The translations under genes were made by a program, and so were the position numbers. Of a stretch of DNA of 64,000 nucleotides, positions 1-64,000 are shown in pieces. The stretch is taken from NCBI GenBank assembly GCA_000473305.1, contig CP006772.1, positions 1,922,001 to 1,986,000 of the forward strand. The letters are read 5' to 3'. Origin of the DNA: Bacteroidales bacterium CF (GTDB lineage Bacteria > Bacteroidota > Bacteroidia > Bacteroidales > UBA932). The stretch's first letter is position 1. Every line of letters begins with the position of its first letter. Under the pieces are notes generated by a model. It saw only the letters and a program-made list of their open reading frames with translations, did not search any database and was not told the origin of the DNA.

Positions 1-667
1 CCTTTCTTACTGCACTCCCTGTTGAAACAGACTCATAACCGGAATGCATTGCAATATTTTTAAGAGTGTCCTTTCCTTCAACATCTGCGGTAAAAAGCCT
101 TATAAAGCCTCCGTCAAAGCATGACATACTAAGCTTTCCCGCATCAGTATGGATACCCTCAAAGAAGCGGTAATCTCCGGCAGGAGTTAGGAAAGAGCCG
201 GTAACCAACCCTTTTTCCTCGACAAATTCACCTATTAAAGTATCGTTATCAAGCATAACAAGCCATCTTCCCTGAACAGAGACAGAATCGGGAGATATCT
301 TTGATGCGAACCTGTACGGCTGATTTGGATAGGCCACAAAAGGCATCCTGTACTTACTTCTGACAAGTTCACCCCTCATCTCGTCCTTAGTGAGAAGCAA
401 CTCGAACCTTGTGCCAAAAAGAGGCATCTCTACAAAGAGTGAATCCCCCTTTCTCACCAGGCTGTCAACCCTCATCCTCTCAGATCCGGTAATAATCTCT
501 ATAACAGGATTTTCCCCCTCTTTTTTGATTTCAAAGTTGAAAGGTATCTTAGACGAATCCTTTGTCAATAAAATTCCTCTCCATATTCCGTCCTGCAACT
601 CGACTGGCTTTTTAGCACAGGAAAGAGAAAGAGATGTAATCAAAAGCAACCAGAAAAACTTTTTCAT
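1..667 (-). CDS. Lipoprotein, N-terminal part of a TlpA-like protein (3' end outside window)
   Basis: Reads leftward and runs off the window, so only about 222 N-terminal residues are seen. It begins MKKFFWLLLITSLSLSC, a lipoprotein signal peptide with the lipobox cysteine at residue 17. The following beta-rich region (DGIWRG at about 26, then SCFDGGFIRLF near 183) resembles the N-terminal domain that precedes the thioredoxin fold in many Bacteroidota TlpA-family disulfide reductases. The thioredoxin part with its CxxC motif would lie beyond base 1, so that identity is inferred. The ATG lies 4 bp after the stop of the Ca2+ ATPase gene, suggesting cotranscription. Confidence 0.6.
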   Translation of the reverse strand, partial: MKKFFWLLLITSLSLSCAKKPVELQDGIWRGILLTKDSSKIPFNFEIKKEGENPVIEIITGSERMRVDSLVRKGDSLFVEMPLFGTRFELLLTKDEMRGELVRSKYRMPFVAYPNQPYRFASKISPDSVSVQGRWLVMLDNDTLIGEFVEEKGLVTGSFLTPAGDYRFFEGIHTDAGKLSMSCFDGGFIRLFTADVEGKDTLKNIAMHSGYESVSTGSAVRK

Positions 668-671
668 ATAA

Positions 672-3497
672 TTATCCTATTAATTTTTTCAATAGAGCAA
701 TAACCTCTCCGGCAACAAGAACCAGAGATGTCGAGAGGATTATCACAATCCAGTCGTGAAAGCTGATAGGCTCTGTCCTGAAAACCTCTCCTCCGAACTG
801 AACTATCAAGATCTGCCCGACTACAATCAGAAGTCCTACCAGTACAAATCCCTTGCTTTTTGAAATCTCCCTGAAGGCAGAGCCTGAAGAACCGTATCTC
901 TTTGCATTGAACATGTTCCAGAACTGCAGCATAACAAATATGGTAAAGAAGCGGGAGAGGTCGTATCTTGAAATTTCACCGGCCTCATTGGTAAAGTAAT
1001 CCATCAGACCGAGCATCAGTATCACAAATACCACACCTGTCACGATGATATTGTAAGCCATCTTGCGGGTAATAATAAAATCACCCGATTTTCTCGGCTC
1101 TCTTTTCATCACCCTTTCATCAGGAGGCAGAGATGCTAGTGCCCCGGCAGCAAAAGTATCCATTATAAGGTTAACCCAAAGCATTTGAGTGACGGTCAAC
1201 GGAAGCTCCTTTCCTATCAGAGAGCCCAGAAAGACTATCAGAAGGGCAGCAAGGTTTATAGTTAACTGGAAAAGTATAAATCTCTGTATGTTCTGGTAAA
1301 GCGAACGGCCCCACATTACTGCCGTCGCTATGCTGTTGAACGAGTCATCCAGGAGTGTGATGTCGCTGGCCTCTTTTGCCACAGATGTACCTGTCCCCAT
1401 AGAAAGCCCGACATGGGCATGATTGAGGGCAGGTGCATCATTTGTACCATCTCCTGTCACTGCCACAACCGCACCCTTTTGCTGCAGAAGTTGGACAAGA
1501 CGTTGTTTGTCCGTAGGCCGCGCACGGCACATTATCTTAAGTCCCAGAACCCTCTCCAACGCCTCGGCATCACTTAGTGCCTCAAAATCGACACCTGTTA
1601 TGACACATTCCGGACCATCCTTATCTGTAAGAATCCCTATCTGACGGCCAATCTCCTTTGCCGTTCCCGGTGTATCTCCGGTAACAATCTTCACATCTAT
1701 CCCTGCACTGAGACATCTTGCAACAGCATCCGGAACATCTTTCCTGACAGGGTCAGATATGGCGACAATCCCTATATAATTAAGCCCTTTCTCAGCCAGG
1801 ACCTCTATCCTCTCCTTGCTATCCACAGAGACCTCTGCATATGCGAATCCAAGGGTCCTCATAGCCTGGTTCTGATATTTCAACAACAGTTCATTCAAGC
1901 CATCCGGTACCGATTTGCATTTAGAGATAATAATCTCCGGAGCCCCCTTTACAAAAAGAATCCTTTTACCTGAAATTTCCGAATCGGCAATTGTGGCCAT
2001 ATATTTACGCTCGGTAGAAAATGTCAGCTGATCTACAATCCTGGCACTATTCCTAATTTCAAGATAGTTCACTCCATTATCGTGAAGCCAAAGTAACAAA
2101 GCTGCCTCGGTAGGGTTTCCAAGTGTTTTTACCTTTCCGTTTTCAGAGAGATCAAGATATGCGGTAGAGTTAACTGATATACTCTCTCTGATTATGCTAT
2201 CATTCTTGTCGGTGATGAAATCAGTCGCAGCAACCCTCATCTGATTCTGGGTGAGTGTTCCGGTCTTGTCTGTACAGATGACAGTTGTTGCACCCATAGT
2301 CTCGGTTGCATGCATCTTCCTGACAAGATTGTTTGTCTGCAACATTCTCCTCATGCTCATAGCAAGGCTCAGGGTCACCGACATCGGAAGACCCTCCGGT
2401 ACGGCAACTACTATGAGTGTGACGGAAACCATGAAGTAGTTCAGGATGCGGCCGGCGGTGTCGATTGAGATCCACTGCTCCGGATCTGTCGGATTCACCC
2501 CAAAGAGGTAGCCGGCCGCCAGAATAATTACCGTTGTGGTAATTCCATAGGCAAACCACTTGAGCCATCCGCTTTTTTCAACGGCTGCCGGTACTGAAAC
2601 TTTTACTCCAAGTACAGCAAGCCCGTCACATATCGCAGGTATCCAGATCTTTGTAATAGCGACCACTAAGCCGGCAATCACCGCCACCAACAGTCCGATT
2701 TCACCGGTAGTGTAGATAGTGGCTCCCAGAAAAATATCCTTTACAAAGAGCATTGAGAAGGTCAGTATTGCAAGCATGAATCCTGCAAACCCCACAAATT
2801 TGGCAAGTTTGTCAAGTTGCTTGTTTAACGGAGTCTCCTCTGTACTCTTCTCAACAGACTTCTGCGCCACCTTTCCGAACTCAGTATTGTCTCCAACGGC
2901 AAAGATCCTTGCGGTACAGTGGCCGTCCACAATGGTTGTGCCTCTGTATATATTATTTGTAGGATATGTAGCCTCCTTATCATACATTGCAGGGTCCGGG
3001 CTCTTTTCAATTACAGGCTCTCCGGTCAAGGTCGACTCGTTTACCGACAAAGAGACAGCCTCAAGCAGTTCCGCATCGGCAGGTATCTCCTCCCCGGTCT
3101 CAAGCAGGATAACATCACCGACTACAACCTCCCTTTTTGCTACCTCCTTTATATTGCCATCCCTGATTACTTTTACAAGTGTTTCATCGTTTACCTGATT
3201 TAAAAGGTCAAACTTCTTACTGGCATCCATCTCGAACCAGAAAGCAACCCCTGTTGCAAGAAAAATGGCACAGAAAATACCGATAGTCTCTATGAACTCA
3301 TTGTGTATGAATGAAATTCCAAGTGACAGGAATGCTGCTACCAGCAGCACCCTTATAATCGGGTCCTGAAATTTCAAAAGGAACAATTTCCACAGAGGAT
3401 CCCTCTTTGGGGGTGTCAGTGTATTGCTGCCATTTTTTCTCCTGCTCTCCTCTACCTCAACAGATGTGAGGCCTTTGTAGAATTTTCTACTCTCCAT
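672..3497 (-). CDS. Calcium-translocating P-type ATPase, PMCA type
   Basis: A 941-residue P-type ATPase that would pump Ca2+ (or a related cation) across the inner membrane. Visible signatures are TGEP of the actuator domain (about 158-161), VPEGLP in the ion-binding helix (about 366-371), the phosphorylation motif DKTGTLT at D410, and TGDGTNDAP in the hinge. The VPEGLP motif and overall length fit PMCA-type pumps. Between the third hydrophobic segment (about 235-253) and the VPEGLP helix there are roughly 90 extra residues with two more hydrophobic stretches, longer than I expect for this class. The start overlaps the rlmN stop by 11 bp, so the pair is probably translationally coupled. Confidence 0.9.
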   Translation of the reverse strand: MESRKFYKGLTSVEVEESRRKNGSNTLTPPKRDPLWKLFLLKFQDPIIRVLLVAAFLSLGISFIHNEFIETIGIFCAIFLATGVAFWFEMDASKKFDLLNQVNDETLVKVIRDGNIKEVAKREVVVGDVILLETGEEIPADAELLEAVSLSVNESTLTGEPVIEKSPDPAMYDKEATYPTNNIYRGTTIVDGHCTARIFAVGDNTEFGKVAQKSVEKSTEETPLNKQLDKLAKFVGFAGFMLAILTFSMLFVKDIFLGATIYTTGEIGLLVAVIAGLVVAITKIWIPAICDGLAVLGVKVSVPAAVEKSGWLKWFAYGITTTVIILAAGYLFGVNPTDPEQWISIDTAGRILNYFMVSVTLIVVAVPEGLPMSVTLSLAMSMRRMLQTNNLVRKMHATETMGATTVICTDKTGTLTQNQMRVAATDFITDKNDSIIRESISVNSTAYLDLSENGKVKTLGNPTEAALLLWLHDNGVNYLEIRNSARIVDQLTFSTERKYMATIADSEISGKRILFVKGAPEIIISKCKSVPDGLNELLLKYQNQAMRTLGFAYAEVSVDSKERIEVLAEKGLNYIGIVAISDPVRKDVPDAVARCLSAGIDVKIVTGDTPGTAKEIGRQIGILTDKDGPECVITGVDFEALSDAEALERVLGLKIMCRARPTDKQRLVQLLQQKGAVVAVTGDGTNDAPALNHAHVGLSMGTGTSVAKEASDITLLDDSFNSIATAVMWGRSLYQNIQRFILFQLTINLAALLIVFLGSLIGKELPLTVTQMLWVNLIMDTFAAGALASLPPDERVMKREPRKSGDFIITRKMAYNIIVTGVVFVILMLGLMDYFTNEAGEISRYDLSRFFTIFVMLQFWNMFNAKRYGSSGSAFREISKSKGFVLVGLLIVVGQILIVQFGGEVFRTEPISFHDWIVIILSTSLVLVAGEVIALLKKLIG

Positions 3498-4524
3498 TAT
3501 TACCTGATAATTTTAGATTTTTCCCGCTTAGCATGCCGCACGCAGCCATGATATCCTCACCTCTCGATGCGCGGATTGTTGAGATTAAACCGGCCTTGTT
3601 GAGCCTGTCCCTGAATAGTTCAATCTTTCCGACAGGTGTCGGTCTGAATGGGAAATCGGGAATTTGATGAAACCTGATAAGATTGACCCTGCACTCAAGC
3701 CCCTTCAGCATTCTGATCAATCCGTCAGCATGCCTTTTTGAGTCATTCCAGCCGTCGAACATGATATATTCGAAACTCACCCTTCTCTGTCCGGTAAAAT
3801 CAAACCTGCGTATCATCTCCACAGTTTCAGATATCGGCCAGGCTTTTTGCATAGGCATAAACTCCAGACGCTCCTGATCAAAAGGATTATGTAAGGATAT
3901 TGCCAGGTGGCACTTGCTCTTTTCAAGAAACTCCATCAACGGCTGATGTACCCCTATCGAAGAGACGGTTATCCTTTTCGGACTCCAGGCAAAACCCCAA
4001 TCAGCTGTCAATATCTCAATCGCTTCAGTAACCGCCTTAAAGTTGTCGAGAGGTTCACCCATGCCCATAAAGACTGCGTTTGTAAGCTTGTCGCTCTCCT
4101 CAACATTCAGAAATTGAGATATGATTTCACCTGTAGTGAGATTTCCCTTAAACCCTATACGTCCCGTCATGCAGAATTTGCAACCCATTTTGCAGCCCGC
4201 CTGCGAAGATACACAGAGGGTTGCCCTGTCATCATCCGGTATCATGACCGCCTCGACAGGTGTCCCGCATATAGATGGAAAAAGATATTTTTTTGTGCCA
4301 TCTGAAGAGATGGTCACCTTTTCAGGAGTAAACCCGCCTACTGTAAATTGCTCCGAAAGCACCTCTCTGTTAACCTTTGAAAGGTTAGTCATTTGCAGCA
4401 CATCCTTGCAGTTTTTCTTATAAAGCCACTCTGCAAGCTGCTTGGCAGAAAAGGCCGGAAGTGACATATTTACAGCAACTTCCTTGAGTTCATCAAGACT
4501 CTTTCCCAGTAGCCATTTTTTCAT
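3487..4524 (-). CDS. rlmN: 23S rRNA (adenine(2503)-C(2))-methyltransferase RlmN
   Basis: Radical-SAM enzyme that methylates C2 of A2503 in 23S rRNA and also acts on tRNA. The CxxxCxxC cluster motif is at residues 111-118 (CKMGCKFC). The second catalytic cysteine lies near the C-terminus in RGEDIMAACG. I chose the ATG at 4524 (MKKWLLGKSL, 345 residues) rather than one 24 bp upstream because it matches the family length and leaves a normal divergent spacer to recA. The gene is divergent from recA and overlaps the downstream ATPase gene. Confidence 0.95.
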   Translation of the reverse strand: MKKWLLGKSLDELKEVAVNMSLPAFSAKQLAEWLYKKNCKDVLQMTNLSKVNREVLSEQFTVGGFTPEKVTISSDGTKKYLFPSICGTPVEAVMIPDDDRATLCVSSQAGCKMGCKFCMTGRIGFKGNLTTGEIISQFLNVEESDKLTNAVFMGMGEPLDNFKAVTEAIEILTADWGFAWSPKRITVSSIGVHQPLMEFLEKSKCHLAISLHNPFDQERLEFMPMQKAWPISETVEMIRRFDFTGQRRVSFEYIMFDGWNDSKRHADGLIRMLKGLECRVNLIRFHQIPDFPFRPTPVGKIELFRDRLNKAGLISTIRASRGEDIMAACGMLSGKNLKLSGNNGE

Positions 4525-4589
4525 TTTGCAAATGTAGGGAATTTGCAAATCATTTGCTATTTTTGCATGAATTATAAAAACACAACATT
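4525..4589. promoter_or_regulatory. Divergent rlmN/recA promoter region
   Basis: A 65-bp AT-rich spacer between two divergent genes. It contains two copies of a TTTGCAAAT motif (about 4525-4533 and 4542-4550), a further TTTGC, and the box TATTTTTG (4558-4565), which fits the Bacteroidota -7 consensus TAnnTTTG for recA. No TTTG sits at the standard 19-21 bp upstream, so the -33 element is unclear. The repeated TTTGCAAAT could be a regulator site; that is a guess. Confidence 0.35.
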
Positions 4590-5624
4590 ATGGCAAAGGA
4601 TAGTGAAGAAGTAAAGAAAGGTGCTGAGATCAGTCCGGAAAAACTAAAGGCCCTACAGGCAACTCTGGACAAAATAGAGAAGGATTACGGGAAAGGCACT
4701 GTAATGAAGATGGGAGACCAGCCAAAATGGGAGGTTTCCACCATACCTTCAGGGTCTATCGCATTGGATCATGCTTTGGGAATAGGTGGATATCCTAGGG
4801 GAAGGGTCATTGAGATTTACGGCCCTGAATCGAGCGGTAAGACAACTCTTGCAATACATGCTATAGCGGAGGCACAAAAGACAGGCGGCATAGCTGCCAT
4901 CATAGATGCCGAGCACGCATTTGACAGGAGTTATGCAAAGAATCTCGGAGTAAACGTGGACACACTGCTCATATCTCAACCTGACAACGGAGAGCAGGCT
5001 CTTGAAATCGCTGATTCACTCATACGCTCGGGAGCAATAGACGTAATAGTGATAGACTCTGTTGCGGCACTTACACCAAAGGCCGAGATCGAGGGTGAGA
5101 TGGGCGACTCAAAAATGGGACTCCAGGCCAGACTCATGAGCCAGGCATTGAGGAAGCTCACGGCCAACATCAGTAAGACAAATACCTGCTGTATCTTTAT
5201 CAACCAGTTGAGGGACAAGATTGGTGTCATGTTCGGGAATCCTGAGACTACCACAGGTGGTAATGCGCTCAAGTTTTACGCGTCTGTACGCGTGGATGTG
5301 CGCAAGGTGACTCAGATCAAGGACGGAGAAGAGGCTACCGGTAACAGGACACGCGCAAAAATTGTAAAGAACAAGATGGCTCCCCCTTTCAGAAAGGCTG
5401 AGTTTGACATCGTCTTCGGCGAAGGCATCTCAAAGATCGGAGAGGTGATAGACCTAGGAGTTGAATTTGAAATAATCCGCAAGAGCGGTTCCTGGTTCAG
5501 CTACAACGAAACCAAGATAGGACAGGGAAGAGACGCGGTGAAGCAGATCTTTACCGACAACCCTGCACTCATGGAGGAGGTTGAGGCAAAAGTGAGAGAG
5601 AAACTGGCAGAAATGAAGGATTAA
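4590..5624 (+). CDS. recA: Recombinase RecA
   Basis: ATP-dependent DNA strand exchange protein that also triggers LexA cleavage. It has 344 residues, a normal length. The Walker A motif GPESSGKT is at 78-85, a Walker B-like [12 protein letters not shown] follows, and the conserved [20 protein letters not shown] segment of the L2 loop is intact. It is the first gene of a tight plus-strand run (recA, trpS, dnaG) with short gaps of 19 and 6 bp. Confidence 0.98.
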
Positions 5625-5643
5625 AGAAAAGATTATTTATTAA

Positions 5644-6633
5644 ATGGAGACAGTATTAAGCGGAATCCGCTCGACAGGGCACCTGCACCTTGGAAACTAT
5701 TTCGGGGCCCTCAGAAATTATATTAAAATGCAGGATGAGTACAACTGCTACTTTTTCATAGCAGACCTGCACTCTCTGACCACTCATCCGCACCCGGCCG
5801 ACTTTCATGCTGGAGTCAGGACCATACTTGCCGAGTATCTGGCAGCTGGTCTGGACCCCGACAAATCGGCACTGTTCGTTCAAAGCGACATTCCTGAAGT
5901 ATCAGAATTGTATGTGCTGCTCAATATGATAGCCTACAAAGGAGAGCTTGAACGTACCGCATCTTTCAAGGACAAAGTCAGGAAACAGGAGGACAATGTC
6001 AATGCCGGATTGCTTACATACCCGGTACTGATGGCTTCCGACATTCTTATCCACAGGGCAAACAAAGTCCCTGTAGGCAAAGATCAGGAACAACATCTCG
6101 AAATCGCAAGAGTTCTTGCAAGACGTTTCAACAAACTTTACGGTGCAGATGTGTTTCCTGAGCCTCAGGCATTCAATTTCGGAAGCGACCTTATAAAAGT
6201 TCCCGGTCTGGACGGATCAGGCAAGATGGGAAAGAGCGAGGGGAACGGTATTTTCCTGTATGATGACGAAAAGAGCATCCACAAAAAGGTAATGAAGGCC
6301 GTTACCGATTCAGGCCCCACAGAACCTAACAGCAAGATGCCCGAGTCTATTGAGAATATCTTCACACTACTTAAGATTGTCTCGACACCCGACACCGTAG
6401 CTCATTTCACAGAGGTTTACAATAACTGCTCTATCAGATACGGAGACCTCAAGAAACAGCTGGCCACAGATATATGCAAGCACACTCTTCCGATCAGGGA
6501 ACGAATTGAAGAGATATACAATGACTCTGATTATCTGAGGAAAGTTGCAAAAGCCGGATGTGAAAAAGCGAGAGAGAGCGCACAGGCAACTCTGAAAGAG
6601 GTCAGGGCAGCCGTAGGCATCAAGAGCTTTTAA
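5644..6633 (+). CDS. trpS: Tryptophan--tRNA ligase
   Basis: Class I aminoacyl-tRNA synthetase charging tRNA-Trp, 329 residues. The HIGH-type motif appears as GHLHLGNYFG at 12-21, close to the start, as in all TrpS. The KMSKS-type loop is GKMGKSEGN about two thirds along. Segments such as LTYPVLMASDIL and VPVGKDQEQHLE are characteristic of bacterial TrpS. No sign of damage. Confidence 0.96.
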   Translation: METVLSGIRSTGHLHLGNYFGALRNYIKMQDEYNCYFFIADLHSLTTHPHPADFHAGVRTILAEYLAAGLDPDKSALFVQSDIPEVSELYVLLNMIAYKGELERTASFKDKVRKQEDNVNAGLLTYPVLMASDILIHRANKVPVGKDQEQHLEIARVLARRFNKLYGADVFPEPQAFNFGSDLIKVPGLDGSGKMGKSEGNGIFLYDDEKSIHKKVMKAVTDSGPTEPNSKMPESIENIFTLLKIVSTPDTVAHFTEVYNNCSIRYGDLKKQLATDICKHTLPIRERIEEIYNDSDYLRKVAKAGCEKARESAQATLKEVRAAVGIKSF

Positions 6634-6639
6634 GCATAG

Positions 6640-8598
6640 ATGATTAACAAAAGCACGATAGACAAGATTCTGGACACTGCACAGATCGTTGATGTCGTCA
6701 ATGATTTCGTGACTCTTAAGAGAAGGGGAGCAAACTATATAGCTTGCTGCCCTTTTCACAATGAGAAGACCCCGTCATTTTCTGTCTCCCCGTCCAAAGG
6801 CATCTTTAAATGCTTTGGCTGCGGTAAGGCGGGAAATGTAGTCAACTTCATCATGGAGCATGAGCAGCTCGGCTATGTCGATGCCCTCAAGTTTCTCGGA
6901 AAAAAATACGGGATTGAGGTTGCTGACAGGGAGGAGAGTGCCCAGGAGGTCGAAAACAGGCTCAAGAGTGAGAGCCTGATGATTGTCTCCCAGTATGCAC
7001 AGGATTACTACACAAACTCTCTCTGGAACACCCCTTCCGGTAAAGCGATCGGGCTCTCTTACTTCAAGGAGAGAGGATTCAGCGAGGAGACAGTCAAAAA
7101 GTTCATGCTGGGATGGGCTCCCTCAGAAAGAGATGCACTAAGCAACGCAGCGCTGAAGTCAGGATACAAGAAGGAGTACCTGGTATCGACAGGACTCTCG
7201 GTCGAAAGAGATAACGGAGAGCTGGTTGACAGATTCCACGAGAGGGTGATGTTCCCGATTCACTCGATTTCCGGAAGGGTGATTGCCTTTGGAGGCCGTA
7301 CACTAAGGACAGACAAGACTCTTGCAAAATATATCAACTCACCGGAGAGTGAGATTTATATAAAAAGTAAGTCACTCTACGGTATATACTTTGCCAAAAG
7401 CACAATTTCAAAACTACAGAAATGCTATCTGGTAGAGGGTTATACAGATGTAATATCCCTGCACCAGGCAGGTGTGGAAAATGTCGTGGCTTCAAGCGGT
7501 ACCTCCCTTACAACGGAGCAGATAAGGCTTATAAAGCGTTTTGCTCCTGAGGTCACAGTTCTTTATGACGGTGATGCAGCCGGGATAAAAGCCTCAATAC
7601 GCGGCATAGACATGCTTCTTGAGGAGGGGCTTCAGGTAAAGGTCGTCCTCTTCCCAGACGGTGAGGATCCCGATTCGTATGCAAAAAGTCATACAACCGA
7701 AGAGCTTAAGGATTTCCTCCGGGAGGCAGAGCAGGATTTCATTGCATTCAAGAGCACACTACTTGCAGATGATACCAAGAGAGACCCGGTTAAAAGAGCA
7801 CAGCTGATTTCGGAGGTGGTTGCCAGCATAGCTGTTATTCCCGACGCAATAAGCCGTTCCGTATACATAGAAGATTGCAGTATCAGATTAAAGATCGACG
7901 AGAAGATACTTGCCCAGGAGGTAAAAAAACTCCGGCAGAAAAGACAATACGGAGCCTATTCCACAGATTCTTCGGTTGATAACAGGGTCTATACACCGGA
8001 ATACTTTCCTAATATCGAGACCGGAGAGAAGCTCCCGGAGTTTGTAACTGAGACATTCTGCGAACCTGCTGAGAAGGAGCTACTCTACTATCTTATCAAG
8101 TTCGGAGAGCATCCGATATACGGTAAAGATGAAGGAAAAGACACCCGGCTTACTGTCTCACAGTTTATACTTACTGAGTTGCAAAATGACGACCTTGAAC
8201 TCAGCAACCTCTTGTACAAAAGCATATTCGACGAATATTTCCAAGTGAAGGAGTCCGGGCAGGAGTCTATCCAGAAACACTTCATAAACCATACAAACCA
8301 TCAGTTTGTAACGGTTGTCCTCGAGCTTCTCCACCAAGAGCATAATCTGAATATTAAGAAGTTCACAAAGACGCTCATACCTGAGGAGAATGTTCTGAGC
8401 CACAGCGTACCTAAAGCAATTCTGGTTTACAAGGCAAAGATCACATCACTGGCATATCAGAAACTATGCGAAGCCCTTGACAAGAGCCAGAAAGAGGGAG
8501 CATCTCCCGAAGCGCAAAACGAGATTATCAGAAAAATACAGATTCTGATGCATATCCGCAACTCTCTGTCAAAAGAGCTTAAGCGGCTAAACGTTTGA
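6640..8598 (+). CDS. dnaG: DNA primase DnaG
   Basis: Primase making RNA primers at the replication fork, 652 residues. The N-terminal zinc finger is visible as C37, H40, C58 and C61 (CPFH...CFGC). The RNA polymerase core follows, with the TOPRIM signature YLVEGYTDVISL near residue 265 and VLYDGDAAG near residue 306. The C-terminal helicase-interaction part is poorly conserved, as usual. It starts 6 bp after trpS. Confidence 0.96.
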   Translation: MINKSTIDKILDTAQIVDVVNDFVTLKRRGANYIACCPFHNEKTPSFSVSPSKGIFKCFGCGKAGNVVNFIMEHEQLGYVDALKFLGKKYGIEVADREESAQEVENRLKSESLMIVSQYAQDYYTNSLWNTPSGKAIGLSYFKERGFSEETVKKFMLGWAPSERDALSNAALKSGYKKEYLVSTGLSVERDNGELVDRFHERVMFPIHSISGRVIAFGGRTLRTDKTLAKYINSPESEIYIKSKSLYGIYFAKSTISKLQKCYLVEGYTDVISLHQAGVENVVASSGTSLTTEQIRLIKRFAPEVTVLYDGDAAGIKASIRGIDMLLEEGLQVKVVLFPDGEDPDSYAKSHTTEELKDFLREAEQDFIAFKSTLLADDTKRDPVKRAQLISEVVASIAVIPDAISRSVYIEDCSIRLKIDEKILAQEVKKLRQKRQYGAYSTDSSVDNRVYTPEYFPNIETGEKLPEFVTETFCEPAEKELLYYLIKFGEHPIYGKDEGKDTRLTVSQFILTELQNDDLELSNLLYKSIFDEYFQVKESGQESIQKHFINHTNHQFVTVVLELLHQEHNLNIKKFTKTLIPEENVLSHSVPKAILVYKAKITSLAYQKLCEALDKSQKEGASPEAQNEIIRKIQILMHIRNSLSKELKRLNV

Positions 8599-8623
8599 AT
8601 TATTCTACCTGAAATTTTATCTC

Positions 8624-8631
8624 TATCTTTG
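8624..8631 (+). promoter_or_regulatory. Probable -7 box of metG promoter
   Basis: TATCTTTG matches the Bacteroidota -7 consensus TAnnTTTG and lies 33 bp before the metG ATG. The nearest upstream TTTG is 26 bp away, longer than the usual 19-21 bp, so the -33 element is uncertain. Confidence 0.4.
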
Positions 8632-8664
8632 CCACCCATAAAAAGCAGTTAAAATTTTACCAAA

Positions 8665-10725
8665 ATGGAAAAGAACTACAAAAGACACCTTATCACAGCT
8701 GCACTTCCTTATGCAAACGGAGCAGTACATATCGGACATCTTGCAGGAGTCTATGTCCCTGCAGACATATATGCGAGGTATCTCCGAATGCGCGGCGAGG
8801 ATGTCAGGTTCATATGCGGTTCTGATGAGCACGGAGTTCCCATCACTATCAAGGCAAAACAACAGGGTATCACACCTCAGGAGGTAGTGGACAAGTATCA
8901 CGATATCATAAAAAAATCCTTTGACGGGCTGGGAATCAGCTTTGACATATATTCACGCACAAGTTCTAAAATACATCATAAAACAGCAGCCGAGTTTTTC
9001 AAAAAACTCCACGACGAGGGAAAATTCATCGAGAAAGAGAGTGAGCAGTTTTATGATGAAGAGGCTGGCCAGTTTCTTGCAGACAGATACATTGTAGGTA
9101 CCTGCCCGAAATGTGGCGCAGAAAATGCCTACGGTGACCAGTGCGAAAAGTGCGGAAGCACTCTGAGCCCTACAGAACTCATTAACCCGAGATCTGCCCT
9201 CAGCGGCAATCCTCCTGTAATGAAATCAACCAAACACTGGTATCTTCCTCTTGACAAATATGAACCATGGCTCAAAGAGTGGATACTCGACGGGCACAAA
9301 GAGTGGAAGAGCAATGTTTACGGACAATGCAAATCATGGCTTGACGGCGGACTTCAGCCAAGAGCCGTAAGCCGCGACCTGGACTGGGGCGTTCCTGTTC
9401 CCGTTGAGGGAGGAGAGGGAAAGGTTCTCTATGTGTGGTTTGATGCACCTATAGGCTACATCTCAAACACAATAGAGCTGATGCCTGACGAGTGGGAGAA
9501 GTGGTGGAAAAGCGAAGACACCAAAATGGTACACTTCATCGGAAAGGATAATATTGTTTTCCACTGTATTGTTTTCCCTTCGATGCTAAAGGCATACGGA
9601 GACGGTTACATTCTGCCGGAAAATGTCCCTGCAAACGAGTTCCTCAACCTTGAGGGCAATAAGATATCAACATCCCGCAACTGGGCAGTATGGCTCCACG
9701 AATACCTTGAGGAGTTCCCCGGTAAAGAGGATGTCCTTCGTTATGTCTTATGTGCAAATGCGCCTGAGACAAAAGACAACGACTTCACATGGAAAGACTT
9801 CCAGACAAGAAACAACAGCGAACTGGTTGCAATTTTCGGAAACTTTGTCAACAGGGCGGTTGTCCTGACCCACAAGTATTTCGGTGGTGAGGTTCCAGCA
9901 ACGATGAGTACAACTCCATACGACGAGGAGGTTCTTGCAGAGATTCCTGTTATACGAAAAAACATAGAGGATAGTCTCGAAAACTTTAAATTCAGAGAGG
10001 CACTCAAAGAGGCAATGAATCTTGCAAGATTGGGAAACAAATACCTTGCAGACACAGAACCGTGGAAGGTTGCCAAGACAGATATGGAGAGAGTTGCCAC
10101 AATCCTGAACATATCACTTCAGATATGTGCAAACCTCACTATTGCCTTCGAGCCGTTTATGCCTCACTCCACAAAAAAACTCTCTCAGATACTCAACATG
10201 AAGACTCGTAACTGGGAGGATTTCGGATCGGACTCAATTCTTGTTCCGGGCCACAAATTAAACGAGGCAACACTTCTTTTTGACAAGATTGAAGACGATG
10301 CTATAGCTGAACAGATAGCCAAGCTTGAAGCAACAAAGACAGCAAATGAACAACTTGCAGAGAGCACAAAACCGGCTCCGGCAATAACACCTCAAAAAGA
10401 GGAGTGCACATTTGACGATTTCATGAAGATGGATATCAGGACAGCAACCGTGCTCGAAGCAGAAAGGGTTCCGAAGACAGACAAACTTCTCAGGCTCACA
10501 ATCGACACAGGAATCGACGTCCGCACCATCGTCTCGGGTATTGCAGAATACTATACACCTGAGGTGATGATTGGCAAGAAGATATGCATCCTTGCAAACC
10601 TTGCTCCGAGGAAGATCAAGGGAATCGAGTCAAAAGGGATGATCCTGATGGCCAAGGAGGAGAATGGAAATATGAGAATTGTAACACCTGAAGAGCCGCT
10701 GTCAAACGGCAGCATGGTTGGATAA
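8665..10725 (+). CDS. metG: Methionine--tRNA ligase
   Basis: Class I synthetase charging tRNA-Met, 686 residues. The HIGH motif is in the N-terminal [15 protein letters not shown] zinc knuckle with two CxxC pairs (CPKC...CEKC) lies near residue 150. The KMSKS motif has the form KISTSRNW, common in this type of MetG. The C-terminal about 110 residues, starting at [14 protein letters not shown], form the EMAP/Trbp111-like tRNA-binding domain for dimerisation and tRNA capture. Confidence 0.97.
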
Positions 10726-10752
10726 ACACCTGCGGGGGTTGAAGCATTCAGG

Positions 10753-10786
10753 CTAAAGCCCCTGCCCCACTAAAGCCCCTGCCCCA
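10753..10786. repeat. Two tandem copies of a 17-bp unit at a gene end
   Basis: The unit CTAAAGCCCCTGCCCCA occurs at 10753-10769 and again at 10770-10786. The second copy encodes the last residues and stop codon of the adjacent HU-domain gene; the first is a duplicate just past that stop. It is probably a slippage duplication. Confidence 0.7.
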
Positions 10787-11531
10787 TCTGCCTGAGGAGT
10801 TCACGCTCCTCCCGAGAATAGAGCAACCACTCCCAGATCGGACGGGCTTCATCTTTGAAAACAACCATCAGGGCAACGACAATTATTATAAGAAGCAGGA
10901 AGACAAACAGGACAGACCAGATGTTTGTCTTCTTCTTTTTTCCCTTGTTAACTGGTTTCTCTCTCTTAACCGGCTGTGCCTTGGGTACAGGAACTGATTG
11001 TTCTCTTTTTTCGGATGACGGTTTGGATTGATATGCGGGTTTGACTGTCGGTTGAGGAGGCAACGAAGTTTTTTTGCCCGAAAGGACCTCCACAGTCCCC
11101 TTTTTTTGAAGTATTTTAACATTTAACGGCTCCAGACCGTATGAATCAGGATATATAAAGAGATCCTTATCTGCAACAAAGAAATAGTCAAGTTGGTCAG
11201 TGGCGCGCATTATCCCAAAACCGGGAATGACAACGCTCTTTTGCTTGTTAAGCTCGCTCTTGAAATCTCTTAAGAATAGAGCCAGCTCTTTACGGGCCTC
11301 CTCTACCGAGATATCATTCTCATCGGCATACAGATTCTCCAGAAGCTCATCATTCCAAGTCTCACTCGATTTGAAAAGAACTCTCCTGAAAGGCGGATTA
11401 ATCACCATTGCCTTATCTGAAAAGACAGACGGAGCGAGTTCTGTAACAAAACCTCCCAGTCCGGGGAGTGACACCCTGTCATGAACTGTAATTAAATCCT
11501 TTAGAAGCCTGGAGAGGGTTTGAAGATCCAT
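10770..11531 (-). CDS. HU-CCDC81-domain membrane protein
   Basis: 253 residues. The N-terminal about 145 residues look like the paired HU/CCDC81-type domains of Bacteroidota proteins: VSLPGLGGFVTE near 22-33 and VVIPGFGIMRA near 100-110 are the two typical GFG turns. A Lys/Pro-rich linker leads to one transmembrane segment (about 206-228) and a short tail ending in MGQGL. Related proteins usually carry a C-terminal SPOR domain that binds septal peptidoglycan; none is present here. By analogy it may link nucleoid or division functions to the envelope, but I cannot show this. Confidence 0.7.
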   Translation of the reverse strand: MDLQTLSRLLKDLITVHDRVSLPGLGGFVTELAPSVFSDKAMVINPPFRRVLFKSSETWNDELLENLYADENDISVEEARKELALFLRDFKSELNKQKSVVIPGFGIMRATDQLDYFFVADKDLFIYPDSYGLEPLNVKILQKKGTVEVLSGKKTSLPPQPTVKPAYQSKPSSEKREQSVPVPKAQPVKREKPVNKGKKKKTNIWSVLFVFLLLIIIVVALMVVFKDEARPIWEWLLYSREERELLRQMGQGL

Positions 11532-11632
11532 AAATCGGTTTTAGCTTATATACGCAAAGTTATAAAATCTATTCATTTAAAACCTCCTTTTTATTAAATT
11601 TGGGTAGGGTAAAACAAATTCGGAACGGTTAA

Positions 11633-11742
11633 TAGAAAAAGAGATGTTCTGTAAACGCTTCTGGCACATGCACCGGTTGTTCAAACGGAAGTTTTCCGGG
11701 GAACGGCGGCGGCAACAGGAACGGTAAAGGGAATGGTCGTTA
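11633..11742 (+). other. Possible remnant or small-peptide tail, Gly/Asn-rich
   Basis: A 445-bp gap lies between the HU-domain gene and tRNA-Asn. One plus-strand frame from a stop at 11633 to a stop at 11740-11742 reads KKRCSVNASGTCTGC and ends GNGGGNRNGKGNGR. There is no ATG, GTG or TTG start, so it may be the broken end of a gene. A good terminator follows about 95 bp later, so something here is probably transcribed. I do not recognise it. Confidence 0.25.
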
Positions 11743-11835
11743 ATACTAATAAATATAAAATTTTAGCATAGTGGTAAAGTTCTCGTAAAATTTCTGGTTT
11801 AGAATATTAAAGCGCGGATTGTAAAAAAACATTAG

Positions 11836-11877
11836 AAAGGGCGTATCGGCAAACGTTTTCGGTACGCCCTTATTTTT
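11836..11877 (+). terminator. Rho-independent terminator
   Basis: The arms AAGGGCGTATCG and CGGTACGCCCTT form a 12-bp stem with one G-U pair and an 11-nt loop, followed by TATTTTTA. It ends whatever is transcribed from about 11640 and insulates the tRNA gene downstream. Confidence 0.75.
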
Positions 11878-11899
11878 ATGGAAAAATTTGCAATAAAGA

Positions 11900-11931
11900 T
11901 TTGGACTTTTATAAAATTCCTTTTACATTTG
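11900..11931 (+). promoter_or_regulatory. Promoter of tRNA-Asn
   Basis: TTTG at 11900-11903, a 20-bp spacer and TACATTTG at 11924-11931 match the Bacteroidota -33/-7 consensus exactly. Transcription would start around 11938, about 40 bp before the tRNA. Confidence 0.75.
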
Positions 11932-11976
11932 CACTCCCAATCCGAAACAGAGAGGGTTTCGGACGGGTAAAAAAAT

Positions 11977-12050
11977 TCCTCGTTAGCTCAGTTGGTTAGA
12001 GCACCTGACTGTTAATCAGGGGGTCCTAGGTTCAAGTCCTAGACGAGGAG
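11977..12050 (+). tRNA. tRNA-Asn (anticodon GTT)
   Basis: A 74-nt cloverleaf. Acceptor arms TCCTCGT and ACGAGGA pair fully, with discriminator G. The D-loop has TAGCTCAGTTGG, the anticodon stem CCTGA/TCAGG encloses CTGTTAA with anticodon GTT at 12011-12013, and the T-loop is TTCAAGT. The CCA end is not encoded. Confidence 0.97.
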
Positions 12051-12055
12051 CAAAA

Positions 12056-12085
12056 AGAGCTACAAAATTTGTAGCTCTTTTTTTT
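12056..12085. terminator. Terminator after tRNA-Asn, probably bidirectional
   Basis: AGAGCTACAAA and TTTGTAGCTCT pair around a 2-nt loop, followed by a run of eight or more T. A run of A lies on the other side, so it could also serve the converging creatininase-like gene that ends at 12085. Confidence 0.85.
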
Positions 12086-12936
12086 CAGTGCCACTCATTA
12101 AAAAATTTTTTCTGAAGATTTATTGTGGCTTTATCTGATTTTATAATCCTGATGACTTCGCTCAATTGTTGTACTTCCTGATTAAACGATAACTCGCCTA
12201 TTTCAACAGATGCTCCTGTAGCATCACCTGCGTAATGATTAGGGTATTTTCCATACCACCATATTGCAGTATATGCATTTTTCAGGTTCAGTCTGTTCAG
12301 CTCGGCTCCCGATTCGGCATTTGCCCTGCCCATTTTGACCAGTTCTGGTTTGATATACATCATTTCACTCGATTCAACTTCGTCTGCGTGTCCGCCTGTA
12401 TTGCTCTTTCTTAATTCAGATATCTTTTTTTGAGTCTCTGCATCTGCTTCAGGGGTGTATATGAAAATAGCATAATCCTTTTCAGCTGCCAACTGACATT
12501 GACAGAAATATTTGAGAAAATTGTTATTTCCTCCGTGACCATTCATAATGATGATTTTCTTTATCCCGTTTCTAGAAATCTCGTCACAGCTCTCCTGCAA
12601 AAACTTATACAACATTTCCGGGCTGTATGCTATTGTTCCCGGTTGGTGTTTCGCCTCATTTATTTGTCCGACATAATAGGTCGGAAATACAATTGCATAC
12701 TCTTTAGCAGCTGCTCTTAATGATATTTCCCTTGCATTATATACATCTGTTCCAAGAGGCAGATGTTGACCGTGTTTTTCAATAACACCTATTGGAATTA
12801 TGCAAACGCCCTCCGAGAGTTTAACGGCTTTTGCAAACTCTTCAGATGTCAGCTCTTCCCATGAAGGCGAGATCTTTTGCCCGAAGATAACCGAATTGGC
12901 AAATAGTAGTAATAAAAACAAGAATTCTCTTTTCAT
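12085..12936 (-). CDS. Secreted creatininase-family hydrolase
   Basis: 283 residues with a signal peptide of about 19 residues ending NSVIFGQ. The mature part is a creatinine amidohydrolase-type fold. Metal-binding motifs are visible as GVIEKHGQHLPLGTD (about 50-64), NGHGGN near 150 and GGHADEVESS near 200. The family includes creatininase and mycofactocin-system MftE-type amidases; the substrate here is unknown. Secretion is less usual for the family but recurs in Bacteroidota. It is followed 12 bp upstream by the WG/Sel1 gene on the same strand. Confidence 0.8.
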   Translation of the reverse strand: MKREFLFLLLLFANSVIFGQKISPSWEELTSEEFAKAVKLSEGVCIIPIGVIEKHGQHLPLGTDVYNAREISLRAAAKEYAIVFPTYYVGQINEAKHQPGTIAYSPEMLYKFLQESCDEISRNGIKKIIIMNGHGGNNNFLKYFCQCQLAAEKDYAIFIYTPEADAETQKKISELRKSNTGGHADEVESSEMMYIKPELVKMGRANAESGAELNRLNLKNAYTAIWWYGKYPNHYAGDATGASVEIGELSFNQEVQQLSEVIRIIKSDKATINLQKKFFNEWH

Positions 12937-12947
12937 CCTTTTTAAAA

Positions 12948-14762
12948 TTAAAAATTAAAATACCAGGCATACCCAAGAGGAGTTATACACTTTGGATATA
13001 ACACCCCTCCTATAGTCATACCTTCAAGTCTGATTAGATATGTGGCGTCTTTATCTAATTCTGCTTCTTTAAGAAATGAGCCTCTGTACAAAGAGGTATA
13101 TTTTGACTTATAAATATGTAACTTATCGCATTCTCCTCTGGAGTTATAACAATTGACAGTTGTTTGGTAAACAAACTCACGCCCTTGCTGTGCCGGAGGG
13201 TTTGCAGTATTGCCATTATCAGCATTTTCTGCATTTACTACATAAACGTTGTTCTGAACGGGTGAATTATAATTGGCAAATTTATTAAGTAAGTAAGAGT
13301 TATTTGTATGTGTCAGTACAACATCCTCAACCCTGGCCAAAAAGCCGATTGTTTGTTCAAAAACACTTATTGCATGAAACAAATCAGCTCTTCTCTCTTC
13401 CTTATGGTTTTGGAGCATACCCAGCATCTCTTCTGTATCGGTATAAGCAAGTTCATGAGACAGCTTTATAAATTTGTCGGCTTTTCTCATGTTTCTTTCC
13501 ACACCCGTACCTGCTTCGTAACATAATGCCACATTTTGTACACAAGGCGGGTAATTTGCTTCTGCTGCTTTAAGATAATAACGGAAAGCGGTTTCCGGGT
13601 TGCCCTCTTTTTCCAATAATACTCCGTAATTGTTCATCGATGGTTCATATCCCCCTTCAGCAGACTTTTTTAACCACAGAAGAGCCAATCGTTGTTGCTC
13701 TTCAGCACTCTCCTGATAAACATCTCCTTGCATATAGCACGTTCCTAACTCGTACATAGCCGGTAAATAACCCAGTTCAGCAGCCCTGATCAGATATCCT
13801 TTGGCTCCCCAGAAATCATGATCCAGCACCTCTTTTTCCATTGCCATTATATAATTGCCAAAAGCTTCATTATTAAGTCGCCCTTTGTCTTGCAAATTTA
13901 TGGCATACCGAAGGTTTGAGAATAATGGCCAGGCAACCTTGTTACCCGCCTTCACCGCCTTTTCATATGCCCAGTGAGCAAAAGCCAAATTCTGCTCCCT
14001 GCCAAGACCAAGTTCACTCATCTGAGCTATTCCACTCATGAAGTAATTATCATACTTGCCCGCAGCTTCAAAAAATTCACAGGCTTTTTGGAAATCCCGT
14101 GGTCTGTCTTGTCCGGTTTGATAGTAAACACCTTTCCGATAGAGTTGTAACGCTCTGTTGTGCGGAGTGGAATAGTAATTTTTGAGATAGTTTATTGTTT
14201 TTAAAGTATCCTCTCCTGACACCATTGTTCCATCCGGAGCAATTCCTGTAGATACATAATCCCCTCCTTCGAACGGCATATAACACATTGTGTTGGACAC
14301 CTCGTCATACGAGAGGTCTGCAAATTCATGCGGTATAACAACCTTGCCCTCGAAATCATATAGGCCCGCTAATTTGAATTGATTCCAGACGATAATCCCT
14401 TTATTGATAGCAACCGATGTAACAGAGGGGTCCGGCCCCATAATATACTTCCCGTTCAGGTCGAAAACCACCGGCAGCCTGCCGGAGGTAGTATTTTGAA
14501 GAAGCACATATAGGCCACATCCTGATTTTGTGTCTAAGAGCTGATTTGCTGACACATAGTTTCCCGGAGGAATTATCTCTTTTCCATTTTTATTGCAAAT
14601 TCCAATCTTTTGCCCCAGAGAAACCAAATAGAAGGCATTTTCGCCCGTGCCATATTTGGCTGTCTGATCGTAACTCCTTTCAAAATTGACACTTTGTGCA
14701 CTCAGGTTGAGTGCTACGAGCAATAGAATTAAAATCTGTGGCACTGATTTTTCTAATTGCAT
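12948..14762 (-). CDS. Secreted WG-repeat and Sel1-repeat protein
   Basis: 604 residues from the ATG at 14762 (MQLEKSVPQILILL). Signal peptide to about LNLSAQ, then an N-terminal part with WG-type strands (KIGICNKNGKEIIPPGNY, GLYDFEGKVVIPHEF). A central block of Sel1-like helical repeats spans about 210-460 (ALQLYRKGVYYQTG, AAELGYLPAMYELGTCY, WLKKSAEGGYEPSMNNYG, YYLKAAEANYPPCVQNVALCY). Sel1 repeats usually mediate protein contacts. The first eight residues, MQLEKSVP, are encoded by the terminal repeat of a palindromic element, so the present start codon is element-derived. Function unknown. Confidence 0.7.
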   Translation of the reverse strand: MQLEKSVPQILILLLVALNLSAQSVNFERSYDQTAKYGTGENAFYLVSLGQKIGICNKNGKEIIPPGNYVSANQLLDTKSGCGLYVLLQNTTSGRLPVVFDLNGKYIMGPDPSVTSVAINKGIIVWNQFKLAGLYDFEGKVVIPHEFADLSYDEVSNTMCYMPFEGGDYVSTGIAPDGTMVSGEDTLKTINYLKNYYSTPHNRALQLYRKGVYYQTGQDRPRDFQKACEFFEAAGKYDNYFMSGIAQMSELGLGREQNLAFAHWAYEKAVKAGNKVAWPLFSNLRYAINLQDKGRLNNEAFGNYIMAMEKEVLDHDFWGAKGYLIRAAELGYLPAMYELGTCYMQGDVYQESAEEQQRLALLWLKKSAEGGYEPSMNNYGVLLEKEGNPETAFRYYLKAAEANYPPCVQNVALCYEAGTGVERNMRKADKFIKLSHELAYTDTEEMLGMLQNHKEERRADLFHAISVFEQTIGFLARVEDVVLTHTNNSYLLNKFANYNSPVQNNVYVVNAENADNGNTANPPAQQGREFVYQTTVNCYNSRGECDKLHIYKSKYTSLYRGSFLKEAELDKDATYLIRLEGMTIGGVLYPKCITPLGYAWYFNF

Positions 14763-14860
14763 GATAGTTTGTGTATTATGTATCACTATTTATGAGAACT
14801 ATGGCTCAAATATCTATTTATCATTGTTATTGCAGCTAATTGAAAAATCATTCAATTATC
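14738..14860. repeat. Short fold-back element, copy 1 (about 120 bp, right end decayed)
   Basis: The left end GTGGCACTGATTTTTCTAA is at 14738. A degraded inverted partner (AATTGAAAAATCATTC) is near 14838-14856, giving the same size as the two intact short elements. It covers the start codon of the WG/Sel1 gene. Confidence 0.55.
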
Positions 14861-14992
14861 CAGGCCTCACCCTCCTCTTCCGACAATAAAATATGCTATT
14901 TACTGGAGCTTGAAATCAACTAAAAGATTGACTAACAAAAAGAGACGATATAAAATTATGAATTTCCAAATGGTTATCAAAATAAAATTTTA

Positions 14993-15435
14993 GTGGCACT
15001 GATTTTTCTAACCACCCCACTCTTAAGGGAACTCATTTTTGTAAATTTTATACAGGCTAGTTTGTCCGGATTTATTCTCTGTGGCCGCTTTTTATATTGG
15101 AGAAATATCGTCTCAGGGCTGTCCATCCTCAGTCGCATTGAAGTCATAAACCTCAAAGACACTGGTTTTTCTTAACGCCGTTTCTTGCCGGTTTTCAGGG
15201 TGCTCCGGAACGCCTCCCTTCGGTCGTTGAACGGTCCTCGCACTTTTTCCTGAAAACCCGCTGCGAAATTGGCTAAAAAACCAAGGTCTTTTTCGGCTTT
15301 ATGTCTTCAATTGCTCCTAACTCCTGCTCCGGCTGAAAATTATCCTGACCCAGTATTTCCCACTAAATTTTAAGCGGCAGAAGAGATATATTGACGATTC
15401 TTGTTTATAGTAATCACTCATAAAATCAGTGCTAC
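14993..15435. repeat. Long fold-back element, copy 2 (443 bp)
   Basis: Starts GTGGCACTGATTTTTCTAA and ends AAAATCAGTGCTAC, the inverted terminal sequence with one change. Inside, the left half (GTGGCCGCTTTT, TCTCAGGGCTGTCC, AAAGACACTGGTTTTTC) pairs imperfectly with the right half (ACCAAGGTCTTTTTCGG, CCGGCTGAAAAT, AAGCGGC), so the whole can fold back on itself. An AT-rich box GATATAAAATTATG lies just left, at about 14947. It ends 5 bp after the stop of the GNAT gene. With neighbouring sequence it fills the 679 bp between the WG/Sel1 and GNAT genes; I see no gene there. Confidence 0.8.
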
Positions 15436-15440
15436 AAAAA

Positions 15441-15845
15441 TTACAACTCAAAAATAGAACCGACTCGTTTATAACCAAGCTTTTCATAGTATCCATCAAC
15501 ACCGGACATAACATAAACAATACAATCCGGGTAATCCTTATGAATGCACTCCATCAGCTTTCTGCCTATTTCATCACCACGGTAATCGGGTTTTACCAAC
15601 AGGTCGCAGATATAGATGTAGGTCCCAAAATCTTGCAGGGAACGCGAATAACCGCATAGAACATTGTTCTTATATGCGACATATGTGATGGAGGTTTCCA
15701 GGGCAGATTTGTATTTTTCAGATAGATTTTCATCTGCATAGTCCCAACCATCTTCATCAAGAATCATCTGCATCAATTCAGCCTCATCCTCTGACTTTGT
15801 GTATTTTCTTATTTTTAGTGGCACTGATTTTTCTAATTTCCTCAT
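15441..15845 (-). CDS. GNAT-family N-acetyltransferase
   Basis: 134 residues from the ATG at 15845. The GNAT core is visible: YVAYKNNVLCGYSR (beta strand), then motif A as DLLVKPDYRGDEIGRKLME with the acetyl-CoA loop, then VYVMSGVDGYYEKLGYKRVG. The first eleven residues (MRKLEKSVPLK) come from the terminal repeat of a palindromic element, so the native start, possibly just before KIRKYTKSED, was replaced on insertion. The substrate is unknown. Confidence 0.75.
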   Translation of the reverse strand: MRKLEKSVPLKIRKYTKSEDEAELMQMILDEDGWDYADENLSEKYKSALETSITYVAYKNNVLCGYSRSLQDFGTYIYICDLLVKPDYRGDEIGRKLMECIHKDYPDCIVYVMSGVDGYYEKLGYKRVGSIFEL

Positions 15846-15937
15846 TATTAACAACAATACTATTCCAACGACAAGGAGCAAATATACAACATTTTACACA
15901 AACCTCTATTTCAGGCAATTAGAAAAATCAGTGCCAC
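15818..15937. repeat. Short fold-back element, copy 3 (120 bp, intact)
   Basis: Two terminal inverted repeats, 21 bp perfect (GTGGCACTGATTTTTCTAATT), at 15818-15838 and 15917-15937, separated by about 78 bp. The left repeat supplies the start of the GNAT gene. The right repeat supplies the last residues (GTDFSNC) and stop of the next secreted-protein gene. Confidence 0.85.
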
Positions 15938-17096
15938 ACATAAAATAAAATCGAACCATATTCCACTGATGAACATTGTCATAATCTTTATTTCTGTTGT
16001 AAAAGCGAGGTTTATCCCTGTTCTCCCCGGTCAGTTGAATATAATTCCATTGAATGAGTATTAAATTAATCTTACCCGAAGCAGAAAATCCGATAAGTTC
16101 GGGATTAATCCTAACCAATGCCTCACAGCCATCACGATGCCCCTCCGGACATAATCCGGAATAATTGCCTGTTAATTCAAACATCTTGGTAGCAACATCG
16201 CCGTCACCGGCATAAAAAGCCGGTTGCTTACGCTCAACAGCAGACATTTTACCGAGCTCTTCCCGCAACTTACCCTCCAGATCCAAAAACTCAGTATCAG
16301 ATTCATTCTCCAGATCTTTCAAGGCTTTGCTTCTAAACTCCTCGGCAGTTTGTCTGTTTACTTCCAGAATCTCTTTATAGGCTTGCTCTATCTCCTTCCG
16401 TCGTTCCCCCTTTGTAGGGTTCGCCGAAGTTATGCCTGCGTTTTCCCTCTCTTGCTTCTGCCCTTTGATAGCCTCGTTCAGGTAGAACTCTTGAGAAACA
16501 GGAATGAAAACATCAACATTATCCCTGCTTGCCATTGTTACCTCCTCCCCTGCTGTCTGATATATTCCAAAATCGAAGAAGTCGGCTGTCTTCCTTGGAA
16601 TTACACAGATATCTCCCGCTATCGGAGCACCAAAAGTGGTTTTATCCATTCCGTTTAGAAAAACGGCAACCCAGGTTCCCACTTCATAATTTGCAAATTT
16701 ACCCTTTTGTGTATGTACATATGGTGCAAAATGGAGTTCAATTTTTGCATATATCCTGGGATGTGGGTCATCGGACGGACTTTTGAAAGAGTTGTTCGGC
16801 AGAATGTCTATAAAAGTGTTGATAAGAGCCTCATATCCTTGCGGCGGATTATTCTTGAGCCAGTTCAGCATACTTGCGGTTACTCTCTGCGCTGCGCTTT
16901 TGCATGCATTAAACTCTGCTTCCGAATAGTTTTTCAATCCGTACGAATTGACGAATGCGAAACGTTGTTTTATCTCTCCTTTTGTGTATGGCATCATTCC
17001 GTTGATAACCTCATCGGAATATGGCTGCTGTGCGGACAATTGCCGGCACACCATGCAAAATATGAAAATGCCTATAATGATTACCTTTTTTCTCAT
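15906..17096 (-). CDS. Exported protein of unknown function
   Basis: 396 residues with signal peptide (cleavage near RQLSAQ, about residue 23). I do not recognise a family. The body has a mixed globular first half and a Lys/Glu-rich helical segment (about 215-290: KGERRKEIEQAYKEILEV, LEGKLREELGKMSAV) that may be coiled coil. The ending MCGTDFSNCLK is encoded by the terminal repeat of the adjoining palindromic element, so the native C-terminus is lost or extended by about ten residues. A matching repeat lies 57 bp upstream of the start, so the gene is bracketed by outward-facing inverted copies. Confidence 0.6.
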   Translation of the reverse strand: MRKKVIIIGIFIFCMVCRQLSAQQPYSDEVINGMMPYTKGEIKQRFAFVNSYGLKNYSEAEFNACKSAAQRVTASMLNWLKNNPPQGYEALINTFIDILPNNSFKSPSDDPHPRIYAKIELHFAPYVHTQKGKFANYEVGTWVAVFLNGMDKTTFGAPIAGDICVIPRKTADFFDFGIYQTAGEEVTMASRDNVDVFIPVSQEFYLNEAIKGQKQERENAGITSANPTKGERRKEIEQAYKEILEVNRQTAEEFRSKALKDLENESDTEFLDLEGKLREELGKMSAVERKQPAFYAGDGDVATKMFELTGNYSGLCPEGHRDGCEALVRINPELIGFSASGKINLILIQWNYIQLTGENRDKPRFYNRNKDYDNVHQWNMVRFYFMCGTDFSNCLK

Positions 17097-17153
17097 AATA
17101 CTAATTGTTTGAATAGCCGGCTACAATATTTACAAAGATAAGATTTAATTTTA

Positions 17154-17555
17154 GTGGCACTGATTTTTCTAATTGCTTCATTTGTAAGGGCAATATTATA
17201 TCATAAGCCAATGTCGCAGGTTTTTCTGACTTTGTTCTCTATGACCGCTTTTATTGGAGATATATCGTCTCAGGGCTGTCCATCCTCAGTCACATTGAAG
17301 TCATAAACCTCAAAGACACTGATTTTTTTTAACGTGATTTGATTTCGTGTTTTTCCGGAGCTGCGAAACTCCTCCCTTCGGTCGTCAAACATTCTCGCTC
17401 TGTTTCGGAAAAACACTCATAAAATCACTAAAAAATCAAGGTCTTTTCGGCTTAATGTCTTCAATTGCTCCTAACTCCTGTTCCGGCTGAAAATTTCCCT
17501 GATTCTTCATAGCTCCATTAACATCTAAGCGGCATATGAGGCAATTTGACTAAAT
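17154..17555. repeat. Long fold-back element, copy 4
   Basis: Begins GTGGCACTGATTTTTCTAATTGC at 17154 and continues with the same internal blocks as copy 2 (TCTCAGGGCTGTCC, AAAGACACTGATTTTTTTTA, then the core with CTCCCTTCGGTCGTC and AATCAAGGTCTTTTCGG, ending near AAGCGGCATATGAGGCAA). The right terminal repeat is missing. It occupies most of the 490 bp between the exported-protein gene and hipA; no gene is seen there. Confidence 0.75.
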
Positions 17556-17586
17556 TTTTACATATAGAAGAAAAAACGGGTGTAGG

Positions 17587-18852
17587 TTATATACACCATT
17601 TACTCCGTTCATCCAACACTCCGGCAAACATATCTATGTCTCTTCTAGAAATCCCTAATCGTGTTGCCAGTTCTCGCCAGCCTCTTACAACACTAACCAC
17701 CTTGGAAATAATATCTTCAGCAGTTTTCTTGTTAAGCATATAGCCTTCGCAGGCATCAAGCAAAATGCCCAGATCTGCCTTATTGGTAGATGACGAGATA
17801 AGCAGACTTTGGTACTCATTCAAAGTAGGATTCATATCGTATGCAGGAGACAAGGTCCAACCTTTTGCAGTCAACAAAAAACCATGATTACGGAAATGGT
17901 CATCGCTATTGCCGATACATATATTGAAAGCTATACGGCGATAGAGTTCTTGCAGATTGTTTTCAACTTTTGTACAGTTCTGAATAATGAAGTCCACTAT
18001 ATCCAGATAACCGTGTCCGGTATTAGCATTGTCGCCGTCATTAAGCCCCAGTAGGGTAATTGCTGAGGCAAAATGAATCCGCTTTCCCTCCCGGGTTCTG
18101 TCAAAGCGTTGTGAAAGCAATGTGTGGTATTTCTCATCAGTGGCCAAAACATTGGTTCTCGCTGCATTTATATCTGCTTTTATGGCAAGCAGATGGCTGA
18201 AATGCTCCCAAAGTCCGGCATCGTAATCATCTTTTTGTGAAGGGAATTTAGCTATACAAAGTGTTTCATCTGTGTCTATCACACTGGCTTTCGGTCTTGC
18301 ACCGCCCAATGAGGATCCCGGCTGCACGAGTCGGGCAATCCACTTCCTGTCAGGCAGAACATTATTTTCTTCGCTTTTCTCTATCTCGGTACTGGCTGCT
18401 ATCAGCTCTCTGATATCTGTCAGAGGTGGGATTTTCAATGGCTCAGTCACATTTATAAATTCTCCGTCTTGAACCTTCTTGAAACGAAATGCACCCATTC
18501 GGGAGAAGTCATCAATGCCAGTCAGGAAATCGAAAGAAGAGAGCCGTCGAACCGATCGATTTTCCTCCTTTGCAGCAATCTGCTCACGGCGTAGCATCAA
18601 AGTACGTCCCCAACGATCAGGCAGGGCGTCAGAGAAACATCCGAACATATCTTTATCCGGTAGCGTATATTGCTGTCCGGGATAATTATTCAAATCATCG
18701 CTCAAAAACAAATCTCCGTGCTTTTTCAACCATTCATCGCAGAATTTGAAGGAATAACTGTCTGAGCCCCGAAGAGATTCATAGCCCAACTCGCCAACGA
18801 ATTCTATCTCCTTCAGCCAGTCAAAATCGGCATATACATATAGCATCTTCAT
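17587..18852 (-). CDS. hipA: HipA-family serine/threonine kinase toxin
   Basis: 421 residues. HipA toxins phosphorylate a glutamyl-tRNA synthetase-like target and induce persistence. The N-terminal HipA region (FSDALPDRWGR, 73-83) and the kinase domain are present. Kinase signatures are GGARPKA (184-190), the lysine of CIAKFPSQ (about 202), the catalytic loop GNSDDHFRNHGFL (314-326) and SPAYDMNP (335-342), the Mg2+-binding part. It lies 3 bp downstream of the antitoxin gene, the usual HipB-HipA order. It looks intact. Confidence 0.88.
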   Translation of the reverse strand: MKMLYVYADFDWLKEIEFVGELGYESLRGSDSYSFKFCDEWLKKHGDLFLSDDLNNYPGQQYTLPDKDMFGCFSDALPDRWGRTLMLRREQIAAKEENRSVRRLSSFDFLTGIDDFSRMGAFRFKKVQDGEFINVTEPLKIPPLTDIRELIAASTEIEKSEENNVLPDRKWIARLVQPGSSLGGARPKASVIDTDETLCIAKFPSQKDDYDAGLWEHFSHLLAIKADINAARTNVLATDEKYHTLLSQRFDRTREGKRIHFASAITLLGLNDGDNANTGHGYLDIVDFIIQNCTKVENNLQELYRRIAFNICIGNSDDHFRNHGFLLTAKGWTLSPAYDMNPTLNEYQSLLISSSTNKADLGILLDACEGYMLNKKTAEDIISKVVSVVRGWRELATRLGISRRDIDMFAGVLDERSKWCI

Positions 18853-18855
18853 CTT

Positions 18856-19176
18856 TTACTCCTTTTTTGAGGCTCGTTCCCTTGTCTTCAAGCTCAAATC
18901 CTGCAAAGCTTTCCCCAATTTGTCTTCTTTGGCAAGCCACAGAATATCATCTTCAAGTTGTAAAGCAAACAGGACACGCAGGTAAATCCCTATTGCGACT
19001 GTCGGTGCGCCTTTCTCTATTCTGAAAACAGTTAACGGAGAACAAGTTGCACGTTCCGCTACCTGAGCCACACTCAGATTCCTGCGCAAGCGAGCCAATT
19101 TAATCTGCTCTCCCACAACCTTCATCTGCTGCTCCAATTTGCGAGGCAATTTAGTACCCATTGAATTCTTTGCCAT
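18856..19176 (-). CDS. hipB: HipB-like XRE-family antitoxin
   Basis: 106 residues from the ATG at 19176 (MAKNSMGTKL); an ATG 9 bp upstream is also possible. A Cro/C1-type helix-turn-helix spans about 30-75 (LRRNLSVAQVAERATCSPLTVFRIEKG). It would neutralise HipA and repress the operon. The C-terminal tail is Lys/Glu-rich. Confidence 0.82.
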   Translation of the reverse strand: MAKNSMGTKLPRKLEQQMKVVGEQIKLARLRRNLSVAQVAERATCSPLTVFRIEKGAPTVAIGIYLRVLFALQLEDDILWLAKEDKLGKALQDLSLKTRERASKKE

Positions 19177-19181
19177 AACCA

Positions 19182-19240
19182 ACATATCATATAATATGCA
19201 AATATACTATTTTTTATTTATTTAATGATATGTTGCATAT
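19182..19240 (-). promoter_or_regulatory. hipBA promoter and candidate operator
   Basis: On the minus strand TATATTTG (plus-strand 19199-19206) fits the -7 consensus. Around it are alternating ATAT-rich half sites: ACATATCATATAATATGC just inside the start region and ATATGTTGCATAT (19228-19240, 5-bp arms). These could be HipB binding sites. This is inference from symmetry and position. Confidence 0.35.
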
Positions 19241-19284
19241 AAATGGTCGCGAAATTGAAATATATGAAAACTTGAATAGCCTCA

Positions 19285-19622
19285 CAAATAGTGTCTCAGG
19301 GGAGTCCATCCGATGTCGCATTACAGATATAAGCTTTAAAGACGCTGGTTTTTCTTTACGTGATTTGATTTCGTGTTTTTCCTGGCTGCGAAACTCCTCC
19401 CTTCGGTCGTCAGACATTCTCGCCTTTTCCGGAAAAACACTCATAAAATCACTAAAAAACCAAGGTCTTTTTCAGCTTTATATCTGTAATCGCTCCTTGC
19501 TCCCTCCGGCTGAAAATTTCCCTGATTCTGCATATCTCCATTAAATTTTAAGCGGCTAAGTGGCAAATTGACGATGCCTGCTTATGGTAAATCACTCATA
19601 AAATCACTAAAAGATCAAGGTC
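19285..19622. repeat. Long fold-back element, copy 5
   Basis: Runs from about the block GTGTCTCAGGGGAGTCCATC to AAAGATCAAGGTC. It shares the core with copies 4 and 11 and is most like copy 11 at 57.7 kb. Its right edge supplies the TGA stop of the adjacent GNAT toxin gene (ACCTTGA read on the minus strand). It fills the roughly 430-bp gap between hipB and the GNAT toxin; open frames reading through it are by-products of the palindrome. Confidence 0.75.
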
Positions 19623-20112
19623 TAAACAACTCATCCAAAGTTTTCATGACAACAAACATTTTCTTGCTGTCCGGAAGTTTGATGAAATCATACTTCTGGT
19701 AAAAATTTGCGGCCTGCTCATCTATCGGGTCAACAACGACAGCAAATGAGGCAATTAGCCCGGAATTTTCCCAGCTCCGTTTTAAAGCATCTATCAAAAG
19801 GATCTTTCCGTAGTTTTTCCCCTGATGCTTTTTGTCAATTGCAAGCCTCCCCAACAAAGTGGTCGGAATCGACTTGTAAGATGCCGGTAGTCTCTTTCTG
19901 ATTTTTTCTGAAAGATCTCCGGACGGTATACTACAATTTGACAGTGTGTAGTAGCCTATTACAGATTTTGTTTCACCATCCGCCAAAACATAGCAGGCTG
20001 ACAATTTGCGTTTAACATCCTGACCGGCCTGATGTTTCAGATAATCATTCAACGACTCCTCCCCACAGTCAAAATCATCGCGATTATGACCTTTATCCAA
20101 CAACTCAATCAT
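19615..20112 (-). CDS. GNAT toxin of a DUF1778-GNAT (TacT/AtaT-type) toxin-antitoxin pair
   Basis: 165 residues. Toxins of this group acetylate the aminoacyl moiety of charged tRNAs and block translation. The sequence starts with the typical FDCGEESLNDYLK and contains ACYVLADGETKSVIGYYTLS, then LLGRLAIDKKHQGKNYGKILL (acetyl-CoA binding), and ends with AANFYQKYDFIKLPDSKKMF. It overlaps the antitoxin gene by 8 bp. The stop codon lies in the flanking palindromic repeat, so the last few residues may be altered, though the length is normal. Confidence 0.88.
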   Translation of the reverse strand: MIELLDKGHNRDDFDCGEESLNDYLKHQAGQDVKRKLSACYVLADGETKSVIGYYTLSNCSIPSGDLSEKIRKRLPASYKSIPTTLLGRLAIDKKHQGKNYGKILLIDALKRSWENSGLIASFAVVVDPIDEQAANFYQKYDFIKLPDSKKMFVVMKTLDELFRP

Positions 20113-20407
20113 TGCTCATTTTAGACTTAGAAATAAAAGAATCATAATCAACCAAAGCATTTTTTAAAGTTTGCGAAGGATTTTTAGGATTAGTTAACGC
20201 TTCAAAAAATATTTGGCTATCTCTTTCAGATGCAATTACTTGCTCTTTTTCCTTGATTATCTCTTTTGCTTTATCATGAGCAACTCGCAGAATGAAATCA
20301 GTAAGACTTCTATAACCACCCAAATAGGCTGCTTTCTCAAAGAGTTGTTTTTGTTCCTTGGAAAGTCTGGTGTCGAATCTCGTTAGTTCTGAAGTTGTTG
20401 TGCTCAT
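20105..20407 (-). CDS. DUF1778 (TacA-type) antitoxin
   Basis: 100 residues. The N-terminal ribbon-helix-helix (TRFDTRLSKEQKQLFEKAAYLGGYRSLTD is the recognisable stretch, about 9-37) binds DNA as a dimer. The C-terminal tail (about 65-100, with NPKNPSQTLKNALVDYDS) wraps and inhibits the GNAT toxin. Translationally coupled to the toxin downstream. Confidence 0.88.
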   Translation of the reverse strand: MSTTTSELTRFDTRLSKEQKQLFEKAAYLGGYRSLTDFILRVAHDKAKEIIKEKEQVIASERDSQIFFEALTNPKNPSQTLKNALVDYDSFISKSKMSND

Positions 20408-20429
20408 AATTGACTCCTGTATTTTTATG

Positions 20430-20460
20430 CAAATGTACGGATTTTATCCGTACACACAAC
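20430..20460 (-). promoter_or_regulatory. Promoter and palindromic operator of the DUF1778-GNAT pair
   Basis: GTACGGAT-TTT-ATCCGTAC (20435-20453) is a perfect inverted repeat with 8-bp arms. It overlaps a minus-strand -7 box TACATTTG (plus-strand 20430-20437); a -33-like GTTG sits 19 bp further upstream (20457-20460). Binding of the ribbon-helix-helix antitoxin here would block the promoter, the normal autoregulation of such modules. Confidence 0.65.
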
Positions 20461-20486
20461 GCTTTTGTATAAAACTTCGGCAAGGT

Positions 20487-21752
20487 CTATTTAAACTCGT
20501 CAAATTTAGCGCGCATTGTCGGATTGCCCTGGGTCAGTTTCTTAATGGTCAAATCCTCTGCCTTTTGATTCGCCAGTCTAAGATTGTTGTCGGATGAGAG
20601 AAGGGCATCTTTTGTTTTTTGAAGGTGTAATATGGTTTTATCAATCTCGTCAATGGCCTCTTTAAATCTCCTGTTGGCAAGCTCGTAATTTCTGGCAAAC
20701 CCCTCTTTGAAAGTATTTATTCTCTCCTCAAAGTTTGTTATGTCGATATTCTGATTCCTTACCAAAGCCAGCTCTGCCTTGTATTGCATTGAGTTCATAG
20801 CCGCATTGCGCAGCAATGTAATTATTGGAATAAAGAACTGAGGACGCACAACATACATCTTATTGTATTTATGCGACACATCAACAATTCCGGAATTATA
20901 ATACTCGCTTTCAGCCTCTAAAAGCGAAACAAGAACAGCATACTCGCATCTCTTTTCAGTCCGGTCCTTGTCAAGCTCCTTCAGGAAATCCTCATTCTTT
21001 TTCTTAGTTGCAGTCTCATCCCCCTCATTTTTCATTTCAAACATTATTGAAATAATCTCGTTCCCCGCTTCGTCACTCTCCCGATAAATAAAATCACCCT
21101 TACTGCCAGATCTTGAATCGTTATCCTTTTCAAAATATGCCTTCTGAAAAGCAGTGGCTCTGATCTTATTGAACTCATTCTCACAATGCTGCTCTAGTGT
21201 CTCTCCTATCATCTTGGTTGATAGCTTCAGCTTCATATCCTTTCGAAGAGCTATCTCTTCGTCTTTCAACTTAATGATTGCATCTTTCTCGCTTAGTGCC
21301 GCCAGATGTTTTTCACTTAAGGATTTTTCAAGCAATTGTTTTTCTGTATCCTTTATTTTTACAGCATTAGCCAAATCATCGCGCTCTTTTTCGATCATCC
21401 GGACTGCCTCAGTAATAGCAAGCTTCTTCGCGACTTCCGCATTTTCAAGCTGAGACTTGATTTGCAATAATTCCGACTGTTTTTGTGCCAACTTCTGAGA
21501 CAGCTCAACCTCTTTCTGAGCTCTGAGTTCGGCCAGTTCTCTCTCTTTCTTTGCCAATTGTTCTTGTAAAGAATTTCTGATATTCGCTTCCGCAAGTTCT
21601 ACGGCACTCTCTTTTTCCTTGTCGGCAAGGTTAAGTCTGTTTTTTATCTCTTCTTCAAACTGATGGTCGCGGACTTGCTTCAAAATGTCTGCATATCCTG
21701 CTTCATCTATTTTAAATGCTTTTTTGCAATGTGGGCAAATAATTTCGTTCAT
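20487..21752 (-). CDS. DUF2130 protein with coiled coil and nuclease-like C-terminal domain
   Basis: 421 residues. Starts with a CPHC knuckle (residues 6-9), followed by a long charged coiled coil (about 30-180, rich in Lys/Glu/Ala/Gln). The conserved DUF2130 domain (about 180-350) follows. Its KGDFIYRE (D220) and IMFEMKNE (E239, K241) resemble the D...ExK arrangement of PD-(D/E)XK nucleases, though I cannot test the fold. Function unknown; it sits between a toxin-antitoxin pair and a restriction locus on the same strand. Confidence 0.75.
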
Positions 21753-21846
21753 TTTTCTGATTTTAAAATCGTCCCCGGTTCTCTATGTGTCTAATCCTGA
21801 AATAGCTCTGGTCTGTGGCTGTTTTGTGGTATTTCGTTGAAAACCG

Positions 21847-22262
21847 GGTTATAAAATTATGAATTTGGGAGTGGTTATCCAAATAATTTTTAGGCAATTA
21901 TGCGAGTGATTATGCCGGGTTTTCAATATGGCCACTTAGCCGCTTATATATTGGAGAAATACCGGATCAGGGCTGTCCATCCGATGTCGCTTTGAAGTCA
22001 TAAGCCTCAAAGACGCTGATTTTTTTTAACGTGATTTGATTTCGTGTTTTTCCGGAGCTGCGAAACTCCTCCCTTCGGTCGTCAAACATTCTCGCTCTGT
22101 TTCGGAAAAACACTCATAAAATCACTAAAAAATCAAGGTCTTTTTCGGCTTTATGTCTTCAATTGCTCCTTAAATCCCTTCTTCGGCTGAAAATTTCCCT
22201 GATTCTGCATAGCTCCATTAACTTGTAAGCGGCTAAGTGGAAAAATTGACGATGCATATCAT
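21847..22262. repeat. Long fold-back element, copy 6, with AT-rich side box
   Basis: Starts with the side box GTTATAAAATTATG (21847). It then carries TGGCCACTTAGCCGCTTA, ATCAGGGCTGTCCATC and the same core as copy 4 (nearly identical over about 130 bp), ending AGCGGCTAAGTGG and AATTGACGATGC. It accounts for most of the 566 bp between the DUF2130 gene and hsdR; no gene is seen. Confidence 0.75.
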
Positions 22263-22318
22263 TGATTATCTTTCGGTTGCGAATATCTTTGGCAAGGTCT
22301 TTCTGTTATGGGCCTCAA

Positions 22319-25300
22319 TCATAATTTCCCGCCCACACCCTTGAACTTCTCCACAAATAAGATCAGCTTTTGGAAGACGTTCTGCTTTTTGGTCAAGTAC
22401 TGGGGATTCAGGGGGCTCATTTTGGGCAGGAGGGCGTTTAGTTCGGTGCCGTTTTCGCTGGCGTATTCGCGCTTTAGGGAGGCGGTTATGTAGCGCTTGG
22501 CTTCTTCCTCGTTTAGGTTCTCTTCTGCTATCAGGGCCTGGGCTTCTACTATCTGCCTGTTTTGTGCGTATTTGAAGAACGCTTCCATTACACTCGCTTT
22601 ATCTTGAATGGTATCAAGGTCTGTCTCATTGATGAAATCTACTACCAGGCTTTCCTTTGCTCTGTTGCCTACGCTGGCACGGATGACTCTGCGGATTTCT
22701 GCAATCAAAGCCTCCTTGTCTGTAATCTTCTTGTTATGCTCGAATATTAATTCAAGGATGTAGTCCAGGTTTATCTCTTGTGATTTCAGCAGGTCTACTT
22801 CAAACACCACATCATCCCAATCAATCTTTGAATCTTCCGGATCTTTCCCATCTTTCTGGCGTCTCAGCCATTCACGGATATCATTGTATGTGGAACGGTA
22901 ATCCTGAACAGTACGTTCTTTTATCACGTCGATCTTCTGCATTTCTGCAATATCCTCATCAGTTACATAATGAGTATTTTTAAACTCCTCTACAGCAGCA
23001 GCATCACTGATGTCTACACGTTGCAGGTCTTTGAGGTTGTTAAACTCATCATAATTCTGGAGGATGTTTTCTATACGCAAGTACTCTCCAAACAGCTTAG
23101 CAAACTCCTTCTTATCTTTTTCTGTTTCAATGGCATCCGGATTGGTAAATTTCTCCTGTAACTCCCGGACTACATCTACATAACCACGGCGGGCCTCGCC
23201 GGTAACAATATCAATAAATCCCTCAAGATACTCTTTATAGCTCTTCTCAAGCAGCACATTCTTGGTATTGCTATCGCCGAAAAGAGTGATGGCATCAATC
23301 GTTGCAGTCTCCAGATTTCTAAAGGTAACAATATTCCCAAAGGTTTTTGTGGCATCATAGATACGGTTGGTACGTGAAAAAGCTTGCATCAGACCATGAT
23401 AGCGCAAGTTCTTATCTACAAACAGCGTATTGAGAGTCGGTGCATCAAAACCGGTGAGAAACATACCTACCACAATAACCAGATCTACCTCTTTGCTCTT
23501 TACACGTTTGGCCAGATCACGATAATAGTTCTGAAACTCATTGCTGTCAACACCATAACTGGTTTTGAACATCGCATTATAGTCATTGATAGCTTTCGCC
23601 AGAAACTCCTTGGCACTGCTATCCATGGCAGAAGGCTCAAATGTCTCATCCGGTATCTCACCTATCGCATTCTGCTCTTCGTTGGCAGCATAAGAAAAGA
23701 TGGTCGCAATTTTCAGAGGCTTTTCGCTCCCTTTCTGCAGGTTGTTCAATTCCTCATAATAGCATTTTGCAGCATCTACACTGTTTACCGCAAACATGGC
23801 ATTAAAACCCTTGTTGCTTCCCTGATTCCTGTGGGTCTTTATCCGGAAATTCTGTAAAATGTATTGAGATATCTCATTTATACGGGCTGGATGGAGCAAT
23901 GCCAATTTGTTTTCTGCAGCACTCAGTTTCTTCTCATCCAGCTCTGTTTCGATATCCTTAAATCTAGGACGGACATCATTGTAATCAACTTTGAACTTCA
24001 ATACCTTTTCATCTCTGATAGCATCAGTGATAACATATGAGTGCAACTCTCTTCCAAAAACACTTGCTGTGGTCTCTGCACCCAATGCATTCTCAGGAAA
24101 TATAGGCGTTCCTGTAAAACCAAACTGGTAGTACTTTTTGAACTTCTTTTTCAGGTTCTTCTGAGCCTCACCAAATTGCGAACGGTGGCATTCGTCAAAT
24201 ATAAAGACCACCTGCTTATGATAAATAGCCAAATCACCCTCACTTTTCATGAGGTTATTCAGTTTCTGAATAGTGGTTACAATAATCTTATTATCATCCT
24301 TTTCAATATTGCGCTTCAAACCGGCTGTACTCTCAGAACCATTCACACTATCGGGAGAAAATCGCTGATACTCCTTCATGGTCTGAAAGTCCAGATCCTT
24401 ACGGTCCACCACAAAAAATACCTTATCGATGAAATCAAGTTGTGTTGCCAGACGGGCAGCCTTAAAACTTGTCAGAGTCTTACCGGAACCTGTGGTGTGC
24501 CAGATATAACCGCCACCTTCAGTAGTTGACCATTTCTTCGACAGGTACGAACTTTCAATTTTCCATAACATGCGCTCTGTCGCTGCAATCTGATAGGGAC
24601 GCATGATAAGCAGAGTATCGCTTGTATCAAAAACCGAATATGTAAGCAGCACATTGAGAAGCGTGTTTTTCTGGAAAAACGTAGCCGTGAAATCCTTAAG
24701 ATCTTTAATCAACACATTGTCAGACTTTGCCCAATTCATGGTAAAGTCAAAACTGTTTTTGTCCCGCTCAACTGTATTTGCAAAATAACGGCTGTCAGTG
24801 CCGTTTGATATGACAAAAATCTGCAGGTACTTATAGAGAGAATTCTCGCTGTTAAAACTCTCTTTGGAGTAGCGATGCACCTGATTAAACGCTTCACGGA
24901 TAGCAACACCTCTTTTTTTCAGTTCCACCTGAACCAAAGGCAAACCATTGACCAATATCGTTACATCGTACCTGTTGGCCTGAGTCCCCTTCTGTTCAAA
25001 CTGAGAAATCACCTGAACCTTATTGCGAGCAATATTCTTTTTATCAACTAAGTATATGTTTTGGATATGCCCATCGTCAAAAACGAAATCATAGATATGG
25101 TTATCATGGATTTTCCTGGTTTTTTCAACCAAGCTATCACCCGGTTTGTCTAAGTACTCAAGCACAAAACGCACCCATTCAGCATCCGAAAACGTCATAT
25201 CGTTAAGCGTTTGTAGCTGAACTCTAATATTCGCCAACATCGCTTCGGGCGTATTCAAGTTTGTCGGATTCTCATACCCTTGATTGACTAAGTCCCGGAT

Positions 25301-25423
25301 AAATTCATGTTCCAATGCAGCCTCAGTCTGATATCCGGCAGGTGCATCATTCAACTCATAATACTTGGTGAATTTATCAAGTACAATGAAGTTGTTCGTT
25401 TCAGCTATGGGGTTGTAGTGCAT
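22319..25423 (-). CDS. hsdR: Type I restriction enzyme, R subunit
   Basis: 1034 residues. HsdR is the motor and nuclease of type I restriction complexes. The N-terminal PD-(D/E)XK nuclease is visible as D153 (RYDV) and E167/K169 (VELKK). The SF2 translocase has Walker A TTGSGKT (about 310-316), DECH at 410-413 and later motifs such as GFTGTP and QAFSRTNR. The C-terminal helical region that contacts the methylase follows. It appears intact, overlaps the four-helix-bundle gene by 23 bp, and is the last gene of the hsdM-dinD-hsdS-hsdR operon. Confidence 0.94.
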
Positions 25424-25781
25424 AGTTGTTAGGGATTAGGGATTTTTGAAGAGCATTTAGCATTTTGCCAACTTCTTTTATCAAGTTGATTGCTATTTCG
25501 ATGTCTGAATTGTTGAGATAATGAATTTTTACACAGATTAATAGTTGTGTTTCTAATTCCGCTTTTGAACCTTTGGCAATAGCAAGAAACTGGATAAATT
25601 CTTTTGTTGAATTTCTTCCATGCCCTTCGGCTATATTGCTTGGAATAGAAATAACCGCACGCCTAATTTGATCACTCAATGAAAATAGCTCTTCTTTAGG
25701 CAGTCTCTTAACCAAACAATACACTTCGGTTACCAACTCCATGGCTTTTTGCCAAACTATTAAATCTTTAAAATCTTTCAT
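25401..25781 (-). CDS. Four-helix-bundle protein (S23/IVP family)
   Basis: 126 residues. The signatures [14 protein letters not shown] at the start and [12 protein letters not shown] in the middle are typical of the small four-helix-bundle family first seen in 23S rRNA intervening sequences and related to Avd of diversity-generating retroelements. No rRNA or retroelement lies nearby; it is embedded between hsdS and hsdR, where such genes are often found. Its role there is unknown. Confidence 0.85.
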
Positions 25782-25817
25782 CTTTTTCCATTTTCACTAA
25801 CTACTATCTACTAACCA

Positions 25818-27041
25818 CTAAAAACTCAAAAGCTTATCTCTGTAGTATTCATACTGCTTTTTCCGTAGCTCAATCTCCTTTGGCAAACCCTCACTGATGG
25901 AAGTAGTGAGCGTGTCGAACTTGTCGAGAATGGCAACTATGCGGGCTTGCTCTTCGAGTGAAGGGATGGGAATTGAAAATTCCTTTACTTTAGCATCAGA
26001 AATAGATGGATAAGCAGAACCGCTTTGATTCTCTTCTACATAGTTTTTAAACTTATTGGATGTTATCCAAAAATAAATCCATTTAGGTAATATCACATCT
26101 GAGTTCGCTCTTAAAACACAATACCCAGTACTTGCAACTTCGTTTGAATATTCTTCTGTTATTAAACAAAGTCGCTGTTGCGTTGGGCGTGTTGTGGCAA
26201 AAATCACATCATTGGTTAAAACCAGTTTTTGGGCTCTGCTTGGAGCATTTTCTTTAGTAATTTCTATTGTTTCAATAATGATATTTTTCTCACGGCAAAC
26301 AGAAGTCAAATCAATATATTGATAAGATTTATTTGTATCTCGCCATCGAATATTTGAGGTTGGTATTGTTACTTCCCCCAGTGTTTTCCACTCCACTTCG
26401 CCATCCTCAAAGCTCAACAACTGCTCCTGATAGTAGTTATACTGTTTTTTACGCGCTGTAAGCTCTGCTGTAAGCTCTGCTGTAAGCTCTGCTGTAAGCT
26501 CTGTAAAACTGTCGAGAATACGAACAATTTCGGCTTGCACATAGAGCGGAGGAATAGGAATAAAGAGTTTTTCCTTAAGCATATTTGAACTCAAATTTGG
26601 TTGAGCACCGCCACCAGCTAAAGCAAATAAAAAATCAGATTTGGTCAAAATAAAATGATACAGAAAACGATTATTAAGAACTTTCTTATTAGGAATAAAC
26701 TTACCAACTCGTTGATTAAGATAGGCTTTTTCATTGAGATTATAATAACCAATTTTACCAGTAGTAGCTCCAGACATAGCAATCAAAACATCCCCTTTTT
26801 CAATAAAGTAATTAAGTGGACTTCCATTTTTATAATCATCAGGATTAAAAAATTTTACATCTGCTAAATCTACATTTATACCATCAATATTTGTTATTCT
26901 AACAATTGGTAAACCTTTATCTTTAAACAAAGTGCTTTGAAATGCAAAACCATTTTGAAAATCACACACCTCCCCCAGCGTTTTCCACCCCACCTGAACG
27001 CCGTTGAGTAGTTTCTCTATATATTGTAGTCTATTATTCAT
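25818..27041 (-). CDS. hsdS: Type I restriction specificity subunit with TAEL repeats
   Basis: 407 residues. HsdS carries two target-recognition domains, each reading one half of a split DNA site. TRD1 is about 20-165 and TRD2 about 217-360, each followed by a helical spacer (ARKKQYNYYQEQLLSF and ELRKKQYEYYRDKLLSF, similar to one another). The central spacer holds TEL followed by three TAEL units and TA (about 180-196). In EcoR124-type enzymes the number of TAEL units sets the gap in the recognised site. Both TRDs look complete. It overlaps dinD by 8 bp. Confidence 0.92.
   Translation of the reverse strand: MNNRLQYIEKLLNGVQVGWKTLGEVCDFQNGFAFQSTLFKDKGLPIVRITNIDGINVDLADVKFFNPDDYKNGSPLNYFIEKGDVLIAMSGATTGKIGYYNLNEKAYLNQRVGKFIPNKKVLNNRFLYHFILTKSDFLFALAGGGAQPNLSSNMLKEKLFIPIPPLYVQAEIVRILDSFTELTAELTAELTAELTARKKQYNYYQEQLLSFEDGEVEWKTLGEVTIPTSNIRWRDTNKSYQYIDLTSVCREKNIIIETIEITKENAPSRAQKLVLTNDVIFATTRPTQQRLCLITEEYSNEVASTGYCVLRANSDVILPKWIYFWITSNKFKNYVEENQSGSAYPSISDAKVKEFSIPIPSLEEQARIVAILDKFDTLTTSISEGLPKEIELRKKQYEYYRDKLLSF
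26455..26502. repeat. Four tandem 12-bp repeats inside hsdS (TAEL codons)
   Basis: GCTGTAAGCTCT occurs four times without error at 26455-26466, 26467-26478, 26479-26490 and 26491-26502. Because the unit is a multiple of three, gain or loss keeps the frame and changes only spacer length in the protein. Confidence 0.95.
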
Positions 27042-27888
27042 CCCTATCTTTTTTGCCCTTTAGGTTTTTCATAGCAATTCCCTTGTCTATGGTTTTTACC
27101 CTGCGTTCCAATTTTTTTATGTCTTCTTCGACAGGCAGTTCTTCGGGCTTGATACCACTTTTACCTAAAAGAGCTCTCACATCTTTATTGTTCTTAACAT
27201 GTTCGTTCGTGATATTGAGTTCGCCTTTGAGGTCGTTTTTCTTTACGTTAAAATTGGTAATCTCAGTAGCCAATTGCTTGGCTGTAATGGTAATGGTGGG
27301 CAGAAAATCGGCTAAGGGTCGGTTTTCTTTTATACCCAACTTACGTTTCATATCGCTGGTATTGAGGCCACCAAACATAGCCCAGTCTCCTTTGCTTCTA
27401 ATTCTTGCAAAGCCCGAATTGTCAACTCCTCTTTCATAAATATTCTTGGAAAGCTCGGTTTCGGTAGCAGCCAGTTTTTCGCGTGCATGCAAACGTTCCA
27501 TCAGCAGGATACGTTCTTCCAACACTTCTTGTTTTCGGGTTTGGATAGCAAAATAACTTTGGGCAAAGGCTATTTGCTCTTTCTTCGGGTCTCCGTTTTG
27601 AGCTATGAGGTAACAGGCATAGCGGGTGAGCATGATATCATCCTGCTTGCGTTCTGCCCCTGAACCAATTTTGACCATTTTGGTGACGTCAACGAAATGG
27701 TCTGAAACCGCTTCGCCCGTGGTTTCGCAACTTTCTTTTGCCTTATTAATGGTGTTTAAAAAATTACGCCAATCTGAATATCCTAAAAGTTCTTGCAATT
27801 CGCGAGCCAACCAATATTCTACGCCGTCTTGCTCGTAAGCGTATTCCTCGAAACTTTTGTTTAATCTTATGATTGTATCTTTTTCCAT
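27034..27888 (-). CDS. dinD: DinD-like DNA-damage-inducible protein
   Basis: 284 residues. The N-terminal Bro-N-like part (YWLARELQELLGYSDWRNFLNTINKA is the core, about 25-50) and the following KQDDIMLTRYACYLIAQNGDPKK match DinD, an SOS-regulated protein that in E. coli inhibits RecA filaments. A C-terminal Lys/Glu-rich helical tail is present. In many Bacteroidota a DinD-like gene sits inside type I restriction operons, as here between hsdM and hsdS. No LexA-type box was identified. Confidence 0.85.
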   Translation of the reverse strand: MEKDTIIRLNKSFEEYAYEQDGVEYWLARELQELLGYSDWRNFLNTINKAKESCETTGEAVSDHFVDVTKMVKIGSGAERKQDDIMLTRYACYLIAQNGDPKKEQIAFAQSYFAIQTRKQEVLEERILLMERLHAREKLAATETELSKNIYERGVDNSGFARIRSKGDWAMFGGLNTSDMKRKLGIKENRPLADFLPTITITAKQLATEITNFNVKKNDLKGELNITNEHVKNNKDVRALLGKSGIKPEELPVEEDIKKLERRVKTIDKGIAMKNLKGKKDRDE

Positions 27889-27928
27889 TTTTGGTTTGTG
27901 CTTGTTGGTTTACTTATTTTAGATTTGC

Positions 27929-28642
27929 TCATGCCTCAATCTCTTTAATAATGACATCGATATCGGTACGTAGTTTGTTTATCTTCACCACTGTCTGGGA
28001 TATTTCTTCATTCAGTTTTGTAATATCTACCTGTTCGCGGTTGTCTTTGGCTTCCACATACGAACTTACCGAGAGGTTATAATCGTTTTCGGCAATGAGT
28101 TTGTTGTCAACGGTTTTTGCCACGTTTTCTACATCTTCCTTACTGTCGAAGATGTTCATTATCTTCTTGATGTGCTTCTCTTCCAGCACATTGTTATTGG
28201 TTACTTTCTTAAAGAATTCTTCACCACTGGCGTCTATAAACTGCGTCTTGGTATCCGGCTTATGTTTAGACAGTACCAGAATATTTACAGCGATGGAAGT
28301 TCCGTAGAATAGATTTGGAGCCAATGAGATGATGGTCTCTACATAGTTATTATCGACCAGATACTTTCTGATTTTTTGCTCCGCACCGCCACGGTAGAAG
28401 ATACCGGGGAAACAGACTATAGCTGCCCTGCCCTTGCTGGATAGATAGCTCAGGGCATGCAGCACAAAGGCAAAATCGGCTTTTGATTTGGGAGCCAACA
28501 CGCCTGCAGGTGCATCTTGCAAGGCACAGTATTTATCATTCCCGGCTGTAAATGAGTAAATTACAAGAATAAAATTCTTGATAGGTAACGATTTAGAAAC
28601 GAGCGAGGCTCTGTTTTTTTCGTCATTTTTCACAATATACAC
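27929..28642 (-). pseudogene. hsdM: Truncated type I methyltransferase HsdM (C-terminal part only)
   Basis: From about [16 protein letters not shown] onward this is the C-terminal third of an HsdM adenine methylase ([38 protein letters not shown]). The whole N-terminal region, with the AdoMet-binding loop and the catalytic NPPY/F motif, is absent. About 40 unrelated residues replace it, and the frame opens only with a GTG codon. The breakpoint is near 28560, next to the conjugative-transposon remnant. Without methylation the HsdR activity would be harmful, so either the system is silent or an intact HsdM is supplied from elsewhere. Confidence 0.85.
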
Positions 28643-28661
28643 AAAGAACGATCTTTGACAA

Positions 28662-28691
28662 CAAAGGTACGAAAGATATCTGAATCACAAT
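28662..28691 (-). promoter_or_regulatory. Candidate promoter reading into the hsdM fragment
   Basis: TACCTTTG on the minus strand (plus-strand 28662-28669) fits the -7 consensus, with ATTG about 18 bp upstream as a weak -33. It would drive the remaining restriction genes from transposon-side DNA. Inferred. Confidence 0.35.
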
Positions 28692-29018
28692 ATTTTTAGT
28701 CTTTAAATCTACACCTTTCCGGTTATTTCGGAAAACATAGCTATCTTTGTATAGACTTAAAAATGAAAGTTGAAAGCGGAAAATTACCGCTTTGATATAT
28801 ACATGATATTCGCTGACGCCACTGCGAAAACTGGTAATTTACAAAGAAGGCTACAGCAATGTTCATGCTATACTCCGTATAGCGTGGACTTGCTCTCGTT
28901 TCCTTCTTGGGCATACCAGTGCCTCGCAGTGGAACGGTGTAAGTTCCACGCTTCTTTTTTGCGTGTTACAGGCCAATAGCGGAAGGAAAGAATTACCAAC
29001 ACGTAAAATAGAAAAGAG
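28680..29018 (+). promoter_or_regulatory. Structured leader region before the RibD-C/DHFR-like gene
   Basis: 376 bp without a convincing gene. TATCTTTG at 28742-28749 fits a -7 box. The later part can form several hairpins: CTATAC-TCC-GTATAG (about 28869-28883) and GTGGAAC...GTTCCAC (about 28929-28949), the latter followed by a T-rich stretch (GCTTCTTTTTT). A 69-codon frame crosses it, but the structure argues for an untranslated regulatory leader or attenuator, as known for other genes on CTnDOT-like elements. No conserved leader peptide was identified. Confidence 0.35.
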
Positions 29019-29555
29019 ATGAAAAAGATTATCCTTTACGTTGCTGCATCGCTCGACCAGCGCATCGCAGAACCGGACGGAGACTTGGATTGGCTTACCG
29101 GATTTCCCAACCCCGAAAAAACCGATTACGGGTACAAAGACCTGCTGGGTTCGGTCGATACAGTTGTCATGGGTGGTAAAACCTACCGTGAGTTGCTGAA
29201 TATGGATGTGATTTGGCCTTATCAGAATCAACACACTTACGTCGTATCGCACCATGAATGGAGTGTGAAAGAAAAGATCAGCTTTATTACGGAGAATGTA
29301 ATAGAACGTATCAAAATGCTGCGTATTGAAGCCGGGAAAGATATTTGGCTGGTCGGTGGCGGCGAATTGATTTCGATATTGCTTGCCGCCGATTTGGTGG
29401 ATGAAATTCAAATAACTTACATTCCCGTCATACTCGGTAAGGGTATTTCACTGTTCCCGGAGCAACCCAAAGAATCAAAATGGGAATTAATAAAAAGCAC
29501 TGTATATAATTCGGATGTTTTGAAGGTAAATTATAGGCATCATAAATCGATATAA
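29019..29555 (+). CDS. Dihydrofolate reductase-like / RibD C-terminal domain protein
   Basis: 178 residues. Starts KIILYVAASLDQRIAEPDGD and continues with GDLDWLTGF, VVMGGKTYRELL and DIWLVGGGELISILLAADLVDEI, the NADPH-binding pattern of the RibD C-terminal/DHFR-like fold. Related genes occur on Bacteroidales conjugative transposons; the physiological substrate is unknown and it should not be assumed to give trimethoprim resistance. A short hairpin terminator follows. Confidence 0.82.
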   Translation: MKKIILYVAASLDQRIAEPDGDLDWLTGFPNPEKTDYGYKDLLGSVDTVVMGGKTYRELLNMDVIWPYQNQHTYVVSHHEWSVKEKISFITENVIERIKMLRIEAGKDIWLVGGGELISILLAADLVDEIQITYIPVILGKGISLFPEQPKESKWELIKSTVYNSDVLKVNYRHHKSI

Positions 29556-29586
29556 AATCTGCCTGATGCCCAAAAAAACGCCTGAC

Positions 29587-29607
29587 AAGAGAATACTCTT
29601 TTTTTTC
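29587..29607 (+). terminator. Short Rho-independent terminator
   Basis: AAGAG-AATA-CTCTT followed by a run of eight T. The stem is short but well placed 31 bp after the reductase stop. Confidence 0.55.
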
Positions 29608-29673
29608 TTTTAATTTTAAATTACTTATTATTAGATTATTAGAAAAAAAACAAAATTAAATAACGCAAAATAT

Positions 29674-29724
29674 TTTGCAGAATTTAAACGACTGTTTAAA
29701 TTTGCATAAAATAATCGTTTAAAA
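29674..29724 (+). promoter_or_regulatory. Autoregulated promoter of the first tetR gene with operator
   Basis: TTTG (29674-29677), 19 bp, TAAATTTG (29697-29704). The near-palindrome TTTAAACGACTGTTTAAA (29683-29700) covers the spacer and -7 box. A half site ATCGTTTAAAA follows at about 29714. The same operator sequence recurs before the CoA-activase gene. Confidence 0.7.
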
Positions 29725-29728
29725 CAAT

Positions 29729-30343
29729 ATGGCAAAAATACAATCATCCAACGTAAGAGAGAGGATACTTGATGTTGCACGGGAATTGTTTGTAGCAAAA
29801 GGTTATGCTGCCACAAGCATACGCGATATAGCAACGGCATCTGATGCTAATGTTGCTCATGTCAAGTATTATTTTGGATCTAAAGCCGATCTTTTTGAAA
29901 TCATCTTTGATGAAGCGTTTGAGATTCTTGCAAACAGGGTTTTCTCCGCATTAAACTCAGACATGCCTTTTGAGGAGATGATAGAAAATTGGATCAATGC
30001 CTACTATGAACTGCTGCCTGAGTACCCGCAGATACCCATGTTCATTTTGAATGAAATAAGTCACAGTCCCGAAGCATTAGTCAAAAAAATCCTCAAAAAA
30101 AATCCTCAACGGATATTTAGCAGGTTCTCAGACAGGATGGAAGATGAGATTAGAAAAGGAACGGTCAGGCCTGTTCCTGTATTGGATTTTGGGTTGAATG
30201 TATTGTCGTTATGTGTATTCCCATTTATGTTCAGGGGATTTGTTTTAAGGATAGCAAACATGTCAAACAATGACTATAATGCGTTATTAAAAGAGCATAA
30301 ACAATATGTAATTGATTTTGTCTTAAGAGCTTTGCAACCATAA
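29729..30343 (+). CDS. TetR/AcrR-family regulator
   Basis: 204 residues. The N-terminal helix-turn-helix is clear (RILDVARELFVAKGYAATS, IRDIATASDANVAHVKYYF, about 12-52), followed by a helical ligand-binding domain. It is flanked on both sides by copies of the TTTAAACG...CGTTTAAA operator and so probably represses itself and the downstream CoA-activase gene. Confidence 0.88.
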   Translation: MAKIQSSNVRERILDVARELFVAKGYAATSIRDIATASDANVAHVKYYFGSKADLFEIIFDEAFEILANRVFSALNSDMPFEEMIENWINAYYELLPEYPQIPMFILNEISHSPEALVKKILKKNPQRIFSRFSDRMEDEIRKGTVRPVPVLDFGLNVLSLCVFPFMFRGFVLRIANMSNNDYNALLKEHKQYVIDFVLRALQP

Positions 30344-30359
30344 ATTTTTTTGCCATCAG

Positions 30360-30377
30360 TTTAAACGATCGTTTAAA
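30360..30377 (+). promoter_or_regulatory. Perfect 18-bp palindromic operator before the CoA-activase gene
   Basis: TTTAAACGATCGTTTAAA is exactly self-complementary. It lies 33 bp before the ATG and matches the operator in the tetR promoter, marking the activase gene as a likely target of that regulator. Confidence 0.7.
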
Positions 30378-30410
30378 AATCAGTATTGAAATTTGTAGCA
30401 TAATACGCTG

Positions 30411-33400
30411 ATGAAAACAAATAATATATGCAAAATAGGAATTGATATAGGCTCTACGACATTGAAAGTTGTCGTACTGAATTTCCTTGGGGAAATAATC
30501 TACAAGGTCTATCGACGCCATAAAGCCGCTTTTAATAAACTCCTTATAGAAGAAATGAATAATATAAAATCCCTTTCCCCAGGGTCAAAATTTACGATCA
30601 GCATTACAGGTTCCGCTGGTATGGGAATTTCCGAGCATACAGGTATTTCGTTTGTTCAGGAAGTGGTTGCTTCCATTAATGTAATCAAGAATAAGTATCG
30701 AGACACACATACAATGATAGACTTAGGCGGAGAGGATGCCAAGATTGTCTTTTTCGAAGATGGAAGGCAGCCTGATATCCGAATGAATGGTAGTTGTGCC
30801 GGAGGAACAGGCGCTTTTATAGACCAAATGGCAGACCTGATGAATATATCGGTCGAAGAACTTGCCGAACAAGCCATTAAATACAAAAAAATATATCCGG
30901 TAGCTTCCCGCTGCGGGGTATTTGCGAAAACCGATGTACAGAACCTGATCTCACGAAATATTCCCCGAGCTGATATTTCAATGTCTATATTTCACGCTGT
31001 GGCGGTGCAGAGTATCACTACTCTTGCCCGTGGATGCGAGATCAGACCAAAGATACTCTGTACAGGCGGCCCCTTGACTTTTATTCCGGCTTTACGTAAG
31101 GCGTTTACCGAGGTGCTGGATGTTGACGAATCCGAACTCATACTTCCCGAAAACAGTGAATATTTTCCGGCATGGGGCGCTGCGATGAATAGTACGGAAG
31201 AACGTTCTGCACAGGAGATAGACCTGCTTATACAGAAACTCGAAACAAGAGGTTATAACCATGTGGAACATTTGCCTGCTTTGTTCGACAGTAATGAAGA
31301 GTACCGTTTGTGGAAGCAATCCCGTAAGATAAAGCAGTTGAAACGGGCTGAATTAGGGACCAGGAAACATATTGACTGTTTCCTCGGCATAGATTCCGGC
31401 TCTACAACGACGAAGATCCTTGTCATGGATGAGTCGGAAAACATCGTCTATTCGTTTTACGATTCTAACCTGGGAAACCCTCTCAGAAAGGTCGTGGAGG
31501 GGCTGAAAAAGTTTTCACAGGAAGTCAAACGAAAAGAAATATCGCTGAGATTCATTTCCTCGGCCGTGACCGGTTATGGGGAGGATTTGGTGAAATCGGC
31601 TTTGAACCTGGATTATGGCATCGTGGAGACAATGGCACACCTGTCCGGGGCACAATATGTTGATCCGGATGTGTCGTTTGTTTTGGATATCGGCGGGCAG
31701 GATATGAAATCTATTTTTACACATGACGGGGTAATCTCTAATATTGAATTGAATGAAGCCTGCTCATCGGGTTGTGGCTCTTTTCTTCAGAACTTCGCCT
31801 CGACGATGAACATGAACCTGCCTGAATTTACAGAAGCGGCCTGTTTGGCTGAATATCCGGGCGATTTGGGTTCGCGCTGTACGGTGTTTATGAACTCTAA
31901 AGTGAAACAATTATTGCGTAAAAACGCTTCACTGGGAGATATAGCAGCCGGACTGTCATACTCTGTCGTAAAAAATTGCCTGTTCAAAGTACTCAAAATA
32001 TCGAACCTTAAACTGTTGGGAGAACATATTGTCGTTCAGGGCGGAACATTTCGTAACGATGCAGTTTGGCGCGCCTTGGAAATGTTGTCAGGGAAATCGG
32101 TTAGCTCGACCGACCACCCTGAGTTGATGGGCGCATTAGGGGCGGCGCTGTATGCAAAAAAGATGTGGCAGAAAAACAGAACTTATACCTCATTCCCTGG
32201 ATTAGATTTCTTACCTGATGTGGATGATATTGATACAAAGGAACTTCAATGCAAGGGCTGTACCAATAAATGTTCTATTCTTCGTTTCAGATTTGAGAAT
32301 GGGAATACTTGTTATGCAGGGAATAAATGCGAAAAGGTGTTTTACAATAAAACTACTGCACCAGAAAAAGGATATAATGCATTCGAGGAAAAGAATAACA
32401 TACTTTTTAGCCGTGATAATGGCAAAAGAGGGACTACTATAAGGAAAATAATTGGGATACCCCGTGTACTGAATATGTTTGAAAATTATCCTTTTTGGCA
32501 TACGCTGTTCACGAAGTGCGGCATGGAGGTAGTCCTTTCCCCTGAATCCAATACCACCCTTTATCAAAAAGGAGTAGGGAGTATTATGTCGGATAATATT
32601 TGTTTTCCGGCCAAATTGGTACACGGACATATATTGGCATTGGTCGAACATGGCATTGACCGTATATTTTACCCAATGGTCATAAAAGAGGGGAAAGAGT
32701 TTCGGTCTTCAGTCAACTCCTTTAATTGTCCGGTAGTGAGCGGTTATCCCGATGTTGTCAGGAGTTCGATGGACCCGGAGGAGAAATATGGTGTCCCTTT
32801 CGATAAACCGGTAATTACGTTCAGCAACGACAAAGCCCTTGAGAAAGCATGCTATAATTATTTATCATCGCTGGGAGTATCTGGGTACGTGTTTAATACG
32901 GCATTTGCAAAAGCTCAGGAAGAACGAAAAAATACAACGAAAAGATTGGTCGCTGACCAGAAAGTCTTGTTCGACAAAGCTGTTAGGGAGAACAAACTCG
33001 TATTTGTAGTAACCGGCAGACCTTATCATGCAGACCCTTTAATTCATCAAAAAGTGGGGCAAATACTCTCTGATATGGGAGTCGATGCTTTTACTGACGA
33101 CATCTTCCGTGAGGATGAAAACGACGGATTCCGTAAACTCAATATCGTAACCCAATGGTCATATCCTAACAGGGTTGTAAAGGCAGCGATGGAAGTTGCG
33201 AAGCTTCCGGAGAATGTACAACTGATCCAGCTTAATTCATTTGGTTGCGGCCCCGATTCGTTCTTTATGGATGAAGTAGGAAAAATACTCCGGCAAGGTG
33301 GAAAAAACCACACGATATTGCGCCTTGACGAAATTGCCAGTTCCGGATCTGTCAGGCTACGTATGCGTTCGTTGATAGAATCGTTAAAAGTTGTCAGAAC

Positions 33401-34655
33401 CGGATATATTGAAAACGTAAAAACATTTGAAGGTTATAAAACCACTTACAAAAAAGAAGACCGGAAGAAAACAATACTGGTACCGTGGTTCGCCGATTTT
33501 CTTTCTCCATTCATTCCTGCAATCGGAGAACTGGCCGGGTATAAGATCGTTAATCTGCCTAAAACGAACAGAGCCTCTGCCGAAGCCGGGCTGGTATATG
33601 GACATAATGAAGTATGCTATCCGTCAACGTTAGTATTGGGAGATATTATTACGGCATTACAATCCGGAGAATATAATTCGGATGATGTAGTTGTGGCTAT
33701 TACACAAACCGGCGGACAGTGCCGGGCGACCAATTATGTGGCACAAATAAAATCAGGACTCGAAAATGCGGGATTTTCCCACGTTCCTGTTTTGGTTTTA
33801 TCTACAGGAGCAGTATATCAAAACGAACAAAAAGCATTCAAAGTACCGGTGCTTAAAATCATCAATATTATCATATATGCCCTTCTATATGCTGACGCTC
33901 TCTATCAGATGTACAGCTTAACAATCGTAAGGGAAAGAGAAAAAGGCTATGCTCAACAATTGTTTGATTTTTATGTAGGTATGGGGATAAATGCGATTAG
34001 GGAAAATGATCATAAGGCTTTATTATCTTCGTTGGAACAGGCTGTAACTGATTTTAATCGGTTACCACTATACGATTACGAGTTTACTAAAGTCGGGCTA
34101 ATTGGTGAAATCTATGTAAAATACAACAGTTACGGCCAGGCTCATATTACCGAGTGGCTCCGGTCGCAGAATATGGAGGTTGTAACTCCTCCTATCCTTG
34201 ATTTTGTGATGCAGTATTTTGTCAACTCAGAAGTAAACCTCAAAAATGGCGTAATAAGAGGTAGTATCATGAAGCATCTACTGAACCCTGTCTTTTGGAA
34301 GTACATGAACAACCGGATCACGAAGGTGGAAAAAATCATGGAAAAATATCGTTTTTATACAGCTTCCGAGTCGATATACACCAAAGCCGAATATGCATCG
34401 GAAATACTCGACTTGTCTAATCAGTTTGGAGAAGGTTGGTCTGTGGCAGCAGAAATAGCGTGCTATGCCCGTAAAGGCATCATCAGGGTTGTTTGCGTTC
34501 AACCGTTCGGTTGTATTGCTAACCACATTGTCGCTAAAGGAATAGAAAAACGGTTAAAGAAATTCTATCCGGCAACGAATCTGCTTTATCTGGATATTGA
34601 CGGGGGAATGGCTGAAGTTAATCTTCAAAACAGACTTCACTTTTTAATCAACTAA
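30411..34655 (+). CDS. Giant 2-hydroxyacyl-CoA dehydratase activase-related protein
   Basis: 1414 residues fusing two ASKHA-fold ATPase domains of the BadF/HgdC activase type with C-terminal dehydratase-like (DUF2229-type) regions. Domain 1 starts KIGIDIGSTTLKVVVL and has its cluster-binding cysteine in NGSCAGGTGAF (about 126). Domain 2 starts CFLGIDSGSTTTKILVMD near 320, with NEACSSGCGSF near 450. A Cys-rich knot (CKGCTNKCSILRF) lies near 620. Activases use ATP and a [4Fe-4S] cluster to send a low-potential electron to a dehydratase. The substrate is unknown; fatty-acid or redox roles are guesses. Flanked by two TetR genes. Confidence 0.85.
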   Translation: MKTNNICKIGIDIGSTTLKVVVLNFLGEIIYKVYRRHKAAFNKLLIEEMNNIKSLSPGSKFTISITGSAGMGISEHTGISFVQEVVASINVIKNKYRDTHTMIDLGGEDAKIVFFEDGRQPDIRMNGSCAGGTGAFIDQMADLMNISVEELAEQAIKYKKIYPVASRCGVFAKTDVQNLISRNIPRADISMSIFHAVAVQSITTLARGCEIRPKILCTGGPLTFIPALRKAFTEVLDVDESELILPENSEYFPAWGAAMNSTEERSAQEIDLLIQKLETRGYNHVEHLPALFDSNEEYRLWKQSRKIKQLKRAELGTRKHIDCFLGIDSGSTTTKILVMDESENIVYSFYDSNLGNPLRKVVEGLKKFSQEVKRKEISLRFISSAVTGYGEDLVKSALNLDYGIVETMAHLSGAQYVDPDVSFVLDIGGQDMKSIFTHDGVISNIELNEACSSGCGSFLQNFASTMNMNLPEFTEAACLAEYPGDLGSRCTVFMNSKVKQLLRKNASLGDIAAGLSYSVVKNCLFKVLKISNLKLLGEHIVVQGGTFRNDAVWRALEMLSGKSVSSTDHPELMGALGAALYAKKMWQKNRTYTSFPGLDFLPDVDDIDTKELQCKGCTNKCSILRFRFENGNTCYAGNKCEKVFYNKTTAPEKGYNAFEEKNNILFSRDNGKRGTTIRKIIGIPRVLNMFENYPFWHTLFTKCGMEVVLSPESNTTLYQKGVGSIMSDNICFPAKLVHGHILALVEHGIDRIFYPMVIKEGKEFRSSVNSFNCPVVSGYPDVVRSSMDPEEKYGVPFDKPVITFSNDKALEKACYNYLSSLGVSGYVFNTAFAKAQEERKNTTKRLVADQKVLFDKAVRENKLVFVVTGRPYHADPLIHQKVGQILSDMGVDAFTDDIFREDENDGFRKLNIVTQWSYPNRVVKAAMEVAKLPENVQLIQLNSFGCGPDSFFMDEVGKILRQGGKNHTILRLDEIASSGSVRLRMRSLIESLKVVRTGYIENVKTFEGYKTTYKKEDRKKTILVPWFADFLSPFIPAIGELAGYKIVNLPKTNRASAEAGLVYGHNEVCYPSTLVLGDIITALQSGEYNSDDVVVAITQTGGQCRATNYVAQIKSGLENAGFSHVPVLVLSTGAVYQNEQKAFKVPVLKIINIIIYALLYADALYQMYSLTIVREREKGYAQQLFDFYVGMGINAIRENDHKALLSSLEQAVTDFNRLPLYDYEFTKVGLIGEIYVKYNSYGQAHITEWLRSQNMEVVTPPILDFVMQYFVNSEVNLKNGVIRGSIMKHLLNPVFWKYMNNRITKVEKIMEKYRFYTASESIYTKAEYASEILDLSNQFGEGWSVAAEIACYARKGIIRVVCVQPFGCIANHIVAKGIEKRLKKFYPATNLLYLDIDGGMAEVNLQNRLHFLIN

Positions 34656-34662
34656 TTTGATT

Positions 34663-35289
34663 ATGGAAAAGGAATTAATGACTGAAGAAAGAATAAAACG
34701 TTCAGCAAGAAATGTGTTCTCCCGGAAAGGATTTGCAGGTGCCAGGATAAGTGAAATAGCGAATAGTGCGGGAGTAAAAAATGCGATGGTTCATTACTAT
34801 TTCAGGAGTAAGCAGTCACTATTTGATACTATAATGAAAGAAACAGTCATGAAATTACGGAGTATAATAAATCCTTTCATAAATGACGAACAAACTTCGC
34901 TGGAGGAGAAAATAGATTTGACAATTGAAAAAATTCACATATTTCTACTTGACAACCAAGATCTTCCTATGTTTATCCTGAATGAACTGCAAACAAATAC
35001 AAATCCAGAGAATTTTATTAGCCTTTATTTCAACCCGATGGAAGATAATATTTCTAATAGCATATTTTTTAAACAAATGGAAACACACATAAAAGAACAA
35101 AAACTTGATAATGTCATTTCTGCTAACCATGTATTCATCAATCTATTTGCTATGAGCGTGTTTCCTCATCTGAGTAGCAAATTATTAATGAATTTACTTG
35201 AGTTGGATGAACAAGAATATCATTTGTTGATAATGGAAGGACAAAAATTAGAGTCTTTATGGATAAAAAAAATATTGAATTTAGAATAA
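34663..35289 (+). CDS. TetR/AcrR-family regulator, second copy
   Basis: 208 residues from the ATG at 34663, 7 bp after the activase stop. The helix-turn-helix is RIKRSARNVFSRKGFAGAR followed by ISEIANSAGVKNAMVHYYF. It resembles the first TetR in layout (IPMFILNE there, LPMFILNELQ here), so the two may be paralogues that bind related ligands. Cotranscribed with the activase. Confidence 0.87.
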   Translation: MEKELMTEERIKRSARNVFSRKGFAGARISEIANSAGVKNAMVHYYFRSKQSLFDTIMKETVMKLRSIINPFINDEQTSLEEKIDLTIEKIHIFLLDNQDLPMFILNELQTNTNPENFISLYFNPMEDNISNSIFFKQMETHIKEQKLDNVISANHVFINLFAMSVFPHLSSKLLMNLLELDEQEYHLLIMEGQKLESLWIKKILNLE

Positions 35290-35296
35290 CTCAGCT

Positions 35297-35521
35297 ATGA
35301 TAAAAAATGATATTGGTATTAACGCCGGAGTAATTTGGAATTTGTTGTCGCAAAATGGAAAATTGACTATACGGGGAATAGAGGAATATACCAGTTACAG
35401 GGATTCTATGATACATCTTGCTTTAGGTTGGTTGGCCAGAGAAAATAAAATAACGTTCTCGGTAGATAATGATAATCTATATGTTGAGTTAACCAATACC
35501 TATCTTGAAATGTATTATTAG
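35297..35521 (+). CDS. Small winged-helix DNA-binding protein (DUF2582-type)
   Basis: 74 residues. NAGVIWNLLSQNGKLTIRGI and LALGWLARENKITF match the short winged-helix proteins typical of Bacteroidota. It starts 7 bp after the second TetR and is likely in the same operon. Role unknown. Confidence 0.78.
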   Translation: MIKNDIGINAGVIWNLLSQNGKLTIRGIEEYTSYRDSMIHLALGWLARENKITFSVDNDNLYVELTNTYLEMYY

Positions 35522-35644
35522 GTTGACAACAACGCTGAGATGAACTGTGTAATTTTGATGAGAATGAATATGATAATTAGTTGACATATAATGATTTTTC
35601 TCATCTGCTAAAAATGAAGAATATTAAAATTGTAAAAAACGAAA

Positions 35645-36337
35645 ATGATAACAGACCTTTTAAAAAAAATAATGACGCCTGTCAGGTTAATTGAGGTGAT
35701 AGAAGAAGTGCCCGAAACCTATACATTTAAATTTGAAACACCGGAGAATATCAGTTGGACGCCGGGAACCCATGCTCATTTTTTAATCGCCGACCTGCAA
35801 AAAGGACAAGCATTGAACAGGCAACTGGTACGCGAATTTTCCATTATGAGCCATCCTGGTGAAGGATACTTGGGTGTCACGACCCGCATACGGAGCAATC
35901 CCTCTCTTTGCAAACAAGCGATGAAAGCTTTAAAACCTGGCGACCAAATCCAGATTTTTAAAATTAGGAATCATATTAAGCTACAAAAAACAGACAATCC
36001 CATTATTATTATCAGTATGGGAGTTGGAATAGCCACTTTCCGCCCCATTATGCTGGATTACATAAAATCAAACACGCAAATTTCCATCACCAATATAAAC
36101 ATCGACCGTAGCGGGAAATTTGTTTATTGGGGAGAATTGAGCAACATCCCTGAAACAAAACTGAAAAATATATTTGTAACCTCCCGCAACGATCTGTACA
36201 AAAGCATAGACAAGGCGCTGAAAAACAAGAATAATATTTATTACATAATAGGCTCTGAAGATTTCAACAGAGATATTGGCATTTATTTGGCGAAAAACAG
36301 TGTATCTAAAAGTCTTATCAAGTTTGATAAGCGATAG
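35645..36337 (+). CDS. Ferredoxin-reductase-like flavoprotein
   Basis: 230 residues. The FAD-binding beta-barrel shows REFSIMSHPGEGYLGVTTR (flavin contact, about 63-81). The NAD(P)-binding half shows IIIISMGVGIATFRPIM (about 118-134) and ends YYIIGSEDFNRDI. No iron-sulfur domain is attached. It could pass electrons to the neighbouring low-potential CoA activase; that link rests on position only. Confidence 0.75.
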   Translation: MITDLLKKIMTPVRLIEVIEEVPETYTFKFETPENISWTPGTHAHFLIADLQKGQALNRQLVREFSIMSHPGEGYLGVTTRIRSNPSLCKQAMKALKPGDQIQIFKIRNHIKLQKTDNPIIIISMGVGIATFRPIMLDYIKSNTQISITNINIDRSGKFVYWGELSNIPETKLKNIFVTSRNDLYKSIDKALKNKNNIYYIIGSEDFNRDIGIYLAKNSVSKSLIKFDKR

Positions 36338-36402
36338 TTTGATGAACTTTTTCGGGAAGATATTAAAAAGGAAATTGTGATATAATGATAATAAAACAAA
36401 AT

Positions 36403-36693
36403 ATGACAGAAAAAAGTAACAAATATAAAATTCAGATACAGGAAGTTGAACTGAACGATGGAAGGCAATCGGGTAAGTCAATAGAATTTGAGGTTGAGAA
36501 CCACGATGACATTCTCTATCTGATTGAGCAAATGCAGAATAGCAGCCGTTTTGAAAATAAAAATGAGAATACCGAATTTATTGTCGGACTAAAACTATTC
36601 AGTGATGTAATGATGAGAAACAGAAATAACCCTTTGTTTGAAGAATTTATTCCTGCTTTCAGACAATTTATGAAGAAATTAAAAGGTAAATAG
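36403..36693 (+). CDS. DUF3861-like small protein
   Basis: 96 residues from the ATG at 36403 (MTEKSNKYKIQIQEVEL); an ATG 18 bp upstream is possible. The beta-rich N-terminus and FIVGLKLFSDVMMRNRNNPLF resemble DUF3861 proteins. Function unknown; it travels with the transposon cargo. Confidence 0.65.
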   Translation: MTEKSNKYKIQIQEVELNDGRQSGKSIEFEVENHDDILYLIEQMQNSSRFENKNENTEFIVGLKLFSDVMMRNRNNPLFEEFIPAFRQFMKKLKGK

Positions 36694-36846
36694 TAAACCA
36701 ACTATACGGATAACTTCGATAATGTTAAGAAAAGACCTACACGCAAGGAGTCTGAGCATTATCACTCCTGTTATACCGAAGTCCAGCGATATATAAGGAA
36801 CTCAGGAGGGTAAGATATGCTCGAAAAAAATTAGAATAAAACCGGT

Positions 36847-37677
36847 ATGCTTGAATATGTAGCCAAATTACGTAAGGAAACGGATAATGCGATAGACGGT
36901 ATCGAATCATCGGACAGCAACATCCTGAAAAAATCGCTGGAAGCCTCGCATGTATTGGCAGACGCTTTCGACAAATTAAAAAAGTTTATTCTTTCCTATG
37001 AATTTCGGGATGAAGCAGAGGAAATCACTTTCTTCAAAGAAATTAAACCCAAATTCTGCTACAGGCTGATTTACTACCGTAAATTATATAATATCGAAAT
37101 AAACCGTCCGGTTGCAGGAACTTGTAAGCAAAAAGAATACCTGTCCGACGAACTGGATACTATCAACAAATACACGAACAAACGATTGGATTTTGTCCGT
37201 TATTACCGCTCCGGCTCCACGCACCTGGATTCCCTCTATTTCCTGCGTGGCAGGGTGGACACCGAACAATACCTGGAAACCTTTTACTATGAACTCGATC
37301 CGAATTTTTCGACCAACTGCGATTTCAAAGTGGCTAAAATCATGGCCAACGATATGCTTTCCGCTTACCTGATGCAGGAAATAGAGCTATTAAATGACAA
37401 TGGGATGAAATTCGGCACTTTTAACTTTCCCGCTACAAAAAAAACATGGAAGGGAAGCAAAGCTGAATTACAGGAACAAATCTACTCGTGGGACAGTGCC
37501 GGTTCGTTCGGTGACGTACCGCTTACACAACTTTACGATTATATCCAGAATGTATTCAATATCCAGTTGGACGGCAATCTTTCACGGGCTTTCGGCGATT
37601 TGAAAATACGCAATGTCCCCACGCCGTTTCTTGATAAATTGAAAAACGCCTTGTTGAAGCGTATGGGTAGAAAGTAA
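36847..37677 (+). CDS. rteC: RteC-family regulator of conjugative transposon excision
   Basis: 276 residues. RteC of CTnDOT activates the excision operon after induction by RteA/RteB. The segment from KKFILSYEFRDEAEEITFFKEI to LYFLRGRVDTEQYLETFYYE and the ending RNVPTPFLDKLKNALLKRM is typical. Full length. No rteA, rteB, tetQ, integrase or tra genes are present in the window, so the element is a remnant or strongly rearranged. Confidence 0.9.
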   Translation: MLEYVAKLRKETDNAIDGIESSDSNILKKSLEASHVLADAFDKLKKFILSYEFRDEAEEITFFKEIKPKFCYRLIYYRKLYNIEINRPVAGTCKQKEYLSDELDTINKYTNKRLDFVRYYRSGSTHLDSLYFLRGRVDTEQYLETFYYELDPNFSTNCDFKVAKIMANDMLSAYLMQEIELLNDNGMKFGTFNFPATKKTWKGSKAELQEQIYSWDSAGSFGDVPLTQLYDYIQNVFNIQLDGNLSRAFGDLKIRNVPTPFLDKLKNALLKRMGRK

Positions 37678-37704
37678 CCAATACCGGGGTCGGTATTTAT
37701 CCTT

Positions 37705-37748
37705 AAACACCCGGTTTTGATGTTAATTCAAGTCAAAACCGAGTGTTT
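37705..37748 (+). terminator. Strong hairpin after rteC
   Basis: AAACACCCGGTTTTGA and TCAAAACCGAGTGTTT pair over 16 positions with one mismatch and a 12-nt loop. The tail TTGTGT is not a clean T run, so termination strength is uncertain. Confidence 0.6.
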
Positions 37749-37931
37749 TGTGTCATAATCTCCCTGATACCGACTGTTTTCCCGATTTTTCCTTCCGTTT
37801 TTAGGCGAAAATATCCTTGTAACTTACTGTAAATAATCTCCCTGCAAAAATCTTCAAAAAAAGTCATACCGACCTCTTTATCAGCCATTCATAAACGTCC
37901 GACCTTTGTATTATCAAAAAAATCAGCGGCA

Positions 37932-38132
37932 ATGGGTATGAATGATGATTTGAAAGACTGGATGCAAATAGGATTTGAACGGCTTATAGCACGCCTTGAC
38001 CGGATAGACCGGCATTTGGAAAAAATGGCAATAAAAGAAAAGTTGCTGGAAGGCGAACGGCTTTTGGATAACCAGGACGTTTGCCAACTGCTCAACGTCA
38101 GCAAACGAACGCTCCAGCGTTACCGTTTGTAA
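37932..38132 (+). pseudogene. Truncated excisionase-like helix-turn-helix gene (interrupted by IS21 element A)
   Basis: 66 residues. The amphipathic N-terminus (DLKDWMQIGFERLIARLDRID) and the start of a MerR/Xis-type helix-turn-helix (LLDNQDVCQLLNVSKRTLQRYR) match the small DNA-binding protein encoded after rteC in CTnDOT-like elements. The frame is cut after RYR; the last Leu codon and the stop belong to the IS21 end. Intact relatives run about 30 residues further. Confidence 0.8.
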
Positions 38133-38262
38133 TCGGTAATTTAGAATCCCCAAATTTTCGTAAATAGGAATCCCCACATTTTGGCAAATAGGCGTCCCCA
38201 GCGGGTGGCAATTAAAAATCCTTCATAATTTTATAATTCAAACGCTAAATGAATACGAAATT

Positions 38263-39813
38263 ATGAAGGATACACAAAAATCCCGGAGGATCATTATGTG
38301 GAACAAAGTTAAAGAATTATCAGAAATTGGGCTAAACAAAAGCCAAATTGCAATTGAGTTGTCAATTGACCGCAAAACAGTCAAGAAAATGTTAAAGATG
38401 TCTTTAGATGAGTATCTAAAGCTCCTACCGGAAGAGAGGAGTAAAAAACTTGATCCATACGAGTCATTTATTTATGACTTGCTTGATGAGTTCCCTTTTC
38501 TTTCAAGTTCAGCTGTTGAAGACAAGCTCAAAGAGCACCACCCGGATTTATTAGATGTTAGCAGTAAGACTGTTTATAATTATGTGATGCAGGTGAGAGC
38601 CAAATACAACATTGACAAGGTAAATGACAGACAACTCAGAATGATGAGAAAGTGGGCAGACACTCCTTACGGAGAGTGGGGTCAGGTTGATTTTGGGACA
38701 ATACTCCTGAGCACAGATAGTGGGAAGAATCACAGAGTACACTTCTTTGTAATAGTACTTGGCAGATCCAGACAGAAGTATGTCTATTTTCAGAGTACGC
38801 CATTTACAAGCAAGACGGCTATTTATGCACATCAATTAGGATTTGAATACCTTCATGGAGCACCTCAAAAATTACTGTATGACCAGGACAGAGTCTTTAC
38901 AAAGGGAGAGAACTTTGGAGACATAGTTCTCACACAGGAGTTCGGCAGATATACAAGCGGTGAAGTATTTACTCCTGTTTTCTGCAGGAAGGCAGACCCT
39001 CAGACAAAGGGAAAGGTCGAGAATGCTGTCAAGTATATAAAACAGAACTTCCTTGTTGCAAGAAAGTATAACTCAGATGAGCAGTTAAACAGAGAGGTTA
39101 TGGCCTGGCTTGCAAGAACCGGTAACGGAAAGATGAATAACGGGACTCAACTGGTGCCTAATGATGAGTGGATGAAAGAGAGAGAATATCTGCTCTCCCC
39201 TCGTATGAGTCCGTTAAAACCTGAGCCTGAATACCGTGAGTACAATGTCAGAAGAGATCATACAATAAGATATAAGGGTAATTACTACTCCCTCCCAAGA
39301 GGTTCATATCAGGGAGACGGAACAGTTGTAAGATTATATATTGAAGAAGACAAACTTGTTATTACTGACTCTTTCGGGGATAATCTGGCAGAGCATCTTA
39401 TACCACAAACCAAAGGAGGATATGTCTCTTCGGTCAATCACTGGAAAATCCCTGATATATCCAGCTCCGAGCTTTATGAGCAGGTTCTTAACGGACTTGG
39501 AGATACAGACGATGCTAACACATGGGTGCAACTACTATCGGATAAGAAGAGGCGTTATCTTAAGGATAACCTCGTCTCACTGAAACATAGCATAGGCCGC
39601 TATGATAAGGATATCCTCAAGAGAGCTCTTGATATATGCATTGATAAGAGTATTTATAACGCAGCCGGCTTTGCTGATATAGCCAAAACCCTGCAGAACC
39701 AAACGACTGCTAAAATAGCTCCCGGAAAGACGAGTATGACTACTCTTCGTAAAATAGCAATGGAGCCTCAGACAAGAGACATTAACTCATATCAAAACAT
39801 AATGTCATGGTAG
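38263..39813 (+). CDS. istA: IS21-family transposase IstA
   Basis: 516 residues. The N-terminal helix-turn-helix (IGLNKSQIAIELSIDRKTVK) is followed by the DDE integrase core: D in GQVDFGTIL, then D in KLLYDQDRVF, and E in TKGKVENAVKYIKQ. The Mu-type C-terminal barrel contains YSLPRGSY. Overlaps istB by 7 bp, the usual coupling. Confidence 0.94.
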   Translation: MKDTQKSRRIIMWNKVKELSEIGLNKSQIAIELSIDRKTVKKMLKMSLDEYLKLLPEERSKKLDPYESFIYDLLDEFPFLSSSAVEDKLKEHHPDLLDVSSKTVYNYVMQVRAKYNIDKVNDRQLRMMRKWADTPYGEWGQVDFGTILLSTDSGKNHRVHFFVIVLGRSRQKYVYFQSTPFTSKTAIYAHQLGFEYLHGAPQKLLYDQDRVFTKGENFGDIVLTQEFGRYTSGEVFTPVFCRKADPQTKGKVENAVKYIKQNFLVARKYNSDEQLNREVMAWLARTGNGKMNNGTQLVPNDEWMKEREYLLSPRMSPLKPEPEYREYNVRRDHTIRYKGNYYSLPRGSYQGDGTVVRLYIEEDKLVITDSFGDNLAEHLIPQTKGGYVSSVNHWKIPDISSSELYEQVLNGLGDTDDANTWVQLLSDKKRRYLKDNLVSLKHSIGRYDKDILKRALDICIDKSIYNAAGFADIAKTLQNQTTAKIAPGKTSMTTLRKIAMEPQTRDINSYQNIMSW

Positions 39814-40577
39814 AGATGGAGAGAGTTAAACAATGTGCATTAACCCTAAAGATTAATGTGTTGCAATCGGGGGCAGAAAAGTACATACATACAGCCCAGA
39901 TAGACAAGCCTAGTTATATTGAGTTCCTCAACAGCATCCTGGATGATGAGATTTTGGTAAGACAACAGAAGAAAATGACATCATTGCTAAAAAGAGCACA
40001 TTTACCATCAGATCATAATCTTGACAAATACGACTTCAGCCATTTTAATGGAATAAGCAAACCTGAGATGAAACAACTCAGAGAGCTTGTCTGGATGGAT
40101 AACTGCTATAATCTGGTACTTATGGGACCTCCCGGTGTTGGCAAAACATATCTCGCAGCCGGTTTAGTTCACGATGCAGCTAAAATGGGTTATAAGTCTT
40201 ACTTCAAAACAATGGAAGAGTTAGTGGAAATACTCAAGTTAAAAGATATATCCGGAAAGGCTCTTAATGCTTATAAAAGACTGCTGAAAGCAGACCTTAT
40301 AGCCATTGATGACATTATGCTCTTCCCAATGAAGAAAAGTGACGCGGTAGGCTTCTTTAACCTGGTTAATGCCCTTCACGGAATGTGCTCAATAATTATT
40401 ACAACCAACAAATCTCCAAAAGAGTGGGCAGAGACACTTGATGATGAAGTAGTAGCAACAGCACTGCTTGATAGGCTCTTGTTCAAGTGCGAAGTTGTTA
40501 AACTTGAGGGGAATAGCTATAGAATGGACAATAGAAAAACAATATTTAATAAACCAACACCCAATGGGGAAGCTTAA
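39807..40577 (+). CDS. istB: IS21-family helper ATPase IstB
   Basis: 256 residues, AAA+ ATPase that delivers target DNA to IstA. Walker A GPPGVGKTYLAAGL near 107-120 and Walker B LIAIDDIMLF. Intact. Confidence 0.94.
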   Translation: MVEMERVKQCALTLKINVLQSGAEKYIHTAQIDKPSYIEFLNSILDDEILVRQQKKMTSLLKRAHLPSDHNLDKYDFSHFNGISKPEMKQLRELVWMDNCYNLVLMGPPGVGKTYLAAGLVHDAAKMGYKSYFKTMEELVEILKLKDISGKALNAYKRLLKADLIAIDDIMLFPMKKSDAVGFFNLVNALHGMCSIIITTNKSPKEWAETLDDEVVATALLDRLLFKCEVVKLEGNSYRMDNRKTIFNKPTPNGEA

Positions 40578-40637
40578 TTGCGAAAAAATGAGGAATCTTA
40601 TTTACGAAAAAATGGGTAATTTTATTTGCTGATTACA

Positions 40638-41073
40638 GCAGTGGTAAAATTCGCAGGAGTTTCATTCTAAACCAATTCACAGTAATTTCCATATCTGTAT
40701 TTGAATTTTGGCGAACTTATTATTTGACATTTAAGCACATTTATTATACTTAACCACGTTTCGATGGATTTGCATTATTGTTAATGGTTATTTTTGTGGC
40801 TTACGGATAGCTGCTCAGAGAAAGTCACGTTATAAAATTATGTTTTTTTCAAGGGCTATCCAAATAATATTGAGAGATTTACAGAACAATTTTCAAAACC
40901 CCAATATTTATTGGGGTTTCCGCAAGCATCTAGAAAAGCTTATCTGCAAATGCCAGTTAATCCAGCTTATGGATGCAAAGTACATGATGCAAAAACATCA
41001 AAAGAAAATTTTACATTGCGAAACTATTCACCTATTTCTAAATGGCGACAAAGATAATTTTAGTGACACTGAT
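40638..41073. repeat. Gap with degenerate repeat copy 7
   Basis: Non-coding stretch between IS21 A and the next gene. 40790-40950 is a diverged copy (about 80% by eye) of 47150-47310: the side box GTTATAAAATTATG (40829), then GGGCTATCCAAATAATATTGAG and CCAATATTTATTGGGGTTTCCGCAA. Near 41053-41070 a damaged terminal repeat (AGTGACACTGATTT) touches the stop of the next gene. A 79-codon plus-strand frame here is not convincing as a gene. Confidence 0.5.
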
Positions 41074-41658
41074 TTATAATTCAAATAAATTTTGGAAATG
41101 TTGAGGAATGTCTTTTACGTCATCTGGCAGTTCTTGTAAAGCATTATATTTACCAACTATTGCGTCTATTAGAACTTTGTTTTGACTACGGACTGTAAAT
41201 TTCGTTCCGCCAAATTTTGCATATGATTCTTCAGGGGAAGTAAATTCTATTTCAAATGAATACTCAAATGTCGGATATAAATATCTAGGAAACAACGCGC
41301 TATTACTCCAAATCATTCCTTGTAAAAAATATAAGAGTGTCGAAGAGTTATAAACCTTCGGAATCAAATATTCATAACCTTCTTCAATAAGACAGCACTT
41401 TGTCATCTGTAATTGATATTCTTTTGGTATCATTGCTATTATGTCCGGCTTGACATTAGTGAACACCAACTCATCTCCGTTTATAGTATAAGTTATTTCT
41501 TCTTTTTTAACCACAGACAGTTGATATTTATGAGTAAATTGAAAATCAATCTCCCCGGAAAAGCCCAGCTCATCCCTAAGTTCTAAATATTCCGAGAATG
41601 CCTTATTCATCCTGTCTGATATCTCAGACAACCGTTGCTGCTCTTCGCTATATGTCAT
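41074..41658 (-). CDS. Hypothetical cytoplasmic protein
   Basis: 194 residues, no signal peptide or membrane segment. An N-terminal helix (EEQQRLSEISDRMNKAFSEYLELRDEL) is followed by an alternating beta/alpha part. I do not recognise the family. The 3' end abuts a broken copy of the palindromic element's terminal repeat. Confidence 0.55.
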   Translation of the reverse strand: MTYSEEQQRLSEISDRMNKAFSEYLELRDELGFSGEIDFQFTHKYQLSVVKKEEITYTINGDELVFTNVKPDIIAMIPKEYQLQMTKCCLIEEGYEYLIPKVYNSSTLLYFLQGMIWSNSALFPRYLYPTFEYSFEIEFTSPEESYAKFGGTKFTVRSQNKVLIDAIVGKYNALQELPDDVKDIPQHFQNLFEL

Positions 41659-41868
41659 TTGATATTATTTTGTTAAATATATTTATATTTCAGAAGATCA
41701 ACAAGATGATTTCGACAAAGAAATCTGTGATTCCGAAAATTTTAGTCTTTCATAGACACTAATTAGATTCTAGAGGTTATGAATTATGCCAGAAACTTTA
41801 TTTTTAAATGTCAAATTTCGATCGTGACAACCATGTCAACTCGTAATATTATATTAATTACCGATTTA

Positions 41869-42036
41869 CTATTTATTTTTCCTATTTTTTATCCCAGATA
41901 TGATAAAAGCAATTATTCCTATCACAAGCGAAAGTAAAATAACAAAACAATATCGTCCAATTTCGAATTTTATGTAGCTTGAACAACTAGTTAAAAGAAA
42001 TATTAAGAAAATATAAACAAGATTTCTACTTTTCAT
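41869..42036 (-). CDS. Small lipoprotein-like membrane peptide (55 aa)
   Basis: Too short for most gene callers. Reads MKSRNLVYIFLIFLLTSC, a lipoprotein signal with the cysteine at 18, then one hydrophobic segment (about 31-47) and a basic tail NRKNK. The start (or an ATG 6 bp earlier at 42042) overlaps the end of the larger lipoprotein gene by 11 bp, suggesting translational coupling. The remaining 210 bp before the next gene hold nothing I can identify. Confidence 0.55.
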   Translation of the reverse strand: MKSRNLVYIFLIFLLTSCSSYIKFEIGRYCFVILLSLVIGIIAFIISGIKNRKNK

Positions 42037-43078
42037 ATTCATAATTTAAAATTTCAGAGATTACTCGATCAGGGTATTTTTTAGACAGAACAGGTATTGT
42101 AAATTCTTGATTACGCTCCATGAATTTCCATTTTTTTCCATTATCAGCAGATATTGCAATCATTTCTCCACCTACTAATGTATAGTCATTTTGATTGCCT
42201 CTTTTTAAATGATAGCTAACAGCATAAATTAAACTATTTTGATATTTCACTTTATTTAGAATTTTGCTGATCCTAAATTCAAATTTACTCTCACTGGAAA
42301 ATTGTTTGTATAATTCTTCGATGTAAGACGATTTTATTTCATTTATTGAATATTTTCCTTGTAATTTGTCGTATAAATATTCAAAAATGTCAGGGTAAAT
42401 GAAATTTACGGATTCATTTATATTACCATTATAAAATGCTTTTCCATAGGTATTGAATTGATTTAGAAAATTTATTTCGCTATCATCAGTTGGAGCAAAC
42501 CTCGTTTCTATTGTGCTTATTTTTAATTCATTGTCAATTGTATTAAATATCGAATCAACTAGAATTGCCGGATAAATTGCAGTTAATAATTCTTTTGTTT
42601 GAGGTAAAAAATCCTTGTCTATATCTATAAATTTCCAAGAGTACCCTTTATCCTTTGTTATTGCAACAATTATTGACTTTGCATAGATTTTATCAAATTT
42701 GTTTTCTCCTGTTCTTTCATAATCTATTAAAAATATGTACTCATCATTATTATTTGAGATTGAATCAATAATGTTACCAATATTAATTTTCATATTTAAG
42801 TCAGCATTCATTTGTTGAATCCCTGCTGAAACATACTTTTCTTTTAAAATTTGCTTAATTGCGTTTAAATTATTTTCTTCAGGAAATTTTAATTTTGTTA
42901 TCTCCCAAAATATTGGATGAGCAAATATTGTTACCTTATCAAAGTCATAATTCAATTTTGAATCCATGAATTCTTGTGCATTCGATTTTAAGTTCCTATC
43001 AATAGGTTCATTTTTGTCGGATTTTGGTACACAACCAAAAATAAAAAGAAGCAATACATAAAAAATTAATGTTCTCAT
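42026..43078 (-). CDS. Lipoprotein with two homologous halves, unknown function
   Basis: 350 residues from the ATG at 43078 (MRTLIFYVLLLFIFGC, lipobox cysteine at 16). The body repeats itself: half 1 contains KDKGYSWKFIDIDKDFLPQ and PAILVDSIFN, half 2 contains ADNGKKWKFMERNQEFTIP and PDRVISEILN, in the same order with similar spacing, so an NTF2-like or similar domain of about 150 residues is duplicated. An upstream in-frame start would add 21 residues and spoil the signal peptide, so I rejected it. Confidence 0.65.
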   Translation of the reverse strand: MRTLIFYVLLLFIFGCVPKSDKNEPIDRNLKSNAQEFMDSKLNYDFDKVTIFAHPIFWEITKLKFPEENNLNAIKQILKEKYVSAGIQQMNADLNMKINIGNIIDSISNNNDEYIFLIDYERTGENKFDKIYAKSIIVAITKDKGYSWKFIDIDKDFLPQTKELLTAIYPAILVDSIFNTIDNELKISTIETRFAPTDDSEINFLNQFNTYGKAFYNGNINESVNFIYPDIFEYLYDKLQGKYSINEIKSSYIEELYKQFSSESKFEFRISKILNKVKYQNSLIYAVSYHLKRGNQNDYTLVGGEMIAISADNGKKWKFMERNQEFTIPVLSKKYPDRVISEILNYEYEK

Positions 43079-43229
43079 ATTTATATTTATTTGATATTCA
43101 CCATATATATTACAATTATCATTATACTCTCCACATATCAAACACTAGGATTTTTTTGATTATGTGTGGCATATCCATCCCAATCAAAAGGGGTTTTACT
43201 ATTTATTCAATGATAATATCACACCAAAT

Positions 43230-43312
43230 GTGCCGGTCATATCACTCACAAATGTACCGGGTGTATCAGTCACAAATGAGCCAGGCGTATCACCCACAAA
43301 TGTGCCACAATA
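43230..43312. repeat. Transposase-binding repeats in the left end of IS21 B
   Basis: Three units with a period of about 25 bp: TATCACTCACAAATGTACC, TATCAGTCACAAATGAGCC and TATCACCCACAAATGTGCC, plus the terminal TATCACACCAAATGTGCC. The right end carries an inverted TATCACTCACAAATGAGCC. Multiple such sites are normal for IS21 ends. Confidence 0.75.
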
Positions 43313-43370
43313 AAGGGATGTAATCTTGAAGATCACTCCTGTGTATTTTTGAAAAAAATACACTAAGGAG

Positions 43371-44930
43371 ATGTCAAACAAGAAGATTACAATGCTAAAG
43401 CTTAAAAGGATTTTACAATTACTGGCAGCTGGAGTCTCTCAACGGGAGATCAGCAACAAGGTTGGAATAAGCAGGTCATCTATAACAGCCTACAAGGAGA
43501 GAGCCGATTCATCGGGCAAGAGTTATCAGGAACTTTTACAAATGAGTGACTCTGATGTGGTCTCAGTGCTTCAGCGCAAGGATTACCGTCCGGGTAAAGA
43601 TGCCCGTTATGACAAGCTTGAGCCTCTTCTGAAGGATTATAGCCACGACATCACACAAAATCGCAGTACATATGAGTGCCTTTGGGAGGAATACCTGAAA
43701 TTACATCCGGAGGGCTATGGATACACACGTTTCAAGGCATACATACAAGGCTATATCAAATCCCATCATTATTCATACCACAATGTATATGCCCCGGGCT
43801 TCGAGATGCAGGTTGATTTTGCCGGAGACAAACTGAATCTGATTGATCGTAAAACTGGATTAATTACAGAGGTAGTCGTTCTGTGCTGTATTCTTCCATA
43901 TAGTTCCATTGCCTTCATAATGGCACTTTACAATGCAACCCAGGAATGTTTTTATTACGGTCTCTCAAAAGCACTGTCATATTTTGGAGGGATACCGGAA
44001 TCAGTCAAGAGTGACAACATGCGTCAATGGGTGATACGTTCGGACAGGTACGAGCCGACCTTCAGCGAGTCCACCATGCAATGGAGCGTCCACTATGACA
44101 CGGAGCTTGTCGCCACGAGGCCGGTTCATCCGAAGGATAAGGCTCCCGTTGAGGGATTGGTGAACAAGACATATCAGTTCGTTTATTCCCGTATACGGAA
44201 TGAGGAGTATGAGACGCTTGATTCGCTTAATGCACGCATATTTGAGCTCACCGGTGAGTTCAACGGGCGTAATATGACGGGGCGCACCTACAGCCGGATG
44301 GAACTTTTCGAGAAGGAGGAGAAGCCATTACTCAAGCCTCTTCCGGCAGAGCCATTTATGTTAAAACATAGGAAAGAGTTCCTTGTACCGTCCAGCTATC
44401 ATGTCCAGATAGGAAAAGAGAGACACTCTTACAGTGTCCCCTATCAGTATGTGAATCAGAAAGCCACCGTAGTATTCGACCAGGAAAGCGTGGAGGTGTA
44501 TGTTGGCTTTAACCGGGTGGCCATTCACAGACGGGATCTGAAGGCCAACGGATACACGACAGAGCCATCCCATATGCCCGAAAATCACCGTGCATATCAA
44601 AAGAGCAGAGAGTATAATGCAGCATATTATCTTGGACAGGCACGTCACATAGGGCCAAATACAACAACGGTAATAGAGCGCATCCTTACTTCACAGCCTT
44701 TCATCCAGCAGGCTTACAGATCCAGTCAGGGTATATTGTCCCTGACAAGAAAATACCCTGCCGAGAGGATAGAGGCAGCATGTGGAAGAGCTTGCGGTAC
44801 TACGGCAGCTGTAAGTTATACTGCAATAAAAAGAATACTGGAGTTAAAACTTGATACGGAGCAGGTAAACACCTGTTCATCACATATACCTCTCCATGAA
44901 AATCTCAGGGGAGCATCTTCTTTCGAATAG
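43371..44930 (+). CDS. istA: IS21-family transposase IstA (element B)
   Basis: 519 residues. Helix-turn-helix GVSQREISNKVGISRSSITAY, DDE core with MQVDFAGDKL, ESVKSDNMRQWV and KAPVEGLVNKTYQFVY (second D and E), C-terminal barrel with YSVPYQYVNQKATV. Intact. Confidence 0.94.
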   Translation: MSNKKITMLKLKRILQLLAAGVSQREISNKVGISRSSITAYKERADSSGKSYQELLQMSDSDVVSVLQRKDYRPGKDARYDKLEPLLKDYSHDITQNRSTYECLWEEYLKLHPEGYGYTRFKAYIQGYIKSHHYSYHNVYAPGFEMQVDFAGDKLNLIDRKTGLITEVVVLCCILPYSSIAFIMALYNATQECFYYGLSKALSYFGGIPESVKSDNMRQWVIRSDRYEPTFSESTMQWSVHYDTELVATRPVHPKDKAPVEGLVNKTYQFVYSRIRNEEYETLDSLNARIFELTGEFNGRNMTGRTYSRMELFEKEEKPLLKPLPAEPFMLKHRKEFLVPSSYHVQIGKERHSYSVPYQYVNQKATVVFDQESVEVYVGFNRVAIHRRDLKANGYTTEPSHMPENHRAYQKSREYNAAYYLGQARHIGPNTTTVIERILTSQPFIQQAYRSSQGILSLTRKYPAERIEAACGRACGTTAAVSYTAIKRILELKLDTEQVNTCSSHIPLHENLRGASSFE

Positions 44931-44957
44931 CAATCACTCACAAAAATTATAATTAAC

Positions 44958-45692
44958 ATGAACAACCAAGAGACACTAATCCAACTTGAATCCCTGAAGA
45001 TGAAGGGTATGGCACAGGCCTTCTCTGCCATTATGAATCTTGCACCTCACAACAGACCTCCCTTGGAACAAATAATGGCAAAGATGGTTGAGTCTGAGCT
45101 GCTTTCCAGAAATGAACGGAAGACGACAATGTATCTTAAAACAAGCAAATTGAGATACAACAGTGTCCTTGAGGAAGTTATCTGTTCTGAACAGCGTAAC
45201 TTTACCAAAGAGCAGTTACTGGATTTATCTGACTGTAGCTTTGTAAAACGAGCAGAAAACATACTCATAACGGGTAAAACCGGTTGCGGGAAAAGCTATC
45301 TTGCCTGTGCCATCGGGAAGCAGGCTTGCCACATGGGGATACGGACAGAGTACTTCGCAATGAACAAGTTCATTGAAAAGATAGCCATGGCAAAAATTGA
45401 AGGTTCATTCATTAAAGTCATCAATCATATTGAAAAAAACGACCTTATTATCTTTGACGACTTCGGATTGCAACCGCTGGATACCAACTCCCGTTTGGCT
45501 CTTCTGCAGATACTGGAAGACTTTTATGAACGAAAATCAGTTATCATTACATCCCAACTACCCGTAAAAAACTGGTACGACTATATCGGGGAACCTACTC
45601 TGGCCGATGCAATAATGGATCGTGTCACCAGTAACTCTAGAAGAGTTGAGATAAAAGGCGAATCAATGAGAAGAAAAGAGAGAAAAAATTAA
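44958..45692 (+). CDS. istB: IS21-family helper ATPase IstB (element B)
   Basis: 244 residues. Walker A ITGKTGCGKSYLACAIG (about 105-121), Walker B LIIFDDFGL. Starts 27 bp after istA. Confidence 0.94.
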   Translation: MNNQETLIQLESLKMKGMAQAFSAIMNLAPHNRPPLEQIMAKMVESELLSRNERKTTMYLKTSKLRYNSVLEEVICSEQRNFTKEQLLDLSDCSFVKRAENILITGKTGCGKSYLACAIGKQACHMGIRTEYFAMNKFIEKIAMAKIEGSFIKVINHIEKNDLIIFDDFGLQPLDTNSRLALLQILEDFYERKSVIITSQLPVKNWYDYIGEPTLADAIMDRVTSNSRRVEIKGESMRRKERKN

Positions 45693-45808
45693 TACTTTTA
45701 TGTCAAGTTTACAGCTCTTTCTCGGTGGCTCATTTGTGAGTGATACAGTGGCCTATTTGATGTGATATATTCAATTCAACTTACTCTGTCCTTATCGGGC
45801 TGTTGATT

Positions 45809-46756
45809 TTATCGCTTTTTTAGCCCATATTTTAATTCAAATTCATTTATCCAGTCTTTGTGTCTGCCAGTACTTTGAATTGAATGAACTATCTCCTGGA
45901 TAGTAACTAAAACTATTCTGTCCCTGTATTTATCAGGAACAAACTCAGTTAGTAATGGCATTAATCCACGAACTTTTACACCATTTTGATAATTAAAAAC
46001 TGGACTACGTTCATCTGAAAGAAGAACAAAATATCCGTCTTTATCAATACTCAATAAAAATTCTCTAAAGAACTGATAGTAATTTGCTAATATACAGATC
46101 TTTTCATTTTTCAATTTCTCATTGAAACCATGCTTTTCAAAAAAACTCCAATACTTCCTTCCGATAAAGTATAAAAAACACTCATGCAAATTATCAATTG
46201 GATTTCCTCCGGCGCAATCTCCTTTTGTGAAAACAGAACAACCTCCGAATTCTGGTTCGACTAATTTGCTTTCAATAAAAATCTTTGGTCTATTATTTGT
46301 GTCAAAAAGGACCAAGTCAATTGAAGTTGGTTGCCCTGTATCTTCATTAAAAACAGTCCTGTCTTCATATTCAAACTGTGCTTTTTCAAATTTGTCAACA
46401 ATTCCTTTCGCTTCAAGTAGGGCTGTCAATGGTGTCAAATCGTTTCTTGTAATTAAAGGCCCAATTAAGTTAAAGACCATCGCCTGGCTACTCAATCCGT
46501 GATGTGCGTACTTGTGCAGAGGAAATGGTTTATTATTCTTTTCACTCTCAATTTTAAAATTTTCAATGTAATCAGCAACTTCTGATAAAATAATATTATT
46601 TCGCCAGTTGTCTAAAGATTCCAAGCAATATGGCATTTTGTAATGAACACGGAAACCTTTTTCAATAAACCATTCAGATGACGAGTGCCTTAATTCTGAT
46701 TCAAATTCAGCATGGCGCGGATAAATCCATTCTTTCGCTTTTTGTCTAGTATTCAT
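45809..46756 (-). CDS. PD-(D/E)XK nuclease-like protein (PGN_0703-type)
   Basis: 315 residues. The nuclease signature is D147 in SIDLVLFD and E162-x-K164 in KIFIESKLVEPEFGG, followed by FTKGDCAGGNP and a helical C-terminus. This layout resembles the PGN_0703 group of predicted restriction-like nucleases. No methylase partner lies nearby. It starts beside an IS21 element, consistent with an accessory defence gene; the target is unknown. Confidence 0.7.
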   Translation of the reverse strand: MNTRQKAKEWIYPRHAEFESELRHSSSEWFIEKGFRVHYKMPYCLESLDNWRNNIILSEVADYIENFKIESEKNNKPFPLHKYAHHGLSSQAMVFNLIGPLITRNDLTPLTALLEAKGIVDKFEKAQFEYEDRTVFNEDTGQPTSIDLVLFDTNNRPKIFIESKLVEPEFGGCSVFTKGDCAGGNPIDNLHECFLYFIGRKYWSFFEKHGFNEKLKNEKICILANYYQFFREFLLSIDKDGYFVLLSDERSPVFNYQNGVKVRGLMPLLTEFVPDKYRDRIVLVTIQEIVHSIQSTGRHKDWINEFELKYGLKKR

Positions 46757-46864
46757 ATTTGTATTTTTGACCTTGCCAAGATTTTTCGCACATTGACGAA
46801 CTCGCTGTTAAATCCTGTTTCAACAGAATTAAACGAGTGATATGGACTTGGCATCACTTATATC

Positions 46865-47056
46865 CTATTCGTCTTCTTTGGTTATCATTTTTAGGGCCGA
46901 TAACCGGTCACAATTTGTGCCCTGTTGTATCTTCTCATCCTTTGTCAGCTCAAACATAAAATCCTCCGGGAACCTGTTTATATTTCTTTTTACTTGCAGC
47001 TTTAAAACCTTAGTTACCGTCTCATACAACGAAGCCAGATCAATGTCAATCATCAC
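46865..47056 (-). pseudogene. ORF6N-domain protein fragment
   Basis: 63 residues: [19 protein letters not shown] and [17 protein letters not shown] match the start of ORF6N proteins (phage/KilA-related DNA-binding domain). Intact ORF6N proteins are longer at both ends; here the frame stops soon after the domain and the upstream part is missing. Probably a relic. Confidence 0.7.
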
Positions 47057-47149
47057 CTTGTAACGCCTGAATTCAAAAATTAATGTCTAAAAATACTTAT
47101 CAAACTCACCCTCGTACTGTGGAGAGATACGTTATTATTTTGTCATTTA

Positions 47150-47794
47150 AATGGCTTGTGGATAGCTATTCGAAAGAAGCCGCGTTATAAAATTACTAAT
47201 TTCCAAATGGCTATACAAATAATTTTGAGGGAATTACACCACAATTTTCAAAACACCAATATTTATTGAGGTTTCCGCAATTGCTTGGAAACTAAGATTA
47301 ATACGATTTCACATCCAAAGCATGAAATTTTATCTAAAAAAAACAGATTTCACCCAAGTTTTCGCAAAGGCTATTGAAGACATATGATTGAAAAAATTCT
47401 AGTTTTTATGTGATGATTTGAGAATTTCTCCAAAATATAAGAATCAGTAAATTGCCTCATTAGCCGCTTAAAACCAAGTGGAGATATGCCGGAACAAGGC
47501 AATTATCAGCCGAGTGAGAGTAAAGAGCAATTGAAGACATAAAGCCGAAAAAGATCTTGATTTTTTGTGATTTTATGAATATTTAACCATAAACAGGTAT
47601 CGTCAATTTGCCACTAAGCCGCTTACAAGTTAATGGAGCTATGCAGAATCAGGGAAATTTTCAGCCGGAGGGAGCGAAGCGACTGAGGATGGACTTCCCT
47701 GATTCTGTATAGCTCTATATAAAAAAGCGGCTAAGTGGCCATTAATTAAAAGCATTGTCATTAAATATGAGGCAATTAGAAAAATCAGTGCCAC
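47150..47794. repeat. Composite fold-back repeat, copy 8
   Basis: Covers most of the 737 bp between the ORF6N relic and the next lipoprotein gene. It holds the side box GTTATAAAATTACT (47184) with CCAATATTTATTGAGG, a half core in opposite orientation (AATTGAAGACATAAAGCCGAAAAAG), then a near-perfect 130-bp palindrome at 47610-47739 (GCCACTAAGCCGCTT ... AAGCGGCTAAGTGGC). It ends with the terminal repeat GCAATTAGAAAAATCAGTGCCAC (47772-47794), whose edge forms the TAG stop of the neighbouring gene. Confidence 0.75.
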
Positions 47795-48573
47795 TAAAAT
47801 TGCGGCGGGGCGGAGACTCTGTCCATGCGGAAACTCGCAGTGACATTATTGGCCCTGAGCCCACTCCAAAACATAGTCGCCCCCACAATATCAACATTCC
47901 AGCACTCATACGCCAACCCGACAGCCCCACTCAAAAGATCATTCGAATAATTAGAAGCCAGAAAATTCCCGTACAAAAAATACCCACCATTATTATCCAC
48001 CTTCGAAACCCAATGACCAAGATCATCCTTGTAAAAATACGAGAAACTACCATCCGGAAAATAGGACCAATAATGAAAACCATCAACATTATCAGGCGAA
48101 GTAGACCTCCCGTACCAAGTACCTAAACATTTCGCCCTCAAATCCACCCTCACCCTCTTCATCGAATAAAGCTTCGAGTCAGGATAGACAACATTATCAA
48201 TCTTAAAAACAGGAACCCTGTAAATCAAATTTTCAGCATCAATAGAAACAATTTCAAACACCATGTAAAACTGACCCGAAACAGCACCTTGCCCCTCAAT
48301 GATTATCGATTTCCCATCCACCTTATAGGTAAATTTATCATTCTCAATCCACCTCTTATTACTGGCATCAAGCTCATACCCTGTCGAATAAACCTCAACA
48401 CCATCCTCCCTGAACTGTATCGTGAACACCTTATCCGTCAGAACAGGCTTAGCGTCAACCTGACTGTTTATCCACGTACCAATGAGCAACTGAGAGTAAT
48501 CACAACCATCATCCTTACTACATCCCGCAAGAATAGTCACACAAAAAACAAAGCAACAAAGCAAATTTCTCAT
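47794..48573 (-). CDS. Lipoprotein with two lipocalin-like repeats, unknown function
   Basis: 259 residues. Lipobox CVTILAGC (cysteine at 18). The body has two similar parts beginning LIGTWINSQ and CLGTWYGRS, each followed by beta strands (VFTIQFREDGVEVY; HYWSYFPDGSFSYF), resembling Bacteroidota lipocalin-like lipoproteins. The stop codon is formed at the junction with the palindromic element. Confidence 0.6.
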   Translation of the reverse strand: MRNLLCCFVFCVTILAGCSKDDGCDYSQLLIGTWINSQVDAKPVLTDKVFTIQFREDGVEVYSTGYELDASNKRWIENDKFTYKVDGKSIIIEGQGAVSGQFYMVFEIVSIDAENLIYRVPVFKIDNVVYPDSKLYSMKRVRVDLRAKCLGTWYGRSTSPDNVDGFHYWSYFPDGSFSYFYKDDLGHWVSKVDNNGGYFLYGNFLASNYSNDLLSGAVGLAYECWNVDIVGATMFWSGLRANNVTASFRMDRVSAPPQF

Positions 48574-48614
48574 AAATAAAGTTTTAGTTACACAAACTTA
48601 ATAAAATTCACTAG

Positions 48615-49082
48615 CTACTTTTTACTTCTGAGAAGATTATTTGGGTTTATTATTGGTAATATAAAATTTTGCAAGGCTGTTCCCTGCAACCTTGTTATCA
48701 GAATGCCCCTAGAAGTAGAATAAGTAACAGACGAAAGAGCATTTGCCAAGGCAGGATTTACGTTCAATATATTGTTCTTATCCGGTATGGCAAGTTCCTC
48801 CAAATTTTCAACACGGTAAATGAATATAAGATGAAAACCGGCACTGGCTTCAATTTCATTACCACCGTTGCTATCCGATTGAATATTTATTGAAAAATCC
48901 GCCTTTGCTAATTTATCCTCAAGGTTGAAACCTAACTGCAGAGAGTTATCTAATTGATAGCCGGCGACCTTGTTAACATCAAAATTTTCAGACATCTCCA
49001 CCTCTGCTTTGATTATTTTACAATCAAGCAAATTGATTTTTTCCGGGAAGAATATACTTTTATCCTGCATGATGATATTCAT
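48615..49082 (-). CDS. SecB-like chaperone of a toxin-antitoxin-chaperone type locus
   Basis: 155 residues (an ATG 12 bp downstream gives MQDKSIFF). The pattern of four beta strands and the ending YSTSRGILITRLQGTALQNFILPIINPNNLL-like stretch (about 122-151) recalls SecB proteins, especially solitary SecB-like chaperones that stabilise antitoxins. It overlaps the upstream XRE gene by 23 bp. The similarity is weak by eye, so the family call is tentative. Confidence 0.5.
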   Translation of the reverse strand: MNIIMQDKSIFFPEKINLLDCKIIKAEVEMSENFDVNKVAGYQLDNSLQLGFNLEDKLAKADFSINIQSDSNGGNEIEASAGFHLIFIYRVENLEELAIPDKNNILNVNPALANALSSVTYSTSRGILITRLQGTALQNFILPIINPNNLLRSKK

Positions 49083-49473
49083 TAAACTGGTTTGTATTCT
49101 TAGCGCGTTGCCAAACTTTGCTGCCCGGGGTTGCTTCTATTTTGGTACGTGTGACAAAAGTGTGGACTCTGCATATAAATCCATCTTCCACAAACTCAGT
49201 CTGTGTCATTTTCTTAGGGACTTCCAACAAAGGTTCACCCAGTTCTGCCGATAATTTTGCCAACGAGCGAAGCGTAAAATTATGCTCGCCACCCAACCAC
49301 TTAGAAATCTCAGATGGTTTTTTTTCCAACTTTTCTGCCAGCTCCTTTTTGCTCAAACCTTTTTCAAGTAATAGTTGATTTATGCGAACCACTAAATCGG
49401 CATATAAATCCACAAAGATTTCCAAATCTTTGGGAGTGCTTTTCAGCAATCTGTCTACTGTTTTAGTTCTCAT
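49060..49473 (-). CDS. XRE-family (HigA-like) regulator
   Basis: 137 residues. Helix-turn-helix at about 38-80 (LLEKGLSKKELAEKLEKKPS, ISKWLGGEHNFTLRSLAKLSAELG). The C-terminal about 50 residues (FICRVHTFVTRTKIEATPG) are an extension that could be the chaperone-addiction segment of a TAC-type antitoxin. No HigB-like toxin gene is adjacent, so this may be a two-gene remnant or a variant system. Confidence 0.75.
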   Translation of the reverse strand: MRTKTVDRLLKSTPKDLEIFVDLYADLVVRINQLLLEKGLSKKELAEKLEKKPSEISKWLGGEHNFTLRSLAKLSAELGEPLLEVPKKMTQTEFVEDGFICRVHTFVTRTKIEATPGSKVWQRAKNTNQFNEYHHAG

Positions 49474-49523
49474 TTTAATAAAGAATTATTTCTGTTGTCT
49501 TACCATCGGAGTTTAAATACTGG

Positions 49524-49556
49524 CAAATGTATTCATTTATAACTGAATTATACAAA
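49524..49556 (-). promoter_or_regulatory. Promoter of the XRE/SecB-like pair
   Basis: On the minus strand TTTG (49553-49556), 21 bp, TACATTTG (49524-49531), a full Bacteroidota match, about 50 bp before the start codon. Confidence 0.7.
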
Positions 49557-49738
49557 TAATATTTCACTTATAAGTTAATTTTACGCAAATCTATTTATTC
49601 TAATTGCTATACAGAGCATTGAACAATTCAGATAATCCTAGCATAAAATAGCACCTTCAATCAGTTTGTTAAGTAGATGCCTTTACTCTACCACAAATGA
49701 TTTTTGTTTTTTGAGGATAATTGTCCGGAGAATTCTTA

Positions 49739-50010
49739 GTTATAAAATTACAAATTTTAGATGGCTACACAAATAATTTTTAGGCAATTGAAGCCATAAG
49801 GCCGAAAAAGACCTTGATTTTTTAGCCGATTTTATAAATGTTTTACCATAAACAGGCATCGACAATTTGTTCTCTGTGGCCGCTTACAAGTTAATTGAGA
49901 TATACCGGATCAGGGCATTTCAGCCGGAGCGAGCGAAGTGAGTGAGGATGGACAGCCCTGAGACGATATATCTCCAATATATAAAGCGGCCACAGAGAAC
50001 AAATAAACAC
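49739..50010. repeat. Fold-back repeat, copy 9, with 132-bp palindrome
   Basis: Side box GTTATAAAATTACA (49739), half a core (AATTGAAGCCATAAGGCCG, AGACCTTGATTTTTTAGCC), then a palindrome at 49869-50000 with perfect 17-bp ends GTTCTCTGTGGCCGCTT / AAGCGGCCACAGAGAAC. Its centre is CGGAGCGAGCGAAGTGAGTG. Together with the glpK promoter it explains the 687-bp gap before glpK. Confidence 0.8.
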
Positions 50011-50099
50011 TCGTAACGAAACTTATAGTGCTCGTTTTGTTTCAATTCACTCGCCGTAAATTGTCACATCGAAACAAATTCAGAAAAATAATTTTCGTT

Positions 50100-50133
50100 T
50101 TTGTATATCGTAAAATAATTTTAGATAAATTTG
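50100..50133 (+). promoter_or_regulatory. glpK promoter
   Basis: TTTG (50100-50103), 22 bp, TAAATTTG (50126-50133), 27 bp before the glpK ATG. Confidence 0.65.
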
Positions 50134-50160
50134 TTCTAACACACCCACAAAACAAACAAC

Positions 50161-51663
50161 ATGTCAGACCAATTTGTACTCACACTGGACGAAGGCACAA
50201 CAAGCGCACGCGCAATCCTCTTCAACAAAAAAGGAGAAATAGTCGCATCAAGCCAAAAAGAGTTCAGACAAATCTATCCGAAACCAGGTTGGGTAGAACA
50301 CGACCCTGAAGAGATCTGGAAATCACAGTCAGGATCAGCACACAAAGTTATTGAAGAGGCAAACCGTTTCAACGCGAAAGTCGCATGCATAGGCATAACA
50401 AACCAACGCGAAACCACAGTTGTATGGGACAGAGAGACAGGAGAGCCTGTATATAATGCAATCGTCTGGCAGGACAGAAGAACATCAGAGTATTGTGACG
50501 GATTAAAGGGCGAAAAGTGGGCCGAAATCATAAAGTACAGAACAGGCCTGATACTCGACTCATACTTCTCGGCAACAAAACTGAGATGGATACTGAACAA
50601 CGTTGAAGGTGCAATGGAGAAGGCAAAGGCAGGAAAACTCGCTTTCGGAACCATCGACACCTGGCTGATATGGAAACTCACAAACGGCAAGGTGCATGTC
50701 ACAGACGTGAGCAACGCGAGCCGTACAATGATGTATAATATCCGCACCCTTGCTTGGGATAAGGAGCTTCTGGAGCTGTTCGGAATTCCGGAGAGCGTTC
50801 TTCCGGAGGTCAAATCCTCATCGGAAGTTTACGGATACACAACAAAAGAGCTTTTCGGCACAGAGATTCCTATATCAGGCATAGCAGGAGACCAGCAGGC
50901 TGCGACATTCGGGCAGATGTGCTTTGAAAAAGGTAGTGTAAAGAACACATACGGAACAGGTTGTTTCATGCTTTGCAACACAGGCAGCGAAATAGTAAGT
51001 TCCGGAAACAATATGGTAACCACCATCGGATGGCAGATTAACGGCGAGACAGTATATGCACTTGAGGGTAGCATCTTCACCGGAGGATCAATCGTACAAT
51101 GGCTGCGCGACGAACTCGGCATCATCAAGTCCTCTTCAGAGGTAGAGGCATTGGCAGCAAAGGTTCCCGACAATGGCGGGGTATATCTCGTTCCTGCCCT
51201 TACCGGCCTTGGCGCGCCACACTGGGATCAATATGCCAGAGGAATGATTATCGGCCTCACAAGGGGCTCGAATGCCTCGAACATAGCACGTGCGGCACTT
51301 GAGGGAATAGCTTTTCAGACATACGATGTCCTCAAGGCAATGCAGGAGGATCTCGGTTCTCCGATAAAGGAGCTGCGTGTTGACGGCGGTGCAGCGGTTA
51401 ACAATCTGCTCATGCAGTTCCAGGCAGACATTCTGGGAATACCTGTTTACCGTCCGGTGATTTTCGAGACTACTGCACTGGGAGCAGCCTATCTTGCAGG
51501 TCTTGCAACAGGTTTCTGGAAAGATCTGGATGAGATAAAGGGGCAGAAGGCAATTGAGAAGACTTTTGTGAAGAAGATGGAGGACAACAAGAGCAAGGAA
51601 CTTATTAACGGCTGGCGCAAGGCTCTTTCAAGGGCAAAAAGCTGGGTTGAACCTGAAAAATAA
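50161..51663 (+). CDS. glpK: Glycerol kinase
   Basis: 500 residues, normal for GlpK. FGGY-family kinase making sn-glycerol 3-phosphate. The N-terminal phosphate loop is [13 protein letters not shown] (8-20). [15 protein letters not shown] and VWQDRRT, the [10 protein letters not shown] segment and [15 protein letters not shown] are all diagnostic. First gene of a two-gene operon with the glycerol channel. Confidence 0.97.
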
Positions 51664-51675
51664 ACTGAAAAACAT

Positions 51676-52410
51676 ATGGGAGAATTTTTAGCTGAACTAC
51701 TGGGCACAATGGTGCTCATCCTTCTTGGAAATGGTGTTGTTGCCAATGTAGTCCTCAAAGGGACAAAGGGAAATAACGGCGGATGGATAGTTATCACAAT
51801 GGGATGGGGATTAGCCGTCTTCACAGGGGTGGTTATTGCCGGTCCGATATCGGGTGCCCACTTGAATCCTGCTGTGACAATCGGTCTTGCTCTTGCCGGA
51901 CAGTTTGCATGGTCTAAAGTTGCAATGTTTATTATTGCCCAGCTTATAGGTGCCTTTTTAGGCGCGTTTCTGGTATGGGCTTTTTACAGACATCACTTTA
52001 ACGCCACTGAGGATAAAGATTCAATTCTTAGCTGTTTCTGCACTAAACCTGCAATCAGGAAAATACCTAACAACTTTCTGTCAGAGATGATAGGAACATT
52101 TGTCCTGGTATTTGTAATATTTTACGTACAGGGTGCTTGCCTTACTTGCGAGACAATGCCTGATGTGAAAATCGGGCTGGGCAGCGTCGGGGCGTTGCCT
52201 ATAGCGCTTGTGATAGTTGCCATAGGACTATCTCTTGGCGGAACTACCGGGTATGCAATCAATCCTGCACGTGACTTCGCTCCAAGACTAATGCACTCTA
52301 TACTTCCTATAAAAGCCAAGGGAGATAGCGAGTGGAGCTATTCATTTGTTCCGGTTGTGGCCCCGCTTGTTGGAGCTGCTATTGCAGCCGGACTGTTTTT
52401 ACTGTTATGA
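51676..52410 (+). CDS. glpF: Glycerol facilitator / aquaporin (MIP family)
   Basis: 244 residues, six membrane segments plus the two half-helices marked by HLNPAVT (about 62-68) and INPARD (about 195-200). The Asp after NPAR is typical of glycerol-conducting channels. Starts 12 bp after glpK, so uptake and phosphorylation are coupled. Confidence 0.94.
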   Translation: MGEFLAELLGTMVLILLGNGVVANVVLKGTKGNNGGWIVITMGWGLAVFTGVVIAGPISGAHLNPAVTIGLALAGQFAWSKVAMFIIAQLIGAFLGAFLVWAFYRHHFNATEDKDSILSCFCTKPAIRKIPNNFLSEMIGTFVLVFVIFYVQGACLTCETMPDVKIGLGSVGALPIALVIVAIGLSLGGTTGYAINPARDFAPRLMHSILPIKAKGDSEWSYSFVPVVAPLVGAAIAAGLFLLL

Positions 52411-52411
52411 T

Positions 52412-52446
52412 GACCTTGCCAAGGAAAAACCTTGGCAAGGTCTTTC
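52412..52446 (+). terminator. Rho-independent terminator of glpKF
   Basis: GACCTTGCCAAGG-AAAAA-CCTTGGCAAGGTC, a perfect 13-bp stem, followed by TTTCGTT. It begins 2 bp after the glpF stop. Confidence 0.85.
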
Positions 52447-52552
52447 GTTGAGATCCATAATTAATTTGGTTAGTGATTATGGGTTGTTAAGGAGCTCCCG
52501 CAAGGGGGCAAAACAAAAGGCTGCAAAATTTGCAGCCTTTTCACTTTTCACT

Positions 52553-52770
52553 AAATTGAAGCCATAAGCCTCAAAGACGCTAATTTTTCCGGATTTGTTC
52601 TCTGTGGCCGCTTTTGTATTGCGGAGCTACACCTGAGCAGGGCAGTCCATCCTCACTCACTTCGCTCGCTCCGGCTGAAAATTGCCCTACTCAGGTATAT
52701 CTCCGCTAACTTTTGAGCGGCTTCTGAGGACAAATTGCTGATTCTTGTTTTAAGGTAAAACCCTCATAAG
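52553..52770. repeat. Fold-back repeat, copy 10, with 135-bp palindrome
   Basis: Starts with half a core (AATTGAAGCCATAAGCCTC, AAAGACGCTAATTTTTCC). The palindrome at 52597-52731 runs from GTTCTCTGTGGCCGCTT to AGCGGCTTCTGAGGAC, with centre CACTCACTTCGCTCGCTCCGG, the inverted order of copy 9. It ends at the stop of the following minus-strand gene. Confidence 0.78.
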
Positions 52771-52771
52771 A

Positions 52772-53722
52772 TCATCGCACCTCCTTAACGATGGCAGGTC
52801 TTTCAACTCCGCTCCAGGAGCCGAGGAAAAGTTTGCCGCCGATCTTTTCATGTACCAGGAAGCCTGCGGGAAGCTTTCCGTTTGGCGCATAGTGAACGAA
52901 GTAATATCTGGTGTTGCTGTATTTCAGTTTGCCGTTTCTGGCAATAAAAGCTGTCTGTCCACTCTGGAGTTTATTGGCAAAAGCCCACTCGTCAATATCC
53001 CTTATTCGTTTAAGATCTTCCCAATCGGCAATCTCACATTTGCTGCGAAAATCTCTTCTGATCTGCTCGTTCAGATCCACTCTGTCACTGTATCTGTCCA
53101 TTGTGACTCTTATACCTCCCCACTCTCCGGGACGATTTCTGTCATTTTCCCCGCGGCCTTCGGAACCGTTATCCCCTCTTGGCGGGTCGTCTCTTCTCAT
53201 ATCATCTCTGTAACTTTCACCCTTGCTTGCCAGAATGTGGCAATAATCCCCGTACCACGACCCGAGGAAGAATTTACCGGCAAACTTGTCATGAACAAGG
53301 AATCCTGCCGGGACGCGACCATTTGGAGAAAAAAGGAAAAAGTAGACACGGTTTCCGCTTTGTATAAAACGTCCGTTACGCTGTACAAAATATTTACGTC
53401 CGGGAATCAGTTTTGTCGAGACAATCCATCTGTCAATATCTCTTATCTGCTTTATGTCATTCCACTCAGCCAGTCTGAAATCGGGACCGAATTCATATCT
53501 TACTGCCTCTTCCATATTTATATCTGATTCAATATAGGCTCCGAGTGTAGCCCTGAACTCCTGCCTCATATTCCGGTCATCATGTCTGCCTTGCAGCGAG
53601 TTATTGCGGTAAATACTGCGCTCCTGCGCAAAAGTGGCACTAGTTGTTGTACCTGAAATGGCTAAAATTGCGACAAGGGAGATTATCGACCCCTTCAAAC
53701 TTAGATTACTCTTTAATTTCAT
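52772..53722 (-). CDS. Secreted protein with duplicated domain, unknown function
   Basis: 316 residues with a signal peptide (about 1-31, ending TTSATFAQ). Two copies of a domain of about 100 residues: copy 1 about 55-160 (DFRLAEWNDIKQIRDIDRW, FFLFSPNGRVPAGFLVHDK, GKFFLGSWYG) and copy 2 about 210-312 (KCEIADWEDLKRIRDIDEW, YFVHYAPNGKLPAGFLVHEK, GKLFLGSWSG). A charged Arg/Asp/Gly linker joins them. I do not recognise the domain. The IS4 element sits 35 bp upstream of the start and may have separated the gene from its promoter. Confidence 0.65.
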   Translation of the reverse strand: MKLKSNLSLKGSIISLVAILAISGTTTSATFAQERSIYRNNSLQGRHDDRNMRQEFRATLGAYIESDINMEEAVRYEFGPDFRLAEWNDIKQIRDIDRWIVSTKLIPGRKYFVQRNGRFIQSGNRVYFFLFSPNGRVPAGFLVHDKFAGKFFLGSWYGDYCHILASKGESYRDDMRRDDPPRGDNGSEGRGENDRNRPGEWGGIRVTMDRYSDRVDLNEQIRRDFRSKCEIADWEDLKRIRDIDEWAFANKLQSGQTAFIARNGKLKYSNTRYYFVHYAPNGKLPAGFLVHEKIGGKLFLGSWSGVERPAIVKEVR

Positions 53723-53757
53723 TACTGATTATAGATTGGTGTTTTTTATGATACAAA

Positions 53758-55067
53758 ATCATTAGTGTCCACTAAAAATATTTTTAAAACCATATAATAC
53801 ATTAAATTTCAATAATATATAGCGATATTTTTAACGTGTCGATTTGAAATTGTAATATAGTATCCGATATATAAAAGGATATTATGAATCAGAGCAAACA
53901 TGTTTTCAGTCAACTCGTTGAGTTTCTTCCAAAGAGAGTATTCGATTGTATTGTAATGAGATATCAGGGAGATAAATACATTAAAACGTTCAGCTGCTGG
54001 AACCAGTTGCTGGTTATGATTTTTGGTCAACTTTCCGGTTGTGAAAGCCTCAGAGAACTTGTATGCATTACAGCTGCTCATAACAATAAGACCTATCATC
54101 TTGGATTTGGCAAGTCTGTAATAACGCGCAGCAATCTTGCCAAGGCTAACGCAAACAGAGACAGCAAGATCTTTGAAGAATTCGCTTACAAGATGATATC
54201 CATTGCCCAGAACAAGAGAATAACAAGGGAATTTGAAATTGCCGGCAGGTTCTATGCCTTCGACTCCACTACTATAGACCTGTGTATGAGTCTCTTTTGG
54301 TGGGCCAGCTTCCGCAAGGCAAAAAGTGGGATCAAAGTTCACACTCTCTATGATGTCGTCACTCAAATCCCGACATTCCTTCATATTACGGAAGCCAGAG
54401 TTCATGACATGAATGCGATGGATGATATCCCGTACGAATCCAACGCATACTATATCTTTGACAGAGGTTACTTTGACCTTGCAAGACTCTTTACTGTAAA
54501 TCTTATAGGCTCTAACTTTGTCATAAGAGAAAGAGGACAACTTCAATATGAAATCGTTGACGGAGAGGACCTTCTTGAAAAGGCTGACAATATCCTCTAT
54601 GACCAGACGATACGGCTTACAGGACAACTGACGGCAAAAAAATACCCGAGTCATCTTCGACGTATTGTATACTACTCTAAAGAGCACAAAAGGACCTTCA
54701 CATATCTTACTAATAGCTTTACAGACAAAGCTGAACACATCGCCATGCTTTACAAAAACAGATGGCAGGTGGAGTTGTTCTTCAAATGGATCAAGCAGCA
54801 TCTGCATGTAAAATCCTTTTGGGGAGTAACCGAAAATGCAGTTAGAATTCAGATATATGCAGCAATTACGGCATATTGCCTTATTGCTATTGTTGAACAT
54901 GATCTCCGTCTCAATCGAAGTACCTTTGATGTGCTCCGCATTCTTAGTATGTCTCTTTTCGACAAGGCTCCTATAAGAGAACTCTTCGAAAGGGCAGAAC
55001 CAGCATGTGATATATCTGATGAGGATCATCTTCAATTAAGCTTTAATTTTTAGTGGACACTAATGAT
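53758..55067 (+). mobile_element. IS4-family insertion sequence (1310 bp)
   Basis: Inverted ends ATCATTAGTGTCCACTAAAA on both sides (22 bp match). A 5-bp direct repeat ACAAA flanks it (53753-53757 and 55068-55072). It carries a single transposase gene. It is unrelated to the palindromic repeats, whose termini differ. Confidence 0.88.
53884..55053 (+). CDS. IS4-family transposase
   Basis: 389 residues. DDE residues in YAFDSTTIDL (first D, about 121), YIFDRGYFDL (second D, about 194) and YKNRWQVELFFKWIKQHL (YREK-type motif with the Glu). The N-terminal DUF4372-like part (QLVEFLPKRVFDCIVMRY) is typical. Intact; likely able to transpose. A 408-codon antisense frame covers the same DNA and is not a gene. 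Confidence 0.94.
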   Translation: MNQSKHVFSQLVEFLPKRVFDCIVMRYQGDKYIKTFSCWNQLLVMIFGQLSGCESLRELVCITAAHNNKTYHLGFGKSVITRSNLAKANANRDSKIFEEFAYKMISIAQNKRITREFEIAGRFYAFDSTTIDLCMSLFWWASFRKAKSGIKVHTLYDVVTQIPTFLHITEARVHDMNAMDDIPYESNAYYIFDRGYFDLARLFTVNLIGSNFVIRERGQLQYEIVDGEDLLEKADNILYDQTIRLTGQLTAKKYPSHLRRIVYYSKEHKRTFTYLTNSFTDKAEHIAMLYKNRWQVELFFKWIKQHLHVKSFWGVTENAVRIQIYAAITAYCLIAIVEHDLRLNRSTFDVLRILSMSLFDKAPIRELFERAEPACDISDEDHLQLSFNF

Positions 55068-55088
55068 ACAAAATTAATAATATCGGCC

Positions 55089-55848
55089 TTATTTAATATA
55101 GTCAGGTGCCACCGGGTCTCCATTGAAGAAGTCACCTTTCTTGCCCGAAGATATAGCCCAGCGGTCAATCCACGATATCCCCCACTTCCCGTAGCTTGTT
55201 ACTTTGCTATTGTATGCTTCATCGCGTAATGCCGTATCCATGTCCGCAAACTCATATCCATTCCGCTTGTACATCGAGGCAAGTGAATCGAGGTATACTG
55301 CATTCAAAAGACTTGCGTGGATGAGAAGGATCTGAGGGATCTTCCGTCCTAACAAGGCTACCGATTGCCTCTCGTAATAATGCAGTTTCTTTTCCATATA
55401 ATCGATATAATCAGACCCGATCCTGCTCATCAGGAGAGTATCTTTTACATCACTTGCCTTTTTATACGCGAGGGCAAATAGGTAATCGTCATTGTCTATT
55501 GTAACAGGGGCAACTTTGTAGCCATGATTTTTAAGAAATGAGTCCAAAGAGTCAGCCTTGGATTTTGTCTCCCCAACATGAAGGAATGGATGCCGGCAAC
55601 TCTTTCTGATATCTGCCCCCGTCAGCTTCGTTGCGAATTTTCCTCTCATTTATAAATCCAATTGCCGGGATTTTGTTTTTCACCAAAGAGCTCATAATAG
55701 AGTTGAAAATCATTTTTTGATAATTGGAGTCATTAATTCCATAAGAAACGACCGGCATGTCGTCTATGGAAAAACAGATTTGTGATTTTTGTCCCGATGC
55801 CACCGTAGACATCAGCAACAACATTATGATTAACAGTTTTTTCATCAA
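55089..55848 (-). pseudogene. Broken polysaccharide deacetylase gene
   Basis: The 5' part (55552-55848) encodes a signal peptide and CFSIDDMPVVSYG...NKIPAIGFINERKI, the first NodB motif. The 3' part (55089 to about 55640) continues in another frame from CRHPFLHVGETKSKADSLDSFL to the end. The NodB section between them (the HxxSH metal-binding region expected after NERKI) is largely missing, so there is both a deletion of roughly 60-100 codons and a frameshift. No active enzyme can be made from either half. Confidence 0.8.
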
Positions 55849-55883
55849 GATTAACAGCTATAATTACCAATGTGAAAGATACA

Positions 55884-55920
55884 CATTTCACTTTTAACTC
55901 TTCACTCTTCACTTTCCACT
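55884..55920. repeat. Heptamer repeat tract 1 (TTCACTN)n
   Basis: TTCACTTTTAACTCTTCACT continues with period 7 for about five units, ending at the stop of the ABC-F gene. The same unit recurs at 57640 and 59253. Confidence 0.6.
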
Positions 55921-57503
55921 CATAACCTTATCACCCTCCCTGCTCCTATCTCTCTGACAAAATAGCTGTCGTGCGAGACTACCAACAGCGTACCCCTGTA
56001 ATTCCTAACCGTATCTGTAAGTATGCGAAGGCTCGAGAGATCCAGGTTGTTAGTGGGCTCATCCAGAATGAGCATATCTGGTATCTGGTTTGAAATCATC
56101 AGGCAACACAAATAAAGTCGCATCCTTTCACCTCCGCTCAGCACAAGACAGCTTTTATCCCACACATCCTTAGGAAACAGAGCTCTGTTGAGCCTTGTTT
56201 TCACCTCATGTTCAGGCAAGTTTGTCGTATTATAACGATTTGCAAGTTCCAAAATGGTATTGTCAACATTTATCTCTCTGTACTCCTGGTCGAGATAGAG
56301 ATATGAAAACGGGGCGCGGGTCACCTCCCCCGAAACAGGTTCCAATTGCCCGGTTATAAGTTTAATCAGTGTTGTCTTACCCGATCCGTTGTCACCCATG
56401 ATATGAATCCTCTCACCGCTGAAAATCTCAAAGGAAAGTGGCTGACTCCAAAGAGAGACTCCACCGGAGAACTCATAGTTTATACCTTTTACGCAGACAA
56501 GTCTCTTCCCGTTATGAATCCCTGCATCTTCAACATCAATCTTTAGCTCTGCCCTGTTTATCTGCTCAGACCTCAGATCACTAAGCCTCTCCCGGCTCTG
56601 CTGCACGATTTTCTCATGTCTCTCCCTCAATTTTGCCTCCGTGTTCTCTCCTCTGTTCGACACGGTCTTTCTCAGTATGCGTATTATCTGAGATTTGTTG
56701 CGCTCACCGCGTCCTACCCGTTTTTCCTGCCGCTGTCTGGTCTCCTGAGCTGTTTTTCTTACCTCACGGAGTCTCTTCTCCTCGTTGTGAATCTTCTCCT
56801 GCAAAGAGTTGCTCTCCATTTCCCGCACATCACTATAAAAAGAAAAGTCCCCGCCGTATATTTTCAGCCCCTTGGGTGTCAGCTCCATTGTCGTATTTAT
56901 CCTCCCGAGAAGGCTTACATCATGGCTGACAATGATGACAGACGCCTTTACGTTGTCTATATAGTCATAAAGAATCTCCCTTGATGTCAAATCAAGATGG
57001 TTTGTAGGTTCATCCATCAGCACCACCTTCGGGTTATGAATATCCAGCCCTGCAAGGAAAATCTTGGTTTTCTCACCTCCGCTCAGATTGTCAAAATCAT
57101 CTGTAAGCCCGATATGAGACAACCCCCATTTGGCAAATGCTCTTTGACAACGTGCCTCTATATCCCAGTCATCTGCAAGTGTGTCGTAATGTAGTTGCAA
57201 TGTGCTTCCTTGCGTTATTGCAAGTAATGATTCCAGTTTTTCCGACACATTCAGGAACTTTGACACCGATTTTCCGGTAATCCCCACATTTTGTGGAATA
57301 TAATAGTGACTCGAAGAGCAGATGATACTTCCGTCCGATTGTTGCAGCTCACCTGCTATCACTTTCAGGAGTGTGGATTTTCCTGTTCCGTTGTCACCGA
57401 TAAGCGAGACAATGCTGTTATCAGCTACAGTAAAGCTGATATGTTCAAATATTGCGTTTTGATTTTGGTAGTGATACGAGATATCACTTACAATTATACT
57501 CAT
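55920..57503 (-). CDS. ABC-F family ATPase
   Basis: 527 residues: two ABC ATPase domains joined by a charged linker and no membrane segments, the ABC-F layout. Walker A motifs are GDNGTGKST (about 36-44) and GDNGSGKTT (about 345). ABC signatures are NLSGGEKTK and VLSGGERMR; Walker B are VVLMDEPTNHLDL and LILDEPTNNLDL. ABC-F proteins act on the ribosome, either relieving stalling or protecting against antibiotics; the linker is the deciding part and I cannot say which here. Flanked on both sides by heptamer tracts. Confidence 0.9.
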   Translation of the reverse strand: MSIIVSDISYHYQNQNAIFEHISFTVADNSIVSLIGDNGTGKSTLLKVIAGELQQSDGSIICSSSHYYIPQNVGITGKSVSKFLNVSEKLESLLAITQGSTLQLHYDTLADDWDIEARCQRAFAKWGLSHIGLTDDFDNLSGGEKTKIFLAGLDIHNPKVVLMDEPTNHLDLTSREILYDYIDNVKASVIIVSHDVSLLGRINTTMELTPKGLKIYGGDFSFYSDVREMESNSLQEKIHNEEKRLREVRKTAQETRQRQEKRVGRGERNKSQIIRILRKTVSNRGENTEAKLRERHEKIVQQSRERLSDLRSEQINRAELKIDVEDAGIHNGKRLVCVKGINYEFSGGVSLWSQPLSFEIFSGERIHIMGDNGSGKTTLIKLITGQLEPVSGEVTRAPFSYLYLDQEYREINVDNTILELANRYNTTNLPEHEVKTRLNRALFPKDVWDKSCLVLSGGERMRLYLCCLMISNQIPDMLILDEPTNNLDLSSLRILTDTVRNYRGTLLVVSHDSYFVREIGAGRVIRL

Positions 57504-57639
57504 GACAATTAATTAAAAGGCCTTGAATCAAGGCAGTTAAACCTTATTACTCTTTTGTTGCTGTCAGGTTTAATAAAACCCTTAATTAACCGTTAATTCT
57601 CATTGGTATAATTTTAATATTTCCGCAAATATATTAATT

Positions 57640-57669
57640 TTTCACTATTCACTTTTAACTATTCACTTA
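57640..57669. repeat. Heptamer repeat tract 2 (TTCACTN)n
   Basis: TTCACTATTCACTTTTAACT and on to TTCACTT, about four units of period 7, upstream of the ABC-F gene and directly before fold-back copy 11. Confidence 0.6.
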
Positions 57670-57689
57670 ATGACACCAGATTTTCCAAT

Positions 57690-58025
57690 TTGCCTCTTAA
57701 GCCACTTTGTTACTGTGGTAAATACTGTCTCAGGGCTGTCCATCCGTTGTCGCATTACAGCTATAAGCATTAAAGACGCTGGTTTTTCTTTACGTGATTT
57801 GATTTCGTGTTTTTCCTGGCTGCGAAACTCCTCCCTTCGGTCGTCAGACATTCTCGCCTTTTCCGGAAAAACACTCATAAAATCACTAAAAAACCAAGGT
57901 CTTTTTCAGCTATATATCTGTAATCGCTCCTTACTCCCTCCGGCTGAAACGCCCTGATCCAGTATTTTTCCACATATTTGTAAGCGGTCTAAGAGGCAAA
58001 TTGGCGATTCTTGCTTATGAAACAC
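57690..58025. repeat. Long fold-back element, copy 11
   Basis: Carries the blocks GTCTCAGGGCTGTCCATCC, AAAGACGCTGGTTTTTCTTT, the core, AACCAAGGTCTTTTTCAGC and TTGTAAGCGGTCTAAGAGGC. Over about 200 bp it is almost identical to copy 5 at 19.3 kb, including the open frames on both strands. It fills the gap between the ABC-F and Fic genes; nothing else is seen there apart from tract 2 and the Fic promoter region. Confidence 0.78.
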
Positions 58026-58154
58026 TGTCCCATCATAACAACAAGTCGAAATATGTCTTAAAGCTTCATCATCTCTTGCGGTGAAAAAAATCATTAATCA
58101 CCGCAAATATGCGGCGATTAATTTGTATATTTACCGCATAATTGGTTTTCAAGG

Positions 58155-59252
58155 ATGGGAAAATACATTTACGAGCAAAAAAAATGGACTGACTTTTATT
58201 GGGATGATAGGGTCATAAATGCTGTATTTGGTGAGGTTCGGTTAATGCAGGGCAAAATCATCGGGCAAATGAACTCTCTCGGATTTTCTGCCAGGGAGGA
58301 GGCAACTCTTACAGCCTTGACATTGGATGTTGTAAAATCATCTGAGATTGAAGGGGAATTGCTCAACTACGAACAAGTGCGCTCATCTATTGCAAGACGC
58401 TTGGGTGTTAACACCGCCGGCCTTGTACCGAGTAGCAGGCACATTGAGGGTGTTGTGGAAATGATGCTTGATGCCACTCAGAGTTATGACTTGCCTTTAA
58501 CTGAAAAGCGTCTGTCCGGTTGGCACGCAGCACTTTTTCCTACCGGATATAGTGGGCCTTATGAAATCTCTGTGGGCAGATATCGTACAGAGGAAATGCA
58601 GGTTGTTTCAGGAGCGATGGGTAAGGAGAAAGTTCATTACCAGGCGGTAAAACCGGAAGATGTTCCGGCTGAAATGGACAAATTCCTGGGCTGGTTTAAG
58701 AACGACAGTCAGCTTGATCCTGTTATAAAAGCTGCTATTGCCCATTTTTGGTTTATCATCATACACCCCTTCGATGACGGAAATGGCCGGATTGCCCGTG
58801 CAATAACTGATATGTTGCTCGCACGTGCAGAGAATAGTGGTGATCGTTTTTACAGTATGTCAGGTCAAATTTTAATAGAACGTAAACGCTATTACGAAGT
58901 ACTGCAAAAAGTTCAACATAGTACAGGTGATATAACCGAATGGCTCGACTGGTTTTTACTTTGTCTGAAAAACGCGATGATTGCTACAGAAAACACAACT
59001 CAAAAAGTGTTGAAAAAGGCTGAGTTTTGGAAGCATCATGAGTTAACGCCTGTCAATGAAAGGCAACGCATGATGCTTAACAAGCTATTTGACGGATTTG
59101 AAGGAAAATTAAAGACTTCGAAATGGGCAAAGATTACCAAAACCTCAACTGACACTGCTTTGCGTGACATCAAGGATTTAATTGAAAAGGGCATTCTAAA
59201 GCAACCCGAAGAGGGTGGAAGAAGCTCCAATTATGAACTAACAGACATATAA
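58155..59252 (+). CDS. Fic-family protein (probable AMP-transferase)
   Basis: 365 residues. The catalytic motif HPFDDGNGR is at 204-212. The N-terminal part (about 1-80, DUF4172-like) contains SSEIEGE, where S62 and E66 fit the inhibitory (S/T)xxxE(G/N) helix that blocks ATP binding. The C-terminal winged-helix (about 310-365, [21 protein letters not shown]) could bind DNA or regulate expression. Fic enzymes AMPylate target proteins; the target is unknown. No separate antitoxin is needed because the inhibitory motif is internal. Confidence 0.9.
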
Positions 59253-59314
59253 CTCATCACTTCCTCACTCTTCATTCATCACTTTTCACTCTTCAATTTC
59301 CACTTTCTCACTTA
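59253..59314. repeat. Heptamer repeat tract 3 and small fold-back remnant
   Basis: TTCATTCATCACTTTTCACT and following units have the same period 7 as tracts 1 and 2. Directly after it, 59316-59365 (GCAGCCAAAAGTTTTAAGGACGCTGGTTTGG, then TTTGTTCTCTC) is a 50-bp remnant of a fold-back repeat. Confidence 0.5.
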
Positions 59315-59404
59315 ATTGCAGCCAAAAGTTTTAAGGACGCTGGTTTGGATTTGTTCTCTCTTAATTCGATAATTCGTATATTTATAAGAAATAATTACAC
59401 AATC

Positions 59405-60910
59405 ATGCTGGATTCAGAAAAAAGAATGTATGTGGCGCACGGTGTGTCACCCATCTATATCAACCCGAAAATGGTTAACAGACATGGCCTGATAGCCGGT
59501 GCGACAGGAACAGGAAAGACTGTCAGCCTTCAGGTACTTGCAGAAACTTTCAGTGAGGCCGGTATTCCATGCTTCATGGCCGACATGAAGGGGGATCTGT
59601 CCGGAGTAAGTCAGCCGGGTGTAAGCAACAAGTTTATTGAGGCACGGATAGCCGAATTCGGGCTTAAAACTCCAATATTCCAAAATTGTCCTGTAAGGTT
59701 TTTTGATGTTTTCGGACAACAAGGGCACCCGATGAGGACTACCATTTCTGAAATGGGGCCTCTCTTGCTTGCAAGACTTATGGAGTTGAATGAGACTCAG
59801 GCCGGCGTGTTGAACATCGTGTTCAGGATAGCTGATGAAAAACAGCTGCTACTTATAGATATCAAAGACCTCCGGTCAATGCTTGATTGGGTGTCAAAAA
59901 ATGCAAAGGAGTTCACCTCCCTCTACGGCAATATCTCCGCATCCAGTATCGGGGCAATACAGCGTGCATTGTTAAGCATGGAGAGCCAGGGGGCAGATAA
60001 GTTTTTCGGAGAACCTGCATTCAACATCTTTGATCTTATCCAGAATGAAAATGGGAAGGGCGTTCTGAATATTCTTGCTGCAGATAAGCTGATGATGGCA
60101 CCAAAGCTATACTCAACATTCCTTTTATGGCTTCTTTCAGAACTTTATGACCAGCTTCCTGAAGCCGGAGATCTGCCACTTCCAAAACTCGTATTCTTTT
60201 TTGATGAGGCACACATGCTTTTTGAAGATGCCCCCAAGGCGCTTTCCGACAAGATAGAGCTGATTGTAAGACTAATACGCTCAAAAGGTGTTGGTGTATA
60301 TTTTATAACACAGTCACCTTCCGACATCCCAAATGACATATTAGGACAGCTTGGCAACAGAATACAACACGCTCTCAGAGCTTTCACCCCTCAGGACCAA
60401 AAGGTGGTGAGAGCAGCAGCTGAGACATTCAGGGCAAATCCTGCCTTCAAGACAGAAGATGCAATCCTAGAACTGGGAACCGGAGAGGCACTGGTCTCGT
60501 TTCTGGATGAAAAGGGCTCTCCGGCTGTAGTTGAACGGGCAAAAATGCTCTTTCCTCTAAGCCGGATCGGGGCAATCACGGCAGAACAGAGATCTGCGTT
60601 TATCAAAGAGTCCAGGCTATATGGAGTATATGAGAGAAGCTTCGATCGCGAGTCTGCTTATGAAATCATTACAGACCAACAGTTAGCAGAGAAAAAGAGA
60701 GCAGAGCAAGCACGTATAGAAAAAGAGAGGGAGGCAGAACAGGCACGCTTTGAAAAAGAACAAGAAGCAATGAATCGAAAAATGGCAAGAGGGCGTTCTA
60801 CAGCAAGATCTCCACTTGACAAGGCTATCGGCTCGGCAGCATCAAGCATAGGACGAAGTGTGGGCACTCAGATTGTCCGCGGAATCCTCGGTGCAATTTT
60901 TAGAAAATAA
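59405..60910 (+). CDS. HerA-like / DUF853 helicase-type ATPase
   Basis: 501 residues from the ATG at 59405 ([10 protein letters not shown]), chosen because the family begins just before this point; the longer frame lacks similarity. Walker A GATGTGKT at 32-39, [12 protein letters not shown] after it, Walker [16 protein letters not shown], and the arginine-rich [30 protein letters not shown]. The C-terminus has an Arg/Glu-rich helix and the ending [16 protein letters not shown]. Role of the family (YjgR/DUF853) is poorly known. Confidence 0.85.
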
Positions 60911-60972
60911 CATATAACCTTTGTAATATTATCCTACTTTTTACGACTAATATCAGAAAAAGAAAAAGCAAG

Positions 60973-61455
60973 ATGGGTATTGACAAGGAAAAGGAGTTCG
61001 TTGAGTTGATCGAGAGTAATAAGGGCATTATTTATAAAGTCTGCCTTTTATACTCTGATGATTCGGAGAGCCATAATGATCTTTTTCAAGAGGTCGTTGT
61101 GAATCTGTGGAGGGCTTATCCTCGCTTCCGGGGCGAGTGCAAGGTACAGACATGGATTTACCGGATCGCTCTCAACACTTGTGTCAGTTTTCTGAGGAAG
61201 AGTAAATCAAAGCCCTCCACCCTCCCGATCTCACCTAACATAGAGGCATTTGCCGAAGAGTCAGACTTTGCGATGGTGAAGGAGTTGTACAAGATGATCG
61301 ACTCTCTCAATAAAATCGACAAGGCTCTGGTACTCCTCTATCTGGAAGATAAATCGCACGATGAAATTTCCCAGATTGTGGGTATATCCAAATCCAATGT
61401 TGCCGTCAGACTTTTTCGCATCAAAGAGAGACTGAAGATTATGTCAAACAATTAA
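60973..61455 (+). CDS. ECF-type RNA polymerase sigma factor
   Basis: 160 residues. Region 2 (DLFQEVVVNLWRAYPRFRGE, about 39-58) and region 4 (LYLEDKSHDEISQIVGISKS, about 121-140) with a short linker and no region 1 or 3, hence ECF group. It is followed 11 bp later by two membrane-protein genes, the usual place for an anti-sigma factor. Confidence 0.9.
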   Translation: MGIDKEKEFVELIESNKGIIYKVCLLYSDDSESHNDLFQEVVVNLWRAYPRFRGECKVQTWIYRIALNTCVSFLRKSKSKPSTLPISPNIEAFAEESDFAMVKELYKMIDSLNKIDKALVLLYLEDKSHDEISQIVGISKSNVAVRLFRIKERLKIMSNN

Positions 61456-61466
61456 ATCGTAGAAAA

Positions 61467-62054
61467 ATGGAACTAGATGATATAAAAACCAACTGGCAAG
61501 TAATTTCCAATAAATTGGAAAAGTCGGAGGTGCTGAACAAAAAGATAATTGTCAACCTTGCAAAGAAGAGTGTGAGATCGACAAAGGAGAAACTCGAGAG
61601 ATTTGAATACTTTTTCCTGATTCTCTCCCTTAGCGGTGCTGCTGTTAATGCTATGTCCATAGCAGTAACAGACGGGATAACAATAAAATACGGCACATTG
61701 TATGTTTTCCTCTCTGTTTTCATACTTGCTGCCGTTTGGCAGGGTTACAAGATTTACCTTCTGCATAGAATTGATAATGAGCGGTGTAACATGGTGGAGC
61801 TCATTGAAAGAACAACACGGTTCAAATTTCTGACTCAAGCCCGTGTGATAGTGGGAATGATTCTTCTAATACCTATTTTAGGGTTACTCATATACATGCA
61901 GAGAGATATGCTTACAACCGAGATGCTTTGGGGAACACTGATCGGTGGTTTGACCGGGGCCATGATGGGTCTCAGGGCTACTGCAAAGCATTGGAAAAAT
62001 ATTAACGAGTTGCTTACCGACCTTAAAGAGTTGAGGGAATATGAAAAAGTTTGA
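61467..62054 (+). CDS. Membrane protein, possible anti-sigma partner
   Basis: 195 residues with a cytoplasmic N-terminal helix (MELDDIKTNWQVISNKLEKSEV), then four hydrophobic segments (about 48-66, 75-92, 128-144 and 152-168). The family is not one I can name. Because it directly follows the sigma gene and the N-terminal helix pattern (LDDIKTNWQVISNKL) recurs in such loci, a role in holding the sigma factor at the membrane is plausible but unproven. Confidence 0.6.
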   Translation: MELDDIKTNWQVISNKLEKSEVLNKKIIVNLAKKSVRSTKEKLERFEYFFLILSLSGAAVNAMSIAVTDGITIKYGTLYVFLSVFILAAVWQGYKIYLLHRIDNERCNMVELIERTTRFKFLTQARVIVGMILLIPILGLLIYMQRDMLTTEMLWGTLIGGLTGAMMGLRATAKHWKNINELLTDLKELREYEKV

Positions 62055-62301
62055 GAATAAGAGAAAGTTTGAAAGGCGTGATTCCCTGGGGAAAATCGAC
62101 AAGCTAATGTCTGTTTTCTTTATAACCGGTTCACTGGTTTTCGGATTATCAGCAATCATACGTGTTTTTCTAATAAAAGACCACAGCTACCCTCTGGCAA
62201 TGAATATCCTGCTAATAATAGCCACAATACTTCTACTTATCTCTGCGGGCTGGTGTCTGGGAAGGTGGGTAAATCCGTATGGGATTCTTCTGAAGAAATA
62301 A
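62041..62301 (+). CDS. Small two-helix membrane protein
   Basis: 86 residues. A basic N-terminus (KKFENKRKFERRD) and two hydrophobic segments (about 24-42 and 52-68). Overlaps the previous gene by 14 bp, so it is coupled to the sigma operon. Function unknown. Confidence 0.6.
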   Translation: MKKFENKRKFERRDSLGKIDKLMSVFFITGSLVFGLSAIIRVFLIKDHSYPLAMNILLIIATILLLISAGWCLGRWVNPYGILLKK

Positions 62302-62307
62302 ATATTG

Positions 62308-62428
62308 GTGGCACAGATTTTTGCATTTATCACGAAATGTGTGCGTTAAAAGTCGCACCGGGGCAAAAATCTCTAAGTCGAAAAAAATATATATCAGCAA
62401 ATCAGATAAATGCAAAAATCTGTGCCAC
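62308..62428. repeat. Short fold-back element, copy 12 (121 bp)
   Basis: Perfect 24-bp terminal inverted repeats GTGGCACAGATTTTTGCATT(TATC) at 62308-62331 and 62405-62428, separated by 73 bp. The first 15 bases differ from the other short elements only at one position (A for T). It sits between two converging genes and encodes the last residues of ybaK. Confidence 0.85.
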
Positions 62429-62869
62429 TGCCATCAAATCCTCGGGCGCAAGATAAAGTTGCAAGCCTCGCTTGCCGGCGCTTACGTAAATCTTGTCGAA
62501 AGTCTTGCATGAGTGGTGAATGTATGTGGGGAAGTGCTTCTTCATGCCAATCGGGGAACAGGCTCCTCTGATATAACCGGTGACAGAAAGGAGATCCTTC
62601 ATCGGAATCAGGTCACACTTTTTGTTACCGGATACCTTTGCAGCTATTTTTAGATCAAGTTCATCCGCTCCGGGTATCACACAAACGAAATAACCGCTTT
62701 TATCGCCTTTGAGGACAAGCGTCTTGAATACCTTCTCCACCGGCTCTCCGAGCTGCTTTGCAACATGTACGGCACTAAGATCCTCCTCATCGACCTCGTA
62801 GGGGATCAATTCATATTCAATTGCTGCCTTGTCAAGGAGTCTGGCAGCATTTGTCTTCTCAATTTTCAT
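62402..62869 (-). CDS. ybaK: Cys-tRNA(Pro)/Cys-tRNA(Cys) deacylase YbaK/EbsC
   Basis: 155 residues. Editing enzyme removing Cys from mischarged tRNA-Pro. YEVDEEDLSAVHVAKQLGE, VFKTLVLKGDKSGYFVCVIPG, and GYIRGACSPIGMKK are characteristic. The last residues (VAQIFAFI) are read from the terminal repeat of the adjacent element, a small extension that should not disturb the fold. Overlaps the cyclase gene by 11 bp. Confidence 0.9.
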   Translation of the reverse strand: MKIEKTNAARLLDKAAIEYELIPYEVDEEDLSAVHVAKQLGEPVEKVFKTLVLKGDKSGYFVCVIPGADELDLKIAAKVSGNKKCDLIPMKDLLSVTGYIRGACSPIGMKKHFPTYIHHSCKTFDKIYVSAGKRGLQLYLAPEDLMAVAQIFAFI

Positions 62870-63509
62870 GTTTTTTCACCATAGCCACAGCCCTTGCAGG
62901 AGATCCGTCACTATCCTTGATTTTCAGAGGCAGACAAATGAATGTGAAAAATTGTCCCATCAATTTATCAAGGTTGCAAAGGTTTTCAATTATAATCATA
63001 TTGCTGCCCAGAAGCAGCTTGTGATTAACCAGATCCTGAGCAGAGACAGGATCTGCAGAGATTGAGTCGTAACCGACACCCTTCAGATTGCGTTGTGTGA
63101 GCCAGATTGCTGCCTCGTGAGTCAATACCGGGAAATTACTGTAGTAATCCTCAGTACCCCATTTTGAATCCCATCCTGAATAAAAAAGAAGAAAATCCAC
63201 CTGAGTAAGCTCCTCCTCATATTGTGCAACAAAAGCCTCATCAATAACACCTCCGGGACAGACACTTACATCTATCACCATAGCATCACCAACGAACTTG
63301 TCGGCCTCAAAATTGTCAAGAGATCTCTTGCCTGCAAGTATGTGACAAGGAGCATCAATATGAGTTCCTGTGTGAGAATAGAAGGTTATGAGCTTCTCTG
63401 CAAACCCCTCCCACTCTACACTTGTGGCCTGTAATATAGTCGGCTGCCCTGTGCCCGGATAAACCGGCATCTCAGACGAAATGGTCTGAGTAAGGTCAAT
63501 TATCTTCAT
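62859..63509 (-). CDS. Cyclase-family (kynurenine formamidase-like) metal hydrolase
   Basis: 216 residues. The motif HTGTHIDAPCH (about 46-56) is the metal site of the cyclase/arylformamidase family. DLTQTISSEMPVYPG at the start and GYDSISADPV later are typical. No tryptophan-degradation genes are adjacent, so the substrate is open. Confidence 0.85.
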   Translation of the reverse strand: MKIIDLTQTISSEMPVYPGTGQPTILQATSVEWEGFAEKLITFYSHTGTHIDAPCHILAGKRSLDNFEADKFVGDAMVIDVSVCPGGVIDEAFVAQYEEELTQVDFLLFYSGWDSKWGTEDYYSNFPVLTHEAAIWLTQRNLKGVGYDSISADPVSAQDLVNHKLLLGSNMIIIENLCNLDKLMGQFFTFICLPLKIKDSDGSPARAVAMVKKHEN

Positions 63510-63515
63510 TATATT

Positions 63516-63842
63516 CTATTTCACTATAGAGGCTTGATCGGGATAAATCTCAAATATTTTGCTGAACCCGGAGATATCAAAAATCTCTTTAATTGAGTTC
63601 TGCATACCGAAGAGCTTAAACTTGCCTCCTGAGGCCATCATCTTTTTCTGGATAACCAGAAAGACCCTCAGCCCCGAGCTGCTGATGTAGTTCATTTCAG
63701 AGCAATCCATAAGGATTGTCTTTATTTCATCTGTAATAGCGTTATTAACCGAGCTCTCAAATTCCCCGTAATTTGTAGTATCCACCCTTCCCTCGATCTT
63801 TAACAGTACTTCACTACCGTTTTTCTCTGCTGTAAGTTTCAT
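63516..63842 (-). CDS. STAS-domain anti-sigma factor antagonist-like protein
   Basis: 108 residues from the ATG at 63842 (MKLTAEKNGSEVLL). STAS fold; the phosphorylatable Ser region is MNYISSSGLRVFL (about 52-64). Such proteins bind anti-sigma factors or act in phosphatase-switch pathways. The partner kinase is not in the window. Confidence 0.85.
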   Translation of the reverse strand: MKLTAEKNGSEVLLKIEGRVDTTNYGEFESSVNNAITDEIKTILMDCSEMNYISSSGLRVFLVIQKKMMASGGKFKLFGMQNSIKEIFDISGFSKIFEIYPDQASIVK

Positions 63843-63881
63843 GTCAGTAAATATTTTATACAAATATATTTATAAATTCAA

Positions 63882-64000
63882 TCAATCACCCAGTAACTTC
63901 AAAGATAACATAATCTGATCTTTTCCGCCAAATCCCTGCTCAAATCTTCTTGCATAACCGAAAGACCATGTCGTTTTAAGGTAAGAGAACGCAACAATCT
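63882..64000 (-). CDS. C-terminus of a possible outer-membrane beta-barrel protein (5' part outside window)
   Basis: Only the last 39 residues are seen: alternating aromatic/polar pattern (TTWSFGYARRFEQGFGG) ending IMLSLKLLGD. This looks like the final strands of a barrel protein, but the fragment is too short for a firm call. Confidence 0.4.
   Translation of the reverse strand, partial: IVAFSYLKTTWSFGYARRFEQGFGGKDQIMLSLKLLGD

What the first reader, a model, noticed from the sequence alone, without database searches (positions are those of the whole stretch)
26455..26502. TAEL spacer repeats in HsdS, a possible specificity switch
Four exact 12-bp units encode the TAEL spacer. In EcoR124I/EcoR124II, two versus three TAEL units change the recognition gap by one base, so slippage changes specificity in one step. 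Here the array is longer, which should widen the gap or be unstable.
Basis: partly seen in the sequence, partly recalled or inferred. Interest (0 to 1): 0.62.

Follow-up and report, generated by a model that had tools for sequence, protein, structure and literature searches.

The report
Ordinary spacer repeat, disabled restriction system
A bacterial DNA-recognition protein carries a well-known four-amino-acid repeat at one of its two usual lengths, but the gene for the partner DNA-methylating enzyme has lost its front part, so the repeat probably changes nothing in this genome.

Summary
The repeat is real: 4.1 exact copies of a 12-bp unit at 26455-26503, in frame in hsdS (25818-27041, minus strand) of a type IC restriction-modification locus. 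"Longer than EcoR124I/II" is wrong. The helix between ILDxF and RKKQY is 17 residues, three TAEL units, one more than the EcoR124 chain in PDB 7bst, i.e. the EcoR124II number. The fourth DNA unit arises because flanking codons (TEL...TA) fit the same period. In 100 helices from 99 of 101 related loci the length was 17 in 48, 13 in 50, 9 in 2, never longer. The predicted gap is the ordinary N7-like one.

hsdM is a remnant. It matches residues 321-515 of an intact relative, lacks the SAM and NPPY motifs, and stops at 28516, where the degenerate tail of an integrase gene begins. No other close hsdM was found in this one-contig genome. hsdS and hsdR are open; hsdR is conserved against a sister species (dN/dS 0.054), so the loss looks recent. 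Gap change by this repeat is in print. Strain-level repeat counts and methylation could not be examined.

The parts
26455..26503 (-). 12-bp tandem array, 4.1 exact copies, encoding TELTAELTAELTAELTA (three TAEL units plus fitting flanks) in the D1 helix of HsdS
25818..27041 (-). hsdS, 407 aa, type I specificity subunit, open frame
   Evidence: Pfam Methylase_S E 9.5e-45; PDB 7bst E 7.9e-52; AF2 model mean pLDDT 88.5
27929..28516 (-). hsdM remnant: only the part matching residues 321-515 of intact HsdM (open frame runs on to 28684 without homology to HsdM)
28517..28702 (+). tail of a tyrosine integrase gene, with stop codons (about the last 20 codons), and the sequence after it
   Evidence: 81% over 187 nt to L109 and 79% over 192 nt to L108 (from 28513); translation; longer relative L112 is phrog_216 integrase
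22319..25423 (-). hsdR, 1034 aa, full length
   Evidence: Pfam HSDR_N, SWI2_SNF2, T1R_D3-like, EcoR124_C; dN/dS 0.054 against G018
25401..25781 (-). four-helix-bundle (23S rRNA IVP-like) gene between hsdS and hsdR
   Evidence: Pfam PF05635
27034..27888 (-). DinD-like (BRO-N domain) gene between hsdM remnant and hsdS
   Evidence: Pfam Bro-N; NCBIfam NF008573
29019..29555 (+). RibD_C / dihydrofolate-reductase-like gene beside the integrase tail; same neighbourhood in L109 and, by alignment, L108

Best explanation
This is an ordinary type IC HsdS whose first connecting helix (D1) holds three TAEL units, the number reported for EcoR124II, EcoDXXI and EcoPrrI. In an active enzyme this helix sets the distance between the two target recognition domains and so the gap in the recognition site; by analogy the gap would be the standard longer one (N7-like). 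The array could in principle gain or lose 12 bp and shift the gap by 1 bp, as in known relatives. In this genome, however, hsdM has lost codons 1 to about 320 and its upstream region; it now abuts the tail of an integrase gene, most simply through a deletion. Without a whole M subunit the methylase (M2S) and the nuclease (R2M2S) should not form, so the system is most likely inactive and the repeat has no present effect. Shown: repeat, helix length, length distribution, hsdM truncation, junction, integrase homology. Inferred: gap length, deletion as the event, loss of methylation and restriction.
For: Repeat and frame. Helix 17 aa against 13 in 7bst. 48 of 100 related helices are 17 aa, 50 are 13, 2 are 9. 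One continuous D1 helix 166-208 and an opposite helix 362-405 in the model. hsdM remnant matches profile positions 153-310 of 311 and residues 321-515 of intact HsdM, without motif DPAAGSG (223) and NPPY (300). Junction with integrase tail at 28516/28517. The two other HsdM-like genes in the genome are 33% and 28% identical.
Against: hsdS and hsdR are open and hsdR shows dN/dS 0.054 against G018, so the system was selected until recently and may be whole in other strains. No methylome, no reads and no second genome covering hsdS and hsdM. A plasmid outside the one-contig assembly could carry an hsdM. Pfam support for the integrase label is weak (E 0.02).
Confidence: 0.85

Rival explanations
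1. Live specificity switch: in this strain the array slips between two and three or more TAEL units and an active enzyme alternates between recognition gaps.
For: Exact 12-bp units; 13- and 17-residue helices both common in relatives; known in EcoR124 and NgoAV; E. coli plasmid loci L146 and L148 carry two and three exact units with near-identical N-terminal halves.
Against: hsdM truncated and no close hsdM elsewhere in the assembly. L146 and L148 differ in their C-terminal TRD, so they are not a clean pair. No strain data.
Confidence: 0.06
2. The hsdM-integrase junction is an assembly or sequencing artefact and the operon is whole in the cell.
For: Only one genome shows the junction; G018 ends before it.
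Against: One-contig genome, 99.66% complete; the integrase side is degenerate and continues into the same RibD-like neighbourhood as in L109 and L108; no other copy of the upstream stretch in the genome.
Confidence: 0.07
3. Another M subunit works in trans with this HsdS, so methylation persists.
For: Two other HsdM-like genes exist, at C1:469353 and C1:2362868.
Against: They are 28% and 33% identical to the type IC HsdM query and have HsdS genes of their own nearby. Type I families were divided partly by complementation tests (PMC3874165 passage).
Confidence: 0.03
4. The array is longer than in known enzymes and gives a widened or unstable gap.
For: 4.1 DNA units against the two or three quoted for EcoR124I/II.
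Against: Counted in the same way, two-TAEL and three-TAEL plasmid relatives give tracts of 28 and 40 nt (L146, L148), so flanking bases add about a third of a unit there and a whole unit here; the helix itself is 17 aa. 17 of 78 other helices have tracts of 49 nt or more.
Confidence: 0.01

Closest known systems
EcoR124II (EcoR124/3), type IC, GAA N7 RTCG, three TAEL repeats
   Same: Three TAEL units in D1 (PMC3874165); same domain order; HsdS 407 aa aligned along its length with the EcoR124 chain; HsdR has the EcoR124_C domain
   Different: Different TRDs; here hsdM is truncated; DinD-like and four-helix-bundle genes lie within the operon; no activity shown
NgoAV of Neisseria gonorrhoeae (type IC, LEAT repeats)
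   Same: Tetrapeptide repeat in the central part of HsdS whose number tracks the gap: 1 repeat N6, 2 repeats N7 (PMC6789123 passages)
   Different: Other repeat sequence and an additional poly-G frameshift; variation among strains was observed there, not here
Type IC locus of Marinifilum sp. D714 (L014)
   Same: Closest kind of intact operon examined: HsdM 79% identical to the remnant over residues 321-515, HsdS 55% identical in alignment A2, HsdR 1035 aa
   Different: Whole HsdM of 515 aa; D1 of 13 residues (two TAEL); no gene between hsdM and hsdS

Membership tests
Type IC restriction-modification system | HsdS with tetrapeptide repeats in the central helix | tested here: met
   TELTAELTAELTAELTA in D1; PMC10030836 passage names TAEL among such repeats
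Type IC restriction-modification system | HsdR of the EcoR124 kind | tested here: met
   PF12008 EcoR124_C E 3.5e-72
Type IC restriction-modification system | Whole HsdM methylase subunit | tested here: not met
   Residues 321-515 only; TIGR00497 208 bits, below cut-off 242.75. So: remnant of a type IC system, not a complete one
Type IC restriction-modification system | Methylation and restriction activity, complementation within the family | not testable with these tools
   needs methylome or plating tests
EcoR124II-like three-TAEL spacer | D1 helix one TAEL longer than EcoR124I | tested here: met
   17 against 13 residues
   17 residues; none of 100 related helices is longer
Phase-variable type I specificity (phasevarion) | Repeat number varies among isolates or reads, with changed specificity | not testable with these tools
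   no isolates or reads at hand; the sister contig ends before hsdS

The most novel reading that the evidence does not exclude
In other strains of this lineage hsdM is whole and the exact 12-bp array slips between two and three units, making a gap-switching type I methylase; in this strain the switch was frozen by a recent integrase-linked deletion that left hsdR and hsdS, still bearing the marks of selection, behind.
Probability: 0.15. Interest if true: 0.3.

Novelty: new member of a known kind. Interest (0 to 1): 0.12.

Why it matters
It closes a tempting but mistaken lead: counting DNA units overstates the helix by one TAEL, and the actual length is one of the two common ones. It also shows that a repeat in hsdS should not be read as a switch before checking that hsdM is whole. 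A small by-product: in 100 related helices D1 takes only 9, 13 or 17 residues, which fits (but does not prove) three TAEL as the upper limit set by the opposite helix.

Tried and rejected
Array longer than known: rejected by helix length. Chance or codon-bias origin of the exact repeat: rejected. Another hsdM in trans: own genome searched with an intact relative; only the fragment and two distant genes, plus a weak further N6_Mtase match. Sister-genome test of repeat number: of 25 genomes of the genus only G018 has a close HsdR; it matches window 15809-25676 at 97.9% but its contig ends inside the four-helix-bundle gene, and the RibD-like gene and 29560-33500 were not found in it, so it decides nothing about hsdS or hsdM. 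Upstream stretch as plasmid DNA: no match in 'plasmids'. As a repeated element in the own genome: one copy. Rfam at gathering score: only a tRNA at 11977-12050 in the window. Promoter scan 28500-29050: 2 sites found, 1.6 expected from shuffles. Integrase label by Pfam: nothing at E 0.001, E 0.02 and below the cut-off when loosened; the PDB search gave no integrase; PHROGs gave integrase, E 3.1e-10. The L112 gene used for that is itself a short frame (193 aa).

Full report
Observation. The array exists as described: 26455-26503, period 12, 4.1 copies, no mismatch. Neither mononucleotide shuffles of the window (0 of 20) nor random synonymous coding of the same peptide (0 of 200,000) reproduce it. 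It lies in frame in hsdS (25818-27041, minus strand, 407 aa).

Length. The useful measure is the helix between ILDxF and RKKQY. Here it is TELTAELTAELTAELTA, 17 residues. In PDB chain 7bst_A it is TALTAELTAELNM, 13 residues (the listing names the chain EcoR124II, the entry title says EcoR124I, and two TAEL units fit the latter). The difference is one TAEL. The review PMC3874165 (section 25 read in full; passages) says EcoR124I has two units and a 6-bp gap, EcoR124II three units and a 7-bp gap, and that three, also found in EcoDXXI and EcoPrrI, appears to be the optimum. So this protein has the EcoR124II number.

Survey. D1 was measured in 99 of them (not L068, L082), 100 helices in all because L038 has two: 17 aa in 48, 13 aa in 50, 9 aa in 2 (rows set aside are listed under Tried and rejected). 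None is longer than 17. In one search, 17 of the 78 other helices have exact tracts of 49 nt or more. The opposite-helix (D2) segments that the pattern caught are 17 aa. The sample is biased towards relatives of this HsdS, though none of the six search peptides lies in the repeat. E. coli plasmid loci L146 and L148 have near-identical N-terminal halves with two and three copies of one exact 12-bp unit, but their C-terminal TRDs differ, so they illustrate unit change without proving a single-step switch.

Structure. The AF2 model built from the window protein and 34 relatives (mean pLDDT 88.5, pTM 0.67) has one continuous helix 166-208 through the array and an opposite helix 362-405. Foldseek lists HsdS structures, among them 1yf2, 3okg, 5ybb, 2y7c and 7bst.

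The methylase gene. The hsdM frame next door matches only positions 153-310 of the 311-position N6_Mtase profile and falls below the TIGR00497 cut-off (208 against 242.75 bits). Against whole HsdM of Marinifilum (L014) it matches residues 321-515 at 79% identity; the motifs DPAAGSG (residue 223) and NPPY (residue 300) lie in the missing part (their roles as SAM-binding and catalytic motifs are recalled knowledge). HsdM homology ends at 28516. From 28517 (L109) or 28513 (L108) to 28702 the sequence instead matches the 3' end of an integrase gene and what follows it, at 81% and 79% identity; the window's copy reads [18 protein letters not shown] with stops. A longer relative of that gene in L112 is an integrase by PHROGs (phrog_216, E 3.1e-10), only weakly by Pfam (E 0.02). 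The stretch 28540-29018 has matches in 20 of 149 genomes of the family. In L109 the integrase tail is followed by a RibD-like gene as in the window, and the alignment of L108 shows the same. The simplest account is a deletion between an integrase gene and hsdM; that is inference.

No substitute found. The own genome (one contig, 2,657,245 bases, completeness 99.66%) has two other HsdM-like genes, 33% and 28% identical to the query, with HsdS genes nearby, and a weak fourth N6_Mtase match. Whole type IC-like HsdM genes do exist in the family, for example in G028 (82%) and G196 (80%).

How recent. Genome G018 of the same genus matches window 15809-25676 at 97.9%. hsdR there differs by 28 synonymous and 6 non-synonymous changes, dN/dS 0.054; neighbouring genes with synonymous changes gave 0.021 to 0.225. 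hsdR therefore evolved under constraint for most of that time, so the loss of hsdM is probably recent. This also speaks against my reading in part: the system may be whole elsewhere in the lineage. G018's contig stops before hsdS.

Verdict. A real repeat of standard length and known mechanism, in a locus that is probably inactive in this genome. Gap change by such repeats is in print: TAEL in EcoR124 (PMC3874165) and LEAT in NgoAV, where strains with 1 repeat methylated an N6 motif and strains with 2 an N7 motif (PMC6789123, passages). PMC10030836 (passages) names tetrapeptide repeats as usual for type IC HsdS. Text searches used. Passages of PMC5608340 (Prevotella intermedia) had no hit for 'TAEL' or 'tandem repeat'.

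Noticed in passing
window 27034-27888; L157 6002-6628; L001 2706-3587: A regulator-like gene sits between hsdM and hsdS: DinD-like with BRO-N domain in the window (PADLOC PDC-S13, E 2.2e-117), and unrelated-looking frames at the same place in L157 (G196) and in the genome's own other locus L001 (ORF lists; not scanned).
   Followed up: partly
window 57720-58019, 19286-19586, 21957-22253, 17267-17492, 15103-15408; shorter pieces near 47440-47680 and 49800-49930: A dispersed repeat of about 300 bp, 75-91% identical between copies, in the window and also in the sister contig L169. Nature unknown.
   Followed up: partly
window 55887-55921, 57632-57668, 59252-59312: Short arrays with a period of about 7 bp (TTCACTC / TTCACTA-like) recur over 3.5 kb.
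   Followed up: no
window 17587-20407: A HipA-like gene with a small helix-turn-helix-looking partner, and a GNAT acetyltransferase gene overlapping a small upstream gene: two toxin-antitoxin-like pairs next to the restriction locus (HipA and GNAT by Pfam; partner labels by eye).
   Followed up: no
window 30411-34655: A 1414-aa acyl-CoA dehydratase activase-type protein (TIGR00241, two stretches) between two genes that look like TetR-type regulators (by eye).
   Followed up: no
window 38144-38200, 40563-40627, 43217-43307: Imperfect 24-bp tandem repeats, 2.4 to 3.8 copies.
   Followed up: no
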